Source: a virus
Reading direction: 5' to 3' (one strand)
DNA: 64,000 nucleotides
Virus record (IMG/VR): IMGVR_UViG_3300030673_000004
Coordinates: 1-64,000 of that record
A program made the position numbers and the translations under genes. This document shows, in pieces, positions 1-64,000 of the stretch (positions are counted from its first letter, which is position 1; each line of letters starts with the position of its first letter). The notes under the pieces are model-generated. The model searched no databases. It had not been told where the DNA came from and worked only from the letters and a program-made list of their open reading frames with translations.

Positions 1-24
1 ACAAGCCATTTTTATTTCCTTCAT
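1..24 (-). CDS. Possible N-terminus of a gene running off the left edge
   Basis: An ATG at position 24 on the minus strand opens a frame of eight codons (MKEIKMAC) that leaves the window at base 1. It lies about 10 nt downstream of an 11-base G tract, which is the only Shine-Dalgarno-like sequence near it. Nothing can be said about function. Confidence 0.3.
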
Positions 25-34
25 CTGTTGTTTA

Positions 35-45
35 CCCCCCCCCCC
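35..45. repeat. C11/G11 homopolymer tract
   Basis: Eleven consecutive C on the plus strand (G on the minus strand) lie in the gap between the gene ending at 61 and the possible gene starting at 24. On the minus strand the tract directly follows an AT, making an ATG. With 12 G rather than 11 that ATG would be in frame with the downstream start. Long G tracts are classic slippage sites, but also a common place for sequencing error. Confidence 0.9.
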
Positions 46-60
46 ATGTTGAATTAACAG

Positions 61-291
61 TTACTTTTCAGAAAACCACTTACCCGTAAGATTTGGGCTC
101 CTGCCGTTACGAACCTCTTCCTGCATACGGCGAGAATCCAAGTCAAACAACCGAGCACAAGCACAAGAAAACGGTACGTCGTGGTCAACACCCATGTGCC
201 TACACGTGAAGCCACAGCTCTGCTTAAACGGGCACACGGTATGAGCGGGAATCCTACCTTCTACCAGATTAGTCTTCACTGTGGTTTCCAT
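61..291 (-). CDS. Small cysteine-rich protein, possibly zinc-binding
   Basis: A 76-residue protein starting METTVKTN. The ATG at 291 is chosen because AAGGAG lies just upstream; an upstream ATG in the same frame falls in the -10 box of the promoter at 324-352, so it cannot be transcribed. Six cysteines and two histidines cluster in the middle (CPFKQSCGFTCRHMGVDHD followed by CACARLF), which suggests a metal-binding knuckle. I recognise no family. It is the first gene behind a strong promoter and shares an identical promoter and leader with the gene at 8265-8690, so the two are probably expressed at the same time. Confidence 0.7.
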   Translation of the reverse strand: METTVKTNLVEGRIPAHTVCPFKQSCGFTCRHMGVDHDVPFSCACARLFDLDSRRMQEEVRNGRSPNLTGKWFSEK

Positions 292-323
292 TAGAGTAAC
301 TCCTTGTTGAGGTGACAAGAACA

Positions 324-352
324 AATATACATTAATTTTGTATGTTTGTCAA
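324..352 (-). promoter_or_regulatory. Strong sigma-70-type promoter with shared leader
   Basis: TTGACA (352-347) and TATATT (329-324) are separated by 17 nt on the minus strand. The spacer contains TACAAA and ends AATG, as in the other members of this promoter family. The downstream leader has a small CTTGT/ACAAG hairpin ending in the AAGGAG ribosome binding site. The 55 bases 298-352 recur exactly at 8694-8748. Confidence 0.85.
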
Positions 353-360
353 CACAATAA

Positions 361-391
361 GTAGAAAAATAGGGCTGGAGGCAGCCCTATT
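361..391 (-). terminator. Rho-independent terminator after the glycosyltransferase gene
   Basis: A 10-bp perfect stem (368-377 with 382-391, 4-nt loop) is followed on the minus strand by TTTTTC. It sits just downstream of the gene ending at 399. Confidence 0.8.
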
Positions 392-398
392 AGAATAG

Positions 399-1529
399 TT
401 ACTTCAACCAATCATACCAAGTAGCAGCAGACTCCGCGACATACTGCCTAAGCGTAGCTCTATTTGTAGATACGTTGTTGAACGGATTCTCTAGAGCATC
501 CCCAATAGCCTCTACAATACTAAAAACAGATGTAGGGTCTGCAGTACCTTCTGTTGCAAACGGTACCTCGGTAGATGTTACAATAGGGGTCCCGGCACGA
601 AGAGCATCAGCACTAACTAGATTAAATGTCTCCGTAAAGGATACTTGAAGAGAAACATCCATCTGCGCTAGAACCGCAAGAAAATCCTCAGAACTGCACC
701 AAGGTATCTCAATAAGCTCGGCATCTGACAGAGGATCAAAGAAGGAGCGCAAATTCTTTAACGTGTTCAAACCAGACATCTCAATGCGACCAGCGTTAAT
801 ATAAAACTTTAGATATTTTCCCTGTTGATGCGCATAAGCATAAGCAGCGATAGCCTGAGTTAACTGGTTCTTCAAAGGACGAATAGCACCAAAGCACCCA
901 ATACTTAAAGTATCTTCCAAATCCAGAGTACGCTCATCTGGTAATTCCTTCAAATTAACAGGGTAGCTATTAGGCAAAAAAGCTACCAAGGAAGGATCAA
1001 AACCTTGACCTAGTGCAAAGATAGATAAATCCGCAGAGTTACGAGGACTATTACCAGCTACATAAACACCACGAGCTAAATAGCCAGATGTCCATGCCAG
1101 AGCGATTCCTTCCCCAGCTAAAAATGCAATCTCTGAGTGACAGCGCACAACCCACGTTACACCAGGATGCAACTGCTTCAAAATATCAAATTTCTCGGGC
1201 ACAACCCAATAACCCTCAATGAAAACATGGGTTGCTTGGAACTGAGATACTTCACGATCTATGTCATTATTATCAGTAACAACAATAACCTTAGTAGCGG
1301 CACCATGCGCTGTAAGCATATCAGCAACATAGCCAGCAGAGTGCCACATACCAGTAGCAACTGTCTTTTCATGAAAGTTAGAAAGATCTACACTATAGTC
1401 TTCCCTACGCTTCAGAATAAACAGAGCACGAACATTCCGCAAGGATTTCGTGTCAACAGGTTTATGCTCATGGTGACTATGTCCATAGCCAACAGCAGCA
1501 CGAATATGATTAACTAAACGACTAAGCAT
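399..1529 (-). CDS. GT-B fold glycosyltransferase (GT4-like)
   Basis: A 376-residue protein that probably transfers a sugar from a nucleotide sugar onto DNA, a virion or a cell-surface acceptor. The N-terminal half is a Rossmann-like domain without obvious motifs. The C-terminal half has the GT-B donor-site features: a strand opening with IGCFGAIRPLKN near residue 211 and the acidic motif SFTETFNLVSADALRAGTP near residue 298, whose two spaced acidic/hydroxyl positions contact the nucleotide sugar in GT4 enzymes. Glycosyltransferases of this type are frequent in large phages. Its start is preceded by a GGGAG ribosome binding site that lies inside a long hairpin (1531-1572), so translation may be controlled. 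The acceptor cannot be inferred. Confidence 0.8.
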   Translation of the reverse strand: MLSRLVNHIRAAVGYGHSHHEHKPVDTKSLRNVRALFILKRREDYSVDLSNFHEKTVATGMWHSAGYVADMLTAHGAATKVIVVTDNNDIDREVSQFQATHVFIEGYWVVPEKFDILKQLHPGVTWVVRCHSEIAFLAGEGIALAWTSGYLARGVYVAGNSPRNSADLSIFALGQGFDPSLVAFLPNSYPVNLKELPDERTLDLEDTLSIGCFGAIRPLKNQLTQAIAAYAYAHQQGKYLKFYINAGRIEMSGLNTLKNLRSFFDPLSDAELIEIPWCSSEDFLAVLAQMDVSLQVSFTETFNLVSADALRAGTPIVTSTEVPFATEGTADPTSVFSIVEAIGDALENPFNNVSTNRATLRQYVAESAATWYDWLK

Positions 1530-1530
1530 G

Positions 1531-1572
1531 GTAAAACTCCCTTAGGAAAACAGTTCCTAAAAGAAGTTTTAC
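1531..1572 (-). promoter_or_regulatory. Leader hairpin sequestering the glycosyltransferase RBS
   Basis: GTAAAACT (1531-1538) pairs perfectly with AGTTTTAC (1565-1572), and inside it TTAGGAA pairs with TTCCTAA. On the minus-strand transcript the GGGAG ribosome binding site lies in the descending arm, 2-10 nt before the ATG at 1529. The structure is seen in the sequence; a role in translational control is inferred. Confidence 0.55.
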
Positions 1573-1595
1573 TACTCATGCTAGCTTAAAACAGG

Positions 1596-1618
1596 TTAAC
1601 GTATTAAAAATACGTTAA
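1596..1618 (-). terminator. Perfect 10-bp hairpin after the HAD-like gene
   Basis: TTAACGTATT (1596-1605) and its complement (1609-1618) enclose a 3-nt loop, 13 nt after the stop codon at 1631. The following minus-strand sequence (CCTGTTTTAAG) is only weakly T-rich, so termination may be inefficient. Confidence 0.5.
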
Positions 1619-1630
1619 GTTTTGTTAGTT

Positions 1631-2089
1631 TCAAAAGCTACCAGGAAATAGCTGATGCACACGTGGATTAAACTGACGGTATGTAACAAAAGCGTCACGA
1701 ACACCAGGCCAAAGACTCGGATCAAAGCCGGGAACACTTTTGTCCTCAAAAATAAGATTGTAGTAAAACTTTATATCAAAGCATCCGGTTTTTGTATTAG
1801 GCACTTCAGGATTTTCGTTGAAGTACTTAATATCTATATCATGTTCGCGAAACAGCTTGAAATACGCTGCATAGTCTTTAGGATGACAGCAGCTATACAG
1901 AATGATACACACCTCAGGAAGATGGGATATTACCTGCAACGGTTGAATGGCCACGGAATACAAAGAGTGAGATACATGCAGATAATCACTATCGGCAACA
2001 GTGCCATGTATATCTAAGGCTAAGTACATCCGGCCAAATGATTTCAAATTAAATTGATCATAAGCATGCCGAATAGATTCAAAACTCAC
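1631..2089 (-). CDS. HAD-superfamily-like protein with altered catalytic motif
   Basis: A 152-residue protein. Residues 24-36 read LALDIHGTVADSD, which matches HAD motif I (DxDGTxxDS) except that the second aspartate, normally the general acid/base of phosphatases, is histidine. A hydrophobic strand ending ILYSCC (residues 64-69) fits motif II (S/T), and FEDKS near residue 115 fits the late acidic motif. Substrate unknown; phage relatives with similar motifs are annotated as HAD or phosphatase-like. It overlaps the preceding gene by 4 nt, so the two are translationally coupled. Confidence 0.6.
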   Translation of the reverse strand: MSFESIRHAYDQFNLKSFGRMYLALDIHGTVADSDYLHVSHSLYSVAIQPLQVISHLPEVCIILYSCCHPKDYAAYFKLFREHDIDIKYFNENPEVPNTKTGCFDIKFYYNLIFEDKSVPGFDPSLWPGVRDAFVTYRQFNPRVHQLFPGSF

Positions 2090-2526
2090 GGCGTGCCACC
2101 AAGATCTGTGATATGCTTTGCTTCGGATAAAGCATTGTCCAGAGAACGCTTAGCTGCTGCTGTATGATCGCATGTAGCTTGAACGCTGGTTGCCATCTTT
2201 GCCATCTGGGCTTGCTGAGCAGCGTTAGCCGCATATTCTGACATCTTACTGCGGGCCGCTCGAATACGGGCGTCATCTAAGACAAGGGAACCACCAAAGG
2301 GAATAGAGCTAATACCACTGATACCTGGAGTCGGTGTAGAACTTGTAGCCTGAAGCAATTCATTTTGCAATGAATCAACAACAGCCTCAACAGAATCTGC
2401 CTCCAACAAAGCAATAGCAGCCTTTTGCTCATCCGTTGGACCAAAGCAGCTACGGATATTATCCAGACCATAACCACTGAGAATCAAGGCACCAAAAGCA
2501 CCGCAAACCTGTTTCTTCCAATCCAT
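2086..2526 (-). CDS. Hypothetical protein, helical, possible lipoprotein-like N-terminus
   Basis: A 146-residue protein of unknown function. The first 20 residues (MDWKKQVCGAFGALILSGYG) combine a basic start, a cysteine and a short hydrophobic stretch, reminiscent of but not a good match to a lipoprotein signal. The rest is Ala/Gln-rich and predicted helical (AANAAQQAQMAKMATSVQAT), with a Pro/Ser/Gly-rich linker near residues 63-78. It overlaps the next gene by 4 nt. Confidence 0.6.
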   Translation of the reverse strand: MDWKKQVCGAFGALILSGYGLDNIRSCFGPTDEQKAAIALLEADSVEAVVDSLQNELLQATSSTPTPGISGISSIPFGGSLVLDDARIRAARSKMSEYAANAAQQAQMAKMATSVQATCDHTAAAKRSLDNALSEAKHITDLGGTP

Positions 2527-2545
2527 TTTGAAAACCCCCTAAGGA

Positions 2546-2754
2546 TCAAAAAAGCACAATGTCTTTCAAAATAGTATCCTTACTATCTGTAAGAGACAAC
2601 TTACTACCAGGCGTTTCAGCTAATGTAGTTGATAGTACCTTATACGTAAAGATAGATCGCTTAATCATCTCTGACCAGAGATCCCGCGAGATACCGCCAA
2701 AGTACTCAGGAACTCCTCTATCTTAGGTGCAAGCTCAACTGTGTACTGGGACAT
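2546..2754 (-). pseudogene. Small conserved-looking gene broken by a one-base frameshift
   Basis: The ATG at 2754, preceded by TGAGGT, opens MSQYTVELAPKIEEF and then reaches a premature stop after 30 codons. Re-reading one base near 2709 (CC instead of an expected CCC) continues smoothly as PEYFGGISRDLWSEMIKRS and on to a stop at 2546, giving a coherent protein of about 69 residues. Composition on both sides of the shift looks like genuine coding sequence. Function unknown. The loss may be real or a sequencing indel. The gene is tightly packed behind the nucleotidyltransferase gene. Confidence 0.6.
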
Positions 2755-2756
2755 AG

Positions 2757-3773
2757 TTAGACCTCATGAGTAAAACAGGAACGGTAGTTTCTCAATTCAT
2801 CAGCAGCATGCTGGATATAAAGATCATCCAGCCAATCGGACCAAAACGTATAATCAGGCGCAGGCAGATTGTTTGGAATCTCACGAACTCGAAGAATCTC
2901 ATCAGCAATCCACGCCTCAATGAATGGCCGGGACCACTCATTAGCACGAACGCGAAGCAACTCAGCACGACGAGGAGATGGGAGAGTAATACGCCCCGTC
3001 GTCAGATACTCCTCAAGTTCCCACACAACACGAAGAGCATGGTAATAAGCTTTAAGATCCGTTCCATCAGCAGCGGCTGCAGCTTTTGCACGGTCCCCGA
3101 AAGCATTCAATTTATTCACAAGAATAGGATACACTTCAGCCAAACTACGTCCCAGGGGGAAGGCACAATCAGGACCATACAGGTACATCTCACCAGCCTG
3201 AGCACCACGACGAGGTTCTACCGAGAAATGAGTCAGCCCCTCAAAGACACCTGTGTCAACAAACGACTTGAGTTTAAGGTTCACGTGATCACCTTGCGTG
3301 AACGAACCTGTATAAGACAAACAAGCATCCTGCACATGAAGCAATTCGTTGTACTTTTCACCCTTAGCAGAATACTTAGCGGCCTGACCTCGACAGTAAC
3401 CAATGAAGGGCATTACGATATTCGTCTGCAGCTTTTCACGATGCTCTAAAATGTAGTCCCACACAAAAGACGTGAAGATCAGACACGACTTTGGAGCATG
3501 CAGCAACTCCAGAACATAAGTCTGGCCACCAAGAGCCTGTTTGATGAAATGCCGCAAATCATAACACTTATCGTCCACGTCTGACGCGGTATTCTTCGTC
3601 GCCTTATTCGTGCCGTCTTCACGAGCAGGTACATACAAGTGATTAATCAACCGGCGCGAGTCTGCCATGAAGATATTGACAAAATCCGTGTCACTCTCAG
3701 GTGTGTTAGTTCCAAACAAGCGGGATCCGAAGATTACCTTTGAGATAGTACGGCCAAGAGGTAAGTTTTCCAC
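2757..3773 (-). CDS. Pol-beta-type nucleotidyltransferase (COG3541-like)
   Basis: About 338 residues. The N-terminus carries the nucleotidyltransferase signature: a helix-strand turn GSRLFGTNTPESDTDFV, i.e. GSxxxG followed by the SDxDF pair of metal-binding aspartates. The downstream helical part (residues about 90-330) resembles the predicted nucleotidyltransferases common in large phages, whose substrate is unknown. The start is set to the GTG at 3773 because AACAAGGAG lies 6 nt before it. The only upstream ATG in frame falls inside the -10 box of the promoter at 3804-3832 and so cannot be in the transcript. Confidence 0.75.
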   Translation of the reverse strand: MENLPLGRTISKVIFGSRLFGTNTPESDTDFVNIFMADSRRLINHLYVPAREDGTNKATKNTASDVDDKCYDLRHFIKQALGGQTYVLELLHAPKSCLIFTSFVWDYILEHREKLQTNIVMPFIGYCRGQAAKYSAKGEKYNELLHVQDACLSYTGSFTQGDHVNLKLKSFVDTGVFEGLTHFSVEPRRGAQAGEMYLYGPDCAFPLGRSLAEVYPILVNKLNAFGDRAKAAAAADGTDLKAYYHALRVVWELEEYLTTGRITLPSPRRAELLRVRANEWSRPFIEAWIADEILRVREIPNNLPAPDYTFWSDWLDDLYIQHAADELRNYRSCFTHEV

Positions 3774-3803
3774 GAAGTGCTCCTTGTTGAGGTGACAAGG
3801 AAC

Positions 3804-3832
3804 AATATACATTAATTATGCTTAGCTGTCAA
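3804..3832 (-). promoter_or_regulatory. Promoter of the nucleotidyltransferase gene
   Basis: TTGACA (3832-3827), 17-nt spacer ending AATTAATG, TATATT (3809-3804) on the minus strand. The leader is nearly identical to those at 298-352 and 8694-8748. The promoter overlaps the 3' end of the interrupted coaE fragment. Confidence 0.85.
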
Positions 3833-4048
3833 GTCTTTGCGCTTACCATACAAAGAAATTATAGTATCAAACTGAGCAAGCATATCCTCGTCAGGAATGA
3901 ATCCCGAAGCATCACGATTATTTATCAGATAGTAATCAGGCATACGAAAAGTTAAACAGCGCTTCGTATGATATCTGACTAACAAATGCTGCTGATATTC
4001 ATAAATTGTCTGTGACTGATCAAGACTTCTGTGAGAATCTCGTGTTAC
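3812..4048 (-). pseudogene. coaE: C-terminal fragment of dephospho-CoA kinase (coaE), cut off by transposon
   Basis: An open stretch of 79 codons with no start codon or ribosome binding site of its own: VTRDSHRSLDQSQTIYEYQQ, then a segment containing MPDYYLINNRD and a stop at 3812. This is the missing lid and C-terminal helix of a dephospho-CoA kinase (family pattern: R...Q...ADyvI-N). It joins in frame with the CoaE domain that ends at 6225, across the shared hexamer TGTTAC: CMRRVV directly followed by TRDSHRSLD. Everything between 4049 and 6224 is therefore inserted DNA. Confidence 0.8.
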
Positions 4049-4241
4049 TTCAACAAGGCTTCGATTTCGGGTGGCACGTCTTTGTTTTCGGGATTATTTT
4101 CCGCCATCCACCCTGGCCTGTGCTCTGCCACCCACGCAGGATGTATGCAGCCAGCCACTCGGGCTTGAATTTTACCATCCACTCGGGATTGTTCTTGGCT
4201 AAGATCATGCACTGCTTCTCGGTCAAATCACTGATTTTCAT
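4045..4241 (-). pseudogene. Octapeptide-repeat mini-gene with frameshift, inside the transposon
   Basis: The ATG at 4241, with AGGAGA upstream, encodes a small protein built of about 8-residue units around P-x-W: NPEWMVKF, KPEWLAAY. The frame then shifts by one base near 4143-4146, after which the repeat continues as HPAWVAEH, RPGWMAEN and ends NPENKDVPPEIEALLK. Without correction the frame runs on as unrelated residues to a stop at 4050. The corrected stop codon (4047-4045) is formed at the insertion junction. Tandem P-x-W repeat proteins of this kind recur in phages; function unknown. It is presumably a passenger of the IS element. Confidence 0.6.
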
Positions 4242-4345
4242 GGTCTTATTCTCCTGTGTTACTTGTCTGTGTTCTCATGTACGTTGTGTAAACTCAGCAC
4301 ATTCTTAATATAATCAAACATTAACTTTTGTCACTACTTCTTTGC

Positions 4346-4915
4346 ATGAAGATTAAACTTAGTACTTACGCAAAGAATAACGGCATCCACTATCAGACAG
4401 CTTGGCGGTGGTTTCAGAAAGGTTTAATTCCGGGTGCTACTCAAGCACCAACAGGTACTGTCTTCATAGAAGAGCCAGCAACAGCAACAGCATTAAAGCC
4501 TGTAGTTGTTTGTTACTGTCGGGTATCTAATCAAAGTAGGCGTAAGGAGCTACAGTATCAAGTAGATAGGTGTCTCTCTTATTGCGCTGCTAAAGGCTAC
4601 GCTGTTGATAAAGTGTTCAAAGAAGTTGCTTCCGGCATGAATGACAACCGAAAAGAACTATGGGCAGCTATCAATGCAGAACCAACTATAATTGTGGTTG
4701 AGAATAAAGATCGACTTACTAGATTTGGTTTTAATTACATAGAAAAGTTACTTCTCCCTAAATGTACTATCGAAGTTATATCTCCAGCACAGACAGATGA
4801 ACAAGACCTAATCAAAGATATGATTTCTGTAGTCACATCCTTCTGTTGTCGATTATATGGCTTGCGTAGAGCAAAAAATAAAGTTAATGCTGTAAAAGAA
4901 GCTCTTGAGTTATGA
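4346..4915 (+). CDS. tnpA: IS607-family serine recombinase (transposase TnpA)
   Basis: About 189 residues. The N-terminus (KLSTYAKNNGIHYQTAWRWF) is a MerR-type DNA-binding helix-turn-helix. The catalytic domain follows, with YCRVSNQSRR (the nucleophilic serine sits in RVS), the SGMNDNRK segment and the KDRLTRFGF motif of small serine recombinases. The C-terminus is a short helix, the usual IS607 length and order (HTH first). All core residues look intact, so the enzyme may be active. The ATG at 4346 is chosen because it begins at the HTH; a TTG 18 nt upstream is possible. It overlaps tnpB by ATGA. Confidence 0.9.
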   Translation: MKIKLSTYAKNNGIHYQTAWRWFQKGLIPGATQAPTGTVFIEEPATATALKPVVVCYCRVSNQSRRKELQYQVDRCLSYCAAKGYAVDKVFKEVASGMNDNRKELWAAINAEPTIIVVENKDRLTRFGFNYIEKLLLPKCTIEVISPAQTDEQDLIKDMISVVTSFCCRLYGLRRAKNKVNAVKEALEL

Positions 4916-6189
4916 CTTCATTTATTCGCACAAGTCAGCATAGCTTAAAAGACCTTAATAAATGTAAAGCATATGAGCTAAACCTGTTTATCCGTGCTTA
5001 CAGAGAAGCTGTAAATGTTTATGTTGATTTTCTGTGGAATACTAGAATTGAATTTAATACTACTGTTCTTGATGTAAAAGAACATCAGTACAATGTACCA
5101 AAGTTTATACCTAAGCTACTAGAAAATTTTAATACGCTACTAACGTCTAGGGCGTTGAAGTGTGCCTCTACGCAGGCTTGTGGGGTAGTTGCCTCTGTTT
5201 TAGATAAAAGACAGAAAGATGAGAGTAAATTAGAGTGGTTTTATTCTCAAGGTAAAAAGCCATCAGCCGCACTAATTGAAAGATTATCGAAACCACCTGT
5301 ATGTCCTAACACACAAAATATAAACTGCGAACTGAATAGTATTATAGTCAGTGTTGGTGCAGAAATTAATAGTTTTGATTTATGGCTTAATTTTTCAGCG
5401 TTGTTCAAAAGTAAACGAGGTTTTAAGCTGGCTGTGCCCGCTAGGCATCATAGGCAATCTCGGAAATGGCAGGCAAGAGGAAAGTTACTTACATCTATTC
5501 TTTTGAATGAGCACCAATTTAATCTACGTTGGGACGTTGAAGAGCCTAAGAAGCGTACTTCTGGTACTATCGTAGGTGTAGATCAAGGGATTACGGATTT
5601 ATTAACAATATCAAATAATCAAGAGTTTCCAATAGACATTCATGGGTACACACTTACCTCTATTTTGCATAAGATAGCTAGAAAACGTAAAGGGTCTCTA
5701 GCCTTTGCTGCTGCCCAGCAGCACAGAAAGAATTATATTAATTGGTATGTCAAGAAACTTGATTTAGCTGATGTAAAAGAGGTAAAACTCGAAAAGATAA
5801 CAAATATAGGCTACAGAAGAACATCCAGTAGATTTCTTCGTGGCTTTACAAATACGTTGATTAGAGATTCACTAGAACGCCTATGTTTGGAAAGCGGTGT
5901 CCGTTTTTCGCTCATTGACAATGAATTCAATAGTCAACGTTGCAATAAATGCGGTTGGACACAGAAGAGTAATAGAAAAGGTAAGTTGTTTCTTTGTAAA
6001 AACTGTAAGCATGAAGCAGATGCTGATGTAAATGCTTCATGTAACATTTTAATCAGGGATAGCTTAATTCTACTACCTTTTGGGTTCCGTGCTAAAAAGT
6101 TAAACATTAACGGGTTCTTTTGGACTCAAGAACATGTTGCTTTGAAGTACGGGGAAGAGCTTACAGTCCTTCTTAACCGAGAAACTTAA
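4912..6189 (+). CDS. tnpB: RNA-guided nuclease TnpB
   Basis: A 425-residue protein of the Cas12 ancestor family. RuvC motif I is GVDQGITDLL (Asp), motif II is KLEKITNI (Glu), and motif III is ADADVNASCNI (Asp). Between II and III lies a four-cysteine zinc ribbon, CNKCGWTQKS followed by CKNCKHEAD. All catalytic residues are present. TnpB uses an RNA made from the element's right end whose guide is the adjacent flank, and cleaves copies of the target site that lack the element, aiding retention. Here the flank is the phage coaE gene. Start codon overlaps tnpA, giving translational coupling. Confidence 0.92.
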   Translation: MTSFIRTSQHSLKDLNKCKAYELNLFIRAYREAVNVYVDFLWNTRIEFNTTVLDVKEHQYNVPKFIPKLLENFNTLLTSRALKCASTQACGVVASVLDKRQKDESKLEWFYSQGKKPSAALIERLSKPPVCPNTQNINCELNSIIVSVGAEINSFDLWLNFSALFKSKRGFKLAVPARHHRQSRKWQARGKLLTSILLNEHQFNLRWDVEEPKKRTSGTIVGVDQGITDLLTISNNQEFPIDIHGYTLTSILHKIARKRKGSLAFAAAQQHRKNYINWYVKKLDLADVKEVKLEKITNIGYRRTSSRFLRGFTNTLIRDSLERLCLESGVRFSLIDNEFNSQRCNKCGWTQKSNRKGKLFLCKNCKHEADADVNASCNILIRDSLILLPFGFRAKKLNINGFFWTQEHVALKYGEELTVLLNRET

Positions 6190-6215
6190 AGTTTATAAAT
6201 ACTTATACTTTAAGT
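6184..6215. repeat. Inverted repeat at the transposon right end
   Basis: ACTTAAAGT (6184-6192) and its perfect complement ACTTTAAGT (6207-6215) surround a 14-nt A/T loop immediately after tnpB and 3 nt before the right TGTTAC. It could be the 3' hairpin of the TnpB guide RNA scaffold, a terminator, or a recombinase site. Confidence 0.6.
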
Positions 6216-7337
6216 AACTGTTACAACACGTCGCATACAAGAGTTCATACTTTCACCGGACTCAACACAAAACCGAAGAGAACAACGATTCCACACAGAG
6301 GGCACGGAAACCATTGGTACCATCTCAAGAATCGTCGGTACATCCGAAACAACACGATCTAAAGCAGATAGCAGAAAAGGTAAGTTCATCGTATTAAACT
6401 TATTCAGCACTTTCCATGGATTGTACCAAGCACCACGAGTAAACAACAAGGAGGTCATTGCTTCAGAATTGTACGAGCCATTAGGAGCAAGAACAGAAAT
6501 ACCATACGGCTCAAAAAAGGCGCAAAGAGCGTCTTTATATGAATCCAACGGACGAACGTACTCTTTGAATACATAATCCGCGCTCACGTATACATAGCCA
6601 CAAGTACTAGCAACTAATCTGGCAAAGTAACTCTTACCGCTGCCAATAGTACCAAAAACTCCAAGGAGATTACGGCAAGTAGCGAGTGACATACCAAATA
6701 AACGAAGTTGCCTAATAGCAGAGCTTGAAATATACGAAAGTTCGGGTGAGCTCACAAAAAAAGTATAAGGCAAAGTCTTTTCTGCTAAGTCAAAAACAAA
6801 CTGCCGCTGCACAAGTTCAGACTTTAGATCCCCTACATCGCGCAAGCCGCGTATAATACTGACTTGATACGAAGGTATAGAGGAGTAATGCTGAAAAACA
6901 TCTGCAAGAGTACCTCTGAACTTAACAGTTTCATAAGACGAGGGAACACCAGGAATAGAAAAAGGGAAAACAGAGAATCCCGATGAAAAAACAGACGAAG
7001 CATTAAGTTTATCTGGATTCTGTCCAATAGCAACAATCACCTTATCAAAAGCATGAGTTGCTTGCTTCACGATATCCAAATGACCTTTATGAAAAGGATT
7101 AAATGAACCAGCGTAGATACCGACACGAAGTGTTTTCTTCTTTAAGCATGCCTCATACGCATCAATTCGTTTGCTATGCTGTCCTTGAAGCAGAGCACGA
7201 ACCAACGAAATATGTCCAGAAACAAACTCAGCATAAGGAAGAAAAGAATACTCAGCATAAATTTTATCGCTATACGATAGTAGGTCCGGAAGATCAGACT
7301 GCAAGACAGAACGATCATACTTATTAAACTTATGCAC
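6210..7337 (-). pseudogene. coaD: HD C-terminus + CoaD + truncated CoaE (part of a broken trifunctional fusion)
   Basis: Residues 1-70 resemble the C-terminal helices of COG4339-type HD phosphohydrolases (DRSVLQSD, then a helix with YAEYS and a FVSGH segment) and continue, after a one-base shift, the gene at 7363-7749. Residues about 71-215 are phosphopantetheine adenylyltransferase: VGIYAGSFNPFHKGHLDIV (nucleotidyl-transfer HxGH-type site), IIRGLRDVGDLKSE, and ELSYISSSAIRQLR. From about residue 220 dephospho-CoA kinase begins (GVFGTIGSGKS P-loop, VSADYVF). It is cut by the transposon at 6225, and the last codons before the stop at 6210 come from the insert. The adenylyltransferase part could still be functional; the kinase lacks its lid. 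Fusion of these two CoA steps in this order is known from animal COASY. Confidence 0.8.
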
Positions 7338-7362
7338 ATAGGAAGGTGTATCCGGTGTTGCA

Positions 7363-7749
7363 TTAACAAGCTTCGAGCTCGGTCACAAGATCTTGCAAAT
7401 AAGCAGGGACATAGGCATCATTTTCCTTTGACATCTGCTGCATCAGAGCAACAGACGCCTCCTCGTTGTCATTCCGACGAGGATCATAAACTACATCATG
7501 AAACAGGGCTGCCCAGTACATGGCAGTACGAACACACTCAGTAAACATCTGAGTATCCGGTGAGTTTATCTGATCCGCAATGGAATACACGTGTTCCATT
7601 GTATGAAAATGACGATGAGGCTGCGCGTAAGCCTCCTTAAAAAAGGAGCGCCATGCTGGCAGCGCATTCACATAATCAAAAACAAAGTGCTCAGAAGCCA
7701 GGACAAACCTTTCAGCTAGACACACTAAATATACATTAATTTTGTACAC
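7363..7749 (-). pseudogene. HD-domain phosphohydrolase, N-terminal part, frameshifted into CoaD
   Basis: Residues such as QPHRHFHTMEH, MYWAALFHDVVYDPRRNDNEE match the COG4339 HD family (HD metal-binding motif HD in LFHDVVYD). The frame stops at 7363 with TELEAC, about 80 residues short of the family. In the frame of the downstream gene the same DNA reads KLVNATPDTPSYVHKFNKYD, which fits the expected next segment, so one base (probably an A near 7372) is missing. The start is unresolved: the first ATG (7749) lies inside the promoter, and the only Shine-Dalgarno-like AAAGG (about 7711) precedes a CTG. Confidence 0.65.
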
Positions 7750-7756
7750 GTGTCAG
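7728..7756 (-). promoter_or_regulatory. Promoter of the HD-CoaD-CoaE gene
   Basis: CTGACA (7756-7751), 17-nt spacer with TACAAAATTAATG, TATATT (7733-7728) on the minus strand. It is a one-mismatch member of the promoter family, placed immediately after the stop codon of the upstream gene. Confidence 0.75.
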
Positions 7757-8008
7757 CTAAGCAGGGAAATTAGCAAAAATAATCTGATCAAATTCTGGTG
7801 TCATTCGCTTAATCTTACCAAGGGATACTGCTCTCCAAGCGTCTCTTAGAGCATACGCATAAGGACTTTGATCGTTGTCCATAAAAGCTTTTTCACAAAG
7901 AATCCGATACAACGGATGGATCCCGATGTCAGACTTAAGCATATCCTCAAACCCAAAGTGCTTAATGAGTATTAGCTCTGCAGCGCTAATTTGCGTACCG
8001 TACCGCAT
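7757..8008 (-). CDS. Hypothetical protein
   Basis: An 83-residue protein (MRYGTQISAAELIL...) of mixed charge, predicted mostly helical, no recognised motif. The ATG at 8008 is preferred because it lies 4 nt after the stop of the upstream gene with GGGATG ahead of it; an ATG at 8047 would overlap that gene by 35 nt and has no ribosome binding site. It is the last gene of the operon that starts at the 8720-8748 promoter. Confidence 0.55.
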   Translation of the reverse strand: MRYGTQISAAELILIKHFGFEDMLKSDIGIHPLYRILCEKAFMDNDQSPYAYALRDAWRAVSLGKIKRMTPEFDQIIFANFPA

Positions 8009-8012
8009 AGTA

Positions 8013-8252
8013 TCACATCCCCAAGTAATCATAAGCAAGCGTGTCATTAATCAGATCTTGGGCAATCCTCACCCAGTTCTCCTTCGTTACTTGTTGAGGC
8101 AGTGCATCGCAGCACACCCGAACTAAGCCATTGCGGAGAAGCTCTTTCTGGGCATAGGCAAAAGCCTTTGCCTTATAGTCTACAGGAGCACTGAGATTAA
8201 CAGACATATCAGGCTTCTTGCGAGTCAAGCGAGAAAGATCAAACAATTCCAT
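8013..8252 (-). CDS. Hypothetical protein
   Basis: A 79-residue protein (MELFDLSRLTRKKPDMSVNL...) with a strong AAGGAG ribosome binding site. The centre contains DYKAKAFAYAQKELLRNGLV, a likely amphipathic helix. No family recognised. It lies between the receiver-like gene and another small unknown gene in one operon. Confidence 0.6.
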   Translation of the reverse strand: MELFDLSRLTRKKPDMSVNLSAPVDYKAKAFAYAQKELLRNGLVRVCCDALPQQVTKENWVRIAQDLINDTLAYDYLGM

Positions 8253-8264
8253 AGCAAAAACTCC

Positions 8265-8690
8265 TTAGAAAATGGTTTCAATACCCAAAGACTCTTTGGT
8301 TTGCCAATCAGGTTCTGTGATTCCTGAAAGCAAAACAAGCTTTTGACGAATATTGTTATTCCGGGAGAACGAACTCGATACAGGGATAAGATAAGTAGGA
8401 CGGCGATCTTCACTGAGATCAGCCAAATAGTCCAACACAGAATCAAATCCGCCGTCAAGATACACAAGGTCATACTTCTGCATCCCCAAAGCCTTCTGAG
8501 CTGCAAAAATGTCACAAGCGATATCTACAGTGTATGAACCATGCTTCTGTAGAAGCAACGATTCAAGCTTAGCATACTCGCCCTCGAACGAGTAACTCCC
8601 TTTAATTCGGAGATAATGAATACCACCAAAAGAACCCTCATCCTGACACATATTAGCATCGTCATCAATGATCAAAATCTTAAAAGGCAT
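8265..8690 (-). CDS. Receiver-like (CheY-fold) protein
   Basis: 141 residues starting MPFKILIIDDDANM. The acidic cluster IDDD after the first hydrophobic strand, the strand-end YDLVYLDG (candidate phosphoacceptor Asp) and the later IPVSSSFSRNN strand-end follow the order of response-regulator receiver domains, but there is a 25-residue insertion after the acidic pocket and the C-terminal lysine is not evident. No output domain is present. It could sequester or mimic host phosphorelay signalling, or have been repurposed as a metal-binding phosphatase-like fold. Start chosen by AAGGAG 6 nt upstream; the upstream ATG in frame lies in the promoter. Confidence 0.6.
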   Translation of the reverse strand: MPFKILIIDDDANMCQDEGSFGGIHYLRIKGSYSFEGEYAKLESLLLQKHGSYTVDIACDIFAAQKALGMQKYDLVYLDGGFDSVLDYLADLSEDRRPTYLIPVSSSFSRNNNIRQKLVLLSGITEPDWQTKESLGIETIF

Positions 8691-8719
8691 TGGAACTCCT
8701 TGTTGAGGTGACAAGAACA

Positions 8720-8748
8720 AATATACATTAATTTTGTATGTTTGTCAA
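8720..8748 (-). promoter_or_regulatory. Promoter of the receiver-like operon
   Basis: TTGACA (8748-8743), 17-nt spacer, TATATT (8725-8720) on the minus strand. The whole promoter plus leader (8694-8748) is identical to 298-352, a duplicated expression cassette. Confidence 0.85.
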
Positions 8749-8749
8749 G

Positions 8750-9907
8750 TTATCTTAATGTAGCCACAAAAGAAATTAAAGATGCCTTATCTGACAACAG
8801 AGAACGAGCATAGATTGCATCTAGCAGCTTACGCTGAACAACACCACAAGAAGCACCGGAGAATCCCAGGGAAACAAGATCACCACCAGTAAGAGCCAAT
8901 TCCTTAGGGAACAACGGAATATCTTGAGTTGATTTATTCAAGCAACGTGCCTCAAAATAGGATGGCGGACAACAAAAACAGCGCAAAGTTAGAGACACAT
9001 AATTGTATAACTCCCGAGAGCGCACAAGAGAATGCACAGCCTTGGTACTAACACCTGCAGTATAAGAGCGAAAAGCCTGCAGTGCAGATAACTGAATAGA
9101 TGTAGGTGAAACATACGATAAATCTGGCTTACCTGACGCAAATAAGGAGACAAATCCAACAGCATCACGATCAGACAAGGATAGACCTTGAAGATCAACT
9201 GGTTTTGGATCAAAATCTACACCAAACAGAGAAGTACCGATAGTTGTTCGGAGCAACCCACAAAGAACTTCAGTATTGAATGACTTAATAAACGCCTTAT
9301 GCAACTCTGCTTGAATACGCTCAGGTGAGCAACTAAGCAGCGTAGAACTCATCTCAAGTGCCGCCACAAACGTAGTGTCATCAATACTAAACCCGAGACG
9401 ACTCGCAAACTGAACTGCACGAAGAATCCGAAGAGGATCTTCAGTGAACCGATCCCGAGCATCACCCACAGCACGAATCACACCAGATTGCAAGTCAGCG
9501 GCACCGCCAAAGGGATCAATTGTTACACCGCACTCGACATCATAAGCGATAGCATTAATTGTAAAGTCCCGCCGAGCTAAATCATCAACAACAGACAAGT
9601 TACTATCCAGTAGAACTTCAAAGTCACGATGACCGGCACCTGTAGACTGCTCTGTCCGAGGAAGAGCAAAATCATAAGAGTCACCGTCAATGAGAGCAGT
9701 CACAATGCCAAAACTACGTCCTACCTCAGATGCGTGCCCGAGAGAAGATACTGCTTGCTGAACCTGTTCTAGAGATAAGCCAGTAACAAGATAATCAATA
9801 TCCTTTGGAACAAGGCCAAGCACAGCATCTCGCACACAACCACCAACGCGGTACAGGCGACCACCTTGTTGCTCAATGCTAGCTAGAATCTTATGTTCAG
9901 TCTTCAT
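8750..9907 (-). CDS. cca: CCA tRNA nucleotidyltransferase
   Basis: A 385-residue class II CCA-adding enzyme, which builds or repairs the 3' CCA of tRNAs. The N-terminal head carries YRVGGCVRDAVLG and KDIDYLVTG (metal-binding DxD), then RRDFTINAIAYD and the ribose/nucleotide motif EDPLRILRAVQFASRLGF. The tail is short compared with cellular enzymes. No tRNA gene was recognised in this window, so it may serve phage tRNAs elsewhere or mend host tRNAs cut by defence nucleases. The ATG lies only 7 nt after the -10 box, so the mRNA should be leaderless. Confidence 0.92.
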   Translation of the reverse strand: MKTEHKILASIEQQGGRLYRVGGCVRDAVLGLVPKDIDYLVTGLSLEQVQQAVSSLGHASEVGRSFGIVTALIDGDSYDFALPRTEQSTGAGHRDFEVLLDSNLSVVDDLARRDFTINAIAYDVECGVTIDPFGGAADLQSGVIRAVGDARDRFTEDPLRILRAVQFASRLGFSIDDTTFVAALEMSSTLLSCSPERIQAELHKAFIKSFNTEVLCGLLRTTIGTSLFGVDFDPKPVDLQGLSLSDRDAVGFVSLFASGKPDLSYVSPTSIQLSALQAFRSYTAGVSTKAVHSLVRSRELYNYVSLTLRCFCCPPSYFEARCLNKSTQDIPLFPKELALTGGDLVSLGFSGASCGVVQRKLLDAIYARSLLSDKASLISFVATLR

Positions 9908-9914
9908 ACCAACA

Positions 9915-9943
9915 AATATACATTAATCTTGTATATTTGTCAA
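9915..9943 (-). promoter_or_regulatory. Promoter of cca, predicted leaderless
   Basis: TTGACA (9943-9938), 17-nt spacer with TACAAGATTAATG, TATATT (9920-9915) on the minus strand. Seven bases separate the -10 box from the ATG at 9907, placing the expected transcription start at or next to the A of the start codon. Confidence 0.85.
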
Positions 9944-10210
9944 CTATAATACACCATGTGCGTGTATCACATAAAACAGCAGCGAACAAAATCCTGTGAA
10001 CAAAAAACAAAGAAACAAAACAAAAGTGATGACTAGAGAGAACGCATTATCGCCATGAACACAAGCGGTAAACAATTCAATCTCGGTAGCATCCTGTGAA
10101 GGAAACTCATTAAGATCATCCGAGGAGTGATAGCGTTGACAAATTGTGCCTATACAAAGCAACAGAAAAACAAAGCTAGCAGCACCCGAAAGAATAGTAA
10201 AAAATTGCAT
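9944..10210 (-). CDS. Small membrane protein with two transmembrane segments
   Basis: 88 residues. Hydrophobic segments at about 3-24 (FFTILSGAASFVFLLLCIG) and 60-84 (a Leu/Phe-rich stretch ending CSLLFYVIHA) flank a polar acidic loop (SSDDLNEFPSQDATEIE). A two-helix hairpin topology is likely. Could be a holin-like or superinfection protein, but no lysin gene is adjacent and there is no further support. Ribosome binding site AAGGG precedes the ATG. Confidence 0.6.
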   Translation of the reverse strand: MQFFTILSGAASFVFLLLCIGTICQRYHSSDDLNEFPSQDATEIELFTACVHGDNAFSLVITFVLFLCFLFTGFCSLLFYVIHAHGVL

Positions 10211-10227
10211 AAAGGCCCTTAAAGAGA

Positions 10228-10521
10228 TTAAGGCAACCAGCCACTGGGAACTTCTGCAAGTGAAATGCCATAGGCAGTCTCCAGATCACCTTTACCATAC
10301 TGAGAGCGCGTGTAATCACGCATGGTTGTCTCAACAAAACACCGGACTGCTGTCTGTAACATAATAAGGCGCGTCTCTACCGTGGAGGGTACATGGGACG
10401 CCTCTAAGGCAGCACGCAGCATTCCTTTGCCATACTGGGCCTCTGTATAGTTTTGCATGCTCTCTAACCACACAGCAACAGCATGCTGTAAGCCTGCAAG
10501 ACGATCCGCACACTGGGACAT
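10228..10521 (-). CDS. Protein made of two tandem 37-residue repeats
   Basis: 97 residues starting MSQCADRLAG, with AAAGG upstream. Two homologous halves follow one another: LQHAVAVWLESMQNYTEAQY with GKGMLRAALEASHVPS, then LQTAVRCFVETTMRDYTRSQ with YGKGDLETAYGISLAEVPS. The invariant core is YT-x-x-QYGKG-x-L. An internal duplication gave rise to a small, probably all-helical protein. No family recognised. Divergent from the nucleotidase gene at 10583. Confidence 0.65.
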   Translation of the reverse strand: MSQCADRLAGLQHAVAVWLESMQNYTEAQYGKGMLRAALEASHVPSTVETRLIMLQTAVRCFVETTMRDYTRSQYGKGDLETAYGISLAEVPSGWLP

Positions 10522-10546
10522 TAAGAACCTTTCAAAAAGACCAAAC

Positions 10547-10575
10547 TTGACATCAAAACAAAGATACTTTATATT
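10547..10575 (+). promoter_or_regulatory. Promoter of the nucleotidase gene, predicted leaderless
   Basis: TTGACA (10547-10552), 17-nt spacer, TATATT (10570-10575), then AGGTAGT and ATG at 10583. Only seven bases separate the -10 box from the start codon, as at the cca gene. Confidence 0.8.
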
Positions 10576-10582
10576 AGGTAGT

Positions 10583-11071
10583 ATGCCAAGCAAAAATGAT
10601 ACAAATAAGAAAATTGTCTACATAGACATGGATGGTGTTTTAGTAGACTTCGAGTCTGGTGTAAAATACGAAACGCTGCATGCGCCATTTATGGACATTC
10701 AACTGTATCAGGACAGATGGGAAGACTATCCTGGTATCTTTGCTCGCATGAATCCTATGCCTGGAGCCATCGACGCATTTATGCGCTTAGCGGCTAATCC
10801 CCAGCTAGATGTATACATTCTAAGCACAGCGCCATGGGATAACGAATCTGCATGGCTAGATAAAATACGATGGGTGAAACGCTATCTTGGTGATGCCGCA
10901 AAGAAAAGACTGATATTATCACATCATAAAAATCTAAACATAGGTGATTTCTTGATAGATGATAGACTGAAGCATGGTGTTCCAGACTTCCAAGGAAAAC
11001 ACATACATTTCGGGCAGGCCCCATTTGAGACATGGAATAAAGTCGTAACCTACCTAGAGCAAAATATATAA
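10583..11071 (+). CDS. 5'(3')-deoxyribonucleotidase (HAD family)
   Basis: A 162-residue HAD phosphatase of the NT5C type, which removes phosphate from deoxynucleoside monophosphates. Motif I is YIDMDGVLVDF (nucleophile D and general acid D), motif II is VYILSTAPW, the lysine sits in HHKNLNIGD and motif III is FLIDDR. Length fits the family. Together with dNMP kinase and ThyX it points to control of the dNTP pool. It is a single-gene plus-strand unit with its own promoter and terminator among minus-strand genes. Confidence 0.88.
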   Translation: MPSKNDTNKKIVYIDMDGVLVDFESGVKYETLHAPFMDIQLYQDRWEDYPGIFARMNPMPGAIDAFMRLAANPQLDVYILSTAPWDNESAWLDKIRWVKRYLGDAAKKRLILSHHKNLNIGDFLIDDRLKHGVPDFQGKHIHFGQAPFETWNKVVTYLEQNI

Positions 11072-11080
11072 TACGCAAAA

Positions 11081-11112
11081 GGCCCGCACCGAGATATAAT
11101 CAGTGCGAGCCT
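11081..11112. terminator. Bidirectional terminator between convergent genes
   Basis: GGC-CGCAC (11081-11089, one bulged C) pairs with GTGCG-GCC (11103-11112, one bulged A) around a 13-nt loop, between the convergent nucleotidase and SpoVG-like genes. Flanking A (upstream) and T-containing (downstream) stretches are modest. Confidence 0.55.
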
Positions 11113-11133
11113 AATTCATTTCTTGTCCCTGTC

Positions 11134-11742
11134 TCAGATCACGTGAGATGCTACGGCATAATCACGATCTCCACGGAGAACGAGATGGTAAGTAACCGGC
11201 TCAGAACTTCTCTCAATATGCTCAACAACCTGAGAAAAAGTAATTTTCTGATTGTTGTCATCAACAACAACCGCATCAAACTCAGGAGTTGCTTCAGCAT
11301 ACGTATGTGCCTTCTCAAACAAGAGAATAGCATTTCGCAGCCGATTGGGTGTCGCGATAGGCTCAGAAGCGGCAACAGAGGCTGCAGGAGTAGGGACATA
11401 AGACGCAAGACTTGCGCTATACTTCCGCCAGTACTCTGATACAACAGCGTTGCGAACATCTGCCATGATCGGACCAGTCAGCGAAGCGAATTCCATGAAA
11501 CGACCGTTCTCACGGGCCTTCCCTGGAAACGAGATGAAGATTCCACCATTGGTGTTCCGAATAACGTGGATACCACGAAGTGCAATAGTGCCATACGAAA
11601 CACCTGTGGGCAAAGACCCCAGAAGCAACGAGACACAAGCACGAGCCACACTCTGATGGGTGGAATTTGGATCACGAGGAGGAAGCTTATTGAGATAGAC
11701 TTCAACAGAGGAGACAGAAATGATCGGGTTGTCGGTAGGCAT
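11134..11742 (-). CDS. SpoVG-like protein
   Basis: 202 residues. Residues about 46-100 match SpoVG: YGTIALRGIHVIRNTNGGIF, then ISFPGKARENGRFMEFASL and a helix with VRNAVVSEYW. SpoVG proteins are small nucleic-acid-binding regulators and septation factors in Gram-positive bacteria and spirochaetes, and homologues occur in large phages. This copy is twice the cellular length: an N-terminal arm with VSSVEVYLNKLP and a C-terminal domain of about 90 residues (FDAVVVDDNNQKITFSQVVE) are extra. It may modulate host transcription or division. The ATG is preceded by AAAGGAAACCC. Confidence 0.65.
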   Translation of the reverse strand: MPTDNPIISVSSVEVYLNKLPPRDPNSTHQSVARACVSLLLGSLPTGVSYGTIALRGIHVIRNTNGGIFISFPGKARENGRFMEFASLTGPIMADVRNAVVSEYWRKYSASLASYVPTPAASVAASEPIATPNRLRNAILLFEKAHTYAEATPEFDAVVVDDNNQKITFSQVVEHIERSSEPVTYHLVLRGDRDYAVASHVI

Positions 11743-11816
11743 GATGGGTTTCCTTTATACTGGGTTAATACAGGAGCACCGGGTTAAGTTAAGCACTCTC
11801 TGCACTAACAAATATA

Positions 11817-12407
11817 CTAAGGAATATATCCTATGTCAAGGTCTTTACCAGATTTAGCTAATGATACCTTTGCTCGCTCAAGCACTTGACGAGCTCCCTC
11901 TCGGGTAAGGTGATAAATATCCTTGATATCATCTAGCAGTAGATCCGACAAAAATCGTAACTTAACAATTTTCAGATCACGCGCCGACAAATTACTGTGC
12001 AACAACAGACTGGATACTTCGTCCACGTATTCAACCTGACACATGTTCGCCCCATCAGTATCATCTATCAGTATATCCGCATACAAAGATATGTCATCAT
12101 TAAGACAATCATACTTATGAGATTTGCGAAAAGTACATAAAGCACCCCGGATGTAGTAAGTCACCCAATTATTAAGGGATCCTTTCAATGGGTTATATGT
12201 TTTAATTGCTAATGGTATCTTAGATAGTGCATACGAGAACATGTCATCTTGCCATACCCACAAATTGTAACCACGACATGTCTTAAGGGCAAACCAATGA
12301 ATCAAGGGCACGTAAGATTGAATAATAAAGTTTAAGGCGCAAGCATCCCCTGCCTGTGCCTTAGAAATAGTTGTTGGATGAATCTCGGTCTTAGTAGTCC
12401 TAGCCAT
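11817..12407 (-). CDS. Sigma-70-family RNA polymerase sigma factor
   Basis: 196 residues with the layout of a short ECF/sporulation-type sigma factor. Region 2 spans about residues 20-90 (FIIQSYVPLIHWFALKTCRG, DDMFSYALSKIP, LNNWVTYYIRGALCTF). Region 4 spans residues 135-185 (LSARDLKIVKLRFLSDLLLD, then the helix-turn-helix YHLTREGARQVLERAKVSL). It would redirect host RNA polymerase to a phage gene class. The start codon follows a TATATA -10-like box by 6 nt, so it may be leaderless. Confidence 0.78.
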   Translation of the reverse strand: MARTTKTEIHPTTISKAQAGDACALNFIIQSYVPLIHWFALKTCRGYNLWVWQDDMFSYALSKIPLAIKTYNPLKGSLNNWVTYYIRGALCTFRKSHKYDCLNDDISLYADILIDDTDGANMCQVEYVDEVSSLLLHSNLSARDLKIVKLRFLSDLLLDDIKDIYHLTREGARQVLERAKVSLAKSGKDLDIGYIP

Positions 12408-12413
12408 GTACGA

Positions 12414-12442
12414 TATATAGTAAAAATCTACTGCACAAACAA
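12414..12442 (-). promoter_or_regulatory. Candidate promoter of the small sigma factor
   Basis: TTGTTT (12442-12437), 17-nt spacer, TATATA (12419-12414) on the minus strand; the -35 is weak. Six bases separate the -10 box from the ATG at 12407, so translation would be leaderless. Confidence 0.5.
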
Positions 12443-12446
12443 GCCG

Positions 12447-13214
12447 TTACAGCAAAGAACCTTGAAAAACACACTGACGAGTAGGTTTACTACCACGCAA
12501 GAAGGACAAGGCATAGGAGTCACTAAAGGCATAAGCAAACCTATGCTTAAACATACGGCCAAAGTTCGACAGATCAATCGGGCCGCGAAGAGCTTCATAA
12601 GCACCATGAACATCACGCATAGTAAAGGTATTGTCCTTAGGGCTCACAGCCAGCCCACGCAGGATGTCTTCATCCCACGCATGCTTTTGCAGATGAGCGA
12701 GCATCTCAGACAAAATAGTATGGTGATCAAAAGCCAGTGTACCAGCAAGAGCAGTAGAGACAGTCACCCACTGAGCAGTAGCTGCGTCATCATTTGCTTT
12801 AATTGGTAATGAATCTGCCTGATCGTGGTGCAGCAAACAGAAATAGGATACATCTGCGGTGTACCACCGAGGATCCCGATCATAGGAAGCATATGTCTTA
12901 AACTGATGAAGAGGCACAGTACCCATAGGAATACTGGTTTCTTCTTCCAACTCACGCAATGCTGCGTGGTCTACACTCTCCTTGTCCTGAATGTTAACAA
13001 AACCACCAGGAAAGGCAAAGCAACCAGCGTAGGGAGCAAACTTCCGTTCAATCAACAGCACCTGCAGCCGATCCAGGTTCCGAGTGCTCGGATCCAATCG
13101 GAAAATCACAATATCAGCGGTAAGCGTAGGACGTTCAAACACGGTTGGGTCGTAACCAGAATCCGGGTAAAGGTCCAAATACGATCCGTGCTTTCCAGAA
13201 ATACGTTCAGTCAT
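12447..13214 (-). CDS. nrtR: NrtR-like Nudix transcriptional regulator of NAD metabolism
   Basis: 255 residues, last gene of the NAD operon. The N-terminal two thirds is a Nudix fold (LQVLLIERKFAPYAGCFAFP, then GGFVNIQDKESVDHAALREL and EEETSI). The Nudix box has two extra residues before its first glutamate, typical of non-hydrolysing or altered members. The C-terminal 80 residues (DNTFTMRDVHGAYEALRG, then GRMFKHRFAYAF) match the winged-helix domain of NrtR, which senses ADP-ribose and represses NAD genes. Its position directly behind nadD (8-nt overlap) supports this. A Nudix hydrolase acting on ADP-ribose or NAD is the alternative. Confidence 0.78.
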   Translation of the reverse strand: MTERISGKHGSYLDLYPDSGYDPTVFERPTLTADIVIFRLDPSTRNLDRLQVLLIERKFAPYAGCFAFPGGFVNIQDKESVDHAALRELEEETSIPMGTVPLHQFKTYASYDRDPRWYTADVSYFCLLHHDQADSLPIKANDDAATAQWVTVSTALAGTLAFDHHTILSEMLAHLQKHAWDEDILRGLAVSPKDNTFTMRDVHGAYEALRGPIDLSNFGRMFKHRFAYAFSDSYALSFLRGSKPTRQCVFQGSLL

Positions 13215-13809
13215 TGTAAAGCCCCAATTTGTAACAAAGTTTAACCGTTTCCGGTGCCATTAATTTAAGTAACTCACTATCTGGTGCCTTAGCAGCAAAA
13301 GATTTACGAGCTTGTGTTGAAGATATACTCTGAAAATCAGCAGGAAGAGCAGGTAACAGCGTGTGGAAACTGGATTTAAGCCATGGCAAGGATACACTGG
13401 AACCCATGCCACGAGGGAGCACAATAATAGAGAACTCCCGAATGAGAGATTTTCCATTAATCCAATGATCCTCAATCTGTTCAGCTTGGTCTTGACCAAC
13501 AATCAAAGAAACAGCATCCACACCAGGAGACATCTTAGCATAGTTAAGGAGTTCATAGGTACTCCCAGTGCTACTACTAAGCTCAGACTCAAGCAGACTT
13601 ACATGAGTGCAAGGAATACGCTGAAAAAGACTCTCACACAAATGCATACGAATGCTGTAGTCAACCAGATCTTTGCCATAAGCATGTTTAAGAACGGGAA
13701 TGATCCAAACCCTATCCACATTTGGACAAGTGGCAAGGGTTTGACACACTACGGCGCGATGCGCTAGTGTTGGAGGATTAAACGACCCACCGTAGAGTGC
13801 CACACGCAT
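13207..13809 (-). CDS. nadD: Nicotinate-nucleotide adenylyltransferase
   Basis: 200 residues, the usual length of NadD. It joins nicotinate mononucleotide and ATP to give deamido-NAD. MRVALYGGSFNPPTLAHRAV is the nucleotidyltransferase GGSFNPPxxxH site; the conserved ISSTQARKS motif lies near residue 165; SLIVGQDQAEQIEDHW corresponds to the substrate loop. The start overlaps the pncA stop as TAATG, so it is translationally coupled. Because the neighbours act on acid (not amide) intermediates, NadD rather than an NMN-specific enzyme is the best call. Confidence 0.88.
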   Translation of the reverse strand: MRVALYGGSFNPPTLAHRAVVCQTLATCPNVDRVWIIPVLKHAYGKDLVDYSIRMHLCESLFQRIPCTHVSLLESELSSSTGSTYELLNYAKMSPGVDAVSLIVGQDQAEQIEDHWINGKSLIREFSIIVLPRGMGSSVSLPWLKSSFHTLLPALPADFQSISSTQARKSFAAKAPDSELLKLMAPETVKLCYKLGLYND

Positions 13810-14654
13810 TAGCCAAACACCTTACCCTGCAGAACACTCTCTACGGTAGCAACAGTGCAGCCTTGCTTAGCCATGTTCTCAAGAAAACGAATCCCTTGCT
13901 CTTCATAGCCGGTGACATCCGACATACAATCTTCCAAGAGCACGATCTTCTTCAGATCAAAACCCAAGTTGTAGTCTTGAATGCGCTGAACCATCTGCTC
14001 AACCGAGCACCGAACACAATGCGAACGAGCCTCACCACCAACGACGATGGGCAGATTACCGAAAAGGAGATTTCCAAGCAGATTGTCATTGAAATCTGCC
14101 AAGATATTCCCATGCCCTTTATACTCCGGCTCAAAAATGCCAAAGCTCTCCAAGTCCTGATGGTATCCCTTCTTGGCCATAGTGGCAATACGGCCCGGAC
14201 CACTGTTCTCCCACGAATGCACAGCAGCAACAAGGTTGTTACTCAGTTCATAGCTCTGTGTGCCAGGAACACAATGAACAGGCCAAATCATGCTACCACG
14301 AATCGGATCAATGTAACGCTTTGCGTATTCCTGCTTTTTCGGATCGGCAGCTTGAATAGCACCACTCTCAAGAGCAAGAAGGTTAACTAGGGTAAAGGGC
14401 TCTGGAGAAACCCCTTCCGAAGTCAGCCACCAACCAGGATGACCAATGTGAGCAATAGGGTGCTGATCTACAGTAAGAAAAATATCAACAATATCCTCCT
14501 CTGCCTCCGTAATGAAATTCGAGAATCGAACGACATCCTCAAAAGCACCAGCAGGGCACAGCGGCTCGCCAGGGCAAACAAATGCCTTCTGAAAATCAAT
14601 TCCAAAAACCTTAAACGGTGTACCCATCAGAAATCTCCTTCTCAGTGAATGCAC
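13809..14654 (-). CDS. pncA: Nicotinamidase
   Basis: 281 residues of the isochorismatase/cysteine hydrolase fold; converts nicotinamide to nicotinate and ammonia. The catalytic Asp is in FGIDFQKAF, the metal site is DQHPIAHIGHPGWW (D-H-H pattern of nicotinamidases), and the nucleophile is the cysteine in GGEARSHCVRCSVEQM. LLEDCMSDVTG closes the fold. It is longer than E. coli PncA (about 213 residues), closer to eukaryotic and some phage forms. Lies between nadE and nadD with 0-1 nt spacing. Confidence 0.85.
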   Translation of the reverse strand: MHSLRRRFLMGTPFKVFGIDFQKAFVCPGEPLCPAGAFEDVVRFSNFITEAEEDIVDIFLTVDQHPIAHIGHPGWWLTSEGVSPEPFTLVNLLALESGAIQAADPKKQEYAKRYIDPIRGSMIWPVHCVPGTQSYELSNNLVAAVHSWENSGPGRIATMAKKGYHQDLESFGIFEPEYKGHGNILADFNDNLLGNLLFGNLPIVVGGEARSHCVRCSVEQMVQRIQDYNLGFDLKKIVLLEDCMSDVTGYEEQGIRFLENMAKQGCTVATVESVLQGKVFG

Positions 14655-16715
14655 TTAACCAACAGTCAATAACTTAGCCTTGAGCTCCTTGTATGCCTTA
14701 GTGTAGTAAACACCACCAATAGCTTCTCGAAAATCGAACCCATAAGCTCTACGGCTCACGACAAGTACAGGCGGAGCCTGAACACGCTTCACAATGCCCA
14801 TGCCCTTAAACAAGCCCCACCAACGTTCAAGATCTGCAACGAAATCTTCCGCTGTTGGGAAAAGATACTTAAACTCTGTATATTTGTCAACATCAATCTC
14901 AAGATGTTCCAAAAGATCACCCATAATATAATGATTAAGGGTATCCTCAACATTATCGCGATTCCATGGCTCAACCCACGAAGCAAATAGCTTGTCGTGG
15001 TACCAGTAGGTGATAGGATCACCCTTACCTGCATCAACATTCTGATCAGCACTCAACTCCGCCGAGGGCTTAAGTGTGTACAAGGAGTCAGGAATGATCT
15101 TATGATCAAAAGTGTTCTCCACAGCACGAAGAGTTTCATAAACTTCATGCTTCCAGAGATCCGCTAGAGGAGCAAAATACCCCATGTGATCACCGCCCAT
15201 AGTGCAGTAACCAACAGTAAGCTCAGCTTTGTTTCCATTGTTGGGAAACACCGCATGAAACCCAGCAGCCAACATAGCCTGAACACCAGCACCACGCATA
15301 CGAGCCTGGATATTCTCCGTATCATCCCAGAACTCCGTGGCCTTAACGTCCGACTCCCACAGCCCAACATGAACACTGGTCATGAAGTCCGTAACAGACT
15401 TCCCAATAGGAATCTCCAAGTAGCGAATACCCAAATTATCTGCAATTGTTTTTGCAATACCCTTGGTTGTTTCGCTATTAAATTCAGTAGGCATATTAAC
15501 AGCGATCACGTTTTCAGCACCAAGAGCCTTTACATGAAGCAACGTGGACAGTGCCGAGTCCACACCACCACTCAACCCAATCACAGCACGCTTGATGCCA
15601 CCCTGCTCACAAAACTTCTGGATGCCGTAAGCCAAAACGTCATGAAGTTCTGGGTCTTGCTGCTCAGTCTGCCAAGGCGACTCAGCAGCCACTTGGACAC
15701 TCGTAGGAGTAACAGTAACCAAACCCATGCATTCCCTGAGAGGGGGTAGCGCACAGATAACAGCACCGTCCATATAAACAGTAGAGCTCCCGTCAAAAAC
15801 AAAAACATCCTTACCGTTGTTCTGAATACCAACACTGTTGACATAGATCAGAGCATTAAACTCTTGCGAATGCTGAGCAAAACGACGATTGCGAGCACCA
15901 TTCTTGCCTTGAGTAAATGGTGAGCAACTCAAGTTTACATGCACATGCATCTTCCCTGGAGCCGACACGCTGCGACCCCGGCAGTTATGAATAGGCTTAG
16001 TAGCATAATCATCATCCCAACCATCTTCACAGATCGACGGTGTGATATACAAATTGTCTTCACTGTAGATAGACATTATGGGTGTATGAGCAGTGCCGCT
16101 ACGAAAATAACGCTTATCTTCAAACTCACGATAGTTTGGCAGATTCGTTTTATGGTACTCCATAGCGTACCTGCCTAGGATTACAGCGCTATTAAAACGC
16201 TCCCTGCGACCATCTTCGTAATTCGTATCACCCAAGGTCACAGAACCTAAAATAGCAGTAATACCAAGTTCCAGAGCAACAAAGGAAATATCCTGTTTTA
16301 GGTACCCCAGACAATCCTTAAGGAAAGCTGCATCCTCCCAGTCATCACCTACCATGTAGCCAGGAAGAGCCATTTCAGGAAAAACAGCAACCTGAGCACC
16401 AGCATCCTTGGCAAGGTGCAGGTACTTAATGATCTTAGCGGCATTCAAATCAGGGCGCTTTGCAACAACCTCAATCTGACAGATAGCGATAGTCTTTGCA
16501 GTAGTAAGCATTTCGTCGTCCTCTAATTCGTCGTTAATTCCACAAAGCTTAACCTGGTCCCATAGCAGATAATCTTCCTCAGCATCATCTGCCACATGGA
16601 GAAACCCACAGGTACCATTTGCGTGCTTTGGCTTTTGTGCATCTAATCCCCAGTAAGGACATTTGCCTCTGCCATCATAGCAATAGATACCTGTAGGAAT
16701 TTCCAGATGGCACAT
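14655..16715 (-). CDS. nadE: Glutamine-dependent NAD+ synthetase with Cys-rich N-terminal extension
   Basis: 686 residues. After a 70-residue extension comes a nitrilase-type glutaminase (catalytic Glu in VFPEMALPGY, Lys in HKTNLPNYREF, Cys in SICEDGWDDD). The ATP-pyrophosphatase synthetase follows (IGLSGGVDSALS, then TVGYCTMGGDHMGYFAPLAD), which amidates deamido-NAD to NAD+. The start at 16715 lies 1 nt after the pncB stop; an ATG further upstream would overlap pncB by 65 nt. The extension (CHLEIPTGIYCYDGRGKCP and later HANGTCGFL) has five cysteines and looks like a separate small metal-binding module fused to the enzyme. Confidence 0.9.
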   Translation of the reverse strand: MCHLEIPTGIYCYDGRGKCPYWGLDAQKPKHANGTCGFLHVADDAEEDYLLWDQVKLCGINDELEDDEMLTTAKTIAICQIEVVAKRPDLNAAKIIKYLHLAKDAGAQVAVFPEMALPGYMVGDDWEDAAFLKDCLGYLKQDISFVALELGITAILGSVTLGDTNYEDGRRERFNSAVILGRYAMEYHKTNLPNYREFEDKRYFRSGTAHTPIMSIYSEDNLYITPSICEDGWDDDYATKPIHNCRGRSVSAPGKMHVHVNLSCSPFTQGKNGARNRRFAQHSQEFNALIYVNSVGIQNNGKDVFVFDGSSTVYMDGAVICALPPLRECMGLVTVTPTSVQVAAESPWQTEQQDPELHDVLAYGIQKFCEQGGIKRAVIGLSGGVDSALSTLLHVKALGAENVIAVNMPTEFNSETTKGIAKTIADNLGIRYLEIPIGKSVTDFMTSVHVGLWESDVKATEFWDDTENIQARMRGAGVQAMLAAGFHAVFPNNGNKAELTVGYCTMGGDHMGYFAPLADLWKHEVYETLRAVENTFDHKIIPDSLYTLKPSAELSADQNVDAGKGDPITYWYHDKLFASWVEPWNRDNVEDTLNHYIMGDLLEHLEIDVDKYTEFKYLFPTAEDFVADLERWWGLFKGMGIVKRVQAPPVLVVSRRAYGFDFREAIGGVYYTKAYKELKAKLLTVG

Positions 16716-16716
16716 A

Positions 16717-18009
16717 TCAGGCAGCCAACCCGTAAGTGCGCTGCAGGATGTCTTCGTGACGGCTCTCGTTGAAGTAGTCACCTACCATGTAGGTACGCTT
16801 CAGAGCATCTTCATGCACAGCGTCCTCACACATAGCCTTACCAGCAGTGTCGCTAACCTTTGCCACTGGACGATCATTGACTTCAACAGCCTTCATCACG
16901 AGTTGAAGTGCCTTTACACCCAAGTCATTAGTGAAGTCCGTACCAATGCCAAACGATACCTTAGCACGACCAGCAAACACCTTGAGCAGATTCTCACAAG
17001 TATCTGGATTAAGGCCATCCGAGAACATCAGCACCTTCGTCTTAGGATCAATGTGGAGTTTCTCGTAGTGCCGAATAATCTTCTCACCCCAAATGAACGG
17101 ATCGCCCGAGTCATGACGAGCACCAATGTAACTCTGTGCCAAGAGCATGTCAAAGTCACGAAGGAAAGCATCAACACCAACGATATCCGAAAGAGCAATG
17201 CCCGTCTTGGCACGGTAAAAATGCTGCCACAGATCAAGCATATACTTATTCGAGCTGCCAAGCGTCACATTATCCAGAGCCTGACCGACCTCCAAGAACT
17301 CGTGGGCCATTGTGCCACTGAACGGCGTCTTAAACTCGACAGCCATCTGAACATTCGACGTGCCCAAAAAGACACCAGGAATATCAGCAAACTCCTTGAC
17401 AAGATTTTCAACCACGTAGTGCTGCCAAGCAAACGATGCACGACGACGAGTACCAAACTCGCTGAACGTAAATGCATACTGCTTAGCCAGATCCTTATAA
17501 CGCTTGATCTTGTCCTCAAGTCGCTGCATGCCCTCGTACAGATCCAAATCCTTGTACACATCCCGGAAATATGCTTCCTGCGTCATGGTCATGGCATGGA
17601 TCTCAAAATTGGTATTGTACCGAGCTGGACCATGCGTCCGGATGTCCAAAAGATCACCATTGGGCTCAATCGTGATGAAGTCACGGTTGAGCTGAGCCAA
17701 GCGCAGAAATTCAAGGTAAGGACGAGTCATATAAGGAACAGCGTGCAAACGAGCAAGTGTCCCTGGACTCATGCGACGAGTACAAGCCAAGTCCATCTGG
17801 TTGCTCACCTCAGCAGCGTACTTTGCCAGGTTGACACCAGTAGTACGATTGTGAAACTTCTTCGACATCGTAACATGAGGAAGAAGCGCATCATAAACCT
17901 GACCCATAGTCAGGAAGTAGAAGTCGATGTCATCGAAGGCATGGTTCCGCCCCGCAAGCTTCGACTGATGCTTCTGTGCGAATTCTTCCAAAGTAATATG
18001 TTCTGCCAT
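16717..18009 (-). CDS. pncB: Nicotinate phosphoribosyltransferase
   Basis: 430 residues, first gene of the NAD operon; makes nicotinate mononucleotide from nicotinate and PRPP. Family features: an N-terminal YFLTMGQVYD segment, EFGTRRRASFAWQ near residue 190, FLGTSNVQMA, the catalytic-histidine region PFSGTMAHEFLEVGQ near 235, RHDSGDPFIWGEKI near 300 and the phosphate-binding FGIGTDFTND near 370. Length and motif order match PncB rather than nicotinamide-specific Nampt. Preceded by TAGGAG in a structured leader. Confidence 0.9.
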   Translation of the reverse strand: MAEHITLEEFAQKHQSKLAGRNHAFDDIDFYFLTMGQVYDALLPHVTMSKKFHNRTTGVNLAKYAAEVSNQMDLACTRRMSPGTLARLHAVPYMTRPYLEFLRLAQLNRDFITIEPNGDLLDIRTHGPARYNTNFEIHAMTMTQEAYFRDVYKDLDLYEGMQRLEDKIKRYKDLAKQYAFTFSEFGTRRRASFAWQHYVVENLVKEFADIPGVFLGTSNVQMAVEFKTPFSGTMAHEFLEVGQALDNVTLGSSNKYMLDLWQHFYRAKTGIALSDIVGVDAFLRDFDMLLAQSYIGARHDSGDPFIWGEKIIRHYEKLHIDPKTKVLMFSDGLNPDTCENLLKVFAGRAKVSFGIGTDFTNDLGVKALQLVMKAVEVNDRPVAKVSDTAGKAMCEDAVHEDALKRTYMVGDYFNESRHEDILQRTYGLAA

Positions 18010-18020
18010 GATTGAATCTC

Positions 18021-18056
18021 CTACTTGGGTTAGAGTAACTTTTACTCTTTAAGTAG
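18021..18056 (-). promoter_or_regulatory. Palindrome/hairpin in the NAD operon leader (possible NrtR operator)
   Basis: AGAGTAA (18032-18038) and TTACTCT (18042-18048) form a perfect 7-bp inverted repeat with a 3-bp centre. CTACTT (18021-18026) and AAGTAG (18051-18056) add a second arm that touches the TAGGAG ribosome binding site. NrtR operators in other bacteria are A/T-rich palindromes of similar size near NAD genes, so this may be the operator of the regulator encoded at the operon end; an RNA hairpin limiting translation is the alternative. Confidence 0.5.
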
Positions 18057-18098
18057 AATTTACTACAAAATTCTAAAAAAACAAGAGGTCATGTACAA
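18055..18098 (-). promoter_or_regulatory. Candidate promoter of the NAD operon, overlapping an inverted repeat
   Basis: TTGTAC (18098-18093), 17-nt spacer, TAGAAT (18075-18070) on the minus strand. The -10 box begins a second inverted repeat, AGAATTT (18055-18061) with AAATTCT (18068-18074). It deviates from the phage's usual TATATT promoters, consistent with separate regulation. Confidence 0.45.
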
Positions 18099-18111
18099 AA
18101 AACCGTAAATC

Positions 18112-19764
18112 GTGAGCATGGAGCAAGAAAAACCTATCGCATATCTGGACTACCGACTGTTTGTACCAACAAAAGCGGTTAACCAAGATATGATGGATGC
18201 CTTTGAAGACATCATCCCTGACTTCTTTTCACCTGTTGATGAAAACGGAGATCTTCGAGATAACCGAGACCTAAGACTTATCCACTACAAAAAGCATGAT
18301 GAGGGTTGGGTATCTTTTTCGCGAGGTGATCTTGCAAAGATCAAAGACATCATTTTCCCCTACGTCAGCATCTCGGACTGTCGCGCCGTTCGCCCGCTAG
18401 CACTGCAGCCAAAATGGCTTGGAGTTAAAAAAGATAATGGTGAACTTGTTCCTCTGTATGATAATCAGATAGAAACAATCGCAAGAACTCTCCACACGGG
18501 GTATGGACAACTACAAGCACCACCTAGATATGGTAAGACTGTATGTATGTCTAACATGATAACGCAATTGCAACAGAAAACACTGGTTCTTGCACATCAA
18601 GTAGAATTGTTGATACAATTTGAAGAACGCTTCCGTGCTTGTACAAATATAGAAGAGCTTGAACGCAAAGCAGGTCACAGACTTGTTGGCATATGTGACA
18701 AGATGGAAGAATTTGATCAATATCTTGTTTGTGCTGCTACCTGGCAAGGATTCTTAGCCGGAAATGCGAATCATAGTTTACTGCCAAAGTTGAAAGACTC
18801 CTTTGGTTGTGTTATGGTTGATGAAGCACACAGAGCAGCATCTGAATGTTTCTCAAAAGTTGTAGCACAATTCAACCCACGCTTCAGGTTTGGCTTTACA
18901 GCAACGCCTGAAAGAAAAGATGGTCTAGAGGCAGTTGTCAATAACATCATCGGGCCTGTAGTTGCATCCGGCGACGTACCCCAACTACCAATGAGAATCC
19001 GCCCAGTTTATACCGGATTCAAACCTGTATTTGAGCGCTGGTATGCATATGAACGACAAATACGAGATGCGAGCCCACGAAACAAACTTATTCTAAAACT
19101 CGTAGTAGATGATGTAAACAAGGGGCACTCTGTTCTTATTGTATGCACACGTAAAGAACATATAAAGAACCTAGTTGATACATTAAATCGCAAGTTCAAC
19201 GTGCCCGCTGAGGGTTGGTACTCTGATGTCAAAGATAGGTCCGGTGTTTTAGGCCGAGCTAAAGCAGGAGCTACAAAAGTCATTGTCGCAATGAGATCCA
19301 TGCTCCTCGGTCTAAATGTACCACGTTGGAGCAGTATTCATATTGTTGTTCCCAGTAACAACCCCTTCAATTTCTATCAAGAATTCGCACGTGTACGTAC
19401 ACCAAACGAAGGAAAAAAGTATTGTGTTATCCGGGATTATATTGATAACCACAAAGCTGCCATAACCTGCTTTAAGACACGCTTTGGTGTATATACTAAT
19501 CCAATGTATGCACCAGCATATTTTGAAGATGAGCATGGAAATCTAGTAAACCCACCAACAATGAGGATGATACAAGAACTTGCAAAAAGAGATCCAGATG
19601 AAATAAATCTAGAATCCATACCTAATGAAGCACGACGTGCCAGAAACATTTTTCAAAGCAAACCAACCTATGATGATACACCTAAGGAAGACATCGCACC
19701 TCTGGGATTAAGTAAGTTTGAAAAAATCAAAGCACACAAAACAGCTCTCGGAAATGACCTCTGA
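18112..19764 (+). CDS. SF2 DNA/RNA helicase (UvsW-like)
   Basis: 550 residues. About 130 N-terminal residues are unclassified; then the helicase core: LQAPPRYGKTVCMSN (Walker A), VMVDEAHR (DEAH box), GFTATPERKDG (motif III), and in the second RecA domain VLIVCTRKEHIKNL, a segment with KVIVAMRSMLLGLN (motif V) and FYQEFARVRTPNEG (motif VI-like). T4 UvsW and relatives unwind branched recombination intermediates and R-loops. The C-terminal 100 residues are extra. Start is the GTG at 18112 or the ATG at 18118; neither has a clear ribosome binding site. First gene of the plus-strand block, divergent from pncB. Confidence 0.82.
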   Translation: MSMEQEKPIAYLDYRLFVPTKAVNQDMMDAFEDIIPDFFSPVDENGDLRDNRDLRLIHYKKHDEGWVSFSRGDLAKIKDIIFPYVSISDCRAVRPLALQPKWLGVKKDNGELVPLYDNQIETIARTLHTGYGQLQAPPRYGKTVCMSNMITQLQQKTLVLAHQVELLIQFEERFRACTNIEELERKAGHRLVGICDKMEEFDQYLVCAATWQGFLAGNANHSLLPKLKDSFGCVMVDEAHRAASECFSKVVAQFNPRFRFGFTATPERKDGLEAVVNNIIGPVVASGDVPQLPMRIRPVYTGFKPVFERWYAYERQIRDASPRNKLILKLVVDDVNKGHSVLIVCTRKEHIKNLVDTLNRKFNVPAEGWYSDVKDRSGVLGRAKAGATKVIVAMRSMLLGLNVPRWSSIHIVVPSNNPFNFYQEFARVRTPNEGKKYCVIRDYIDNHKAAITCFKTRFGVYTNPMYAPAYFEDEHGNLVNPPTMRMIQELAKRDPDEINLESIPNEARRARNIFQSKPTYDDTPKEDIAPLGLSKFEKIKAHKTALGNDL

Positions 19765-20447
19765 TGCCTAGACAGCAATCTATATCACCAATAGACTTAC
19801 CAACAGCACCAAAGATGGTGAGTCAACCATCCCCAGATGAACGAAGGACTAACCTAGAGCCACCAATCCAATTTGGACAAATGCTCGGTAAAGTAGCCGC
19901 TCAATCACTGGATGAAACAATTTGTTCAGATCCTATCATCCAAAATGCAAACCACACAGCAGATACTATACCACTATCCAGCGAACTAGAACAACGCATT
20001 CTATATTATGCAATAAGAACATTAGAACTATCAAAAGGTCAGTTTGACTTCAAAGTGAACTTTAGATTTGAAAACCCAAGACAAGATCTAGCTAATGCCG
20101 CAGAGGGTGTTCTTTATGTGCAAGGATATCGAGATAGATTATGTGAGATAGAAATCCAACTACGCCAAGCTAGAAAACAGCTTGACTCAGCTTATGATAC
20201 AGGCGTAGCATACCTATTTGAACACTATCCTCAAAAAATGGATACATTTAATAGAGATAGCCTCTTACGAAATATATTTATAAGTAAGGTATTCAAACCA
20301 CTAGATGAAAAACGAAAAGATATCAAATCTCTACTAGAACAAGTAGCTAGTGCTTTAGATAACTTAGATAAAGCACATTTTGCTTACAAGACAGTTGTTG
20401 ATGTAGGTAAAACAATACTAGATAGAGTAGAAGGACGCGCAGGATGA
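19764..20447 (+). CDS. Hypothetical protein, probable tail/baseplate-associated
   Basis: 227 residues, predicted largely helical with a long charged C-terminal helix region (LRQARKQLDSAYDTG; KSLLEQVASALDNLDKAHFA). The N-terminal 70 residues are Pro/Ser-rich and probably disordered. No family recognised. It overlaps the helicase gene (ATG at its stop) and the next gene by 4 nt, and leads into the baseplate genes, so a virion or tail-assembly role is a positional inference. Confidence 0.55.
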   Translation: MPRQQSISPIDLPTAPKMVSQPSPDERRTNLEPPIQFGQMLGKVAAQSLDETICSDPIIQNANHTADTIPLSSELEQRILYYAIRTLELSKGQFDFKVNFRFENPRQDLANAAEGVLYVQGYRDRLCEIEIQLRQARKQLDSAYDTGVAYLFEHYPQKMDTFNRDSLLRNIFISKVFKPLDEKRKDIKSLLEQVASALDNLDKAHFAYKTVVDVGKTILDRVEGRAG

Positions 20448-21184
20448 CTGATAACCCAAACCAAGCACCAAAAGATCTTCCAAAAAAGACAGAGGCCGAA
20501 GAAGTCAATGATGTACAGTCCATTCTGGATAGAATGGCCCGCTTACCTGCGGGTGGTCTGCACAAAGATACTATCCCCAATGACCTACCAGAAGATTCAG
20601 CATTCTCTAAAATGGTGCAGCACTGGAAATTCATTCAACGGGATTGGGCCAGAAAACATCATGGGGATGTTGAAGAATCTGCCGTGGTACAACCAGAGCC
20701 GGATGTTGAACTCTTCCATAAACTCAGTATCTCGCTACTAAACCACATTGAACGCCAAGCCGCTATTCGATATGCCGCCCTGGATGCAGGATTCAACATC
20801 ATACGACGAGGCGTCCAAGCCGACCTCGATATCAGACACTTAAATAAGTATCTAGATGAGTTAGAAGGTCTACGTCTATCAGGAGAGCTAATATCACTAT
20901 TTGATCTCCATGAATATAAAAATGAAATAATGCTTCGAGAGATTGATCGTGTATTCGGAACAGCAACATCTCTTGAATCAGAGCATCGCAAAAAAGAATC
21001 TGATGATAATCAGTATAGACAAGATATGCTGGACTTAGCGGTACAGACAGCGCAGGGTGTAAAAGATATGGGTGCTACACTGAGAAATTCTACTGGACCG
21101 TCTCCGCGAAGAGGACAAACCTCTTTAAGAAAGCGGAGGCACGATGGCCAGCAGTCAGAACCCGACGGGGACGCCAACAGTTAA
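20444..21184 (+). CDS. Hypothetical protein, probable tail/baseplate-associated
   Basis: 246 residues: an acidic, Pro-rich N-terminus, a helical centre (DVELFHKLSISLLNHIERQA; HLNKYLDELEGLRLSGELIS) and a basic tail (PSPRRGQTSLRKRRHDG) encoded by DNA that overlaps the next gene by 41 nt. No family recognised. Similar in layout to the preceding protein, so the pair may act together in tail assembly. Confidence 0.55.
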   Translation: MTDNPNQAPKDLPKKTEAEEVNDVQSILDRMARLPAGGLHKDTIPNDLPEDSAFSKMVQHWKFIQRDWARKHHGDVEESAVVQPEPDVELFHKLSISLLNHIERQAAIRYAALDAGFNIIRRGVQADLDIRHLNKYLDELEGLRLSGELISLFDLHEYKNEIMLREIDRVFGTATSLESEHRKKESDDNQYRQDMLDLAVQTAQGVKDMGATLRNSTGPSPRRGQTSLRKRRHDGQQSEPDGDANS

Positions 21185-24100
21185 CGAATTAAGAGGTCTT
21201 GGTAAAGACTACCAGGGCGCGGCTATACGTTGGAGAGACTTTCCCAGTACCGACACTACTACAGGTGCTGCGTACCAAGATATAATAATGGCTTGTGGTT
21301 TTCGGCTATTCATAATGGGTGTTGAAGTAACGCCGCATGTAATGGGATCTATATCCTGGGATCGACATGGACGCGATGGATCCAATTCCCTGAACTTTAC
21401 TCTAGATAATAACAATAGTAAATTTGTTTATACTAATACAGATTTAGGTGGAAGTTCTAAATTTGATACTGCCTATATCGGTGATACATTAACGTCTACA
21501 TCAGATATACCATTAAACAATATGGTACCTAAGTTAGATGCAAAAATATCTAGCAAGTCTAACGAATCAGATATACCAGATGCTGACAACTTAACATGGT
21601 ACATCCCAGCAGCAGATGTAAAAGACAAGTTTGTTTTTGACGAAGTGCCTAAAAAATACTTTTATAAGTACAAGTCAAAGCTAGGCATAAAAACACCAGC
21701 AACAGGAAATGACTATAAAGCACGTTATGATTTAACCCCAGGGGCTTGTGCTATCAATTTAATGGACCATGTTCGCTTATTCATCATGGATCCAAATGAA
21801 GATACCGTTCTTTTGTCCGACACGAAGTGGAAACCCGAGTTTACAGGTTTTGTTACATCGGCCAATGTAACAAATAACCCACTAACCGGTGAATCAACCT
21901 TATCAATAACATGTAATGATATCAGGCATCTAATGCGAAAGATGCGATATATCACTAATTTGAATGATATAAGCATCTTAAGCTCTCTTATATCCTTTAC
22001 TGACTCAGATGAAGTACAAGATGGGGCAGGTGTATTCAACGATCTTCTGATTGCAAGTTCCGATCCTAAGTGGTCTAATACACTAGCAGAGTCGTCTGCA
22101 GACTCCGTTATTCGGGCGATAACAGTAGGTGACGACCTAGCCGCCTTAGCAGCAACCACAGGTCAGCCCAATCGCGTAGCCGATCAAGAAAAAACACAGG
22201 ATGCACTGTATCCGAAGTTCACAGACGCGGTGGACCAAGATACGTTAGAAACACAGTATACCCGTAAAATAGATGCAGTACAAGCTATAAAAAGTAGTTC
22301 TACAGGACAACGCTTTTCTCCAATTGGTACATACACGCTAGGTCTATATAAAGGATATGACCCACCAGCAGACGGGGCGGACAACTCAAGCCAAATTTCA
22401 AAACTTGAAGAATGGATGGATATTCTCAATTTCGGAATAGCGCGTCAGTGGTTGGACTATGATACGGTCACACTAATTGGACAAAACACAAAACCATCGC
22501 TTGGAGTAGACAGAGGGGCTACGGATGACCAATCTGCCTTTTCCGCTCTCAATGGATTTGTCCATATATTATGCCCAGCAGGAGGATTATCTGTATCTAA
22601 TGTCTGGGATCGCGTATTTGTAACGTTTGATGGGTCACCCACAATGAGTAATAGGATGGAAGTCCTAGAGCAGATGTGTAACACAATAGACTACCAAATA
22701 CAAGTTAACGCAATGGGTGATTTATGTTTTGAATTTCCTATGTATGACTTCTATCCAGAAGAATTTGGTAAGTACAAATACACTATGGCCCTTTCAGATT
22801 CAATAAAACATTATGATTTTAATGATGAAGGTGATGGAAATCCCATAACAGGCTTACGTGTTTTTGGACAATATAAAGCAGAAGACCAATATAACGAAGA
22901 TGATTCTTGGTTACAACATAACCTATATTCTATATACATAAAATCAGATTACATGGCATCTAAATACGGAGTACTTGTAGAAGAGCTTGGAATACCTTGG
23001 GCTATGAACGCATGGGGAAATACAGACGCAGAAAACAAAGAAAAACTTGGAGCTCTAGCATCTTTCGGAATTATTGAATTTATGAAAAGAATGTCAAAGA
23101 TGTCAAGCATGTCTTTGAATAGTACATATAATCCATTTCTCTGGCCAAACAAACCCATAATCAACAGAGATGCCAGACGAATGGGCCTGATGAATAGTGT
23201 CAATAATTCAATGCAAATTAATGGTCTTTGCACAACAGGTATTGGATGTGAGTATATACGTAAAGCTGATACAGATGGAACGTTCTTGAATCTATGTGGC
23301 GCACAAAATACACCATTCAGCTATGCAAATCGAGGCGGCTTATCACTGTTTCCAAATAAAACAGCAGTAGCTGGAGATAAAGAATTACCCTTTCTCCAGA
23401 ATAACAGCCTGATATACACATTCAATAATGGTTTTGGTATTGAGATAATACAACCTGACGAAACAATGATTTATTCCTTATTCGCTAAATATGGTATAAA
23501 TGGAACTCCAGTATCACATCAAGGAGCTATGGGTAAAAAAACCTACTCGGATCCCCAAAAATGCTATAATGCTTTCAGGAGACTACCCCAAAACCAGCAA
23601 GATGCCCTAGAAGCTGTAGCAAATAAACTATGCCACGGTAGAGGTACACTCAGAGGATGGCAAATTTACCAGTATATGCAATCTGAATCTGGATATCAAC
23701 TAACAAAAACAAACAGCAATGGTGGGGCTGTAGGCTTAATCCAGTACATACCGTCAACACTGGTACATTTATACGGCAAAGGAGCATTAGAGGGGGCTCC
23801 GTCAGGAATGACATCAGCACAATTACAGCAATGGTTCAGAAACAGCCAATACTGTACAGGACCTAATGCATATGTTAATCAAATAGCTCTTGCAGGTACA
23901 TATCTAGCACTTAATAGCGGCGGAACTGTTGCTAATATGGATCAGCTAAATAGAACAATATATATGCCCGGAGCTGTAAAAGATACATCTGTACCCTTCG
24001 CGAGTTCAGCACAGCCTGCAAGCGTAAGAGCTCGGGCATCTAAAACAGACGGAAACTCCGTATCTTTAGATGATCTTTTATACAGAGTAAAAGGTATTGA

Positions 24101-24584
24101 TAGTAATGAAACAACGGATAATGAAACACTTGAAAAAGCATACCTAGCAGGAAAAGGATCTTCAGCAAAAACAGCAACGGCAGCAACGACGCAGGTAATA
24201 AAAAGCGGTACTAATGCAGCATACACGCAAGGCACTACCATCGCAGACAAGGCAGCAAAAGCTGTATCATCTACAGCATCGGGAGTTGTTAATTCGGTAG
24301 CTTCATGGATGCTAGGTAACTCCGTAAGTAAAGTAGGCACAGCCGTATCCAGCAGTGCAAACGCTACCACAGGTAAGCTTAATAATACAGCAGCAACTGC
24401 GGCGACACAAGCAAGCCAGGTAGTAGACGTAAAAGGAACAGTAAATGATGTTACAAACAGTACCCTAAATCAAGTAGGAACAAATGTCAGTAACACCAGT
24501 GTACTTGGATACAAACCTCTAAAGGGTGGTGGCTTTGCAACAACACCGGGGTTAACAGCAGGAACTTCAGGATCTAATAACTAA
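21144..24584 (+). CDS. Large baseplate hub protein with lytic-transglycosylase-like domain
   Basis: 1146 residues. The N-terminus (FRLFIMGVEVTPHVMGSISW) opens like a gp27/gpD-type hub fold, and residues about 220-260 (TGESTLSITCNDIRHLMRKM) continue it. Near residue 850, YMQSESGYQLTKTNSNGGAV then GLIQYIPSTL matches the Glu and G-x-x-Q-Y motifs of lysozyme-like transglycosylases, so the hub probably digests peptidoglycan on injection. The last 150 residues are Ala/Thr/Ser-rich and disordered, with transposon-free low-complexity repeats. Strong ribosome binding site AGCGGAGG; the gene overlaps its predecessor by 41 nt. Confidence 0.75.
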   Translation: MASSQNPTGTPTVNELRGLGKDYQGAAIRWRDFPSTDTTTGAAYQDIIMACGFRLFIMGVEVTPHVMGSISWDRHGRDGSNSLNFTLDNNNSKFVYTNTDLGGSSKFDTAYIGDTLTSTSDIPLNNMVPKLDAKISSKSNESDIPDADNLTWYIPAADVKDKFVFDEVPKKYFYKYKSKLGIKTPATGNDYKARYDLTPGACAINLMDHVRLFIMDPNEDTVLLSDTKWKPEFTGFVTSANVTNNPLTGESTLSITCNDIRHLMRKMRYITNLNDISILSSLISFTDSDEVQDGAGVFNDLLIASSDPKWSNTLAESSADSVIRAITVGDDLAALAATTGQPNRVADQEKTQDALYPKFTDAVDQDTLETQYTRKIDAVQAIKSSSTGQRFSPIGTYTLGLYKGYDPPADGADNSSQISKLEEWMDILNFGIARQWLDYDTVTLIGQNTKPSLGVDRGATDDQSAFSALNGFVHILCPAGGLSVSNVWDRVFVTFDGSPTMSNRMEVLEQMCNTIDYQIQVNAMGDLCFEFPMYDFYPEEFGKYKYTMALSDSIKHYDFNDEGDGNPITGLRVFGQYKAEDQYNEDDSWLQHNLYSIYIKSDYMASKYGVLVEELGIPWAMNAWGNTDAENKEKLGALASFGIIEFMKRMSKMSSMSLNSTYNPFLWPNKPIINRDARRMGLMNSVNNSMQINGLCTTGIGCEYIRKADTDGTFLNLCGAQNTPFSYANRGGLSLFPNKTAVAGDKELPFLQNNSLIYTFNNGFGIEIIQPDETMIYSLFAKYGINGTPVSHQGAMGKKTYSDPQKCYNAFRRLPQNQQDALEAVANKLCHGRGTLRGWQIYQYMQSESGYQLTKTNSNGGAVGLIQYIPSTLVHLYGKGALEGAPSGMTSAQLQQWFRNSQYCTGPNAYVNQIALAGTYLALNSGGTVANMDQLNRTIYMPGAVKDTSVPFASSAQPASVRARASKTDGNSVSLDDLLYRVKGIDSNETTDNETLEKAYLAGKGSSAKTATAATTQVIKSGTNAAYTQGTTIADKAAKAVSSTASGVVNSVASWMLGNSVSKVGTAVSSSANATTGKLNNTAATAATQASQVVDVKGTVNDVTNSTLNQVGTNVSNTSVLGYKPLKGGGFATTPGLTAGTSGSNN

Positions 24585-25864
24585 TGTCAACGACACAATC
24601 AGCAAATAGGATAAAAGAAGCCTCAAAAAATAATGATGATTATGTTACGTCAGTCATTACAGCAGTTGCGTTAGATACAGAAACAGCAACGGTTGCTCAT
24701 TATGGTACTATCCCTATCCCCCAACCACTAGTGTTTGGATCGTCATGGATACGAAGTTTCCCTACGTCCGGCCAGGGCATCAAATTGATGCGCAACCCCA
24801 AAAAGCAAACATATGAAGCTGTCGGTTATGAACAACCCTCAGACACACAGACAAAGCTAACTAATTACAGTAACAAAGAAGGACTGTACCGACCGCTGAG
24901 AGAAGGCGAGCATGAAATACTGTCTAGCAGCGGCGCTGTTTCTTTCTGGGGCTCTCAACCATTCTTGGAACACAGAGTTGGACCTATTAGACACACCTTA
25001 GACGCCATAAAAATGGAAGCCAGGTACAAGGCACCAACACATGTTATTAAGTTGCACGCATCCAGAACAGACGAAATAGGAGATGAAATCCGTTTTGGCG
25101 TTGTTAAGCGGCCTACATCAGCGAACACAGAAGCCTATGCCCTAAAAACACCATTCTCTAATCCACTATTAGAAACATATCAGTACGGTAAAGAATTCCT
25201 GCTGAATATAAAAGATGATGTTAGTGGAAGTGCCTTAATAGATGTGCGCTGTGGTGATGTTTTTGATGATCAGCTACTACCAGGATACCCATTTTCATTA
25301 CAGAAATTTGGAGATAACAGTCTACCTCTGCGCTACTGGGCACGTTTTTACGATTCAATCGAACCAGGAACGCTATCTGTACCAGATCAAATGACAGAAG
25401 TTCAAGTCGATAGCCTAGGCAATGTAGTAGTTAACTTAAGTAAACTAAGCGTGCTCGGCTTTTCTATGAATGTACCACTAGGTAAAATAGCCATGTCTTG
25501 CGGATTAGACATGGCACTTGATGCTAAATTAGGCGTTACAATAACAGCACTAAAAGATGTTACAATAAAAGGAACAGCCGGTGTTACAATATCATCCCCG
25601 GCAAGCATCAGCATTGAAGGAACATCAGGTGTTGATATCAAATCATCTGCATCTATAACAATTAATGGTGCATCTGGTGTTGAGGTAAAATCAGCAGCTA
25701 CTGTTAAAATAACAGGCACATCTGAAATAGATCTCAAGTCATCAGCATCAATAAAAGTATCAGCCCCTATGATAGAATTACAAGGATCAGTTAATAGCTT
25801 ATCAAAACATATAGACTATACAACAGGTGTACCCTTATTCCCTGATGGGAAGATATTACTATAA
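24584..25864 (+). CDS. Baseplate central spike protein (gp5/gpV-like)
   Basis: 426 residues. An OB-fold-like region (VITAVALDTETATVAHYGTI; FPTSGQGIKLMR) leads into a domain ending near residue 310. From there a run of about eight-residue strands forms a triple beta-helix needle: VTIKGTAGVTISS, ISIEGTSGVDIKS, ITINGASGVEVKS, VKITGTSEIDLKS, IKVSAPMIELQG. This is the architecture of contractile-tail spikes. Start overlaps the hub stop as TAATG, so hub and spike are made together. Confidence 0.8.
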   Translation: MSTTQSANRIKEASKNNDDYVTSVITAVALDTETATVAHYGTIPIPQPLVFGSSWIRSFPTSGQGIKLMRNPKKQTYEAVGYEQPSDTQTKLTNYSNKEGLYRPLREGEHEILSSSGAVSFWGSQPFLEHRVGPIRHTLDAIKMEARYKAPTHVIKLHASRTDEIGDEIRFGVVKRPTSANTEAYALKTPFSNPLLETYQYGKEFLLNIKDDVSGSALIDVRCGDVFDDQLLPGYPFSLQKFGDNSLPLRYWARFYDSIEPGTLSVPDQMTEVQVDSLGNVVVNLSKLSVLGFSMNVPLGKIAMSCGLDMALDAKLGVTITALKDVTIKGTAGVTISSPASISIEGTSGVDIKSSASITINGASGVEVKSAATVKITGTSEIDLKSSASIKVSAPMIELQGSVNSLSKHIDYTTGVPLFPDGKILL

Positions 25865-26679
25865 TGAGTACACTGCTTTCATTAAAAAGTTCATTCCTAT
25901 CAACATGGAAAGCTGGGTTACCTAGCAAAGAATTACCTGTTACACAAGTTCTATCAGATAGATTAGAAAGTATAGCTACAGCTATATTAACTGCCGGTGA
26001 TATAACAATAAAATCAACTGTAATCAACGGTGGACTAATTACCGGCGGTGCCTCAGCATCTGGGGGTCCTGTTGCTGGTGCTATCTTGAACATAGCCACA
26101 GGCGGTGTTGTAAGCTCAACTAAGTGGGCAGGGAAATCTGTCTATGTACCACCAACCACAAAAATAGGCGATAGTACCGTTCAATACACAGCTTGGCTAA
26201 AAACACTACAAGAAACCATAAGTGATGCTATCTCAGATTTCTGGGATTCATGGTACCCAACATGGATGTGTACTGGAGCGGTAGCACTTGGCGGTGTCTC
26301 TGCGTGGGTTGCAACATCTGTACCCCCGGTACCTGGACCATGGACTCTAGGAACAATCACGCCATTCAGCCTTGTCGGAGCTCAGGGGATAAATCCATCA
26401 CCAGCACTAACACTACTCAAAACCAAATTAGTCACTACAGCTAAAGCTACCGCAATCGCAACATGGAACAATCAAATATCAACTTTAATACCAGCACAAA
26501 ATGGTGATATAATACAAGGAACTATTGAATCATTCTGTGATGCATTTTCAAGCACATTTCAAACATGGACAGCTACAGCCATGGTAACAGATCCAACGGG
26601 CGCAGGTGCCACAGGTATCGCAGCACCACCAACAGGGTTAATTACAACGGGCACGATAAACGGTTTAACTATAATCTGA
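25864..26679 (+). CDS. Probable tail/baseplate structural protein
   Basis: 271 residues, Ala/Thr/Gly/Ile-rich with few charges (GGLITGGASASGGPVAGAIL; TWTATAMVTDPTGAGATGIA), which is usual for virion proteins. A central segment DAISDFWDSWYPTWMCTG is notably Trp-rich. No family recognised; the call rests on composition and on TAATG coupling to the spike gene. Confidence 0.6.
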   Translation: MSTLLSLKSSFLSTWKAGLPSKELPVTQVLSDRLESIATAILTAGDITIKSTVINGGLITGGASASGGPVAGAILNIATGGVVSSTKWAGKSVYVPPTTKIGDSTVQYTAWLKTLQETISDAISDFWDSWYPTWMCTGAVALGGVSAWVATSVPPVPGPWTLGTITPFSLVGAQGINPSPALTLLKTKLVTTAKATAIATWNNQISTLIPAQNGDIIQGTIESFCDAFSSTFQTWTATAMVTDPTGAGATGIAAPPTGLITTGTINGLTII

Positions 26680-26688
26680 GGCTACATC

Positions 26689-26955
26689 ATGACAAATGAA
26701 ATTCCAGAACTTGGATCTACCGAACCAAATCACTCTTGGCAAGAAAAACAAGATTTCATAGTTAGATTTATTGATGAACTTGGAACATTTATTGAACATA
26801 AGTGCGCAGAATTTGAACTACCACCTGTAGTTATAATTGGAGCACTAGATGTATTAAAAAACGAATGGTTAAATCCCGTCTTCACACAAGAAACAAATGA
26901 AGACGAGGACGACGTAGATGGAGATATAGATAATGATTCAGAACAAAACATATAA
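26689..26955 (+). CDS. Small acidic protein at the end of the tail block
   Basis: 88 residues ending in a strongly acidic tail (TNEDEDDVDGDIDNDSEQ). Helical N-terminal part (QEKQDFIVRFIDELGTFIEH). Small acidic proteins behind baseplate genes can be assembly chaperones, but no family is recognised. Ribosome binding site is poor (TGAGGC at -11). Confidence 0.6.
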   Translation: MTNEIPELGSTEPNHSWQEKQDFIVRFIDELGTFIEHKCAEFELPPVVIIGALDVLKNEWLNPVFTQETNEDEDDVDGDIDNDSEQNI

Positions 26956-27021
26956 AATAGGATACCGCTTTAGTATAGTACACTAAATATAATAAATCGT
27001 ATAAAATGTACAGCTAACGGA

Positions 27022-27053
27022 TTGGCACTGTATTTGATATACTAATGTATATC
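27022..27053 (+). promoter_or_regulatory. Possible promoter before the Hsp20-like gene
   Basis: TTGGCA (27022-27027) is followed by ATGTAT or TGTATA at 17-18 nt and by TATATC at 20 nt. The gap 26956-27081 otherwise holds no gene. Weaker than the other promoters listed. Confidence 0.35.
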
Positions 27054-27081
27054 CAAACCACAACCACCGAAAGGATACGTA

Positions 27082-27402
27082 ATGTCATACGCTAAAAACA
27101 TACGCGCAACACAAAAGATAGAAAATAACAACTATATTGTTGAAGCAGAAATTCCTGGGTACAAGAAGGCATCATTAGAGCTAAGTATACAAGGAACATT
27201 ATCAGGATACACAGTAATCACAGGAAAAGCCAGCAAAACATTAGATGCTGTACAAGACAAAGATGTGCTAACATTAGTTCTAGATATCAATCCCCAAAAG
27301 CTAGACTTAAATTCAGCCGTAGCAACATTAGAAGACGGGCTCTTGCTTATCAAGATACCCGTAAAATCAACATGGACAAAAAAGACAATTAAGCTACTCT
27401 AA
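27082..27402 (+). CDS. Small heat-shock protein (Hsp20/alpha-crystallin) family
   Basis: 106 residues, almost only an alpha-crystallin domain: NNYIVEAEIPGYKKASLELS, then VITGKASKT, LTLVLDINPQKLDLNSAVAT and the family signature ATLEDGLLLIKIPV. It lacks the usual N-terminal arm. Such proteins hold unfolded polypeptides; T4-like and other large phages carry them, probably to aid virion protein folding. It forms a one-gene unit with its own terminator directly after the tail block. GAAAGGA ribosome binding site. Confidence 0.8.
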   Translation: MSYAKNIRATQKIENNNYIVEAEIPGYKKASLELSIQGTLSGYTVITGKASKTLDAVQDKDVLTLVLDINPQKLDLNSAVATLEDGLLLIKIPVKSTWTKKTIKLL

Positions 27403-27428
27403 TAACCAAATTATGCTAGTGACACAAA

Positions 27429-27462
27429 CAAAGGAGCTACTGAAGTAGCTCCTTTTCTTTTA
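27429..27462 (+). terminator. Rho-independent terminator after the Hsp20-like gene
   Basis: GGAGCTAC (27433-27440) pairs with GTAGCTCC (27445-27452) around TGAA, followed by TTTTCTTTT. Confidence 0.9.
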
Positions 27463-27519
27463 ACCAAAACTAAGAACAACTTATGAACAAAATATAAACA
27501 TAACTGTAAATCAAGAAAC

Positions 27520-28164
27520 ATGCGATTACTAACACTAGATACAGGTAAAAGTCACATCGCATATGCCACAACATGTATAACAGACGAAATTCACCTTGAG
27601 TCACTAGGCACCATCCCAGCCGTAGATGATCTAACGCAAGATGGAATACAACAAAACATAGCGGTGTATGATGAGGCACTCAGTTCTATATGCAACACCA
27701 TTGATGTCATAGTGTTTGAACGAGTGATACAACGACCGGGACGAGTATCCGGTTCATCTGTTGAATACATCGGTGTAAGCGTTGGAGTTCTCCTAGCAAG
27801 AAGTCACGACAAGCACATCAGGGTGATCCCAACTATGGCATCTACTTGGAAGACAAAACTCAGAAAAATCAAACCATGGACAACGTCATCGGAACTCTTT
27901 GATTTCCCACCTATAGTAAAAACAAGAAAATCTAACATTATAGCAGATCATGAATTTGATGCAACTAGTATTGCCTTATGGTTTATCCAGAAGAATAATC
28001 TACAAGATACAGAAAAAGCCTTAAAAGCTTTTACTGAGCAATTACACGAAATAGACCAAGCAAGGAGAGACAGCAATGTCCAGCAAGTTCATCCGAGACA
28101 TGATATCGCTACCAGCAGAACAAAAAAACAAACTAAAAGTGGACCTCAACAGCATACCTGTTGA
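27520..28164 (+). CDS. RuvC-like Holliday junction resolvase
   Basis: 214 residues with an RNase H/RuvC fold. The acidic catalytic set is visible: Asp in LLTLDTGKSH (residue 6), Glu in VIVFERVIQR (near 70), and Asp pair in ADHEFDATSIALW (near 148-152). VIPTMASTWKTKLRK fits the RuvC region before the last acidic pair. Cuts recombination and replication junctions before packaging, acting with the RecA, Mre11/Rad50 and UvsW-like proteins. The last 29 codons overlap the next gene. Confidence 0.8.
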   Translation: MRLLTLDTGKSHIAYATTCITDEIHLESLGTIPAVDDLTQDGIQQNIAVYDEALSSICNTIDVIVFERVIQRPGRVSGSSVEYIGVSVGVLLARSHDKHIRVIPTMASTWKTKLRKIKPWTTSSELFDFPPIVKTRKSNIIADHEFDATSIALWFIQKNNLQDTEKALKAFTEQLHEIDQARRDSNVQQVHPRHDIATSRTKKQTKSGPQQHTC

Positions 28165-28897
28165 CGGCAGCGAGAGCTATATTGTATGTGATATATTAGA
28201 TTGTAGATTACTAGACGCATGCTCTCTAAAAAAGTGCCCATATCACATAAAAGATGCAAAGAATCACAACTGCATTAAACAGCTAAAAGCTAGTGACACA
28301 AGAAAATTAACACAGGCCGTCGCTGCAGAAGCACTTAATGTATCTGTAGATATACTGAGAGACACGGTAGCATCCGCTCTAACAAAGATAAGAAAAGAAT
28401 CGTTAAGAGAACGACTGCATGAAGAAGAGAAAATAAACTCTTTTTCCTATGTTACTAATGCTCATGTTTGTGCAGCCTGTGCAGCACAAGTTGAAAACGA
28501 TAACCATAAGCACGAAGTAGCCCCTGGTGAGTACATATACTACTGCTCACGATCTTGTGAAGCACGCCGCCCTGTCTCTCAAATTAGAATTGAAATGGAT
28601 TATGGTACAGACGTTGGAGAGGTCCTCCTGATTGCAAAAAAGACATTTCACAAGCTGGATATTATTCAACCAACACTAGGAGTAAAAAAGACAAGCCTTC
28701 TGCAGTGGTATAGTAACCTGCTAGGCATACACCCGCACGAATTTGGCTTTGATGCTGCCTCCTCTGTAGATGTTCTACGCAAGAGCACAAATATAGCCCC
28801 GGAAGACAGCTTTGTATCTATACTAGCGGTAGAAAAGACCAACAGATGGTGGGCTGAGTATGATGCTAGAATACAAAACTCCCTAATGAGCATTTGA
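28076..28897 (+). CDS. Zinc-finger and helix-turn-helix protein, probable regulator
   Basis: 273 residues. Two cysteine clusters: CDILDCRLLDACSLKKCP and, near residue 128, HVCAACAAQVENDNH followed by YYCSRSCEARRP, which looks like a treble-clef/MYM-type finger. Between them lies a helix-turn-helix-like segment AVAAEALNVSVDILRDTVAS. The C-terminal 90 residues are unclassified. A DNA-binding transcription or replication factor is inferred. Strong AAGGAGA ribosome binding site; the gene overlaps ruvC by 89 nt. Confidence 0.6.
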   Translation: MSSKFIRDMISLPAEQKNKLKVDLNSIPVDGSESYIVCDILDCRLLDACSLKKCPYHIKDAKNHNCIKQLKASDTRKLTQAVAAEALNVSVDILRDTVASALTKIRKESLRERLHEEEKINSFSYVTNAHVCAACAAQVENDNHKHEVAPGEYIYYCSRSCEARRPVSQIRIEMDYGTDVGEVLLIAKKTFHKLDIIQPTLGVKKTSLLQWYSNLLGIHPHEFGFDAASSVDVLRKSTNIAPEDSFVSILAVEKTNRWWAEYDARIQNSLMSI

Positions 28898-28922
28898 CAA
28901 ACAGACACACTTAGTGTATTAT
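28894..28922 (+). promoter_or_regulatory. Plus-strand sigma-70-type promoter
   Basis: TTGACA (28894-28899), 17-nt spacer ending TTAGTG, TATTAT (28917-28922), starting on the stop codon of the previous gene. It drives the block beginning at 28956. Confidence 0.85.
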
Positions 28923-28955
28923 TTAGATTGAGACACCTCCTTCAAAGGACCTACT

Positions 28956-29495
28956 ATGCCTGTAACTATTCTAGTAACATCGGACCCTTGGTCCAACAAT
29001 GGTAAAATTCCAGAAATCTGTGAAGCAGCTCGGGAACATATCAAAACACTAGCTCTAGAGCTAGTGGGAGCCGAAAACTCCACACCGGAGACAGTAGAGG
29101 CCGGATTACGCAAAGCTGTGAGAGCTTGGTCCACAAAACAAGTGGTTGAATCAATGGTCGTAAAGGATCTGACCGTCTCCTCCTTTAGCAACAACCCAGA
29201 AGAAGCCATCTGGGGAACACAGGATCAAAACAAGAATATCTATACAAAAAAGGGTATTCTCTATGTATCAGAACCATCATACGGTTCCAGTTACAACTAT
29301 GGTCGCAGCTACTATGGACGAATGTTGCACGAAGAGGATTTTGATGATGACTATCCCCTAATTACATCATACGGCAACAAACAGCACAATAGTACAGCAG
29401 CAGTACAGGGCAGACACGCTAACTATGATGACATGACTGAAGAAGAAATTTTTGAACTCTTCTATACGCATGGTGATGTATCTACACTCATGTAG
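28956..29495 (+). CDS. Hypothetical protein
   Basis: 179 residues. N-terminal half is helical (ICEAAREHIKTLALELVGAE; AGLRKAVRAWSTKQVVESMV); the second half is rich in Tyr, Gly and Ser (EPSYGSSYNYGRSYYGRMLH) and acidic residues, and probably disordered. No family recognised. First gene behind the 28894 promoter and ahead of the helicase and clamp genes; the leader has CTCCTTCAAAGGAC, in which the AAAGGA ribosome binding site can pair with TCCTT. Confidence 0.6.
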   Translation: MPVTILVTSDPWSNNGKIPEICEAAREHIKTLALELVGAENSTPETVEAGLRKAVRAWSTKQVVESMVVKDLTVSSFSNNPEEAIWGTQDQNKNIYTKKGILYVSEPSYGSSYNYGRSYYGRMLHEEDFDDDYPLITSYGNKQHNSTAAVQGRHANYDDMTEEEIFELFYTHGDVSTLM

Positions 29496-29532
29496 GCTAA
29501 AGACCTAGAAGTTCTACCCAGCTCTCGTGTAA

Positions 29533-30159
29533 ATGAGAAGGGTGGACATCCAAGTAAACAGAAACAGTCTCTGGCACGGCCTCTCTGAACACCAACAATT
29601 TTGTGTAAAGAGGGGCCTTCCTATTAAATACCTGGGCATGTCTCTTCGAGATGAGTCCCTTAAATTCGTAGACTATGAAATACCTCAAGGTTTTGCTCCC
29701 CTAACCGTATCAGGTATCACGCAACTTCGTTGGCTCCAAGCTCTTAAAAGTAACCTAAGTCCTGCAAAATATCCTGTAGGAATCATAGGTATACATAGCG
29801 CACCTACAGACTACAGCGCTTTCAAAGTAGGTGCTACTGTATTTGAGCTTGCTGTACATCGTGGATTAGTCTGCTATGCTTTGAGCATCACGCAGATCAA
29901 AGAGCACCGACTCTATGAATTACCACAAGCAGATGTTTACCTTATCCATGGACTCACAGATGAAGTGGTTTCTTCATATACATGGCCTCTGCGAGACTTC
30001 CTGCGGAGTAAATCAACAGCACTGAGACTTCTCCTGATGACATCACCAACGGTCGGTGGTGGCTTACAAATGCAAAGGGATACGTTACGGATGCGTGATA
30101 TAGATGTTACAGTTTGCTTAGAAGATTCCGAAGATCAACCAGGCTTAAGGTATACCTAA
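29533..30159 (+). CDS. Unknown protein upstream of the replicative helicase
   Basis: 208 residues of mixed alpha/beta character (YPVGIIGIHSAPTDYSAFKV; FELAVHRGLVCYALSITQIK; ADVYLIHGLTDEVV; LRLLLMTSPTVGGG). The strand pattern recalls a degenerate P-loop ATPase, and position directly before a DnaB-type helicase (TAATG overlap) would suit a helicase loader, but no Walker motif is present. Ribosome binding site is poor. Confidence 0.45.
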   Translation: MRRVDIQVNRNSLWHGLSEHQQFCVKRGLPIKYLGMSLRDESLKFVDYEIPQGFAPLTVSGITQLRWLQALKSNLSPAKYPVGIIGIHSAPTDYSAFKVGATVFELAVHRGLVCYALSITQIKEHRLYELPQADVYLIHGLTDEVVSSYTWPLRDFLRSKSTALRLLLMTSPTVGGGLQMQRDTLRMRDIDVTVCLEDSEDQPGLRYT

Positions 30160-31595
30160 TGCCTTTCACGCAGCAACCTGTACAAGTTATCCGTGCCCCA
30201 AAAAATCTAGATAAATCACGCGAAGAGCTTCGAGCACTTTACAGTATCTGCAGCATGGAAGATCCGGCTGAGAAGATCAAGCGCCTTGATTCTCTCCACG
30301 AAGATTGGTTCTCCTCAGAGACTACCAAAGCACTATATAGACGAGTACGGGCATCTAGATCGCAAACAGGAGAAGTACCGACATTTGCGTCACTAGCTGA
30401 CGACACCAGCCTGCCTCCCGAGAGTCAAGAAATAGCTAGAGTCATACAACGCTCAGGTGCTCATTACAGTATGAATGGTGCCGACTGGGCAAGCTTCACA
30501 GAAATGCTGCGCAACAACTTCAAATTGCTGCAATACTGGCAAATGCATCTGGAAGTAACTGAACGCCTGCAACTACTAGATCCCAGCCTTCTCGGTTCCA
30601 TTGAAGCTACAATTTCATCGTATCAAGCAACTATAGCAAAGCATGTATCTCAACGTAAAAATCCAATACGTATGGGATCTGGTGCAACAGACAACCAAGC
30701 ACTACTCGCAGGTATATTAAACCCGCACCGAGCCGAAAACAGAATCAAAATGGGTTTCAGGGAGTTTGATACCAGAACAGGTGGATTACTTCGTGGAAAC
30801 GTAATGCTCATCATGAGCAAATATGGTGGTGGTAAATCCGCGCTTGCTCTTACAGCAGGCGTCAATATGGCCAAAAATGGTTACCATGGCGCTTACATAT
30901 CCTTTGAACTGGGCGATGAAGAACTATTTGAACGGTTTATCACTAATGTATCTGGAGTAGACGGCAACAACATCCGATTAGGCGGTGAACATCTGTCCGA
31001 TAGCGATAAAGCTCGCATCCAAGCGCAATATGCAAGCTTTAATGAGGGTGAAGGTTCATTGACACTCATCTGTCCAAATACTATATCATCTGGTGGTTGG
31101 GATATAAATGATACCCTCCACATAATTGAAGGATGTGGCTATGATTTTGTCATCTTTGACTATCTAGGTCTAATACAGTATCACAAAATTGAAGGTATTT
31201 CCTCGTCGAGAGAAGATCAAATCCTCTCAGATATGGCACGCAAGATAAAGATCCACGCAGAATCTCATCAGTATGCAGCACTTGTACTGCATCAGATGAC
31301 GGATGAAGGTAAAATAGCCAATGCACGAGCTATTGGAGCACATGTTGACTTCATCTGGAAGTGGGAAGTAAAAGAAGAAGATAGAGATCGGGGATGGGTA
31401 ACTATCTCACAGGACAAAGCACGAGGAGCACCCGTCTACGATATGATCTTTACATTAGCCTTCAACTTCATGCAAATGCAAAATGTACGTGAGCCACCAA
31501 CTGTTGATTTTGGACAAGCACAAGGGCCACACTCGCATCAAGCCGGACCAACACGTCCATCACCCTTAGCCATGGATATAACACAGTTTCACTAA
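30159..31595 (+). CDS. dnaB: Replicative DNA helicase, DnaB family
   Basis: 478 residues. The N-terminal 190 residues are helical. The RecA-type motor carries MSKYGGGKSALAL (Walker A), GAYISFELGDEELFERF (motif H1a), FVIFDYLGLIQYHK (Walker B), ALVLHQMTDEGKIANARAIG (H3) and VTISQDKARGAP (H4). It unwinds the fork ahead of the phage polymerase. Start chosen at the ATG overlapping the upstream stop; a longer frame upstream lies inside the neighbouring gene. Followed closely by the clamp-like gene. Confidence 0.85.
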   Translation: MPFTQQPVQVIRAPKNLDKSREELRALYSICSMEDPAEKIKRLDSLHEDWFSSETTKALYRRVRASRSQTGEVPTFASLADDTSLPPESQEIARVIQRSGAHYSMNGADWASFTEMLRNNFKLLQYWQMHLEVTERLQLLDPSLLGSIEATISSYQATIAKHVSQRKNPIRMGSGATDNQALLAGILNPHRAENRIKMGFREFDTRTGGLLRGNVMLIMSKYGGGKSALALTAGVNMAKNGYHGAYISFELGDEELFERFITNVSGVDGNNIRLGGEHLSDSDKARIQAQYASFNEGEGSLTLICPNTISSGGWDINDTLHIIEGCGYDFVIFDYLGLIQYHKIEGISSSREDQILSDMARKIKIHAESHQYAALVLHQMTDEGKIANARAIGAHVDFIWKWEVKEEDRDRGWVTISQDKARGAPVYDMIFTLAFNFMQMQNVREPPTVDFGQAQGPHSHQAGPTRPSPLAMDITQFH

Positions 31596-31596
31596 T

Positions 31597-32811
31597 ATGC
31601 CTACACAAAGACGCACAAAAGCCGCAGTAGCCACCCAGCCAGTTGAAGTACCAACTATTCCAAACACGGTATGCTTTGCTCTAGAGCAGGCTAAGAGCCA
31701 GCTAGAGACACTAAAAAAGCTCACAGAGATAGTACCTAAAGGAACGGGTGAAACAGACGCGCCCGCCTGGATTCAAACAACAGAAACAGGTATTCGTGTC
31801 ACTTATGGTCATTTCGGTTACGGAGGCTACGTTGACATACCCGCAACAGTATCTGATATACAACTCAATCACAGTTTACCCTTACAGGTATTAACAAATC
31901 TGCAAAATGCGGATATTGTTAAACTTAGTCTAATCCAAGACGGGACAGCCCTAGCAGTCATGTCGGAAAGAACTCGATTAAACACACTACTAGATGATGC
32001 TGAAATTGTTCAACGACAAATTCCAGATTTCCTAGAAGACTGCTATGAATCATTCCGTCTAACAGATGCGCAATTTTCAGGTCTACTACGGCAAATTGTA
32101 TTCAAATCAACAGACTTATCAGTACGAGGCACAGGCTTACCTGTACAAATACGCTCGGATAGAACTAATAACTGCTACCATGTGATAGCACGTGACTCAG
32201 CTTTTGGTATTATAAAAACATTTAGTGCGGAGATTACCAATGATGTTGATGTAACTCTGACGCACCAGTTTCTTAAAGTCGTATCAGACACGCTCAAGAG
32301 CACAGATACAGTAGTATTCAGCTTCAGTGAAGATATGACATCCTGCAAAGCTAGTATTGGTGATCATACAGTTGTTTGGGTACCTGTACCTATTTATGAA
32401 GAATACGATTTGCTCACTTGGCACCAACAAACATTAGCAGAAGGTGCAGTGCTAGCAGAATTCAATGTATCATTCAATGCTTGGTTAGATGCCTTAGCTG
32501 ATATGATACCACATTTTAAGATTGATAGTCAAACAAACAATATCACCATCTCCTTTGATACAACTGTAACGCCACCAGAGATGCGCATGGTCTTTTCTAG
32601 CACACGAATAGCGGTAGCTGGTAGAGTACCTTATCAAACTGTGGTAGAATGCCATGAAGAAGACATTGTTACAGATGGTTTACGTATGTACTCTTTCCTA
32701 AAATGTGGAAAACAAACACGAGACCAATTAGCTAATACTAAACTAATTGGTAATCATATGTTTGTAAATATACCTGAAGCAAACTTGGATTTCATTCTAC
32801 CATTAAGGTAA
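31597..32811 (+). CDS. Sliding-clamp-like protein (DnaN-type), tentative
   Basis: 404 residues, close to the size of a bacterial beta clamp (about 370). The pattern of alternating strands in three roughly equal parts, each with a helix (FALEQAKSQLETLKKLTEIV; LTDAQFSGLLRQIVFKSTDL; FNVSFNAWLDALADMIPHFK), fits the three-domain DnaN fold, and the position next to DnaB helicase supports a processivity role. No single diagnostic motif proves it. A single-stranded-DNA or recombination mediator is the alternative. Confidence 0.5.
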   Translation: MPTQRRTKAAVATQPVEVPTIPNTVCFALEQAKSQLETLKKLTEIVPKGTGETDAPAWIQTTETGIRVTYGHFGYGGYVDIPATVSDIQLNHSLPLQVLTNLQNADIVKLSLIQDGTALAVMSERTRLNTLLDDAEIVQRQIPDFLEDCYESFRLTDAQFSGLLRQIVFKSTDLSVRGTGLPVQIRSDRTNNCYHVIARDSAFGIIKTFSAEITNDVDVTLTHQFLKVVSDTLKSTDTVVFSFSEDMTSCKASIGDHTVVWVPVPIYEEYDLLTWHQQTLAEGAVLAEFNVSFNAWLDALADMIPHFKIDSQTNNITISFDTTVTPPEMRMVFSSTRIAVAGRVPYQTVVECHEEDIVTDGLRMYSFLKCGKQTRDQLANTKLIGNHMFVNIPEANLDFILPLR

Positions 32812-32814
32812 TAG

Positions 32815-33183
32815 ATGCCTGATATTCAAACAACAAAAACTGTGGAATTTTCTTTGGACTCCAATATCCAAGGAACTTTCCAGGGACCTAAGTTCCGAAT
32901 GCTCCGTGAACCTGGGCATGTAGTTGTCTATTATGATTCATCTATATACACCCCTAGATGCATAGGTGATTCAGGTATTATCCTCTATGACAAGAATGCT
33001 CAGTACAAAACAAACTTTGATGTTGTTTCTAAAAGTGACTCTCAGATTCTATATCACAGAGATAATGTTATGATATGTGCTACAGAACAACGCACAGAAG
33101 ATCTACAAGCAGTATATTATGTAATTATGGCAGACAAATTTACACCTATAAATAATCTATATGTAAATACGGAGTCTCGCTAA
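32815..33183 (+). CDS. Hypothetical protein
   Basis: 122 residues, mostly beta-strand (RMLREPGHVVVYYDSSIYTP; DSGIILYDKNAQYKTNFDVV; AVYYVIMADKFTP). No family recognised. Packed 3 nt after the clamp-like gene and 1 nt before the kinase gene, so part of the replication operon. Confidence 0.6.
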   Translation: MPDIQTTKTVEFSLDSNIQGTFQGPKFRMLREPGHVVVYYDSSIYTPRCIGDSGIILYDKNAQYKTNFDVVSKSDSQILYHRDNVMICATEQRTEDLQAVYYVIMADKFTPINNLYVNTESR

Positions 33184-33184
33184 T

Positions 33185-33766
33185 ATGAGATCAATTGCAT
33201 TTATGGGGCCATCCCGTGGAGGTAAGTCCTCTATCGCTAAAGAAATTGCCAGACAACTAGATCCCAATGTTTACGGAAACATTGGGATGCTATCCTTTGC
33301 GGACACATTAAGAGAAATAGCAAGTACACGCTTTGGGTGGACAGGTGAAAAGACCCCAAAGCAACGAGACATAATCCAAAAAGCCTCAGAATCCTGGAAA
33401 CGACAACACGGTGAAGATATCTTTGCAATAGACTTACTGGTCCGTGCAAAATGTAAACCAGCTTGCTACGATACTATTATAATTGATGATCTGAGACATG
33501 GCTGCGAACTAGGAGCCCTACGCAATAACACACAGGCAACAATACTGTGTATAGATGAAGAGCAAGCGGAACACGTCTGGGCTCAGGCATTCAGCGCACA
33601 TAAAACAGTAGATGATGAATTCTCATGGGCGGTACATAGGTCAGAGCTAGAATGGCGAGGCTTTCGACATTTGTACCAACATATAAATAATGATAAAACT
33701 TCGCCATATGGTTTTGACATATCTGTAAATAAAATCATGCAGATCTTACATCAGGGAGATAACTAA
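33185..33766 (+). CDS. Deoxynucleoside monophosphate kinase
   Basis: 193 residues of the T4 gp1 type. P-loop FMGPSRGGKSSIAKEIARQL; SFADTLREIASTRFGW and RDIIQKASESWKRQHGEDIF follow the T4 family pattern for the dNMP-binding region; TIIIDDLRHGCELGAL is the Walker B/lid-side strand. Phosphorylates dNMPs for DNA synthesis, complementing ThyX and the deoxynucleotidase. GGAG ribosome binding site. Confidence 0.82.
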   Translation: MRSIAFMGPSRGGKSSIAKEIARQLDPNVYGNIGMLSFADTLREIASTRFGWTGEKTPKQRDIIQKASESWKRQHGEDIFAIDLLVRAKCKPACYDTIIIDDLRHGCELGALRNNTQATILCIDEEQAEHVWAQAFSAHKTVDDEFSWAVHRSELEWRGFRHLYQHINNDKTSPYGFDISVNKIMQILHQGDN

Positions 33767-34881
33767 TGCCGGAAGACATGCTAAACATTGGAGACTTTGA
33801 CGACATCCTAGCAGATGCTCCGGTCCAAGAAGCTCCTATTGAGGACACCGCACCACATGCCCTAAAAATAGGCTTCATCGGTGCAGGACAAGCTGGATGC
33901 AATCTAGCTAATACGTTCTGGGATACCTGTGGATATCGTCGTGTTATTCTGTTTAATACTACAGGAAACGATGTCCGTGGTTCTGCTGTCCCAGAAGATC
34001 TTCAAGTGATTGCAGAAGGATTTGATGGGGCTGGTAAAAATCGAGATGTTGGACAGAGAGCAGCCGAACAAAGTGCAACAAAGCTGCTTGCAACCATGTC
34101 TAAGCGGTTTGGTTCGGACACAGACTACATCATCGTCCTGGCATCTGGTGGCGGTGGAACAGGGTCTGGGGCGGCTGTAAAACTAGCCGAATACGGGCGT
34201 CAATATCTATGCTCCAAAGGACTTTCGCCGGAAGAAGCAGTTAAAAGAGTTGGTTTTATCATCATGCTGCCTACAGATTCAGAAGGATCCGTATCCAAAA
34301 GTAATGCCCTCTCGCTAGTAAATGATGTAACCACATTTGGTGGTTCACCCGTAATGTACATTGATAATGGACGAGTTTCATCACTTGTCAAGAGTACACT
34401 GGGCGGGTGGTACTCACAAGCAAACACCATGATTGCACGCCTATTTGATATGTTCAACTTCCTAGCAAGCAAGGATTCCAGTCGGCAAGCTTTTGACCCC
34501 CAAGATTATCGAACGGTTCTATCGTCGGGTTTGGTAAGTGTTGGGCTCACACGCCTAAACAGATACACTAACGACATGGATCTAGCTAATGCCCTACAGC
34601 AGAATCTTAAAACAAGTTTGCTTGTTGATGATGTTGGCTTGTCTTCCGGGACTCATGCAGCTATTATAGTCCTAGGTGATGATGCTACACTTAATGAGAT
34701 TCCTATGACAGCACTAGATAATGTACGAACGGTCATCTCATCTCTTCTAGGATCTGGTCCAAGTAAACCTGTTACCATTCATACCGGTATCTATGCAAAC
34801 AAGTCACCTGTTATTCAAGTATTCTCTATGCTGGGTGGCCTAAGTTTTCCAGCATCCAAACGAAGGAAATTAGGGGGTTGA
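33766..34881 (+). CDS. FtsZ/tubulin-family GTPase (phage tubulin-like)
   Basis: 371 residues. KIGFIGAGQAGCN (residues 34-46) is the N-terminal nucleotide loop; ASGGGGTGSGAA (127-138) is the tubulin signature GGGTGSG; FDPQDYRTVLSSG (243-255) corresponds to the T7 synergy loop (N/D-x-x-D) that completes the GTPase site. So polymer-dependent GTP hydrolysis should be possible. Length is close to FtsZ core and PhuZ. The C-terminus is basic (ASKRRKLGG), unlike the acidic tail of PhuZ. Known phage tubulins position the replicating genome or move virions. GGGAG and TAATG coupling to the kinase gene; followed by a strong terminator, so it is the last gene of the operon. Confidence 0.85.
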   Translation: MPEDMLNIGDFDDILADAPVQEAPIEDTAPHALKIGFIGAGQAGCNLANTFWDTCGYRRVILFNTTGNDVRGSAVPEDLQVIAEGFDGAGKNRDVGQRAAEQSATKLLATMSKRFGSDTDYIIVLASGGGGTGSGAAVKLAEYGRQYLCSKGLSPEEAVKRVGFIIMLPTDSEGSVSKSNALSLVNDVTTFGGSPVMYIDNGRVSSLVKSTLGGWYSQANTMIARLFDMFNFLASKDSSRQAFDPQDYRTVLSSGLVSVGLTRLNRYTNDMDLANALQQNLKTSLLVDDVGLSSGTHAAIIVLGDDATLNEIPMTALDNVRTVISSLLGSGPSKPVTIHTGIYANKSPVIQVFSMLGGLSFPASKRRKLGG

Positions 34882-34895
34882 CACTCTCTTAACCT

Positions 34896-34926
34896 AAGGG
34901 GTGGCAAATGCCACCCCTTCTCTTTT
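34896..34926 (+). terminator. Strong rho-independent terminator after the tubulin-like gene
   Basis: AAGGGGTGGCA (34896-34906) and TGCCACCCCTT (34909-34919) form an 11-bp stem with a 2-nt loop, followed by CTCTTTT. Confidence 0.9.
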
Positions 34927-34947
34927 ATTAAACAAAGGAACAACAAA

Positions 34948-35181
34948 GTGTCAGAGTTTGAAACAATGGCCTCACGTCTAAAAGCGCAAGGTATCAAAGC
35001 AACCATTGTAGAAGCGACGGATACGGCACGTGAGCCAATCTTCATTACCGTAGACTATCAAGGAAAACAGGCCAAACTCAAATTTATACCAACGCAGTAT
35101 AGCCCGACACAAACAGGTCAAGACCTAGTAAATACACTGCAACAAACATTAAAAGGCTCATTACAAGCAGTGAGTTCCTAA
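34948..35181 (+). CDS. Small hypothetical protein
   Basis: 77 residues starting with GTG, with AAAGGAAC 8 nt upstream. Predicted beta-alpha (GIKATIVEATDTAREPIFIT; KQAKLKFIPTQYSP). No family recognised. Placed between two terminators, so it depends on read-through or an unseen promoter. Confidence 0.55.
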   Translation: MSEFETMASRLKAQGIKATIVEATDTAREPIFITVDYQGKQAKLKFIPTQYSPTQTGQDLVNTLQQTLKGSLQAVSS

Positions 35182-35184
35182 GAC

Positions 35185-35222
35185 AAAAAAAACGAGACTT
35201 ACTTTGGTCTCGTTTCTTATTT
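35185..35222. terminator. Bidirectional terminator between converging operons
   Basis: AAACGAGAC (35190-35198) pairs with GTCTCGTTT (35207-35215); A8 upstream and TCTTATTT downstream give both strands a T-rich tail. It separates the plus-strand block from the minus-strand block. Confidence 0.85.
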
Positions 35223-35486
35223 CAGATCTAATAGAGATGGCGGAGAAAATGGATGATTCTGCAAGTTCAGCATGTTCACTAGCAGAGCTTGCTGTCTCTT
35301 TGTGATACCAATCTTTGTACGTAAAGAAACAATCTCAGCATTTCTCCTATTAGCCTCTCTACCAGCAATTGGATCAGAGTTAAGCATACCGCTTTCTTGC
35401 AGATAGAAAAATACACGCACCCGATTAACTAAGGCTAATGCGTCTGAGCGCAGTGATGAATCTAGCCACTCAGGCCAGGTCAACAT
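35217..35486 (-). CDS. Small hypothetical protein
   Basis: 89 residues starting MLTWPEWLDSSLRSD. The ATG at 35486 is chosen for its GGAG 9 nt upstream; an earlier ATG in frame would lie deep inside the neighbouring gene. A helix-rich protein (GREANRRNAEIVSLRTKIGI; KRQQALLVNMLNLQNH). No family recognised. Overlaps the upstream gene by 17 nt. Confidence 0.5.
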   Translation of the reverse strand: MLTWPEWLDSSLRSDALALVNRVRVFFYLQESGMLNSDPIAGREANRRNAEIVSLRTKIGITKRQQALLVNMLNLQNHPFSPPSLLDLK

Positions 35487-35790
35487 GTTTCTGCTCCATC
35501 GCAGCAACCAACAAATCATACTCAGTACAAAACAGAGCACCAAGCTGCTCTGACGACAAACTGGCGTGACGAGCCGCATTAACCTTGGCCACAAGAGCAG
35601 TCATGTCAATATGCATGTTGACACGAGACAAAATATGCCCAACAGCAAACTGGAGCACATCAGAGTAGGCACGACCGGCAACAGAACGCCACAGATTAGC
35701 ATCCTCCGAATCTTTTGCCACCTCCTCTAGATGATCAGCAAGATCAGACAAAAAGGACTTTTCATCCTCGCAGTACACAACTTTAGACAT
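35470..35790 (-). CDS. Hypothetical helical protein
   Basis: 106 residues starting MSKVVYCEDEKSF, behind GGAG. Predicted almost all-helical and acidic at the start (LSDLADHLEEVAKDSEDANL). No family recognised. First gene of a pair with 35217-35486. Confidence 0.55.
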   Translation of the reverse strand: MSKVVYCEDEKSFLSDLADHLEEVAKDSEDANLWRSVAGRAYSDVLQFAVGHILSRVNMHIDMTALVAKVNAARHASLSSEQLGALFCTEYDLLVAAMEQKHVDLA

Positions 35791-35820
35791 AGTCACATCT
35801 CCAACCTAAGTTAAAAGTAG

Positions 35821-36018
35821 TCAAAGCTCATCAGAACTTTTGACGCGAGTACCTTCACAAGTCATGCGAACTATGCAAGTACCACGATGACTGCATTTTC
35901 TGTTATCCAGCCTAGCCTGACATTCTATGACGGTTATAGTTTTGTATTCTCCTGTACTTCCACCGGAGTCTAACCGTAATCTCAAATCAGGACAAGCATT
36001 TCCATAGGAATCACTCAA
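35821..36018 (-). CDS. Small cysteine-containing protein
   Basis: 65 residues starting from TTG behind GGGAGG. Five cysteines (ACPD, IECQ, RKCSHRGTCIVRMTC) suggest a metal-binding or disulphide-knotted fold. No family recognised. Lies in the operon with the membrane protein upstream. Confidence 0.55.
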   Translation of the reverse strand: MSDSYGNACPDLRLRLDSGGSTGEYKTITVIECQARLDNRKCSHRGTCIVRMTCEGTRVKSSDEL

Positions 36019-36041
36019 AGTAACCTCCCTGTTATTTGTAG

Positions 36042-36470
36042 TTAAACAATAGAATACATAAGCAACAGACTGTTAAATGGAAGAGTGTACCACCAAATAC
36101 GAGCCCAAAACTCACGAAGATCTCGCCCGTACTCCAAGATATGCTGCTGACGAATTGAAATAGTACTATCATCAGTACCACGAATAACCGTAGCACCAAG
36201 CAAACCAAAAAAGTTAATAGCTACATAATTCCACATATACTTGTACGTCCAGTCAGCAGGACGTACAAGAATCCAGAAAAAAGCAACAACCAGAGGCAAC
36301 AACAAATACGAAAGGGTCACAACAAAAAGGAGAGGCTTCAACACCGAAATTTGAGAGTGAAACGACAACATATCTGCCGTAGAAAATACTCCGTTATGCT
36401 GAGACAAATAATCAGTAACCAAGGTATCAAAAGGGACCTGTGCAACGCGAGACGATGAGTAGAAGTCCAT
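36042..36470 (-). CDS. Membrane protein
   Basis: 142 residues. Hydrophobic segments at about 48-68 (LLFVVTLSYLLLPLVVAFFW), 78-96 (YMWNYVAINFFGLLGATV) and at the C-terminus (WWYTLPFNSLLLMYSIV) indicate three membrane passes. The ATG at 36470 has GGAGG 9-13 nt upstream. No family recognised. Its leader contains a terminator-like hairpin between promoter and start codon. Confidence 0.65.
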   Translation of the reverse strand: MDFYSSSRVAQVPFDTLVTDYLSQHNGVFSTADMLSFHSQISVLKPLLFVVTLSYLLLPLVVAFFWILVRPADWTYKYMWNYVAINFFGLLGATVIRGTDDSTISIRQQHILEYGRDLREFWARIWWYTLPFNSLLLMYSIV

Positions 36471-36492
36471 GCTCAAACCCCTCCAAGTAAAA

Positions 36493-36517
36493 GAAAAGCA
36501 GGCCACCCTGACCTGCT
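36493..36517 (-). terminator. Terminator or attenuator in the leader of the membrane-protein gene
   Basis: AGCAGG (36498-36503) pairs with CCTGCT (36512-36517); on the minus strand it is followed by TTTTCTTTT. It lies downstream of the promoter at 36521-36549 and upstream of the start codon at 36470, so it would stop both ThyX read-through and part of the transcripts from that promoter. Confidence 0.7.
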
Positions 36518-36520
36518 CTA

Positions 36521-36549
36521 AATATACATTTACTTTGTATAAAAGTCAA
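36521..36549 (-). promoter_or_regulatory. Promoter of the membrane-protein operon
   Basis: TTGACT (36549-36544), 17-nt spacer with TACAAAGTAAATG, TATATT (36526-36521) on the minus strand; a member of the phage promoter family overlapping the stop codon of thyX. Confidence 0.75.
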
Positions 36550-38264
36550 GTATCTATGCTAGAAAGTTTCTTCTGGATACAATTTTCTGCTAAGGCCCGA
36601 GTAGCATTACTAGAATGATCTACATAGGGAAACAACCAAGGGAGGTATTTACTGACCAAAGCCGCCACCTCACAGGTAATAGTTCGATATGAAATATGAC
36701 CAGAGGGCTGAGATCTAAGTTCTGTTAAATAGACTAGCTGCCGAAGTGAACATGTATATGTCCAAAGCACAGGATGACCAAGCAATCTTAAATAAGCAGA
36801 AGAATTCGATTGACGAGGAACGTCACTTTTTAAGCAAGCAGAATATTCTGCATTTTTAAGACCTGTAAGGGCACTAACAGCATTACGACACAGTACTTGT
36901 AATGACATAGGCATCTCATCAAACCCAGGAAATTCAATCACACCAACAGAGTCTAAGAAGCTTACTATATCCTGTTTGCCTGCCCGATGACGCTGCAAAT
37001 CACGATAAGCACCGTAATCCATGAGCACATCAAGTGTCACATGAATATGATCTAAGTACCGGGGAACATCCTTATGATAATCAGTGCGAACATTTTTGTA
37101 ATGCTCTTCTGCAACAGCTAAAATATTATCAAGCTCCGGCTCATCAGCACTAGAATGCAACTGAACGAGATTAGTACTTAAACTATCTGTAATGCCACAA
37201 ATAGGTCTAAAATAGCCAGGAACAGATCGCTTAGCATAGAAAGCAATAAATGAAGCAGCAGTACGTTGGCGCAAATCCTTTGGAAGCGTAACTTGCACAG
37301 TAGCTCCAACAGAAGAACACTTGGAAGTCAACACAAGGGCATGTTCTAAGTCTTCAACTTGGCCTAAAGAGGTACGCCTAGGTTCTGGCCAGAAACACCC
37401 AGACGTTTCAATAGGATCAAATCCATCAAACGAAGTATCAGGTCCGACATGCGTAAACAAACCAGGATTAATCTTAAATACTTCGAATAGCAGATCCTCG
37501 GCCAAAGAACGAACTTCGCTAAGAGGATGTGCAAGTAGTCTAGAGATTAATCTAGATGTCTCACGTGTTGGGATAGTAGCACCAAAGGAAGTCTTAACAC
37601 ACACAGGGAGATAATAGCGAGCCTTATCAAACGCCTGAGCTTTTGTTGTTCTACGACGAGCCGCGTCATTAACAAACTGTGCTGGATCTGACTCCTGAAA
37701 ATGTCGATCAGACCAATAAGCAAGCAGTTGCTCATAAGCAGTAAACACTTGAGTAAACACATCACGATATTTAGGCAGTAAACAACCTGCCGAGTCAAAA
37801 CAGTTGAGAGGCAGAGCCAAGTCATCAACAGATGCTACACTAAAGGGCAGATATCGTGTGGATTTCTCCTGATAGGCACCAAGCTCCGAATCTTCAAATG
37901 CTTTAGCTGCCAAAATAGAACAGCCCTCAATAGCAAAACGATCTATAGAAGAGTCTTTTAATGAGTTATGCCCATACTCAACTGCCCACTTACGCAAAAA
38001 AGATTCCGCCTTACCCAGAGCATGACCCAGGTAAGCAGAATTAGAATCACGTATTGCAGTAGCAAATTCAGACACAGTTAAACCGGAGTCTCTAAATAAA
38101 GACACCAACAACCGCTGCCTTATTGGCTCATGAGAACGAGAATAGGAACCAACAAGGTATGCCCACAGAGATGATGGCATATTATCAGTAGCACAAGCAA
38201 CACGACTATCAGTAGTTGTGAAAAAGTAAAGAACAACAGTCTGCTCATCTTCTGTAAAGATCAT
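36546..38264 (-). CDS. thyX: ThyX-like flavin-dependent thymidylate synthase, tandem two-domain form
   Basis: 572 residues, about twice the usual ThyX. Each half has remnants of the fold: EYGHNSLKDSS and YQEKSTRYLPF in the first, then a linker region with ARRRTTKAQAFDKARYYLPV, and RHRAGKQDIVSF in the second, which corresponds to the ThyX signature RHRxxSxNExS without its canonical second half. The protein would methylate dUMP with reduced flavin and folate. Duplicated, partly divergent ThyX proteins are known from phages; the altered signature means activity should not be assumed. Start at 38264 behind GGGAG. Confidence 0.7.
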   Translation of the reverse strand: MIFTEDEQTVVLYFFTTTDSRVACATDNMPSSLWAYLVGSYSRSHEPIRQRLLVSLFRDSGLTVSEFATAIRDSNSAYLGHALGKAESFLRKWAVEYGHNSLKDSSIDRFAIEGCSILAAKAFEDSELGAYQEKSTRYLPFSVASVDDLALPLNCFDSAGCLLPKYRDVFTQVFTAYEQLLAYWSDRHFQESDPAQFVNDAARRRTTKAQAFDKARYYLPVCVKTSFGATIPTRETSRLISRLLAHPLSEVRSLAEDLLFEVFKINPGLFTHVGPDTSFDGFDPIETSGCFWPEPRRTSLGQVEDLEHALVLTSKCSSVGATVQVTLPKDLRQRTAASFIAFYAKRSVPGYFRPICGITDSLSTNLVQLHSSADEPELDNILAVAEEHYKNVRTDYHKDVPRYLDHIHVTLDVLMDYGAYRDLQRHRAGKQDIVSFLDSVGVIEFPGFDEMPMSLQVLCRNAVSALTGLKNAEYSACLKSDVPRQSNSSAYLRLLGHPVLWTYTCSLRQLVYLTELRSQPSGHISYRTITCEVAALVSKYLPWLFPYVDHSSNATRALAENCIQKKLSSIDT

Positions 38265-38280
38265 TCGTTTCTCCCAAAAC

Positions 38281-38306
38281 AAAAAGGCAAGAGTTTCCTC
38301 TTGCCC
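38281..38306 (-). terminator. Terminator upstream of thyX
   Basis: GGCAAGAG (38286-38293) pairs with CTCTTGCC (38298-38305), loop TTTC; on the minus strand followed by TTTTTGTTTT. It ends the transcript of the gene at 38332. Confidence 0.85.
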
Positions 38307-38331
38307 TATTTACAAGTTTGAGAGTTATGTA

Positions 38332-38952
38332 TCAGAACTGATCAACAATACGCTCAATGTTCGGATCTTCCGGTTCACTCTCTGCTACCGCAGGAACGAC
38401 TACAGGAGCATCCTCACCAATGGGACTCAGAAGACCATTGTCAGGAACCTGAACTTCAACAGAAGGCTCATCAGCAACAAGAGCAGACAGAGCAACAGTC
38501 GTCAAAGCAACAGCCTCAGCACGGTACTTGACGAGATCTTCCTCCGTCCAAGTAATAGGCCGAGAGCGCACACCAGCATCAATGTCAGCGACAATCTGCG
38601 CACGATGTGCAGCCCAGCGAGCAGAGCGACCATCCTTATGCGGTTCCTTAGCAGAAGCAGCAGCAGCAGCAGCAACTCCTGCGTGAGAGCGACGAGTACG
38701 CTTGACAGTAGGGGTCGCCAAAGGGGCAGGTGTCTCATCGGGCGGAACGCTCGCGTACACGGTAGGCGGAGTAGGCAAAACAGGATGTTCAACAAAGAAT
38801 TCCGTCACGGGAACCATGTTCTGTGGGACTTCTTCGCCCGCCTCACGAACACGCAGCAGTTCTGCCTGGATCATATTGCTGATCGACAGCACCGTAGCGA
38901 CGGCAGTATTGAGCTTGATGCTCAGCTTTTCAAGTTCGTTCGTAGCAACCAT
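38332..38952 (-). CDS. Hypothetical Ala/Pro-rich protein
   Basis: 206 residues. N-terminal 40 residues could form a coiled coil (NELEKLSIKLNTAVATVLSI). The middle is Pro/Thr-rich and basic (TVKRTRRSHAGVAAAAAASA) with a histone-tail-like composition; the C-terminus is acidic and Pro-rich. Probably a disordered nucleic-acid-associated or virion protein. Start at 38952 behind AGGAGG; a one-gene unit with its own promoter and terminator. Confidence 0.6.
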   Translation of the reverse strand: MVATNELEKLSIKLNTAVATVLSISNMIQAELLRVREAGEEVPQNMVPVTEFFVEHPVLPTPPTVYASVPPDETPAPLATPTVKRTRRSHAGVAAAAAASAKEPHKDGRSARWAAHRAQIVADIDAGVRSRPITWTEEDLVKYRAEAVALTTVALSALVADEPSVEVQVPDNGLLSPIGEDAPVVVPAVAESEPEDPNIERIVDQF

Positions 38953-39006
38953 GATATATCCTCCTAAGTGATGTGATTTTAGTAGTGAAGTTAACCGGAC
39001 AAACAA

Positions 39007-39035
39007 ATAATACACTTAAATTGTGTGGATGTCAA
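39007..39035 (-). promoter_or_regulatory. Promoter of the Ala/Pro-rich protein gene
   Basis: TTGACA (39035-39030), 17-nt spacer, TATTAT (39012-39007) on the minus strand, overlapping the end of the polymerase gene region. Confidence 0.8.
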
Positions 39036-39045
39036 GTACATATAC

Positions 39046-42000
39046 TTAAAAGCCTTCAGCTACCTCGTCAAACGAAGGATCAGATTCATCTAAACCAACA
39101 CAGGACGACCACCCATGAGACAAGTGCTTTTCCTTGAACTCGGCGCAACCGCAGGGTACTTCCTCTGTCGTACCATCTGCATTTGTAGTCTTCTTCTTTT
39201 TAGTGCAAATCGTTGGATGCTCCGACCATTGATAGGCAGTACCACAGTGCTTACAGACCCACTGCTTTCCTTGACTTACATCCATATCAATGTCTAAGGG
39301 CACGGACATCTTATGCCCGAACAATTCTTCAATAACCTGAGGCGTCTTAGTAACAAAAATATAGCGAGTTAGTCTAGCAATATACCTAAGATCCTCTGCC
39401 GTATTTGGGCACTCTATAAGGACAGAGTCATGCACAGCATTCACTAACTTGTACACCTCATGTACACCCTGATTATACAGCTCTTCAAACAGAAGAGATG
39501 TAGCAAGAGAAGCATAATCACCCGTGGCGGACTGAATAGGTGTATTAACCGCCCTACGAAAATCACGCTGCATCAATGAACGATTATTAGAGTACACATT
39601 ACGAAGCCAGCGTCGTCGTCCAAAAAATGTCTCAACATAGCCATGAGCTTTAGCAAATTCCACACGATCATCAAGCCAAGCCTTACCAACAGAAAACTTA
39701 GAATAGAAACTTTGGCACAACTCCTCAGTCTCCTCTACCGTCTTACCAATTTGTGCCGCAATGCTAGGTGTACCTCTAACATACATCAAACCAAACGTAA
39801 TTGATTTTGTTGCTGTTCGGAGTGTCTTCTCAACCTTCTGACCTTCAGGTACCCCAAACATCAAACGAGCATTCTGCACATGAATGTCCGACATAGCATC
39901 AGACTTAGCTTTTATCTCAGGCTGCGGATCCTTAAGAAAAGCACATTTCATTGCATAAGCGTCAATAAAATTCTGCACAAGACCAGGATCTCGTGACATT
40001 TCGGCCCACATACGAACTTCAGCGGCACAGAAGTCTGCCTGAAAAATGACTTTTCCTGGAGGTGCTATAAAGATATTCTTAATAGCCTTTTTTTCAATAC
40101 CATCACCACGGGGAACCTGCTGCATATTTGGATCTACACAATTATGGACGCACAACTCACCGGCAAAAAAGTTATGGTGATCCTCTACAGTGATGTCATA
40201 AACAGGTACAGAAACATTTAAGCGTTCAACACGAATAATCTTATGATTATTAGGTACAGTATTTTTTAGTATAGCAGTATGGTAACTGATATGCTCATGG
40301 GCTGTGAGCATAGAAAGGTTACTAGGATTGTTATTATAGTGATCCCAATCCTTATGGTGGATATGATAACCCTTAGGAATTTTTACCTTATTAGCATGCT
40401 CAAACACAAAACGATGATCGGCGTACTCCTCATGAACTCCAGTAAACAGTAAAGAACCTTTACGAATACGCTGAAGAGCATAAACACTAGTACCCACAGC
40501 TAAAGCACTTGCAGGCACCCACCCCTGATCTACGGTCTTTACTAAATGATCATCAGTAAGATCTAAATAACCATAATTTACACTTTTACCGGTGTGTCCA
40601 GATTTCCAGTGCAGTCGAATGATCTCACGAACACCTGTTTGCCAGGCTTTTGTAACACGTGAAAGTGTAGGTTTATTGTCAGATGTCAAGCAGTAAGCAA
40701 TATCACCAACTTGCACCTGTTCAATAGGTATACCCTTAGGATTTAAGTTGAGATTTCGGACAATCTCAACCAAAGTACCTTTAGCAATACAACTCAAACG
40801 ACCAGTCTGGGTACCGTGTAAAAGAAACTTTCCATGAATACGCCCATCTACATAATCTGTCTTACCTGGATTTGTAAAACTAGCATTAAATTTGCGGATG
40901 TACGACGAATCCAGCTTTTGCAGACCTTGATACTCAGAAAACAAAGCTACAACAGGATTTCCGATGTTCTCTTCCTGAAAATCAGAATCGGCAGAATAAT
41001 TACCCTCATCATTAGCGGGATACTTAAAACCATTATCACTTGTGAAAAACAGAGCCGTCTTGTGAGTGTGAGAATTTAGATCAAGCACCCAGGGCATAGT
41101 AAACGTTGTCTGCACACCAACACTATTAGTCAATAGCTCCCTATTAACCGCCTGACATACAGGATCCTTCTTAAGCTCAGTAGAGATATCACGCACTCTC
41201 TTCAGAATAGGAGAAGCAGGTGATCCCAACTGGATAAGATGTCGCAAATCAGCCATCATACCAAAATGAGTCATAGCACTATAGCATTTGGTTTTACGAC
41301 TATCAGATACAAGCAACATAGTCATGAACTCGTTTTCAATGCCTAGATTACGTGCTTGTGCAATTAAAGCATGCAATCCGCGCAATGTAGCATACGGATC
41401 CATACCGGAGTAAGAGACAAATTTCGGTAAAGGTAACCCTAGAAGAGTGCCATCTTTACGGGCATCCAACATCTCCTGATCATAGTGGTGAAACCCAAGA
41501 AACTCTACTACAAGCTGTTTTAGACCATTCGGTGCCTGACCACGCATGGTATAAACACGGTCTTTTCTAGCCGAATCCAAAAAATGCATACCAAGCATTG
41601 TATCAACAACAGGACGACGAGGCATAACATGATACTTACAATAGAACTGAGCATTATCAAACTGTGCATTATGTAGAGTCCAATAGGAAATCTTAGAAGA
41701 ACCATCATCTAATAAATCATGCACCATCTGATCAATCTGGGCATTCTCATCTATTGAGAAAGGATTATCATCATGCTGTCTTAATAAGACATAGCCATGA
41801 TTCGGATCATGCGCAAACTGGATAGAAGCTAATTGTGTATTATGGGCATAGTTCAAATTACCTGTTTCAGTATCAAGACCAACAGGACCAGCGTGCTCAT
41901 ATCTAAGAAAATCTAAGTACTCTTTAACAAGCTTAAATGTATCTAAATTTATCTCCTCACCCTTAAGATGATAAGGATTGTTTATAAGAAACCTTACCTT

Positions 42001-42447
42001 AGTAAGATTTTCACCAAGAAACAAAAAATCCTCCACACGTGCATAGATAGCACGATATGTAGGAAAGCAATGAACAGGAACGGAACCCATACCATAGTCA
42101 AATGTATGTATTGACCACTGGATTTCATAGTTCTCCCATTTACCTATCGAGGGTACCAAGAATTTTGACATCCATGGACCTAAAGCAACAAGAGATCGTG
42201 GTTTATACTTACGAAAAGCCTCTAATAAGGCAGCACCGTTTGCACGAGCAACAGCCATAAGGTCGTCAACTTCACCAACCTGATCAGCAAGTGTAATAAT
42301 TACAAAGCTATCCAAGTAATGAGATAGATCATTTATGAACTTGATACCAACAGGATCGTTAAGATTCGCGACTTTTTCTTGGGGCTGTATTAAGATAGCC
42401 TGTACTCTGCCGTCCAATGCTTGTCCAAGTTTTTCGTACACTAACAT
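39046..42447 (-). CDS. polA: DNA polymerase I-type replicative polymerase with intein
   Basis: 1133 residues including a 217-residue intein (about 553-769). N-terminal 180 residues unclassified. The 3'-5' exonuclease has all its acidic motifs: GPVGLDTETGNLNY, LHNAQFDNAQF, and SYSGMDPYATLRGL. The polymerase has TGRLS (split by the intein), motif A FQADFCAAEVRMWAE, motif B RTATKSITFGLMYVRG and motif C VNAVHDSVLIE. A C-terminal zinc ribbon (WVCKHCGTAYQW; CTKKKK; VPCGCAEF) is unusual for family A. Probably the phage replicase, working with DnaB-type helicase and clamp. The gene overlaps its upstream neighbour by 89 nt, so the start is somewhat uncertain. Confidence 0.92.
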   Translation of the reverse strand: MLVYEKLGQALDGRVQAILIQPQEKVANLNDPVGIKFINDLSHYLDSFVIITLADQVGEVDDLMAVARANGAALLEAFRKYKPRSLVALGPWMSKFLVPSIGKWENYEIQWSIHTFDYGMGSVPVHCFPTYRAIYARVEDFLFLGENLTKVRFLINNPYHLKGEEINLDTFKLVKEYLDFLRYEHAGPVGLDTETGNLNYAHNTQLASIQFAHDPNHGYVLLRQHDDNPFSIDENAQIDQMVHDLLDDGSSKISYWTLHNAQFDNAQFYCKYHVMPRRPVVDTMLGMHFLDSARKDRVYTMRGQAPNGLKQLVVEFLGFHHYDQEMLDARKDGTLLGLPLPKFVSYSGMDPYATLRGLHALIAQARNLGIENEFMTMLLVSDSRKTKCYSAMTHFGMMADLRHLIQLGSPASPILKRVRDISTELKKDPVCQAVNRELLTNSVGVQTTFTMPWVLDLNSHTHKTALFFTSDNGFKYPANDEGNYSADSDFQEENIGNPVVALFSEYQGLQKLDSSYIRKFNASFTNPGKTDYVDGRIHGKFLLHGTQTGRLSCIAKGTLVEIVRNLNLNPKGIPIEQVQVGDIAYCLTSDNKPTLSRVTKAWQTGVREIIRLHWKSGHTGKSVNYGYLDLTDDHLVKTVDQGWVPASALAVGTSVYALQRIRKGSLLFTGVHEEYADHRFVFEHANKVKIPKGYHIHHKDWDHYNNNPSNLSMLTAHEHISYHTAILKNTVPNNHKIIRVERLNVSVPVYDITVEDHHNFFAGELCVHNCVDPNMQQVPRGDGIEKKAIKNIFIAPPGKVIFQADFCAAEVRMWAEMSRDPGLVQNFIDAYAMKCAFLKDPQPEIKAKSDAMSDIHVQNARLMFGVPEGQKVEKTLRTATKSITFGLMYVRGTPSIAAQIGKTVEETEELCQSFYSKFSVGKAWLDDRVEFAKAHGYVETFFGRRRWLRNVYSNNRSLMQRDFRRAVNTPIQSATGDYASLATSLLFEELYNQGVHEVYKLVNAVHDSVLIECPNTAEDLRYIARLTRYIFVTKTPQVIEELFGHKMSVPLDIDMDVSQGKQWVCKHCGTAYQWSEHPTICTKKKKTTNADGTTEEVPCGCAEFKEKHLSHGWSSCVGLDESDPSFDEVAEGF
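40141..40791 (-). other. Intein with HNH endonuclease in DNA polymerase I
   Basis: A 217-residue insertion starting at Cys of CIAKGTLVEIVRN (block A) and ending FAGELCVHN before the C-extein Cys of CVDPNMQQVPRG. Block B-like HNFFAGE precedes the end (VEDHHNFF). The middle carries an HNH homing endonuclease: GYHIHHKDWDHYNNNPSNLS, LTAHEHISYH. The insertion splits the conserved TGRLS/DPNMQ template-binding motif, a classic intein site. All splice-junction residues (Cys1, His-Asn, Cys+1) are present. Confidence 0.9.
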
Positions 42448-43192
42448 TTGAAGAAACCTCAGGTTGTTCTACCGCAGGCGAAAATTCAGGAGGCTTATTT
42501 ACAGCAGCCTCCTGAATTTGAACCAACTGGGTAGTCATTAATTTTGCATGCGGCACCATATCTGCCTTATGGACCGTAGATGGAGACTGAATAAGAGGCG
42601 CTCCAATTACGTCTCCCATCAATTTTACATAGTCGCGTAGAACACTTGTTAGTGTTCCAGCCATATCCTTGGCCATAACAAACACTTGAGATATTGGCAA
42701 CTTATAGGAATGCAAGCGCAAGGCAGGACGCAAAATCTCAAGGGAAGGAAAGCCTGAAAATGTATCAAAAACAGCGTCGGAGGGGACTAAAACACCAGCA
42801 TATTCAGGCCCAGAAGCCAACACAACAGGAGCTAACCAACGAGGAACTAGATACCAAAGTTCTTGTGGAGCTGTTGTCATCTTACCCATAATCCTAAGCA
42901 ACAATGTCTTACGATGTGGCTTTTCTGCATCATGCAAAAAATCAGACTTTGATACCTTGATCTCAATCTCAATCAAACGACGGCTAGAATCCAAGCCTAA
43001 AACATCTGGAAGCTCTTTCGTATTCCAAGGAGATCGTTCAAAACAGACTAACGTGCAATTTCGTGTGTATCTTAACCAGGAAGCGGCTAAGGCACGATAT
43101 GCACGAGCATCCTCAGGAACAAGAGAGTGACCCTTACCACGACGTGGCGCTGATGATCTACGAGCCCCTGACGAAACCGATCTACTAGACAT
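42359..43192 (-). CDS. Putative MmcB-like PD-(D/E)XK nuclease
   Basis: 277 residues. ELPDVLGLDSSRRLIEIEIK followed by VSKSDFLHD has the D...ExK spacing of restriction-endonuclease-fold proteins of the MmcB/DUF type that act in DNA repair. The N-terminus is basic (RSSAPRRGKGHS) and the C-terminal 100 residues are low-complexity. Placed between polymerase and Mre11 genes, so DNA processing is likely. Overlaps the Mre11 stop by 1 nt. Confidence 0.6.
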   Translation of the reverse strand: MSSRSVSSGARRSSAPRRGKGHSLVPEDARAYRALAASWLRYTRNCTLVCFERSPWNTKELPDVLGLDSSRRLIEIEIKVSKSDFLHDAEKPHRKTLLLRIMGKMTTAPQELWYLVPRWLAPVVLASGPEYAGVLVPSDAVFDTFSGFPSLEILRPALRLHSYKLPISQVFVMAKDMAGTLTSVLRDYVKLMGDVIGAPLIQSPSTVHKADMVPHAKLMTTQLVQIQEAAVNKPPEFSPAVEQPEVSSNVSVRKTWTSIGRQSTGYLNTAPRKSRES

Positions 43193-44262
43193 CAGGTTAA
43201 TCCTAATTTATCAATAATAGCAACAACCATATCGACACCTTCACGCTGCTCCTCTTCTGAATGGCCTAGTTCAGCTAGATAGGAGGGTAATTGTGTAACT
43301 GCTTCAGCCTTACACTCAGATGAGACAATATCGGTTACAGCAGAAGACACATCTATTGCCTTATAGTTAGGATCAACTATAATGTTTGTAGGCAACATAG
43401 CAGCATTTTCAAGCTTCTCAGAACCAACGTAAACAACAATATCCGGAGAATGTGTTTCTGCTGCTGATACAACATCGTTAGCATCAGATGTAACCTTAAA
43501 TTTAGGAGCCTTATCTAAGGCTATCACCTTAGGCGACGAGCCAGACCACAAGAGAATACCCGTGTCTAAAGGCTCATCCCGCTTTACCTGAACAGTAGAG
43601 CCACAGTACCATGTCTTTGATCCAAAAGACTGTCGCACATGGATATCACCCAGCAGGTAACCATCAATGTCAGGATCCTCCTCAATAACCAAAGCCTTTG
43701 ATATACGTACAGCAGCACCACGCGGATCATGCGCAGATGAAATAGCTTCATGAATAACGACATAGCGCAAACCCTGCTTAGGACCAGCTTTCTCACGAAG
43801 TAAGGCAACGGTACGAATCACATCGGCAGTATCCCTCTTTTGTGTGCAGGGCAAGCAAAAGAACTGCACAGTACCAGATGCCCTAGTTTCTATTGAAACA
43901 ACATCCGGATCACCAGCAACAACAAAATAACGAGGTATAACAGAAGCCCAGTGAGCTTGAGAATGAATCATGGTCAAACCTGTCTCATCAACAAACTCAT
44001 GATTTCCCAAGCTCTGAACAACAAAAACACCGGCAGCTAAGATAGTTGATAAAAACCACGTACCTAACAAGCGCTCTTGCTCAGTTATATCAACCCTATC
44101 CCAAAAGTCCCCACCGATGACAAGTATTTTGTCATCGGCAGGGTTAGTTGTAACAGCCTCCAAGATATCTTCCAGCATCAACCGAGTACGCTGCAAATAA
44201 TTAGGAACCCAACGATAAGCACCGATATGGTAGTCAGCCGAGTGGAAAATACCTAAAGACAT
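43192..44262 (-). CDS. sbcD: Mre11/SbcD-family nuclease
   Basis: 356 residues of the calcineurin-like phosphoesterase fold, with all metal motifs: HSADYHIGAY, VIGGDFWDRVD, SLGNHEFVDE, VVIHEAIS and YLLGDIHVRQSF. With the Rad50-like protein at 55469-57994 it forms the gp47/gp46-type complex that resects DNA ends for RecA. Unlike in most phages the two genes are not adjacent. Lies 3 nt after recA. Confidence 0.88.
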   Translation of the reverse strand: MSLGIFHSADYHIGAYRWVPNYLQRTRLMLEDILEAVTTNPADDKILVIGGDFWDRVDITEQERLLGTWFLSTILAAGVFVVQSLGNHEFVDETGLTMIHSQAHWASVIPRYFVVAGDPDVVSIETRASGTVQFFCLPCTQKRDTADVIRTVALLREKAGPKQGLRYVVIHEAISSAHDPRGAAVRISKALVIEEDPDIDGYLLGDIHVRQSFGSKTWYCGSTVQVKRDEPLDTGILLWSGSSPKVIALDKAPKFKVTSDANDVVSAAETHSPDIVVYVGSEKLENAAMLPTNIIVDPNYKAIDVSSAVTDIVSSECKAEAVTQLPSYLAELGHSEEEQREGVDMVVAIIDKLGLT

Positions 44263-44265
44263 AGA

Positions 44266-46887
44266 TTACCCGGCCTCAACAATGTTAGAGTCATCAAGCA
44301 CAGGCTCAGGAAGTCGTCCCTCCGCACGATCAATCATCTCCTGCTCAATCTCAAAAGCAAACCCGGAACGTATCTGGCGAAGACAATGCTTCCAAAGCCC
44401 CTGCTTATTTTCCGGCGCTTCAATGATGTTCTTCAACGTCATATAAGGCATTGCGGAATCAACAAAATTAGTACCAAAAATAGAAGGCTTTGGGGCATCG
44501 GGAGCGACACCACGAACTTCCAACTTGTACTTTCCGTTGGATGCCTTAAGCAACTGACCTGTGGCATCCAAGTACTGAAGCACATCATATGTCTGATCAA
44601 TACCATCGCCAGGATGTCCTTCATGCTCCATACGGATACGAATAGCCCCCTCACGATAGGGTGTATACATCTTATTCTTAGTATTTTTCAACTTTGAATA
44701 TGTGTACTTATCTGTACCACCGTTAATAGAAGGCTCTTCATTGTAAGTAGCACCACCTTCAGTACGCTTAGCACCAGCAGTACTCGGAGATACCCTACGA
44801 ACCTGAAAACGAGCATCTGTGTAAAACTTAAGAGCCTCACCTCCGGGCTCAACTTCCGGACTGTTATGCACAATAAAACCATTACATGGATTACCTGCCA
44901 TGTAATTGTGATTATCTTCCACAGTAATGTCGTACTTGGTCCGCAACCTAAACATCCGAGCAGACCCACGAGTAATAGAAAGAACAGGAACATCTACATG
45001 AGTATATTCCGGTGTAGACGATAATACGTAATCATGAAATCTTCCTTGATATGCGGCTGGTAGTTTATACCACATACACGCAGGAACATAGGAAACAATC
45101 AAATCAAAAAATTTATACACAGCAGCAGCGGTAATAACAAAAGAACCCCCATGGCGAACAACGTGCTCAATCCCGTAACGAGCAAAAACAGAAGAGAGAG
45201 CAGCCAACTCATCGGGACAATTACGAAAACGCTTAGCCGAAATTGTTATTCTGTACGACCCGGACGAACGAAGAGCCAAATTACCGTCATCCATGTACCA
45301 AACAGCTAAACTAAGTGCGGTCATACGAGAAGCAACATGAAGAGCACTACGAGTGTGCCCAGATTGTTTTGATGCTTTTACCCAGCACCCAAGCTCGTAA
45401 GTAGAGTTTGATACGTAACTAACACGACCACAACTATCAATACGCCTGAAAGAGAAATAAGGTGACAGCAAAGACATTTTCCACTGCAGATACTTATCAT
45501 TCTCAGAATCAGCCAAGCGAAAGAAGCCGTTACTGGACCGAGCATCCTGCTGCAAAGCAATATCACCAACGGACATACCAGCAAACAACTCTAACAAAGT
45601 ACCATTAAACTGAGACAGATACTGTGTCCTAACAAGATCACCAACCTTGATATCTTCGGCAGGCACCCACGTACCATTCGCAAATATCTCATGATTTGGT
45701 GTAACGGTAACACCAGCAACGCCGTTTGGTGTATCAATTGCGGCTGTCTTAATACTCACCCAATCGTCTGGAGAATTAACAACACCATTATTGTGCCAAC
45801 TTACAATGCTTTTAGGCTCTAAAGTACCAGTAGTTTCGTTTAGAGACCACACCTGACCGGTAATACGCTGTTCTACAATCTCACGCATGGTAAAAGATCG
45901 GCCATCTACAAAGGGAATCTTAACATCAGAATGAAGACAACCCATCGCCATAGGCTTCATGCGGATCTGATTATTACCCAAAAGAGTACACCGGCGACTA
46001 GTAAGTGCCGCTTTAACCTTCTTCAGGTTATCCGAGAACATTCGTGCTTGAATACCAATAGCACCACTCTTATCACCCTTTTCCTGCAAACTTTCTTGTA
46101 CAAGTTCAGGTAGCATTGCAGGAAAAGAATCAATCAAGAACAGATACTGAGGAGCACCAGCCGCAGCCGATTCTGCCCACTGGCCTTCAGGAACACGCTC
46201 CCACCACTGCCCATTAGGGTCCTGCTTGATCTCAGGCAGAGCTAGCAGAATACCAGCTATTGCATTGAATATATCTTCCCCAATATGGTGATTAGTGTAT
46301 CTAACCATAGGAAGAATGTCCCAATGCTTGCCATCTTTGGAACGTCGTCCTTGGATATCAAGTAGAGACATATCAAAACGATTGAAAATACGCTCTGCAT
46401 AAGTTGGATCTCGGGCAGACTCCGGGTCAAACCAATAAACAGGGATGTTTGAATTAACAAACCAAGGAACAAGGGTGTTAAACAGTGTGGATTTTCCAGA
46501 CTGCTCAGGTCCAGCATTACTAATGAATTTACCAATAGGTAGACCACCACCCATAGCAAAGTCATAACTCAAGCACCCCGTAGGAACACTATCTTCAATG
46601 TATCCACCAATATTATGCTGCTGCGCAAAAAAGTCCAACCGCTTCTCAATAGCGTCAACATTATCCTGCAGTTCGTGAAACTGCTTAGTCATCATAATTG
46701 ATGGCAATAAAATACGACCAGATTTAACAGAAGCAGGAATACCAGGAGCTTCAATTTCACCCTCAGTAGCTACGGGGATTTCGGTAATATCAATAGATGG
46801 ATCAGCATCTAGCCAAGCAAGAGCTGGACGAACTAACTGTTCACTAGGAACAATAGTATCTTGTTTTGGTGTAGCTTTACGCGGCAT
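44266..46887 (-). CDS. recA: RecA-family recombinase with intein
   Basis: 873 residues including a 359-residue intein (317-675), so about 514 after splicing. Walker A is GPEQSGKSTLFN (126-137), Walker B is QYLFLIDSFPAM, and the L1/L2 region has LLGNNQIRMKPMAMG followed after the intein by SPEVEPGGEALKFYTDARF. The first 60 residues and last 100 differ from cellular RecA. It would drive strand exchange together with Mre11/Rad50, UvsW-like helicase and RuvC-like resolvase. Confidence 0.9.
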   Translation of the reverse strand: MPRKATPKQDTIVPSEQLVRPALAWLDADPSIDITEIPVATEGEIEAPGIPASVKSGRILLPSIMMTKQFHELQDNVDAIEKRLDFFAQQHNIGGYIEDSVPTGCLSYDFAMGGGLPIGKFISNAGPEQSGKSTLFNTLVPWFVNSNIPVYWFDPESARDPTYAERIFNRFDMSLLDIQGRRSKDGKHWDILPMVRYTNHHIGEDIFNAIAGILLALPEIKQDPNGQWWERVPEGQWAESAAAGAPQYLFLIDSFPAMLPELVQESLQEKGDKSGAIGIQARMFSDNLKKVKAALTSRRCTLLGNNQIRMKPMAMGCLHSDVKIPFVDGRSFTMREIVEQRITGQVWSLNETTGTLEPKSIVSWHNNGVVNSPDDWVSIKTAAIDTPNGVAGVTVTPNHEIFANGTWVPAEDIKVGDLVRTQYLSQFNGTLLELFAGMSVGDIALQQDARSSNGFFRLADSENDKYLQWKMSLLSPYFSFRRIDSCGRVSYVSNSTYELGCWVKASKQSGHTRSALHVASRMTALSLAVWYMDDGNLALRSSGSYRITISAKRFRNCPDELAALSSVFARYGIEHVVRHGGSFVITAAAVYKFFDLIVSYVPACMWYKLPAAYQGRFHDYVLSSTPEYTHVDVPVLSITRGSARMFRLRTKYDITVEDNHNYMAGNPCNGFIVHNSPEVEPGGEALKFYTDARFQVRRVSPSTAGAKRTEGGATYNEEPSINGGTDKYTYSKLKNTKNKMYTPYREGAIRIRMEHEGHPGDGIDQTYDVLQYLDATGQLLKASNGKYKLEVRGVAPDAPKPSIFGTNFVDSAMPYMTLKNIIEAPENKQGLWKHCLRQIRSGFAFEIEQEMIDRAEGRLPEPVLDDSNIVEAG
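44863..45939 (-). other. Intein with LAGLIDADG endonuclease in RecA
   Basis: 359 residues, starting CLHSDVKIPFVDGRSF and ending NGFIVHN before Ser of SPEVEPGG. Splicing blocks: VTVTPNHEIFANGTWVPAED (block B), YDITVEDNHNYMAG (block F) and VHN/S (G). ALSLAVWYMDDGNLALR is a LAGLIDADG-type acidic motif and FARYGIEHVVRHGG a partner segment. The insertion lies in the DNA-binding L2 region between the glycine and the NPE-equivalent SPE of RecA. Confidence 0.9.
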
Positions 46888-48643
46888 TATTTTCCTCCAA
46901 GGAAAGGATTGGGAGCAAAGAAATAGGTTGCATGAAGGAGCACTTCACACATTTACACACTGTCGAAAAGTTTGCAGACAGCACAGTTAAAGCTTTTGTA
47001 TGTCCGCAAGAAGGACATAAAAAATCTACAAGAGCACCAGTTTTAATAGGCACAACTTGCCCAGAGTACAAGGCCACTCCAAATGTATCTGACTCTGAAT
47101 GAAGACACATAGTTGTCGTATCTATGTCAATTCCGGAGGAGCTACTGGGAAGAAGAGAAGCCAACTCAACGGGAAGAACATCATGAAATATCGCGGATAC
47201 TTGTGCCAACAAAGCACTAACATCCACGCAAGAATCTACCATAGTATGCAAAGACAGTAGGTCGAGCGACTTATCAAAGCACAAAGATGATTGAGATATA
47301 AGAGAGTAATAGAGATAGCCAAAAACAGATAATGATATTTGATTGTCTACATAAACAGCACCACACTTATCCAAATAGTAAAGAGCCGTAAGTATCTCAC
47401 GTGATGGCATACCATAATCAAAGAGAGCATTAAAAATAGAAGCAAAAGACACAGTAAAATGAGGACAGTATTTCACAGTTACAGGAAGAGTTGTCCATGT
47501 AGGGAGAATTCGCAAATTAACAGCCTCTTCGGCATCAGACAAAGCCCACCAATCACCAGGAGTACCATCAACGGTGGATATAGCTAACGGTATCTGCTGA
47601 TCCTGTATTGATAGAACAAGATTATTACAAATCAACTTTTCTTGTATTGATCCACAATATGCTTGCAACGTTCTACGCACAAGATAATCATAAATCTGAG
47701 TAACATATGCAGTACAGCCAGAAGGAAGTTCTTTACCTGTTACATAAACACAAGGACACACAGGACCCAAGGTTATATTACTGGGATCTACACTATACTC
47801 AGATACTAACGTTGAAACCGCCCATGTATGGACATCGCTAGGTACAATAGAATCTGTTTCGTAACATGAAAGACAGCCACACGAATATAGTATGTCTAAA
47901 GATTTGCCAACAACTAGAATAGGCAGATCAAGATCTTTAAGTATATCTGACACAACAGTCCGAGACTGTAACACAGGAGCAGGGTATACAACAGTATCAA
48001 TACAGGATGTTTGTTTAGATTCTATTAAAGCACTATCTACATAAGAAAACGAAGCTAAATCCAGGAGTTTTAAGATTCCAGGAGTATTTTTCAAATACAC
48101 GCTAAAATGTGCGGTACTATCAGTAGATACTTGCTCATACATCCGAGCAAGAACACCAAGAACGCAAAGCACAGATCTACGATACATAGGTTTAGGACAC
48201 ATGAAGTAGTAAGTACTTAGCAAAGCCTGTAGATCATGCTCTATTAAATGATCACAAGCATATAAAATAGAATTATTAGAACTTGGAGGTTCTAATAGAG
48301 GCTCAACATCTAAACCATAAACAAGGTCAGAAGGAAAAAAGAAAAAAATCTGTAAAGGAATACCAATAAGAGCTTTTTTAACACCCCAAGCAACGTCATA
48401 CCAAAAGGACACAGGTGGAAATACAACAAAAACTGTGTCATAACGAGTTGCAAGTTTACGTAACTCAGCAACATGCTTCGCCACAGCAGACAGCTTCGGA
48501 TAACCAGATGCGTTCAAAGCTATGTCGGTACGTGTTAACGTGTACAAAGGAAGAGGAACATCACGCACAGTGATGTCCTCCCCAAAAGCACACCTAAGCA
48601 CAGCACCATTACGAGGGTTGTCCGTAAGGACAAGAACACCCAT
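46877..48643 (-). CDS. Degenerate type IA topoisomerase-like protein
   Basis: 588 residues with no obvious active enzyme match, but the order of segments follows bacterial topoisomerase I. VLVLTDNPRNGAVLRCAFGE aligns with the ESPAKAKTI start but lacks the Glu. YDTVFVVFPPVSFWYDVAWG aligns with the DPDREGEAIAW TOPRIM motif but lacks D-x-D-x-E. ITLGPVCPCVYVTG aligns with the GRVQTPAL strand. FTVSFASIFNALFDYGMPSR to CGAVYVDN aligns with FTTSTLQ...GLITYMRTDS but lacks the catalytic Tyr and Arg. The C-terminus ends in a zinc finger (FLCPSCGHTKAL; CKCVKCSF), as topoisomerase I does. So probably an inactive structural derivative. It sits between SSB-like and recA genes, overlapping recA by 11 nt. Confidence 0.5.
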   Translation of the reverse strand: MGVLVLTDNPRNGAVLRCAFGEDITVRDVPLPLYTLTRTDIALNASGYPKLSAVAKHVAELRKLATRYDTVFVVFPPVSFWYDVAWGVKKALIGIPLQIFFFFPSDLVYGLDVEPLLEPPSSNNSILYACDHLIEHDLQALLSTYYFMCPKPMYRRSVLCVLGVLARMYEQVSTDSTAHFSVYLKNTPGILKLLDLASFSYVDSALIESKQTSCIDTVVYPAPVLQSRTVVSDILKDLDLPILVVGKSLDILYSCGCLSCYETDSIVPSDVHTWAVSTLVSEYSVDPSNITLGPVCPCVYVTGKELPSGCTAYVTQIYDYLVRRTLQAYCGSIQEKLICNNLVLSIQDQQIPLAISTVDGTPGDWWALSDAEEAVNLRILPTWTTLPVTVKYCPHFTVSFASIFNALFDYGMPSREILTALYYLDKCGAVYVDNQISLSVFGYLYYSLISQSSLCFDKSLDLLSLHTMVDSCVDVSALLAQVSAIFHDVLPVELASLLPSSSSGIDIDTTTMCLHSESDTFGVALYSGQVVPIKTGALVDFLCPSCGHTKALTVLSANFSTVCKCVKCSFMQPISLLPILSLEENNAA

Positions 48644-48661
48644 AACGTACTCCTAGTTGTA

Positions 48662-48937
48662 TTAAAACTGATGCTCGATCAAAGATAGAATTGAGTCAGT
48701 ACCTACAGCAGCAGCCGTCTCTACACCATCTACATTATATAGAAGAAGAGCTGGAACACGTATACGCTGAAAGCATTCACATGTCGCTGTATTAGCAGGA
48801 ACTTCCATATAGGAAACTTCCGTATTGATCCTGATCCGATCCAATGCCTGACGAAGAGCATCCGAGGGTTTTTGACTGTACAAAAAGACTACGGAAGGGA
48901 ACATCTTCTCAGATGCCCCCTTAGCATGCACTTCCAT
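48662..48937 (-). CDS. Thioredoxin-fold-like protein without CxxC
   Basis: 91 residues. The strand-turn IRVPALLLYNVDGVE (cis-proline position) and the preceding beta-alpha pattern (PSVVFLYSQKPSDALRQALD; EVSYMEVPANTATCECF) resemble a short thioredoxin/glutaredoxin fold, but the active-site CxxC is absent (SQKPS in its place). Function unknown. Start overlaps the end region of the SSB-like gene; an internal ATG at codon 12 is an alternative. Confidence 0.5.
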   Translation of the reverse strand: MEVHAKGASEKMFPSVVFLYSQKPSDALRQALDRIRINTEVSYMEVPANTATCECFQRIRVPALLLYNVDGVETAAAVGTDSILSLIEHQF

Positions 48938-48940
48938 TAA

Positions 48941-50098
48941 TCAAAAACCAGATGTCTCAGGACGACGACCCTGCGGCGGCTGCGGCACAGGGAAATCACT
49001 ATCAGACATAAAAGAGGGCAAAGACGCGCCACCAAAAGCAGATGCACCCGAATCACCACCGAAAGTAGGCACAGAAGACTGTGCGTCACCAAAAGTAGGT
49101 ACGGATGCATTCTCATGACCAAAAGCTGGAACAGAATCATCTGCACCAAATGTCGCAATTGAAGCTGCCGGGGTGCGCTGTGAGGGTACAGACGACGGAG
49201 GTGCATCAAAACCAGCCGTTGGGATAGATGAAGGAAGAGAACCAGCAGAAGCCCCACTAAAACTACCACCAAAACCACCATCAGATGGATTCTGATGCTG
49301 AATGCCTATATTAGTGTCTCGGAGCAACTCCGGATACTTCCAGAAAGCCAAAGAGCGCGAAATGTCAGCAGGATCCTGAAGACTTTCGCGATAAATCTCC
49401 TCCAGTGGCTTAATGCTGCTAGAAACAAAGTTACGCATATCTTGGGGCAAGGGAAAAGCATTACCACGCTGAACCGTATACATCTTAGCCGGAATAGCAC
49501 TAGGGTTATACTTTACAATGATGGTACCGCCATTATCGTAATCCGCAATGTCTACCATCTTATTCCCAGTAGCATCTGTCATAATGTCAAGCGCTTCTTG
49601 CAAACCCTCAGCAACAGTTTTAGGAAACCGAAAAACCTTCAGTTCCGGCACCCACTGTTGGGTCTTAGGATTTTTATACAAGCACCAAGCAAAATACTGC
49701 AGACGATCCTTTACATAGTCATAGTAAGTACCACAGCAATCACAAGAATGCACACCTGTCTCAGGGTTTGGATACGACTTCTCGTCAATAAAATCAAAAT
49801 CGGGACAGACAACATCAAAAGCTTTTGCATTCTGTGGAATAGCTGCGGGTGCCTTATCAACTTGACGATCACGATTATGCCAACGCTTAAGCTCACGAGC
49901 ATGATCAAGAGCCAAGTATACAGTATGCAGCTTATGACAAAACGGTGAACCTACAGGACGAATTTCTACAGGCAAACCCGGAAAATCATGAAGAGCAAGA
50001 ATAGGCAACTGGGCATCCCAGCGAGGCTTAGCTGTCTGCTTGGGAGCCATGCCAGAAAATGTCTTTACACGGGGGGATGAGTTGGATGAAGAGTACAT
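48941..50098 (-). CDS. Putative single-stranded-DNA-binding protein with FG-repeat tail
   Basis: 385 residues. The core (about 20-260) has a zinc-knuckle CDCCGTYYDYVKDRLQYF with other Cys/His nearby, and LQYFAWCLYKNPKTQQWVPE followed by LKVFRFPKTVAEGL resembles the gp32-type OB fold in large phages. The tail is disordered with regularly spaced FG: ATFGADD, PAFGHEN, PTFGDAQ, PTFGGDS, SAFGGAS. The leader carries a hairpin and three 10-nt repeats up to the ribosome binding site, like the gp32 translational operator of T4, which supports the SSB call. Sits in the recombination cluster. Confidence 0.65.
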   Translation of the reverse strand: MYSSSNSSPRVKTFSGMAPKQTAKPRWDAQLPILALHDFPGLPVEIRPVGSPFCHKLHTVYLALDHARELKRWHNRDRQVDKAPAAIPQNAKAFDVVCPDFDFIDEKSYPNPETGVHSCDCCGTYYDYVKDRLQYFAWCLYKNPKTQQWVPELKVFRFPKTVAEGLQEALDIMTDATGNKMVDIADYDNGGTIIVKYNPSAIPAKMYTVQRGNAFPLPQDMRNFVSSSIKPLEEIYRESLQDPADISRSLAFWKYPELLRDTNIGIQHQNPSDGGFGGSFSGASAGSLPSSIPTAGFDAPPSSVPSQRTPAASIATFGADDSVPAFGHENASVPTFGDAQSSVPTFGGDSGASAFGGASLPSFMSDSDFPVPQPPQGRRPETSGF

Positions 50099-50108
50099 GA
50101 GAACCTCG

Positions 50109-50180
50109 ATGAGTTAGAATGGGTTAGAATGAGTTAGAATGAAGTAGAGATACGTTTTGTTGTACTCCCGAGGGAGTACA
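50109..50180 (-). promoter_or_regulatory. Repeat-plus-hairpin leader of the SSB-like gene (candidate autoregulatory operator)
   Basis: On the minus-strand RNA, a 9-bp hairpin (TGTACTCCC with GGGAGTACA, 50161-50180) is followed by three tandem 10-nt repeats ATTCTAACTC, ATTCTAACCC, ATTCTAACTC (50111-50140), then GAGG and the ATG at 50098. The repeats are unstructured and pyrimidine/A-rich. T4 gp32 represses itself by binding a structured element and then adjacent unstructured leader RNA; this layout is the same in outline. Confidence 0.6.
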
Positions 50181-50240
50181 CAAAGAAGTTCTTCCACTGA
50201 CTCAAGATTTACAGCACACAACCCAAATTCTCAAAATTCT

Positions 50241-51413
50241 TCAGCCAAGGACGAAAGAAAGCTGCCGAAATGTCTCATACTCAAGATCCTCGGGATCTAT
50301 ACACAACTTATCAACAGGAATAGACTCATAATCATAAAACAGGAACAAAACCAACCGCTCCATAGCTGTAAGTTCTGCAGTATAATGAGCTAACTGCTGC
50401 GACATATCAACAGTTTCTCTATCCTGCTCCAGAGCCACATCAGTGTAAGCCTCAGGCTCATCACCTTCTTCATCCAGATCATCAATCAAAGATGCAACAT
50501 TCTGCATGTCATGTAGAGCAACAGCATTCTCCACTAGACGTATGTCTACACCCTCAAGCATACTTATCTCGTCTAATGTCGCGTTAGGGTTCTTCTTACG
50601 ACGCCGATCAACAGCAACACGCAGCTTATACATACGATCAGGTATACGGATGAATGAATTACTCTGCTTAATAGAGTAAATCATCCTGTTATTGACCCAC
50701 ATGTTAACCTGACTAGCAAAAGAACCGTACTCTGAGTCATACTTGCTTAAAGCTATAGCTACACCTTCATACCCATGCTGGTAGTGATCCATGAATACTT
50801 CAGGCTCTCTAGAGAAAGATCTAGCTAACGTACCAACACGACGCAAAAAAGGTACAGACACACGGCGCTCAATATCTTTTATACGAGGCCAGTTAGCTTT
50901 AAGGCTATTCAGTATTCCCCATATACGATGATATGCTACCGAGGAGGAAACCCCAAAGAGTAATAACTTAACAGGAACACGATCATCTAAAGGAATATCA
51001 GACTGAGCTGAAACTTGAAATTCCAACTGAGGTATCTGATCGTACAAATCCGATAAAACACTCAACCAGTACGCACGATAAACGCGAGTATACCGCCTAA
51101 CAGCGTACAGCCAGTCAGGCTCACCGATAGCATGAACAAAACTACATAAGTAAACGTCGTTTACTGTAGAAAATGTCTTTTTTGTACCTTTACGGTATGC
51201 ATGATACACCAAATTAAGATAAAAAGACCGCACTAAAGAACACTCAGCATCAATCACAGCTAAGCTATCATAAATAAGGTCATCCATCAAGTTAACTAAG
51301 TAAGCAGCATCAGCATTATCTAAAAGACAAAACTTAAAACTCTCATTAAGAGTATCCGTAGCCTGAGCAAAAGACCTGTCATTGACATTATTAGAAGTCA
51401 AATAATCAGACAT
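50241..51413 (-). CDS. Sigma-70-family sigma factor (large)
   Basis: 390 residues. The C-terminal half is sigma-like: HYQHGYEGVAIALSKYDSEY (region 2.1-2.2), FASQVNMWVNNRMIYSIKQS (2.3-2.4), SFIRIPDRMYKLRVAVDRRR (region 3), NATLDEISMLEGV (3) and LTAMERLVLFLFYDYESIPV (region 4). The N-terminal 200 residues are unlike host sigma factors. Together with the small sigma at 11817-12407 this gives the phage two specificity factors; the long one may serve late genes. No clear promoter was found upstream (51414-51525 holds only the divergent gap to 51526). Confidence 0.75.
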   Translation of the reverse strand: MSDYLTSNNVNDRSFAQATDTLNESFKFCLLDNADAAYLVNLMDDLIYDSLAVIDAECSLVRSFYLNLVYHAYRKGTKKTFSTVNDVYLCSFVHAIGEPDWLYAVRRYTRVYRAYWLSVLSDLYDQIPQLEFQVSAQSDIPLDDRVPVKLLLFGVSSSVAYHRIWGILNSLKANWPRIKDIERRVSVPFLRRVGTLARSFSREPEVFMDHYQHGYEGVAIALSKYDSEYGSFASQVNMWVNNRMIYSIKQSNSFIRIPDRMYKLRVAVDRRRKKNPNATLDEISMLEGVDIRLVENAVALHDMQNVASLIDDLDEEGDEPEAYTDVALEQDRETVDMSQQLAHYTAELTAMERLVLFLFYDYESIPVDKLCIDPEDLEYETFRQLSFVLG

Positions 51414-51525
51414 AAAGACACCTCTTAGTAGTTAGATGGTCGCTATAGCCTAATTTACACAATAAAAACAGTAAATAAACATATAAGTAACATTTTATGA
51501 ACAATCTATCAACAAGAGCTGACAC

Positions 51526-52380
51526 GTGGTAAACCTAAAAGTCATTGTGCAGAAAACACCTGTTAAAATTCACAGGAACTCGCTCCCATGTAGAGCAAGG
51601 ATATCTTCTGCTACAATGAATGCAGATGGTTTTGGTGTTTACCACCTATTTAAGGGTAGGGTAATAGACCCAACAACAACGCGAACACCCTACCCCCAGA
51701 TTGTTAAAATCTATACGGACAGACGGGGTGTACTACCAGATAACCCAAAAATCTTCTGCTGGTGTGGCTGTGCCTGGTTCAAATACAACTGTGAGGTTGC
51801 TTTAGCTATTAGAGGGTCCTCGGCAATCATCTCAACCAATGGAGCCTTACCAAAAATAACAAACCCAACCAGCAGACCGCAAGTATGCAAACACATGCTA
51901 ACATTCTTAAAATCATGCTGGAAAGCAAAAGAACGTATTGATACAAACAGAACACAAGCAAATGATCAAGGCTTAAACCGGCTTGAAAGCGTTGTTAATA
52001 GAAAAGCACGACGGGCCAATACACAGACTAAAAAACAATTAGATGAATTGCAAAACCCACCAGCTCCGCAGACAAGAGCACCACAACAACACCAACAGCA
52101 AACAAGGCAAACACAGCAAAACAGACAACAAGTACAGCAGCCACGAGGTCCTGTCTCGGGAGTAACCAACAGCAGAACAGGACAAAATACAAGTAATCGC
52201 ACTCAACAAAACCAGCCGCAGCAGACACAAGTACCCACAAGACCAGCACAGAACAACGCAGGGCAAGCAGGTAGTGCGGGACAGGCTGGTCGGGCAGGTG
52301 GATCCCTAGGACCAGCAAACAGACAACCACCCACAGGAAATCCCACAGGTGGTAATCAGCAGCAAAATGTACAGCTATAA
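51526..52380 (+). CDS. SWIM-type zinc-finger protein with Gln-rich tail
   Basis: 284 residues. FCWCGCAWFKYNCEVAL followed by GALPKITNPTSRPQVCKHML forms a CxC...CxH SWIM-like finger, often seen in large-phage head or DNA-associated proteins. Residues 165-284 are a low-complexity Gln/Pro/Asn/Arg stretch (PQQHQQQTRQTQQNRQQVQQ; AGQAGSAGQAGRAGGSLGPA), surely disordered. The only plus-strand gene between 35.2 and 64 kb. Starts at GTG with weak AAGAG. Confidence 0.6.
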   Translation: MVNLKVIVQKTPVKIHRNSLPCRARISSATMNADGFGVYHLFKGRVIDPTTTRTPYPQIVKIYTDRRGVLPDNPKIFCWCGCAWFKYNCEVALAIRGSSAIISTNGALPKITNPTSRPQVCKHMLTFLKSCWKAKERIDTNRTQANDQGLNRLESVVNRKARRANTQTKKQLDELQNPPAPQTRAPQQHQQQTRQTQQNRQQVQQPRGPVSGVTNSRTGQNTSNRTQQNQPQQTQVPTRPAQNNAGQAGSAGQAGRAGGSLGPANRQPPTGNPTGGNQQQNVQL

Positions 52381-52381
52381 C

Positions 52382-53014
52382 CTAGTTGCTATAGCGAGGA
52401 AACAAACTATCCTCGTCAGAAGGCATGCCAAATTGATCCAAAGCTGCATCTAACTCCGTCGCACAACTTGGATCTGGATCTACAGTAACAACTTCAGAGA
52501 TAGCCGAAAAATGTGTAATAAATTCCTGATGTGTCAGAATATTGGTAATCTTCTTAGAACCACGAGGACCAACAAAAGTAATACACACTTTCCACATAGG
52601 ATCAGGTAGGTCTTCTGGATCAAAAGTAAGTTCCTCATCACTAAAGGGCTGATCTGGATCAGTGTCTTCCGGTGAATAGGAGACATTAAAGGCATGACAC
52701 GAAGCAGAGAACTCAGCAGTAACAGCTAAATCACGAAGAAAAGCATTTCGCTGCATCGTTATGTCGGAACGAAGACCATGAACCTGATCTTCCAAGTCAA
52801 TACGCTCAGATACCAAATGAGAGCCAACAGACTCAAGCATAGTGTAGATTATATCTGTATTTGCAACTAAGTGCCGTGGTGTCATCAACTCCTTAGGAAG
52901 ATTTTTCCAATAGGGCACCCAAATAGTAGAAACTGCGTTCTTCAAAGCAGCATCCATGTCATTGATCCCCAACAGAAGCCCAAAATCTTCTTTCCGTGTG
53001 TCAAGATCAGACAT
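52382..53014 (-). CDS. Hypothetical protein
   Basis: 210 residues, helical N-terminus (NDMDAALKNAVSTIWVPYWK), acidic linker (EDTDPDQPFSDEELTFDPED) and a short beta segment (WKVCITFVGPRGSKKITNIL). No family recognised. Strong GGAGGT ribosome binding site and its own promoter at 53032-53060. Confidence 0.6.
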   Translation of the reverse strand: MSDLDTRKEDFGLLLGINDMDAALKNAVSTIWVPYWKNLPKELMTPRHLVANTDIIYTMLESVGSHLVSERIDLEDQVHGLRSDITMQRNAFLRDLAVTAEFSASCHAFNVSYSPEDTDPDQPFSDEELTFDPEDLPDPMWKVCITFVGPRGSKKITNILTHQEFITHFSAISEVVTVDPDPSCATELDAALDQFGMPSDEDSLFPRYSN

Positions 53015-53031
53015 AACGCACCTCCAACTTA

Positions 53032-53060
53032 AATATACATTACATTTGTATACATGTCAA
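53032..53060 (-). promoter_or_regulatory. Promoter of the gene at 52382
   Basis: TTGACA (53060-53055), 17-nt spacer with TACAAATGTAATG, TATATT (53037-53032) on the minus strand, overlapping the stop codon of the upstream gene. Confidence 0.85.
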
Positions 53061-53533
53061 GTAGATTCGGCAATCATATCAGATAAGCCATCATCAAACT
53101 CACTGTCGGCATCCAAGGAGGACCAAGTACTCTCCAAGTCACTGTCAACCTGTGTTGATATTGGTGGAGTAGCTTTAGGCATCTCTGTAGTAAAGGAACT
53201 ACGAAAATTATCAATATCAACAAGAACCTGATCCAGGAGGTAAACCAGTTTTGTATAAGCAATTAAACAATCGGGTCCATCAGACGAGAGACGTATCATA
53301 TAGGAGTTCAACTGCATCAACTGCGGCTCTAAGTGCTCTGATATGATGTAATTGCTGATAAATAAATTTAAGGCACGAGAACCAACAATAAGAGCAGCAC
53401 GAGCATCCGATGAGGCCACAAAAGATTTAGCATTCTGACCATCACGAATAACAGCGGACTTTAGATCCTGAAAGATAGCCTCTAATGCTGAAATACGATC
53501 AAGAACACAAACTGCAGATTTAGGTAGCATCAT
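53057..53533 (-). CDS. Hypothetical protein
   Basis: 158 residues, helical (LDRISALEAIFQDLKSAVIR; SRALNLFISNYIISEHLEPQ) with an acidic disordered C-terminus (DLESTWSSLDADSEFDDGLS). No family recognised. GAGG ribosome binding site; overlaps the nuclease gene by 14 nt. Confidence 0.55.
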   Translation of the reverse strand: MMLPKSAVCVLDRISALEAIFQDLKSAVIRDGQNAKSFVASSDARAALIVGSRALNLFISNYIISEHLEPQLMQLNSYMIRLSSDGPDCLIAYTKLVYLLDQVLVDIDNFRSSFTTEMPKATPPISTQVDSDLESTWSSLDADSEFDDGLSDMIAEST

Positions 53534-54509
53534 TTGAAATACCTCTAAAGACTATATCTAAGTCAAGTTTTTTATTAGAACCAAAACACAAATTATTATG
53601 AGGGCAATGCGGCCTAGAGTCCGCATTAGGACAAATACCGATTAACCTATCCCACATGCGATGCTGTATCAAGTAATCAGTAACAGCATGAGCTTCAACC
53701 TCACGCTCAAAAACAGAAGGATTAAAAGGAACAACAATAGGCTCATTATTACTTATATCAGCCCGATCAAAATACCAAATGACCATGTAGTCATGAAATT
53801 GATCTGAAGGTATACTAAGATACTTAGGAATAGTATACCTGTAAGAATTAACTTGATGATAATGTTCCAATATAGGTAAGTTCTTAGATCGTATATCCCT
53901 AAGAGCAGATGTTGTCTTTGTCTTGATCTCCAAAACAAGATACTTATTATCTATCTTCAGGATACCGTCACAGTGACCTGAGAAATTCACATCTACCTGC
54001 TCATCAGCCACTTTAACACGAAATTTACAGGTAGGCTCAATCTCTACATATTTCATGGGATAACCACAATGAAACTGGGGTCCAAGCAAAACTTGAGTAG
54101 CATCTGTAGGGGATGGAAGCACAACAGAACAACCAGCGTCCCCGGTGTGCTCTTCTCGGGCACAACACCACCGACCAAGTAGTATACCAGAAATACCTAG
54201 CCACTTCTGCAGGTGTTCATGTATAGCAGGACCCTGTGCAGCAAAGGAATCCATAATAAAGGAAGTTTCTTCTGTACGAGGACTCTGTTTCAAAGAACAA
54301 GCGGCATCAATTCCAGCCATTAATGGGCAGTGTGGTATGCTAGAACCACGAAACAAAATAGGTTTTGATGGCAGGGTAACAGAAATTGGAGATCTAGGAC
54401 GAGTTAACGATCTCAAATGAGAAGTCAGCTCAGTTTTTAGCTGAGTCGCCTGTGTACCACCCCGAGCATCTGTAACAAGCGAGGGAGGTACATAAACAGA
54501 TGAAGACAT
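53520..54509 (-). CDS. RecB/Cas4-like PD-(D/E)XK nuclease with Fe-S-type cysteines
   Basis: 329 residues. Metal site: FSGHCDGILKIDNKYLVLEI (Asp in CDG, Glu in LEI), then KTKTTSALRD and EHYHQVNSYRYT (QxxxY). One N-terminal cysteine (SSIPHCPLM) and three C-terminal cysteines (GICPNADSRPHCPHNNLCF) match the iron-sulphur staple of AddB/Cas4 nucleases. Likely a DNA-end or single-strand nuclease in recombination. Overlaps neighbouring genes by 1 and 14 nt. Confidence 0.8.
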   Translation of the reverse strand: MSSSVYVPPSLVTDARGGTQATQLKTELTSHLRSLTRPRSPISVTLPSKPILFRGSSIPHCPLMAGIDAACSLKQSPRTEETSFIMDSFAAQGPAIHEHLQKWLGISGILLGRWCCAREEHTGDAGCSVVLPSPTDATQVLLGPQFHCGYPMKYVEIEPTCKFRVKVADEQVDVNFSGHCDGILKIDNKYLVLEIKTKTTSALRDIRSKNLPILEHYHQVNSYRYTIPKYLSIPSDQFHDYMVIWYFDRADISNNEPIVVPFNPSVFEREVEAHAVTDYLIQHRMWDRLIGICPNADSRPHCPHNNLCFGSNKKLDLDIVFRGISNDAT

Positions 54510-55459
54510 TAGACAACCAGCTTCTGATAAAAATGAGACATACTTAATACATTATTACGCAAATACTCCATGTTACGACAGAGCAGACTCAAGCTACTCG
54601 GATCACAATTAGACTCATATAAAGCACGACCTTCCGGAATGCCAGATAAAACCTTATAGTAGCCATAAATAGCATAAGGCGCATATTTTGAATGCAACCA
54701 CTCAGACAAGAGAGTTAAAGCACTATTTGTGTGCTCCTCAAAAGAAAACCCCTCTACTAAGATAGGGCGACCTTTAGTCAACTCAGAAATATCAGCGTGC
54801 GCCCGCTGTAAGCAAAGAGATTCAGCAGAAGACCAAGCATTAGACGCAAAAGCATCTTGAAAAGACTGCAAAGTAAAATCATGAAGATATGAGAAATAGC
54901 CACTATCTAAGAAAAGAAAATAGGACAATATCTTACGATACGTCCTAATCTCATTGTTATGGCCACACATATCTAGTATCTCTTTGATACCCTGACGTAA
55001 AGAACTACCAGCCAGGAAAACAGGACTAGTATCTTTCTTTTTCTTCCCTTGAGTCTTCTTAACCTCGCGAGAAAATAAAGTCTCAGGATCATTAGGTCTA
55101 TTATGCAAATACGAAACTATAGCAGTGTCTAAAACGGTATCCCGGCTCCGTAACAGATTTACTAAATCTAAAATTATGTTCACAGATGAAGCCGCCCGAC
55201 AACTATCAAGTATAGTAATATTAGCTGCATTTAATGATGCTATATCTGAAAAGAAGATATGAATAAATGAATCAACTTGACTATAGTCTGTAGCACTGAA
55301 AGCAGACAAATTTTCCCAAAGAAGAACTTGAATATCAGATCTACGAGCAGCCTCTAAAGAATCCATAGGTGTTCTTATAATAAAACACTTAAACCCAGAT
55401 AACTCAAGCCCGTATCTGACAGCAACTGGTGCATAAAAACTAAAACCATAAGCTGACAT
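54509..55459 (-). CDS. Unknown protein in the clamp-loader/recombination operon
   Basis: 316 residues, alpha-helical in the second half (LHDFTLQSFQDAFASNAWSS; ALTLLSEWLHSKYAPYAIYG) with a strand-helix N-terminus (DIQVLLWENLSAF; SFIHIFFSDIASLNAANITI). The layout resembles the delta subunit of bacterial clamp loaders (HolA: degenerate AAA+ then helical collar), which would partner the DnaX-like protein in this operon. No motif proves it. A basic loop TQGKKKKDTS lies near residue 140. Confidence 0.45.
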   Translation of the reverse strand: MSAYGFSFYAPVAVRYGLELSGFKCFIIRTPMDSLEAARRSDIQVLLWENLSAFSATDYSQVDSFIHIFFSDIASLNAANITILDSCRAASSVNIILDLVNLLRSRDTVLDTAIVSYLHNRPNDPETLFSREVKKTQGKKKKDTSPVFLAGSSLRQGIKEILDMCGHNNEIRTYRKILSYFLFLDSGYFSYLHDFTLQSFQDAFASNAWSSAESLCLQRAHADISELTKGRPILVEGFSFEEHTNSALTLLSEWLHSKYAPYAIYGYYKVLSGIPEGRALYESNCDPSSLSLLCRNMEYLRNNVLSMSHFYQKLVV

Positions 55460-55468
55460 GTGAAATCC

Positions 55469-57994
55469 TCAAGCAGTTCGTAAGTTTTTTAACTGAAGTG
55501 TTGAACAAGCACGCTGCTTAGTAATAGCAAGCTCTTTATCAAAATCGGAACTTAATGGAATCTGATGAGACACAAAGAATATAGTACTCCTACGTGCAGC
55601 CAAATTACGAATAAGGTGATTAGACATAAGAGTTAACGCATTCTTATCCATGTGACGATCAACTTCATCAAGTATAGCTATATTACATTTACGTTCTTCT
55701 GCCACAATATCAATCAATGTTAGCATAATGCATATAGCCAGCTTACTTTCCTCACCACCAGACAACTCAGCAACATCGTAGACTTTCTCTACTAGAGTAC
55801 CATCACCAGTAGGATCAGATATCTGATGTGCGACCAAATTAAGTTGATCATCATCATCACCAGCAACATCAACAAAGAAATTACGCTCGGTAAACAAAAT
55901 AGAAGTCCAAACAGGAAGCTTCTCCCGAATTAATTCAAGCAATTGTCGCAACTTAGCCTTTTTGAAACCCTTTTTATCATAAGCGCTACGAACATCACGA
56001 ACCAAATTGAACTGTCTGACAGAATCAGCGTAAGCAGCATTCAATGTAGCTAACCTATCTAATTCTGTCTTAGCTAGTTCTATCTGATGAACTTTATGCT
56101 CGTTCAGATTGATACCTGAAATCAAACAAGTCTTCTCCGAGCTTATATGCTGCATCTTATCCCTTAAAGATACCACAGTAATCTCATGCTGCTTAACGTC
56201 TTGTGCTGTCTGTGTCAGATCTTTATCTGTATAGGATAAAATGGTATAAGCATGCTGTTGGTCTGCTGTCGCCTTACTTACAATAGCGTGTAATTCTTGT
56301 AAACGTAATTCTGCAGTAGAAGCGTTAAAGGCTATAACATCAACAGGTATCATACGATACTTATCAGATACCTCTTTTGCTCGTTGTATCGCTTGATATA
56401 AAGACTCCCGCTGCGCTAAATCTGCGGAGCATGTAACAAGTTGATTTTTTAGTGTATCCCTATCGGAAGCAAGGGATGCGGGAAGATTATCTAAAGCACA
56501 CATACCCGTAACGTAATTACTTAATGCCTGCTCATACTGAGAACTGAGAATCTTCTGCTGCTGAGCAGCCACAAGCAAAGGACGCAAACGAGATAATTCA
56601 GAACTAACATGAGCAGAATCTAGGGGATTACCACAAGTAGGGCACGCACCACCAAGAGAAGCTAATCGTTGAAATTCAACTACTTTACTTTCCAATACAG
56701 CAAGCGCACCCACAATATCAGCATGGTTAGATCTAACAAGCAATAGAGCACTAGATGCGGCTGTGCTTGATACAAGATCTGATTGTTGACTACCTAAATT
56801 CATTAAAACAGGATATAAAGAACGCAAATTCTTTACTAAGGTATCCCGCTGCAGAACATCTTTGTCTGCCTTAGAAATCTTACCCTGCAACTCAGACCGG
56901 AGTACACGCAGATTAGAAATCTCAGATGTGAGTCGATTTAATAAATCTGAATCATCCAGAGCCAGTTTTATATCTAAAGGCAAAGCCTCATATAGCATAA
57001 TAACAGAGTGCATCTGAGCATAGGATCTCTTTAGTTGCTCCAACGTCGATTTCTCAGATAAAGCGTCTGAAAGAAGTTTTTGACTTTGTTCAATTGTGAT
57101 TTTTGCTTGCGTGAAACCGGTCTCCAAGGACACACCGAGAGCCAAAAATTGCTCACGTGTTCGACACGACTCTTGCGCCCGAACTAATAAGTCATCCTCC
57201 ACATGCATCTGATCAGTAGTATCACGTTCTTGCTGCTGTAAAGTTACTAACGAAGATCTTGCGACTTTAAGCGATTCCTGCAAAACAGCCGCGTCACCCA
57301 GGGTAGCAAAAGTCTGCTTTGCTTGTGTATAAGCACCAACAAAAGGTAAGTAGTCCTGCTGCTTAGCTTTCAACGCTTCATAAGAAGAATCTAACTCAGC
57401 ATGAATCATATCATACTTAGTTAAGCCAAATAAACTGCTTAACCAAGCAATTCTCTCAGAAGGTGTACCTTGGATTAAAACATGTCCGTGCCCCTGCTTC
57501 CAAACAACGGTACCTAAAAACTCATCTAAGGGCCTGTTTGTAGACGCAGAGATTTCAGCCTGCAAGGCACCTTTCTTATTTTTAGCACCAATAGGCTCCC
57601 ACGAAGACTCATCTAAAGATGAGTTCTTAAAAAAGGATAATGTAGATGCGGATCTACGACCAGCCTCTTCCCTAACTTTGTAATAAACACCGTCTGACCA
57701 GTAGAGCAACTCGTAAAAACCACCACTACCATCTGCAGGCCATATAGCACTAACAGCTTCGCTCTTGCCCAAGGATTCACGACCATAAAGAGCACGAGGT
57801 ATCAGAGAGAATAGACGAGACTTACCCGCACCGCTAGATGATGGCTCTTGGGTGTCTAAATTATGACCTGTTACATAAACAAGACCTTGTTGATCTAAAG
57901 GTAGTTCAAAGTAATCACGATATGTATAAACAGCTTGACCACGAAGCAACAGTAACTTTAAGCCACGTTGTTCCTCTATTGCTATATCAGGCAT
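55469..57994 (-). CDS. sbcC: Rad50/SbcC-family ATPase
   Basis: 841 residues. N-terminal Walker A EPSSSGAGKSRLFSLIPRAL, then two long coiled-coil arms around the zinc hook GGACPTCGNPL near residue 455. C-terminal signature AELSGGEESKLAICIM, Walker B CNIAILDEVDRHMD and a His-switch segment IFFVSHQIPLS. Forms the end-resection complex with the Mre11-like nuclease at 43192. Start at 57994 has AAGGA upstream; the GTG nine bases earlier is too close to it. Confidence 0.9.
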   Translation of the reverse strand: MPDIAIEEQRGLKLLLLRGQAVYTYRDYFELPLDQQGLVYVTGHNLDTQEPSSSGAGKSRLFSLIPRALYGRESLGKSEAVSAIWPADGSGGFYELLYWSDGVYYKVREEAGRRSASTLSFFKNSSLDESSWEPIGAKNKKGALQAEISASTNRPLDEFLGTVVWKQGHGHVLIQGTPSERIAWLSSLFGLTKYDMIHAELDSSYEALKAKQQDYLPFVGAYTQAKQTFATLGDAAVLQESLKVARSSLVTLQQQERDTTDQMHVEDDLLVRAQESCRTREQFLALGVSLETGFTQAKITIEQSQKLLSDALSEKSTLEQLKRSYAQMHSVIMLYEALPLDIKLALDDSDLLNRLTSEISNLRVLRSELQGKISKADKDVLQRDTLVKNLRSLYPVLMNLGSQQSDLVSSTAASSALLLVRSNHADIVGALAVLESKVVEFQRLASLGGACPTCGNPLDSAHVSSELSRLRPLLVAAQQQKILSSQYEQALSNYVTGMCALDNLPASLASDRDTLKNQLVTCSADLAQRESLYQAIQRAKEVSDKYRMIPVDVIAFNASTAELRLQELHAIVSKATADQQHAYTILSYTDKDLTQTAQDVKQHEITVVSLRDKMQHISSEKTCLISGINLNEHKVHQIELAKTELDRLATLNAAYADSVRQFNLVRDVRSAYDKKGFKKAKLRQLLELIREKLPVWTSILFTERNFFVDVAGDDDDQLNLVAHQISDPTGDGTLVEKVYDVAELSGGEESKLAICIMLTLIDIVAEERKCNIAILDEVDRHMDKNALTLMSNHLIRNLAARRSTIFFVSHQIPLSSDFDKELAITKQRACSTLQLKNLRTA

Positions 57995-58007
57995 GTAATG
58001 CACATCC

Positions 58008-58868
58008 TTAAAATGTTGCAGGTGTATGAGTTTTTGTTGCTATTAATAAACCATTTACAGTATCAACATACGTATAGCCGGAACGTGATAAAACACTATG
58101 ATACGTTTGGCTTGCTCTGATGTACGGACCATACTGAACTTTATCGTCAACTGTAACTTCTCTACTATTTTTAGGCAGATCTAAAATTACAGGAGAACCA
58201 ACTTTCAGAATTAACCAAATATCAGTGAGTAGTCGCTCTATATCAGAACTCATAATGTAACCTAGGCAGGAAACAAAAATAACGTCAAAAAACTCACGAG
58301 AAAATGCATATAAGGAACATAAAGCATCACCCCAAATAATCTTAGACTGTAAAACATCAGGCACATGAGCTATAAAACAAGGATCAATCTCAATACCGTA
58401 AGAATCAAAACCATAGTGTATATAACGCAAAAGAGATCCCCCACAGCAGCAACCCAAATCAAGAAGCTTTAAGCCCTCAAAATCTGTGTATATACGCTGT
58501 AGTAACCCTATTTTAGATGCCATAGGAGCACATATTGTATCCCAAGATTCACGATACGTACCATGTAGAGCATAGTTATTCCACTGATTAGAATCCCATA
58601 AAGGGATACTCCTAATCCTAAGCCGCTCACTCAAAGCATTGGGTGTCACACGTGTACTAGTAATACCCCAAGGAGTCCACAACAGATCTTGATATAGTTC
58701 AAAGTCCGAGGCTGGACGGTAAGACCAAGAATCTCTAGGACAAGCAACAGCTAATCTCTTAATCGCGTGCTGAATAGCATACGAAGTTACTCCAGTTGCT
58801 GCATGATGCACACCAAAACCAGATTGATCATAATGAAATGTTATCCCAGATATGTCAAGCTGCTGCAT
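58008..58868 (-). CDS. SAM-dependent methyltransferase
   Basis: 286 residues, class I fold: LKLLDLGCCCGGSLLRY (SAM loop), SYGIEIDPCFIAH (acidic ribose contact), IIWGDALCSLYAF and FFDVIFVSCLGYIM. No target-recognition or DPPY-type DNA motif, so the substrate (small molecule, RNA, protein, DNA) is open. The 130 N-terminal residues may bind the substrate. Overlaps dnaX by 14 nt. Confidence 0.75.
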   Translation of the reverse strand: MQQLDISGITFHYDQSGFGVHHAATGVTSYAIQHAIKRLAVACPRDSWSYRPASDFELYQDLLWTPWGITSTRVTPNALSERLRIRSIPLWDSNQWNNYALHGTYRESWDTICAPMASKIGLLQRIYTDFEGLKLLDLGCCCGGSLLRYIHYGFDSYGIEIDPCFIAHVPDVLQSKIIWGDALCSLYAFSREFFDVIFVSCLGYIMSSDIERLLTDIWLILKVGSPVILDLPKNSREVTVDDKVQYGPYIRASQTYHSVLSRSGYTYVDTVNGLLIATKTHTPATF

Positions 58869-59973
58869 GAGGAGCGACTTCTTTAAGCGCTATACTAAAA
58901 GCTACGGACCACTCAAGGACAAAGTTGTTAAGCAGTATGCTATCATCCACAGCAAACGTCTGCATACGCTCACAAAGCTTCTCAAGAGCTGGCAAGAACT
59001 GCAAAAACATCCTAGTCCAAACAGGCCGAGGCACGCCTGCAACAAGACTACAATAATCAGCAATCTCATAACTACGCAAACCAACACCAGAAACGAAATA
59101 CACCGCTAGTTTACTAGAAAACAACAAAAGTGTCTTTATGATCACACGATAATCATCAGATTTAGATATCTCCGTAAGAGCATCACGAGGATTCCCGCAA
59201 ACAATAGCCCGCAACGTATTAGCAGCAATAGTAGTTGGAGACTGAGATACAAAAGATGCAACAGATGCTGGATCAGTTAACCCACCCGACGATATACCAC
59301 AATGCAACATGTGAAGAGCATCACGATAGTGATACCCGGAAGCACGAGCAATTTCGGTAAGAACTTCAGCCGAAACAGTAAGACCTTCAGCCGAAATAAC
59401 ACGAGTAAGCAACGTAAGAATGTCTGCAAGAGAAGGAAGCTCGGTCTTAACTTGAACACACCTAGAAATAAGCTCAGGTGCCAATCCAGAAATATGATTT
59501 GAGGAAAAGACCCAAATTATATGGGGCGCTGGTGGTGTCTCAACAGGTATCAACAACTGAGATTGTGCTGCTGGTGTTAAAGTATGAGCTTCATCTAGAA
59601 CAGTAACACGATGTGCCGAAATACGTGGTCGAAATTTAACCGATTCAATAAGATCACGAGCTTCGGCTACTCCGATACTGCGACTATTCTTATACTGATA
59701 ATCGCTATTAGCTGTAAGCTGACAAGTACACGCAGGACATACCCCACAAGGAGTACCATCCGGCTGAGGTGTTTTGCACAATAAATGCCTAGCTAAAATA
59801 GCAGCAACAGTTGTTTTTCCGCAACCATATGGGCCGGATATCATAACTGCCTGAGGCGTTTCACCATTAGCAATCATACGTGAAAGAGCTTTAATAGAAG
59901 GACTAGGATTAACTAAATCCCCAAAAGTAGTAGGTCTATAGAGTGTTCCCAAATTATGAGCTTCTATAGGCAT
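58855..59973 (-). CDS. dnaX: DnaX-like clamp-loader ATPase
   Basis: 372 residues, AAA+. The start is TLYRPTTFGDLVNPS, then MISGPYGCGKTTVAAILARH (Walker A), the DnaX zinc module TPCGVCPACTCQL, HRVTVLDEAHTLTPAAQSQL (DEAH Walker B), IIWVFSSNHI (sensor 1) and ELISRCVQVKTEL (SRC arginine finger). Length fits a gamma-type subunit. It loads the clamp on primed DNA. The two small neighbours (59976, 60168) probably belong to the same operon. Confidence 0.88.
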   Translation of the reverse strand: MPIEAHNLGTLYRPTTFGDLVNPSPSIKALSRMIANGETPQAVMISGPYGCGKTTVAAILARHLLCKTPQPDGTPCGVCPACTCQLTANSDYQYKNSRSIGVAEARDLIESVKFRPRISAHRVTVLDEAHTLTPAAQSQLLIPVETPPAPHIIWVFSSNHISGLAPELISRCVQVKTELPSLADILTLLTRVISAEGLTVSAEVLTEIARASGYHYRDALHMLHCGISSGGLTDPASVASFVSQSPTTIAANTLRAIVCGNPRDALTEISKSDDYRVIIKTLLLFSSKLAVYFVSGVGLRSYEIADYCSLVAGVPRPVWTRMFLQFLPALEKLCERMQTFAVDDSILLNNFVLEWSVAFSIALKEVAPHAAA

Positions 59974-59975
59974 CG

Positions 59976-60164
59976 TTATTTAACCACCTTATAGTCAGGA
60001 GACCACTTATGCACAAAAACTATACCTTTAGTAGTTAGCTTCAAGGCCCCATCCGCATCAGGACAAAGTAAACCCTTACGCTGAGCATCTACAGCATAGT
60101 CCGTATCACCTGTGGTTAAAAAACGCACAAGATCAGAAGCAAGATCGCAATTTACGTGTGCCAA
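59976..60164 (-). CDS. Small hypothetical protein
   Basis: 62 residues (VNCDLASDLVRFLTTGDTDY; DGALKLTTKGIVFVHKW). Looks like a winged-helix-like fragment (helix, then LTxKG and a beta wing), but it is too short for a firm call. Lies 2 nt before dnaX and 3 nt after the next gene. Confidence 0.55.
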   Translation of the reverse strand: MAHVNCDLASDLVRFLTTGDTDYAVDAQRKGLLCPDADGALKLTTKGIVFVHKWSPDYKVVK

Positions 60165-60167
60165 GTC

Positions 60168-61211
60168 TTATTCTTTCGAGTACTTAGAAAGTATAGTATT
60201 GATAGTATCCAAACTATTTTGCTTCTGCTGTTCCAAAGAAGCAAGATGAGCCAACTCATCGTCAAGATGAGTTCTATCTAAAGGATTTACCGTAACAGGT
60301 AAGAAAATGCGTAAAGCCTCAGAAAGAATAGTAGCAGGAGACGCCGCCTTATACGTTTTTGTACTAAGCACAACAGCAGGTACCGGATCCGTCCTGAGTA
60401 AGGAAGACTGAGAGCAAAACCAGTAAATATTGTTGTTTCGAGACTTGAACAACACCTGTAGAGGAGCATCAAAACAAGGATGATACATAGTAACATCAGA
60501 AAGTTTAACACAGTACAAACCAGAAAACGGCTTGTTAGCAACTAAACACAAAAAACAAGGCTCAGAAGGAGCACCAGAAACGAGACCAAAAGCATTAAGA
60601 GCAGCAACCACATAGGCGGTGGGAAACGTTAGGCAATCCACAGAAGCAGACAAAACGCCCTCCCCTAAACCCAGACTGGAAGCGGACACGCTGGTAGTGG
60701 AACAAACACAACCGCCGCCCTTCTTTCCGCTTACAGGATAAAACTCAGCTTCAGAGCTAAAGCAATATATACCAGAGGGCACATGATTAATACCAGGATT
60801 AATCTCATTCTTGTATGGAACATAAGTCTCTGTTGAATACAACGATTCAATACTAGCTTCCGATAAATCATCACAAGCACCAAAGGTACCATCAGGTGCC
60901 ATAAAAGCAGGAGCAGAAGGCACGTCTAAACCAGTATCAGACCCAGATAAAGAACCAAGATCTGCGATAGAAAATCCAGAAAATAAACTACTCTGAATTC
61001 GCTCCAATGCAGCAGCCTCTTCCTCAGAGGGCGGTGGCAATCTAAACGCCTCAGGTGTCTCTGCCAGAGGAAGATCTAAAATATGAGCCAAAGGAACACC
61101 CCCAGCAAATGGAGGTGGTGCATCTGTAGCTACGTCAGAAGATGTATCTAAGGTAGTACTCACAGCAGATAGTAAACTGTCAAGGCGCTGAGCCAACTTG
61201 TCTTGGGACAT
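60168..61211 (-). CDS. Hypothetical protein
   Basis: 347 residues. Ser/Asp-rich disordered N-terminus, centre with many cysteines (SGKKGGGCVCSTTSVSASSL; EPCFLCLVANKPFSGLYCVK), C-terminal helix with Leu/Gln heptads (ELAHLASLEQQKQNSLDTIN). No family recognised. Heads the clamp-loader operon, directly behind a terminator at 61258-61292. Confidence 0.6.
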   Translation of the reverse strand: MSQDKLAQRLDSLLSAVSTTLDTSSDVATDAPPPFAGGVPLAHILDLPLAETPEAFRLPPPSEEEAAALERIQSSLFSGFSIADLGSLSGSDTGLDVPSAPAFMAPDGTFGACDDLSEASIESLYSTETYVPYKNEINPGINHVPSGIYCFSSEAEFYPVSGKKGGGCVCSTTSVSASSLGLGEGVLSASVDCLTFPTAYVVAALNAFGLVSGAPSEPCFLCLVANKPFSGLYCVKLSDVTMYHPCFDAPLQVLFKSRNNNIYWFCSQSSLLRTDPVPAVVLSTKTYKAASPATILSEALRIFLPVTVNPLDRTHLDDELAHLASLEQQKQNSLDTINTILSKYSKE

Positions 61212-61257
61212 AGCTGAAATTTACAGCAAACAGGGCAAACTGTCAGTAGAAATAAAC

Positions 61258-61292
61258 AAAAAGCGAAGACCCCATAAAGGTCTTCGCTTTGA
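61258..61292 (-). terminator. Strong terminator after the GNAT-like gene
   Basis: AAAGCGAAGACC (61260-61271) pairs with GGTCTTCGCTTT (61279-61290), 12 bp; on the minus strand followed by TTTTTG. Confidence 0.9.
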
Positions 61293-61314
61293 ATTGAAAT
61301 GTCCAGAGGTTACA

Positions 61315-62127
61315 TTACCAGGCGCTATCCGAGGTAGCAGCGGCACGTTCCAGTGCATTGGAGTGTTCCTGCTCAGGAGACACATCTTCCGCCTCAGGCT
61401 CACACGATTCACACGTACAGTCAGAAGCGGAAACAGGAGTGGCAGCACAGCCCCCATCGAAGTCCGGACTGTCAACCAGATGATCTAAAGGAGCAGATAC
61501 AGGCTCCGCAACAGAAAGAAGATACAACTTAGTCGTATTGCTAGTCCGACCCTGAGAAGCAACGGAATGTCCTTCCCTGATATCGCGAGCAACAAAACCC
61601 GTGTTGCTCAGAGCTTCAACGTAGGATTCACGCTCGGTACCCGTGGCCGTAGCATATACCGTGTGATCGGACTCCAAAAGAGCCAGAGCTGTAGTGATGA
61701 TCAGTTCATAGAACTCGCGCAACTTGAATTCGTCAACAGCGCGAACCCAGTTCAGAGCGTAAGCAGCATCAACGTTGACAGAGAATGCGTCATTCACACG
61801 ATGACGATAGCCGCGAGCATCGCGACGGATAGATGCACAACCAACAAGGTTCCCGGATTCGTCAAAAGCCAAGAAGATACCCTTAGCAGCGCGCACACGA
61901 TCCCAAAGTCCTTCCGGGCGAATGGAATGACCGCGCTGAATCAAACCCAGAAGAGCTTCGGGCAGATCCGGCTCAGTTGCCTGCGGATAAGTGTCACGAA
62001 TACTGCTCAACTCGTTGCCCGACACACAGACAAGAGCAGCCAGATTGGGAACCGCATCAAACACAATCTCCATCGCGTCGATGGTATTGTTGCGAGAACA
62101 GTTCCGGCTGCGAATGATCTTGACCAT
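61315..62127 (-). CDS. GNAT-like acetyltransferase
   Basis: 270 residues. KGIFLAFDESGNLVGCASIR, then YALNWVRAVDEFKLREFYEL and a C-terminal YVEALSNTGFVARD, give the GNAT order of strands and the acyl-CoA helix, though the Q/RxxGxG/A loop is not obvious. The last 60 residues are acidic with a CTCESCEPEAED cysteine cluster. Substrate unknown. Starts behind AGGAG with its own promoter at 62181-62209. Confidence 0.6.
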   Translation of the reverse strand: MVKIIRSRNCSRNNTIDAMEIVFDAVPNLAALVCVSGNELSSIRDTYPQATEPDLPEALLGLIQRGHSIRPEGLWDRVRAAKGIFLAFDESGNLVGCASIRRDARGYRHRVNDAFSVNVDAAYALNWVRAVDEFKLREFYELIITTALALLESDHTVYATATGTERESYVEALSNTGFVARDIREGHSVASQGRTSNTTKLYLLSVAEPVSAPLDHLVDSPDFDGGCAATPVSASDCTCESCEPEAEDVSPEQEHSNALERAAATSDSAW

Positions 62128-62180
62128 TAGATATCTCCTAAATGCTTAAGGTTGAACAAAGTAGACTAACCAACAACCAA

Positions 62181-62209
62181 AAGATAACCAATATTTGTAT
62201 AGATGTCAA
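62181..62209 (-). promoter_or_regulatory. Promoter of the GNAT-like gene
   Basis: TTGACA (62209-62204), 17-nt spacer with TACAAATATTGG, TATCTT (62186-62181) on the minus strand; weaker -10 than the rest of the family. Confidence 0.65.
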
Positions 62210-62226
62210 GGTCCTGCTTGCTAATT

Positions 62227-64000
62227 CTACAGTTTTGGTGCATCTAAAGACCATACCTGAGAAATTCCACCAGCAGCCAGAGCCTCTAAAACAGAGGATC
62301 CCTTAAGGAAAGCACGCCGACCGGACTCGTAAGCCACGAGGTTTCTGCTGCCAACAGACAAAAGATCTGCAGAACTAAAAGAACTAAGAGATGCTTTTGA
62401 AACAAAAGCACCAGAACGAGACATCAACTTATCCCCGTCATGATACATATAGACAGAAGACGGAATAAACTTAAACAGACGGGTACCGCGACCATTTCTA
62501 CGATTCTCGGGGATATCTTTAACAAGCACACGGTGTGCTTGCCCAGCAGTATCCCACGCAACAAGAGTAGAACTATCTTGAGCGCTGAAGGCATAGCGTA
62601 AGCCTGTTTTTGCTAAAGGGTAGTCAGAGCCACGAGCAGACAAAGCAACCTTCACCACAAAACCATCCTCAGTCACAGCCACAATATACGAAAAAGCATG
62701 GGACGCAATCCCTACAATGTTCCTAAATGTTTTGCTTTGAACGCCAGAAGCATCACTAGACACATTTAGAGCAAGACCCGAAGCATCAACCAGAGTTATC
62801 CCAGAATACGATCCAACAACATACATATCCGAAGTTGTTGTTGTACGAATTGGTTGGATATCACTAAAAACACGACCGTCACGTGTGACGCCAAATGCAA
62901 GGGTGTCCCCTTGAGAGACTAAAGCTGCGACAGGTGCAGCATCCGGGCGAATCTGTGTTCGACGGGCATCTTGATATTTCCGAAGCGCCTGTAACTCCCT
63001 AATAACAACCGCAGCTAAATTAGCTTTATCTGCAGTTACAGAAGCAAGAGATGCCTCCAGCTTAACAATACGACCCCTCTGTACTGTTAGGTCAGCACGA
63101 CGTAAATCACGCAAACGCAGATCTAAAATAAAACGAGCGGCCTCCTTCGTACATTTAAGAACACTACATAATTCATCTATTGATGATGATACATCACCAT
63201 CGGTAGCAAGAATCTTAACAAGGACAGAAATATTCAACATAGCAAGTAATCGAGCATTCTCAATCATCAAATCATGTTCAATCTTATCACCCTGTAGACC
63301 AAGCAGCTTGGCTTCCTCACCCTCCCGCCAAGAGATCCAAGACTTAAGCAACGTGAGAAGATTTGTCGGACGAAAAGCTATATCATCGACACTGTTACGT
63401 ACTGTAATGTTCAAGTTATAAGAACTACGCGAATGCAGAGATTTGATAACAGCATCTAAAGCAGGTTTATTATCAACACCCACATGTATCTCTTTAATCG
63501 TACCATTATTCTCATCATAAATCAAATCAAACGAACGGATCATCCGAGCTTCAGTTAAAGCTGGAATTGTCTTTTCGGCAAATTTAGTAACTCGCCAGCT
63601 ATCAGGCCAACCTACAATTTTTATAGACGTAATCTTGGGGTCAAAATCATCAGGACCCACGGTATAGTCACAAGCGTATTCTAATCGACCAGACCCGCGT
63701 TCGTAAAGAGAATAAACATCATCAGGGGATGATAAAAGAATACCACCAGAAATACAGTCAGGTCCCTGTATATGCTTAAGAACAGTACGAAGTGTTGCAG
63801 ACTCACCAGATCTAGCTACATAAATCAAAGCATCAATCACTTCTTTCAGATTATGTGATGGTAGTGTGTTTTTTAGACCAACAGCAATACCGTCAGAACC
63901 ATTAAGTAGGATCAGTGGTAGGCGTGAGCTGAAAATCAAAGGTTCTTTCAATTCATCTGAGTAGTTAGGAACCATAGGCGCAACAGACAAACAAGAAAAT
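62227..64000 (-). CDS. DNA gyrase/topoisomerase IV subunit A, 5' part outside the window
   Basis: 591 codons of the C-terminal two thirds of a type IIA topoisomerase A subunit. APMVPNYSDELKEPLIFSSR, then LPLILLNGSDGIAVGLKNTL and PSHNLKEVIDALIY, matches the GyrA/ParC breakage-reunion region just after the catalytic tyrosine, which lies upstream of base 64000. A helical gate and tower follow (coiled coil near LQGDKIEHDLMIENARLLAM), then beta-pinwheel-like repeats (GDTLAFGVTRDGRVFS; GFVVKVALSARG; RLFKFIPSSVYM). It relaxes or supercoils DNA with a B subunit not seen here. The TTG/ATG codons near 63990 are internal. Confidence 0.88.
   Translation of the reverse strand, partial: FSCLSVAPMVPNYSDELKEPLIFSSRLPLILLNGSDGIAVGLKNTLPSHNLKEVIDALIYVARSGESATLRTVLKHIQGPDCISGGILLSSPDDVYSLYERGSGRLEYACDYTVGPDDFDPKITSIKIVGWPDSWRVTKFAEKTIPALTEARMIRSFDLIYDENNGTIKEIHVGVDNKPALDAVIKSLHSRSSYNLNITVRNSVDDIAFRPTNLLTLLKSWISWREGEEAKLLGLQGDKIEHDLMIENARLLAMLNISVLVKILATDGDVSSSIDELCSVLKCTKEAARFILDLRLRDLRRADLTVQRGRIVKLEASLASVTADKANLAAVVIRELQALRKYQDARRTQIRPDAAPVAALVSQGDTLAFGVTRDGRVFSDIQPIRTTTTSDMYVVGSYSGITLVDASGLALNVSSDASGVQSKTFRNIVGIASHAFSYIVAVTEDGFVVKVALSARGSDYPLAKTGLRYAFSAQDSSTLVAWDTAGQAHRVLVKDIPENRRNGRGTRLFKFIPSSVYMYHDGDKLMSRSGAFVSKASLSSFSSADLLSVGSRNLVAYESGRRAFLKGSSVLEALAAGGISQVWSLDAPKL

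Follow-up and report, generated by a model that had tools for sequence, protein, structure and literature searches.

We describe a five-gene operon of a large phage that probably rebuilds NAD+ by the deamidating route, coupled to ADP-ribose through a Nudix protein, most likely against host defenses that cleave NAD+. The DNA examined, called the window below, comprises bases 1-64000 of a virus record of 375,537 bases (~375 kb; the window record). NADases release nicotinamide and ADP-ribose. In the mechanism we propose, PncA would convert the nicotinamide to nicotinate, PncB would join nicotinate with PRPP, NadD would adenylylate the PncB product, and NadE would complete NAD+ by glutamine-dependent amidation. 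A protein with Nudix and winged-helix parts would tie the operon to ADP-ribose, as a repressor that ADP-ribose releases, as a hydrolase that turns ADP-ribose into AMP and ribose-5-phosphate, or as both. The benefit would most likely lie in restoring NAD+ after its cleavage by host defenses (Thoeris, Sir2- or TIR-type NADases). The gene set, the predicted active-site residues and the absence of NARP1 and NARP2 partner genes are established at the level of sequence comparison and structural models; the counter-defense role we infer, and the chance that NADase defense is the main selective reason for the operon appears to us about even.

Operon layout and three of its enzymes

All five genes are on the minus strand and run pncB, nadE, pncA, nadD, nrtR-like, abutting or overlapping in the list of open reading frames (Table 1). 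Five genes of the same pathway, consecutive and on one strand, exclude a chance arrangement. Their place, order and contiguity are as given in the first-pass annotation; its interval of 12447-18098 takes in all five genes, but the end at 18098 falls in the promoter region, outside any gene. For nadE and pncA, translation probably begins downstream of the listed starts. A better start for nadE is the ATG at 16715, 1 nt past the pncB stop, with which the apparent 65-nt overlap of pncB and nadE disappears; for pncA it is the ATG at 14627, behind AAGGAGA and 27 nt past the nadE stop. The overlaps of pncA with nadD (1 nt) and of nadD with the nrtR-like gene (8 nt), together with the tight junctions, give the whole the appearance of a translationally coupled operon. 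Upstream of pncB, a 102-bp gap is followed by a divergently transcribed helicase gene. At the other end, a sigma-factor-like gene begins 39 nt downstream of the nrtR-like gene and might share its transcript. The neighborhood also contains a CoA-synthesis fusion, an RNA-repair enzyme and a CCA/poly(A) polymerase-like gene.

Table 1. Features of the operon and its borders, in the direction of transcription
Feature	Position	Strand	ORF as listed	Description	Evidence
Promoter-like TGTACA-16-TAGAAT	18070..18097	(-)		before pncB	consensus scan 9/12; weak, such matches not commoner than in shuffles
Candidate operator TAGAATTT-N6-AAATTCTA	18054..18075	(-)		perfect inverted repeat, 8-bp arms	overlaps -10-like TAGAAT
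Second inverted repeat AGAGTAA-N3-TTACTCT	18032..18048	(-)		in presumed 5' leader	
pncB	16717..18009	(-)	18009-16717	nicotinate phosphoribosyltransferase, 430 aa	PF04095 210 bits; TIGR01514; 1yir E=2e-71
nadE	14655..16715	(-)	16781-14655	glutamine-type NAD+ synthetase, 686 aa from ATG 16715	PF00795 + PF02540; 5kha E=3e-48
pncA	13809..14627	(-)	14654-13809	predicted divergent nicotinamidase, 272 aa from ATG 14627	fold search + residues
nadD	13207..13809	(-)	13809-13207	nicotinate-nucleotide adenylyltransferase, 200 aa	CTP_transf_like above cut-off; 5llt E=2e-8
nrtR-like	12447..13214	(-)	13214-12447	Nudix + C-terminal winged helix, 255 aa	PF00293; NF050029 NtrR 85 bits (cut-off 400)
Sigma-factor-like gene	11817..12407	(-)			HTH_16; Sigma70_r4 (below cut-off); phrog_351 RNA polymerase sigma factor; all weak

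Profile searches, which the first-pass annotation had proposed for each protein, place PncB and NadE above curated cut-offs. PncB scores 343 bits with TIGR01514 (cut-off 270) and 392 with PRK05321 (cut-off 379), and its phosphorylation-site residue, His236 (GTMAHE), is invariant among phage relatives. In NadE, a Cys-rich N-terminus of about 75 additional residues precedes the glutaminase (PF00795) and synthetase (PF02540) domains; the synthetase part reaches 108 bits with TIGR00552 (cut-off 64). The glutaminase Glu, Lys and Cys (FPEM, HKTNLP, SICEDGW) and the ATP loop SGGVDS are kept, leaving both active sites intact. NadD stays under its curated cut-off (TIGR00482, 71 bits; cut-off 112) and is identified by the motifs GGSFNPPTLAH and ISSTQAR and by full-length alignment with solved NadD proteins. 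With the PncA protein described below, sequence or fold and residues thus account for a nicotinamidase, a nicotinate phosphoribosyltransferase, a nicotinate-nucleotide adenylyltransferase and an NAD+ synthetase, that is, for the full deamidating route claimed at the outset. Loss of catalytic residues would have spoken against that claim; in all four enzymes, every residue checked is kept.

The Nudix protein: sensor, hydrolase or both

The best matches of the Nudix protein are 2fml and Shewanella NrtR (3gz5/3gz6; E=2.5e-17 for 3gz5). Its AF2 model (pLDDT 91.4) shows a complete winged helix C-terminal to the Nudix domain, predicted with high confidence, and the best fold matches of the model include the SoNrtR-DNA complex 3gz6 and the ADP-ribose-bound NrtR 3gz8; as NrtRs were among the sequences of the input alignment, this fold cannot count as wholly independent evidence. 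The Pfam model NrtR_WHD, which does find three phage proteins of our set (L019, L022, L048) and gp273 of phage G, has no match to the window protein even at E=10, and the 42.7 bits that the window protein scores against a custom winged-helix profile are circular, this protein having been among those used to build the profile. Compared with bacterial NrtRs, the protein retains the Nudix core and its winged helix has diverged (NFRKK to NFGRM, RPAxLY to KPTRQCVF). Six DNA-contact residues have been reported for M. smegmatis NrtR (PMC6800001). Matched by spacing, D, N and R are kept in the window protein, T is replaced by S, the Lys is lost and the wing Arg is a Lys, so that four of the six positions are kept or conservative.

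In NrtRs that regulate NAD metabolism the Nudix box is described as impaired, its core being usually lost (PMC4666351). In the window protein, by contrast, the REL-EE core is intact, and the box carries a 2-residue insertion that is also seen in degenerate NrtRs. A protein of this kind may both cut and sense ADP-ribose. The alternative, which we consider quite possible if short of probable, is that it acts mainly as an ADP-ribose pyrophosphatase, yielding AMP and ribose-5-phosphate (for PRPP), and that its C-terminus is a non-regulatory relic. The intact core and the silence of NrtR_WHD favor such a role, as does the fact that most Nudix proteins associated with the module in other phages have no winged helix and keep the box; the full winged helix of the model, the conserved contact positions, the insertion shared with degenerate NrtRs and the presence of a palindrome at the operon promoter all argue against it. 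The NrtR-like regulator of the first-pass annotation finds support in the Nudix domain; for its DNA-binding half the predicted fold and the unmatched Pfam model point in different directions, and the DNA offers it a single candidate operator. On this sequence evidence, repression released by ADP-ribose in this phage comes close to an even probability without reaching it; the regulator idea is plausible, and it is weakest in the window phage.

Choice of route and purpose of NAD+ synthesis

The route was originally held to differ from the two known phage NAD+ reconstitution pathways, NARP1 and NARP2, and the 375-kb record agrees: PncB is its single match to the NAPRTase-family model (PF04095), and the PRPP/ADPR-PP synthetase domain (PF13793) has no match in it. 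The family model does detect a phage NadV, so NadV is truly absent from this record; the absence of Namat and Adps holds in so far as the two models detect them. One NAPRTase-family gene and no PRPP/ADPR-PP synthetase point to neither NARP1 nor NARP2 and leave the deamidating route. NARP2, or the NadV-NadM salvage of KVP40, is likewise a phage-encoded synthesis of NAD+ from nicotinamide, but it is amidated and takes two enzymes, and the window record has no NadV-type gene. NARP1 (Adps and Namat) draws, as would the present operon, on the NADase products nicotinamide and ADP-ribose; it builds, however, on the intact ADP-ribose moiety, whereas the window record has no Adps-type synthetase domain. 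PncB is also the sole NAPRTase-family gene in each of 35 records checked (the window's and 34 others), so none of them adds NadV or another enzyme of the family. A supply of PRPP by the phage itself was considered and rejected, the Prs domain being missing from the window record and present in only 5 of 50 records; the route would depend on PRPP from the host.

The four enzymes very likely form a working pathway, to judge from their sequences, and it is likely that the operon would replenish NAD+ during infection. For what purpose is less clear. Most bacteria already own these four enzymes, and a plain metabolic boost is therefore possible. The operon might then serve to raise NAD(H) for redox reactions, RNA repair and nucleotide synthesis over a prolonged infection, with NADases not its target, a reading that we hold to be possible but doubtful. 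The neighboring genes named above suggest a possible wider emphasis on the supply of cofactors, and NAD salvage of the KVP40 type is commonly so read (PMC9127768, PMC13282480). Against this, the window record has no NAD-dependent DNA ligase, which also disposes of such a ligase as the cause of a need for NAD+, and a nicotinamidase with an ADP-ribose-type Nudix partner is better suited to reusing what NADases release than to making NAD+ anew. Also against it, the window record encodes a NADAR domain protein; proteins with this domain act on ADP-ribose compounds. A Macro domain was looked for in the window record and was not found.

A predicted divergent nicotinamidase at the first step

PncA had zero matching models in Pfam, PHROG and NCBIfam searches, and its best PDB sequence match is yeast Pnc1 (E=0.009). 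The AF2 model, for which 28 sequences from phages and bacteria were aligned, has a pLDDT of 93.5; in a fold search with it the best eleven PDB matches are all nicotinamidases, ranking above maleamate amidase and isochorismatases. The catalytic residues Asp20, Lys161/162 and Cys213 and the metal site Asp63/His65/His127 (numbering of the 281-aa ORF) are present, as is the WPxHC motif. The protein is, by its model, a predicted nicotinamidase. Were it to use another amide, the phage route would begin at nicotinate and not at nicotinamide. Its failure to match any family model and its identity of only ~18-21% to solved nicotinamidases leave room for that possibility, which is improbable given the intact catalytic and metal residues with WPxHC, the eleven top fold ranks and the operon context. 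Its nearest relatives form a long phage subfamily of 264-281 aa at ~27-31% identity (L012, L014, L043, L049, L057, L059, L065).

The module in other phages and in the literature

The set is not confined to the window phage; it recurs in many large phages, a point on which the first-pass annotation is silent. In an alignment search, PncB relatives turned up on 329 viral contigs, of which 80 were kept. A NadE domain was present in 36 of 46 records checked and an isochorismatase-family protein in 28. All four enzyme genes fall within the flanks (mostly +-8 kb; 12 kb for phage-collection loci) in 15 of 64 distinct loci, and at least three genes in 31, the window included; these loci were selected for pncB, with duplicates removed, so that the counts are not frequencies among phages. 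Loci L071-L093 were excluded because their pncB lies at the very contig end, among what are probably host genes at prophage borders. Gene order varies among the module loci. Most phage Nudix partners have an intact box and no winged helix, and a box kept without the DNA-binding half suggests, at the level of sequence, recycling of ADP-ribose.

Among cultured phages, Bacillus phage G (JN638751) has nrtR-like, pncA, pncB, nadD and nadE genes within 7.3 kb (gp273, gp275, gp277, gp281, gp283). It shares with the window an nrtR-like Nudix gene, whose product in phage G matches NrtR_WHD, an isochorismatase-family PncA, PncB, NadD and NAD synthetase, annotated gene by gene and not as a pathway; it differs in an unrelated class of PncB (NAPRTase_C type), a single-domain NadE and the gene order. 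The unrelated PncB points to more than one, independent assembly of the set, which in turn argues that selection has acted on the entire pathway. Sinorhizobium phage Phosso has PncB, NadE, PncA-family, adenylyltransferase and Nudix genes within ~5.7 kb, and Agrobacterium phage Atu_ph07 has the same set with nadE elsewhere in the genome; the Nudix proteins of both have no winged helix, and the NadE of Phosso is of the ammonia type. These three cultured carriers make the deamidating module testable now. Among the records open to search, exact-peptide scans with pncB, pncA, nadE and the adjacent helicase found no close relatives of the window operon.

That the operon is bacterial DNA, misbinned or recently captured, and not a phage trait is very improbable: bacterial NrtR regulons do have a Nudix and winged-helix gene beside nadE, pncB, pncA and nadD (Kangiellaceae L118), but the same 64-kb window carries phage replication genes, a tail-fibre-like protein is encoded elsewhere in the record, and the same module occurs in cultured complete phages.

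In the papers searched, phage NAD+ synthesis appears almost wholly as the amidated route of NadV with NadM or NadR (PMC9503650 section 3.6; PMC7824862) or as NARP1 (PMC12774641, PMC13232231), and phage pncB has been reported without a pathway (PMC6715854). For Xanthomonas phage X1 (2026), pncB, nadM, nadD and nadE are listed together with NAMPT, and a role in countering NAD+ depletion is proposed (PMC13384950). This phage has pncB, nadD, nadE and the idea of NAD+ depletion in common with the window; it differs in that the annotation is automatic and includes NAMPT, and pncA, an operon and a regulator are not described (PMC13384950). The Atu_ph07 paper, in the portions available to us, names nicotinate phosphoribosyltransferase, Nudix, NadR and PnuC and does not mention a deamidating pathway (PMC6102473). 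We found no description of a deamidating phage NAD+ pathway in the papers open to our search. The module is a variant of phage NAD+ synthesis that has stood gene by gene in public records for years, and not a new category. If the reading is correct, it widens the known ways in which phages survive NAD-depleting immunity, and phages could sense the damage done by NADases beyond repairing it. It is tempting to go further and to suppose that the full deamidating route is a third pathway of NAD+ reconstitution, which arose in large phages repeatedly and each time independently and was placed under an NrtR repressor that senses ADP-ribose, so as to be induced only under NADase attack; this we offer as a tentative idea.

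Candidate operators and probable phage NrtR regulons

The candidate operator before pncB has no second perfect copy anywhere in the 375-kb record, as would suit a dedicated site, though this is weak alone; a repeat of this kind would arise by chance in ~4% of 102-bp sequences of the same make-up. A different site, TTAGTTG-N7-CAACTAA (21 bp), occurs in exactly three perfect copies in the 180,807-bp record G010, which contains locus L019. An operator common to the window, G010 and L022 was rejected: the window record has neither a perfect nor a one-mismatch copy of this sequence and holds two-mismatch matches only, so that any operator in the window would have to be a different sequence. No repeated operator was found around the NAD genes of phage G.

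The phage status of G010 rests on its IMG/VR classification and strong PHROG matches; the Terminase_6N and sheath Pfam models had no match in this record or in the window record, and phage identity rests on the PHROG matches. Its three sites, where base composition predicts 0.0025 copies, precede pncB, nadD-nrtR, and a nadE ~70 kb away. Read from the sequence, the TTG of the operator arm begins a sigma-70-like -35 box at all three, and 17 bp separate this box from the -10 box. In L022 the site recurs unchanged upstream of pncB, and nadD-nrtR is preceded by a copy with one mismatch. Neither L019 nor L022 retains its Nudix box. On this evidence, the two loci appear to be true phage NrtR regulons, each with a predicted sensor-only repressor.

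Candidate NrtR regulons and architecture of the NAD genes

At L019, the phage locus carried by the 180,807-bp record G010, and at a second phage locus, L022, every NAD-gene promoter has its -35 box covered by one shared 21-bp candidate operator; in G010, one copy lies before nadE, about 70 kb away. Judged from sequence, both loci would be phage NrtR regulons. Also in G010, pncB adjoins a tandem run of similar proteins that look like ankyrin-type repeats. A stretch resembling the Cys-rich N-terminus of the window NadE occurs in the viral locus L013 (near 7398), positioned between pncA and nadD, and the NadD-type/Nudix fusions of three further loci have a layout like that of NadM. Among cultured phages, Bacillus phage G has a complete deamidating set, and a KptA-like, NAD-using phosphotransferase gene lies within its cluster.

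Surroundings of the window operon

The predicted CoaD-CoaE fusion would be a phage-borne bifunctional enzyme of CoA synthesis, and the IS607-family transposase/TnpB-like pair is a putative mobile element carried by the phage. The RlaP and CCA/poly(A) polymerase-like genes lie close to the NAD operon, possibly forming an RNA-repair neighbourhood. The endonuclease matches inside the DNA polymerase and UvsX-like ORFs may be inteins. Beyond the window, the record encodes a NADAR-domain protein; NADAR enzymes are directed at ADP-ribose and are frequently linked to counter-defence.

Features in the window and in compared viral records
Feature	Location	Strand or remark
RlaP RNA-repair nucleotidyltransferase	window 2757-3812	-
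IS607-family transposase, then TnpB-like gene	window 4328-6189	+
Phosphopantetheine adenylyltransferase (CoaD)/dephospho-CoA kinase (CoaE) fusion	window 6210-7337	-
CCA/poly(A) polymerase-like gene	window 8750-9907	-
CPYWxL...C..L...LWDQVKxCGIN, fused to NadE N-terminus	window 16485-16715	-
DNA polymerase ORF, internal HNH match	window 39046-42447	-
UvsX-like recombinase ORF, internal LAGLIDADG match	window 44266-46887	-
NADAR-domain protein	G000 (whole record) 288216-288617	beyond window
Candidate NrtR operator, L019	G010 130548-130568, 131220-131240, 60179-60199	21 bp, same operator at each
Tandem ~250-aa proteins, L184	G010 121148-129145	adjoining pncB
NadD-type adenylyltransferase/Nudix fusion	L068 9242-10555	
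NadD-type adenylyltransferase/Nudix fusion	L069	
NadD-type adenylyltransferase/Nudix fusion	L094 9308-10543	
Deamidating NAD set, nrtR-like gene (L197/L198)	Bacillus phage G 200123-207372	cultured phage

Follow-up and report, generated by a model that had tools for sequence, protein, structure and literature searches.

P0001, the gene just before uvsX in the virus record studied here, probably encodes a pseudoenzyme derived from a type IA topoisomerase, which would serve the UvsX/SSB module as an accessory that binds proteins; we assign a probability of about 0.6 to this reading. Judged from the sequence, common descent of P0001 with the type IA topoisomerases is rather likely. The window, that is the whole stretch of DNA analysed, comprises 64,000 nucleotides and corresponds to positions 1-64000 of the 375,537-base virus record IMGVR_UViG_3300030673_000004. 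The reading frame of P0001 starts with an ATG on the minus strand, runs for 588 codons without any internal stop and is preceded, 6 nucleotides 5′ of the ATG, by a likely ribosome-binding site. Its 3′ end overlaps the start of uvsX by 11 nucleotides. P0001 is a real gene, and the coordinates, full length and absence of stops in the original prediction were exact (Table 1).

Along the same strand, the sigma factor gene is followed by those of the SSB-like protein, the 91-residue ORF, P0001 and UvsX with its intein, and then by an ORF with a weak likeness to phosphoesterases, a member of PHROG 631 (function not assigned) and an intein-containing family A DNA polymerase. The order sigma-SSB-UvsX is also found in PaBG, in HRDY3 and Lu11, which add a small ORF between the sigma and SSB genes, and in Motura, with a dUTPase gene and a small ORF in between. 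A gene of the size of P0001 just before UvsX was present in none of six named phage records (PaBG, HRDY3, Lu11, Motura, NCTB and GR11A); in NCTB and GR11A this place is taken by hypothetical proteins of other lengths. Because P0001 overlaps uvsX and lies close to the SSB-like gene, a partner within the UvsX/SSB-like module is suggested. As to the neighbours themselves, the intein of UvsX carries a LAGLIDADG endonuclease domain, and that of the polymerase (39046-42447, minus strand) an HNH endonuclease domain, the intein match of the latter falling just below the Pfam cut-off. By eye, the 91-residue ORF appears to have a thioredoxin-like fold without CxxC (YSQKPSD, VPALLLYNVDG); it gave no Pfam match, and PHROG rows only at E values of 0.13-0.37.

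Table 1. Features of P0001 and its neighbourhood (positions in the window; residue numbers refer to P0001)
Feature	Position	Strand	Basis
P0001, orphan, proposed type IA topoisomerase-derived pseudoenzyme	46877..48643	-	ORF reading, no homolog found
Likely ribosome-binding site AGGAG	48650..48654	-	sequence, 6 nt before ATG
UvsX/RecA recombinase with intein	44266..46887	-	start codon inside 3′ end of P0001
91-aa ORF, between SSB-like gene and P0001	48662..48937	-	no weighty family match
SSB-like protein	48941..50098	-	weak: PHROG E 0.0041; 24% identity to PaBG SSB
Sigma-70-type factor	50241..51413	-	family search
TOPRIM-like N-terminus, residues 1-94, aligned to topoisomerase 1-100	48362..48643	-	profile alignment, hhalign
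D8-N9-P10 replacing E-S-P (TopA Glu9)	48614..48622	-	MAFFT, profile traceback
Residues 76-83, PPVSFWYD, replacing the D-x-D-x-E metal motif	48395..48418	-	hhalign, MAFFT
Residues 255-265, CGCLSCYETDS, putative counterpart of the catalytic-tyrosine segment (ITYMRTDS)	47849..47881	-	MAFFT
YVDNQIS (431-437), misassigned tyrosine site; strand after RPSTYA helices	47333..47353	-	MAFFT
Second colinear match, residues 314-452 to topoisomerase 368-512 (LYKLIWERF ... HFT ... PTELG)	47288..47704	-	hhalign; PPAR and the GR of GIGRPST fall in gaps
Zinc-ribbon-like C-x2-C-x16-C-x-C-x2-C, residues 543-568	46940..47017	-	Cys spacing (five Cys)

P0001 is an orphan. The sole hint from Pfam was a zinc ribbon (DUF2387, E 0.13), and five separate pieces of the protein returned zinc-ribbon and chance rows only; PHROGs, the PDB sequences and the phage, plasmid and genome-contig sets gave no match, and NCBIfam gave weak zinc rows together with one chance row. 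Pattern scans of IMG/VR and GTDB revealed no relative; the viral contig scans used exact 8-mers from three different stretches of P0001, which relatives below about 60% identity (an estimate) could escape. No paralog was found within the record itself, tblastn detected nothing in 35 virus records (30 from UvsX relatives, part of those gathered, and 5 carrying topoisomerases), and the best non-self phmmer match among 5902 open frames of the gathered loci had an E value of 0.84. In the nearest virus records, identity in UvsX or PolA does not exceed 34% (43 loci from the UvsX scan, the best 80 of 237 from the PolA scan); the set searched may lack records of very close relatives. PF01131 matched neither P0001 nor any other part of the record, and PF01751 did not match P0001. 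In 42 related virus records no PF01131 match lay above the cut-off; the two sub-threshold matches were to 441-residue proteins, SprT-like by eye, and were judged to be chance. Run on 668 frames of related loci, a type IA topoisomerase profile reached an E value of 0.9 at best. Family searches that yield nothing past weak zinc-ribbon rows favour the view that P0001 is an unrelated orphan whose N-terminus is Rossmann-like, whose C-terminal zinc ribbon is an ordinary one and whose topoisomerase likeness was lucky among many families. We regard this explanation as quite possible and do not favour it.

Against such a coincidence stand two separate matches, which occur in order, with one consistent offset and from the right N-terminus. 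A first profile, of 23 type IA enzymes, combined 14 viral ones with E. coli TopA and TopB and 7 others from proteobacteria; a later one was built from 34 type IA sequences. In a composition-corrected profile alignment, the N-terminal match ended at residue 92 of P0001 and 98 of topoisomerase with a score of 25.3, which was equalled by none of 1000 shuffles and by none of 214 natural open frames from this and related phages. The traceback obtained with looser gaps begins at residue 1 of both sequences. When the match was retested, no shuffle out of 400 did as well with the whole protein, and one out of 400 with residues 1-180 alone against the whole profile. Using the 34-sequence profile, hhalign aligned residues 13-94 to topoisomerase 24-100 (P 0.004); in the cruder test by MAFFT --add, 3 of 150 shuffles were as good in the TOPRIM segment. 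By these tests the N-terminal TOPRIM part is in register, with a likeness that is above chance yet weak.

The second match, obtained by hhalign with the same 34-sequence profile, extends over 131 columns (P 0.07) and pairs IYDYLVRR with LYKLIWER, the two HFT motifs with each other, and the helices that surround RPSTYA. In the comparison of P0001 with this profile, none of 250 shuffles was as good in top score, and none of 250 in chain score, here by a hair (54.1 versus 53.9). For residues 93-588 alone, an equally strong match on the expected offset was given by none of 400 shuffles and none of 127 natural frames, within an offset band of 22-75 that was chosen post hoc, after the match, around the values to which the TOPRIM and zinc ends pointed. 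At any place, a match of 22.1 was reached by 16 of the 400 shuffles and 21 of the 127 natural frames. The likeness of residues 314-452 would be weak, and above chance only if colinearity is required.

Among 202 sequences compared by hhalign with the 23 topoisomerases (P0001, its reverse and 200 shuffles), P0001 had the highest single score, and its chain score was 72.5 versus at most 43.6 in the shuffles and the reverse; none of 149 natural frames reached this chain score (best 67.0). In the -glob mode P0001 ranked 55 of 202. The HMMER profile of the 23 enzymes did not separate P0001 from its shuffles, 12 of 300 scoring above it. A template restricted to the core was matched better by one of 400 shuffles and by none of 147 natural sequences. 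In semiglobal profile alignment with tight gaps, 8 and 9 of 200 shuffles did as well as P0001, as did 1 of 200 in local profile alignment (gaps 5/0.15); when gaps were loose, the whole protein was outscored by 7 of 214 natural frames. From residue 93 on, 16-474 of 600 shuffles and 125-188 of 214 natural frames were as good in five settings, and 4-285 of 600 shuffles and 127-209 of 306 natural pieces in four banded settings. Window-wise Fisher values beyond the TOPRIM part were 0.57 for four windows, 0.05 for six and 0.10 for eight. With MAFFT --add, shuffles as good numbered 20 of 150 for the total, in which reversed P0001 outscores P0001, 100 of 150 for the middle and 18 of 150 for the tail; MAFFT holds TDS and HFT in register with the topoisomerases. 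Of the topoisomerase scaffold without active site that had been proposed, the TOPRIM part above chance, the loss of the metal acids described below and, if colinear, residues 314-452 stand, but residues 95-313 carry no significant sequence signal for type IA likeness in several designs. This silent stretch speaks for an unrelated orphan, as does the choice of the topoisomerase family after the sequence had been read, by which the P values would need correction for the families considered. The profiles of HolA, UvsX, SSB and PolA, in contrast, gave nothing with P0001 in hhalign (P 0.51-0.97), which argues against it.

Active-site residues were mapped in a MAFFT alignment with 16 topoisomerases (row L108) and are given in E. 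coli TopA numbering, in which we take Glu9, K13, H33, R114, R195, Y319 and H365 to be the numbers of the aligned columns. At the metal site, E9 corresponds to D8, D111 to P76, D113 to V78 and E115 to F80. Elsewhere, K13 is replaced by N12, H33 by P32 and R114 by S79, R195 is retained as R155, and H365 falls in a gap. In the tyrosine segment Y319 is C260 and R321 is E262, T-D-S being retained; GIGRPST becomes GM--PSR, and PPAR is missing. The original prediction had correctly read ESP as DNP, which holds in MAFFT and in the profile traceback, and DPDREGE as PPVSFWYD, which holds in MAFFT and hhalign. It was mistaken in equating YMRTDS with YVDNQIS, which pairs with the topoisomerase 'YVEKKGN' after the RPSTYA helices; in MAFFT the true counterpart is SCYETDS (259-265), within 'GCLSCYETDSIV'. 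P0001 would share with bacterial and phage topoisomerase I (TopA; PF01131, PF01751) an arrangement in which the TOPRIM start is followed by the tyrosine segment, the RPSTYA-type helices and the C-terminal zinc ribbon, as well as TDS and HFT in register. That every catalytic residue is replaced is true of the D-x-D-x-E acids and of the Arg, whereas the change from E9 to D8 is conservative and the Tyr is uncertain: Y261 lies one residue past the Tyr column, and a one-residue gap could restore a Tyr.

A type IA enzyme would be recognised by its Mg-binding acids (the Glu of ESP and D-x-D-x-E), by a catalytic Tyr with an Arg two residues on, and by a family profile match above cut-off. In P0001 this set of acids is lacking, the Arg is lost while Y261 adjoins the Tyr column, and PF01131 is silent on both the protein and the whole record. 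PMC7823277 describes the acidic triad D111, D113 and E115 as taking part in Mg interactions and numbers Arg-321 of E. coli TopA. Since the acids and the Arg are lost, no cleavage is predicted. It is very improbable that P0001 is a still active, unusual type IA topoisomerase, in which, with the alignment slipped by one residue, Y261 would be the nucleophile and the metal would be held by other residues: TDS is retained, a Tyr stands one residue from the catalytic column and D8 could replace Glu9, but the D-x-D-x-E acids have all given way to P, V and F, the Arg has become Glu, gaps fall at PPxR and GR, and K+R amount to only 34. A Cys cluster CxCx2C (C255, C257 and C260) lies at the position of the tyrosine segment, and a CPC at 296-298; with 23 Cys about one such cluster is expected (a rough estimate), and we rejected it as more than chance.

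The C-terminal zinc finger that had been announced is present as five suitably spaced Cys, the ribbon being read solely from this spacing. The tail matches the topoisomerase tail with 33 of 1000 shuffles as good and is not family-specific; such ribbons match many families, a point in favour of an unrelated orphan. The composition of P0001 points the same way, being far from that of real topoisomerases: 34 K+R, 56 D+E, a net charge of -22 and 15% charged residues, as compared to 77-103 K+R, a net charge of -4 to +23 and 26-32% charged residues in the first 600 residues of the 23 profile enzymes. Its Cys content is the highest among 26 ORFs measured (23 Cys, 3.9%). Charge, Cys content and the lack of any HMM match set P0001 apart from TopA, together with the Cys in the Tyr column and the gaps (PPxR, GR, H365 region). 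If the alignment is right, a non-enzymatic role follows, as had been predicted. Its DNA-binding or gate-shaped version is, however, made less likely by the 34 K+R versus 56 D+E and by the gaps at PPxR and GR (GIGRPST). Because the charge differs from that of all 23 profile enzymes, the old groove is unlikely to bind DNA, and the low charge and acidity speak for a loss of DNA handling.

The AlphaFold model of P0001 alone had a pLDDT of 33.4, and Foldseek found no match for it in the PDB at E 0.001. Guided by 16 topoisomerases, the prediction rose to a pLDDT of 50.3 (pTM 0.44), with ten-residue blocks over 60 at 1-30, 51-100, 161-170, 221-250, 311-330 and 401-420. The guided model superimposed on E. 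coli TopA (1cy2) with Z 21.6 and an rmsd of 3.7 over 412 aligned residues, a circular result as the input alignment consisted of topoisomerases; the best Foldseek E value, 4.9e-16, is subject to the same input. We therefore rejected this model as proof of fold: it shows merely that P0001 can be threaded there. The secondary-structure agreement of both models (0.67, with none of 548 shifts as good) was likewise rejected as evidence because both share the query. The toroidal type IA fold of P0001 is putative.

A clamp-loader delta (HolA)-like subunit, to which the likeness by eye of 'VVFPPVS..' to what we take to be the FPP stretch of HolA and a clamp-loader-type ORF of the same phage (58855-59973) could point, was rejected as hardly credible at all, since 222 of 400 shuffles were as good in the profile test (15 rows, of which at least one, L245, is apparently a wrong ORF and was still included), hhalign gave P 0.85, and there was no Pfam match (PF06144).

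According to the reading that we prefer, a topoisomerase-derived pseudoenzyme, the ancestor of P0001 would have been a type IA topoisomerase, whose TOPRIM, gate domains, CAP/tyrosine helix and C-terminal zinc ribbon would still stand in the original order. In its descent P0001 would have given up most of its positive charge, together with the acids that bind Mg, the catalytic Arg and, probably, the nucleophilic Tyr. P0001 would neither cut nor pass DNA, and would most likely be a protein-binding accessory of the recombination/replication module; its gene lies between the SSB-like and UvsX genes in a packed cluster on one strand. The gene, its position, its charge and, given the alignment, the residue changes are shown; the whole fold and the inactivity are inferred, as are a shared message, a role in protein binding and the partner. 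A bolder version, which we consider doubtful, sees P0001 as a type IA topoisomerase made over by a giant phage into a structural ring that does not cut: having lost metal site and nucleophile, with CxCx2C in the place of the tyrosine and an acidic surface, retained at full length and coupled to UvsX, it would be a protein scaffold of the recombination machine or a decoy for the host partners of TopA. If the preferred reading is true, P0001 would be a phage type IA pseudo-topoisomerase retained whole without its chemistry, and the gate scaffold itself would be useful in phage recombination. We found no report of such a protein in the parts of the open PMC literature consulted, which is no proof of absence.

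GyrA-like and GyrB-like genes adjoin each other at record positions 62992-64743 and 65175-65504, on the minus strand and across the window end. The pair is a predicted phage-borne type II topoisomerase, GyrB being called by a Toprim match and by eye; because the phage has these genes of its own, topology would be served otherwise than by P0001. According to PMC7824862, jumbo phages carry a two-subunit topoisomerase II, and PaBG, Lu11, Motura and NCTB a topoisomerase I with a tyrosine-recombinase-type domain. Like P0001 these are phage-borne topology proteins, but they have other folds. In PaBG, HRDY3 and Lu11, UvsX is followed a few genes later by one annotated 'DNA topoisomerase', and the Lu11 topoisomerase protein had no match in this virus record. 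Elsewhere in the window, the minus strand encodes an NAD synthetase with a carbon-nitrogen hydrolase domain (14655-16781) and a ThyX domain inside a 578-residue frame (36546-38282).
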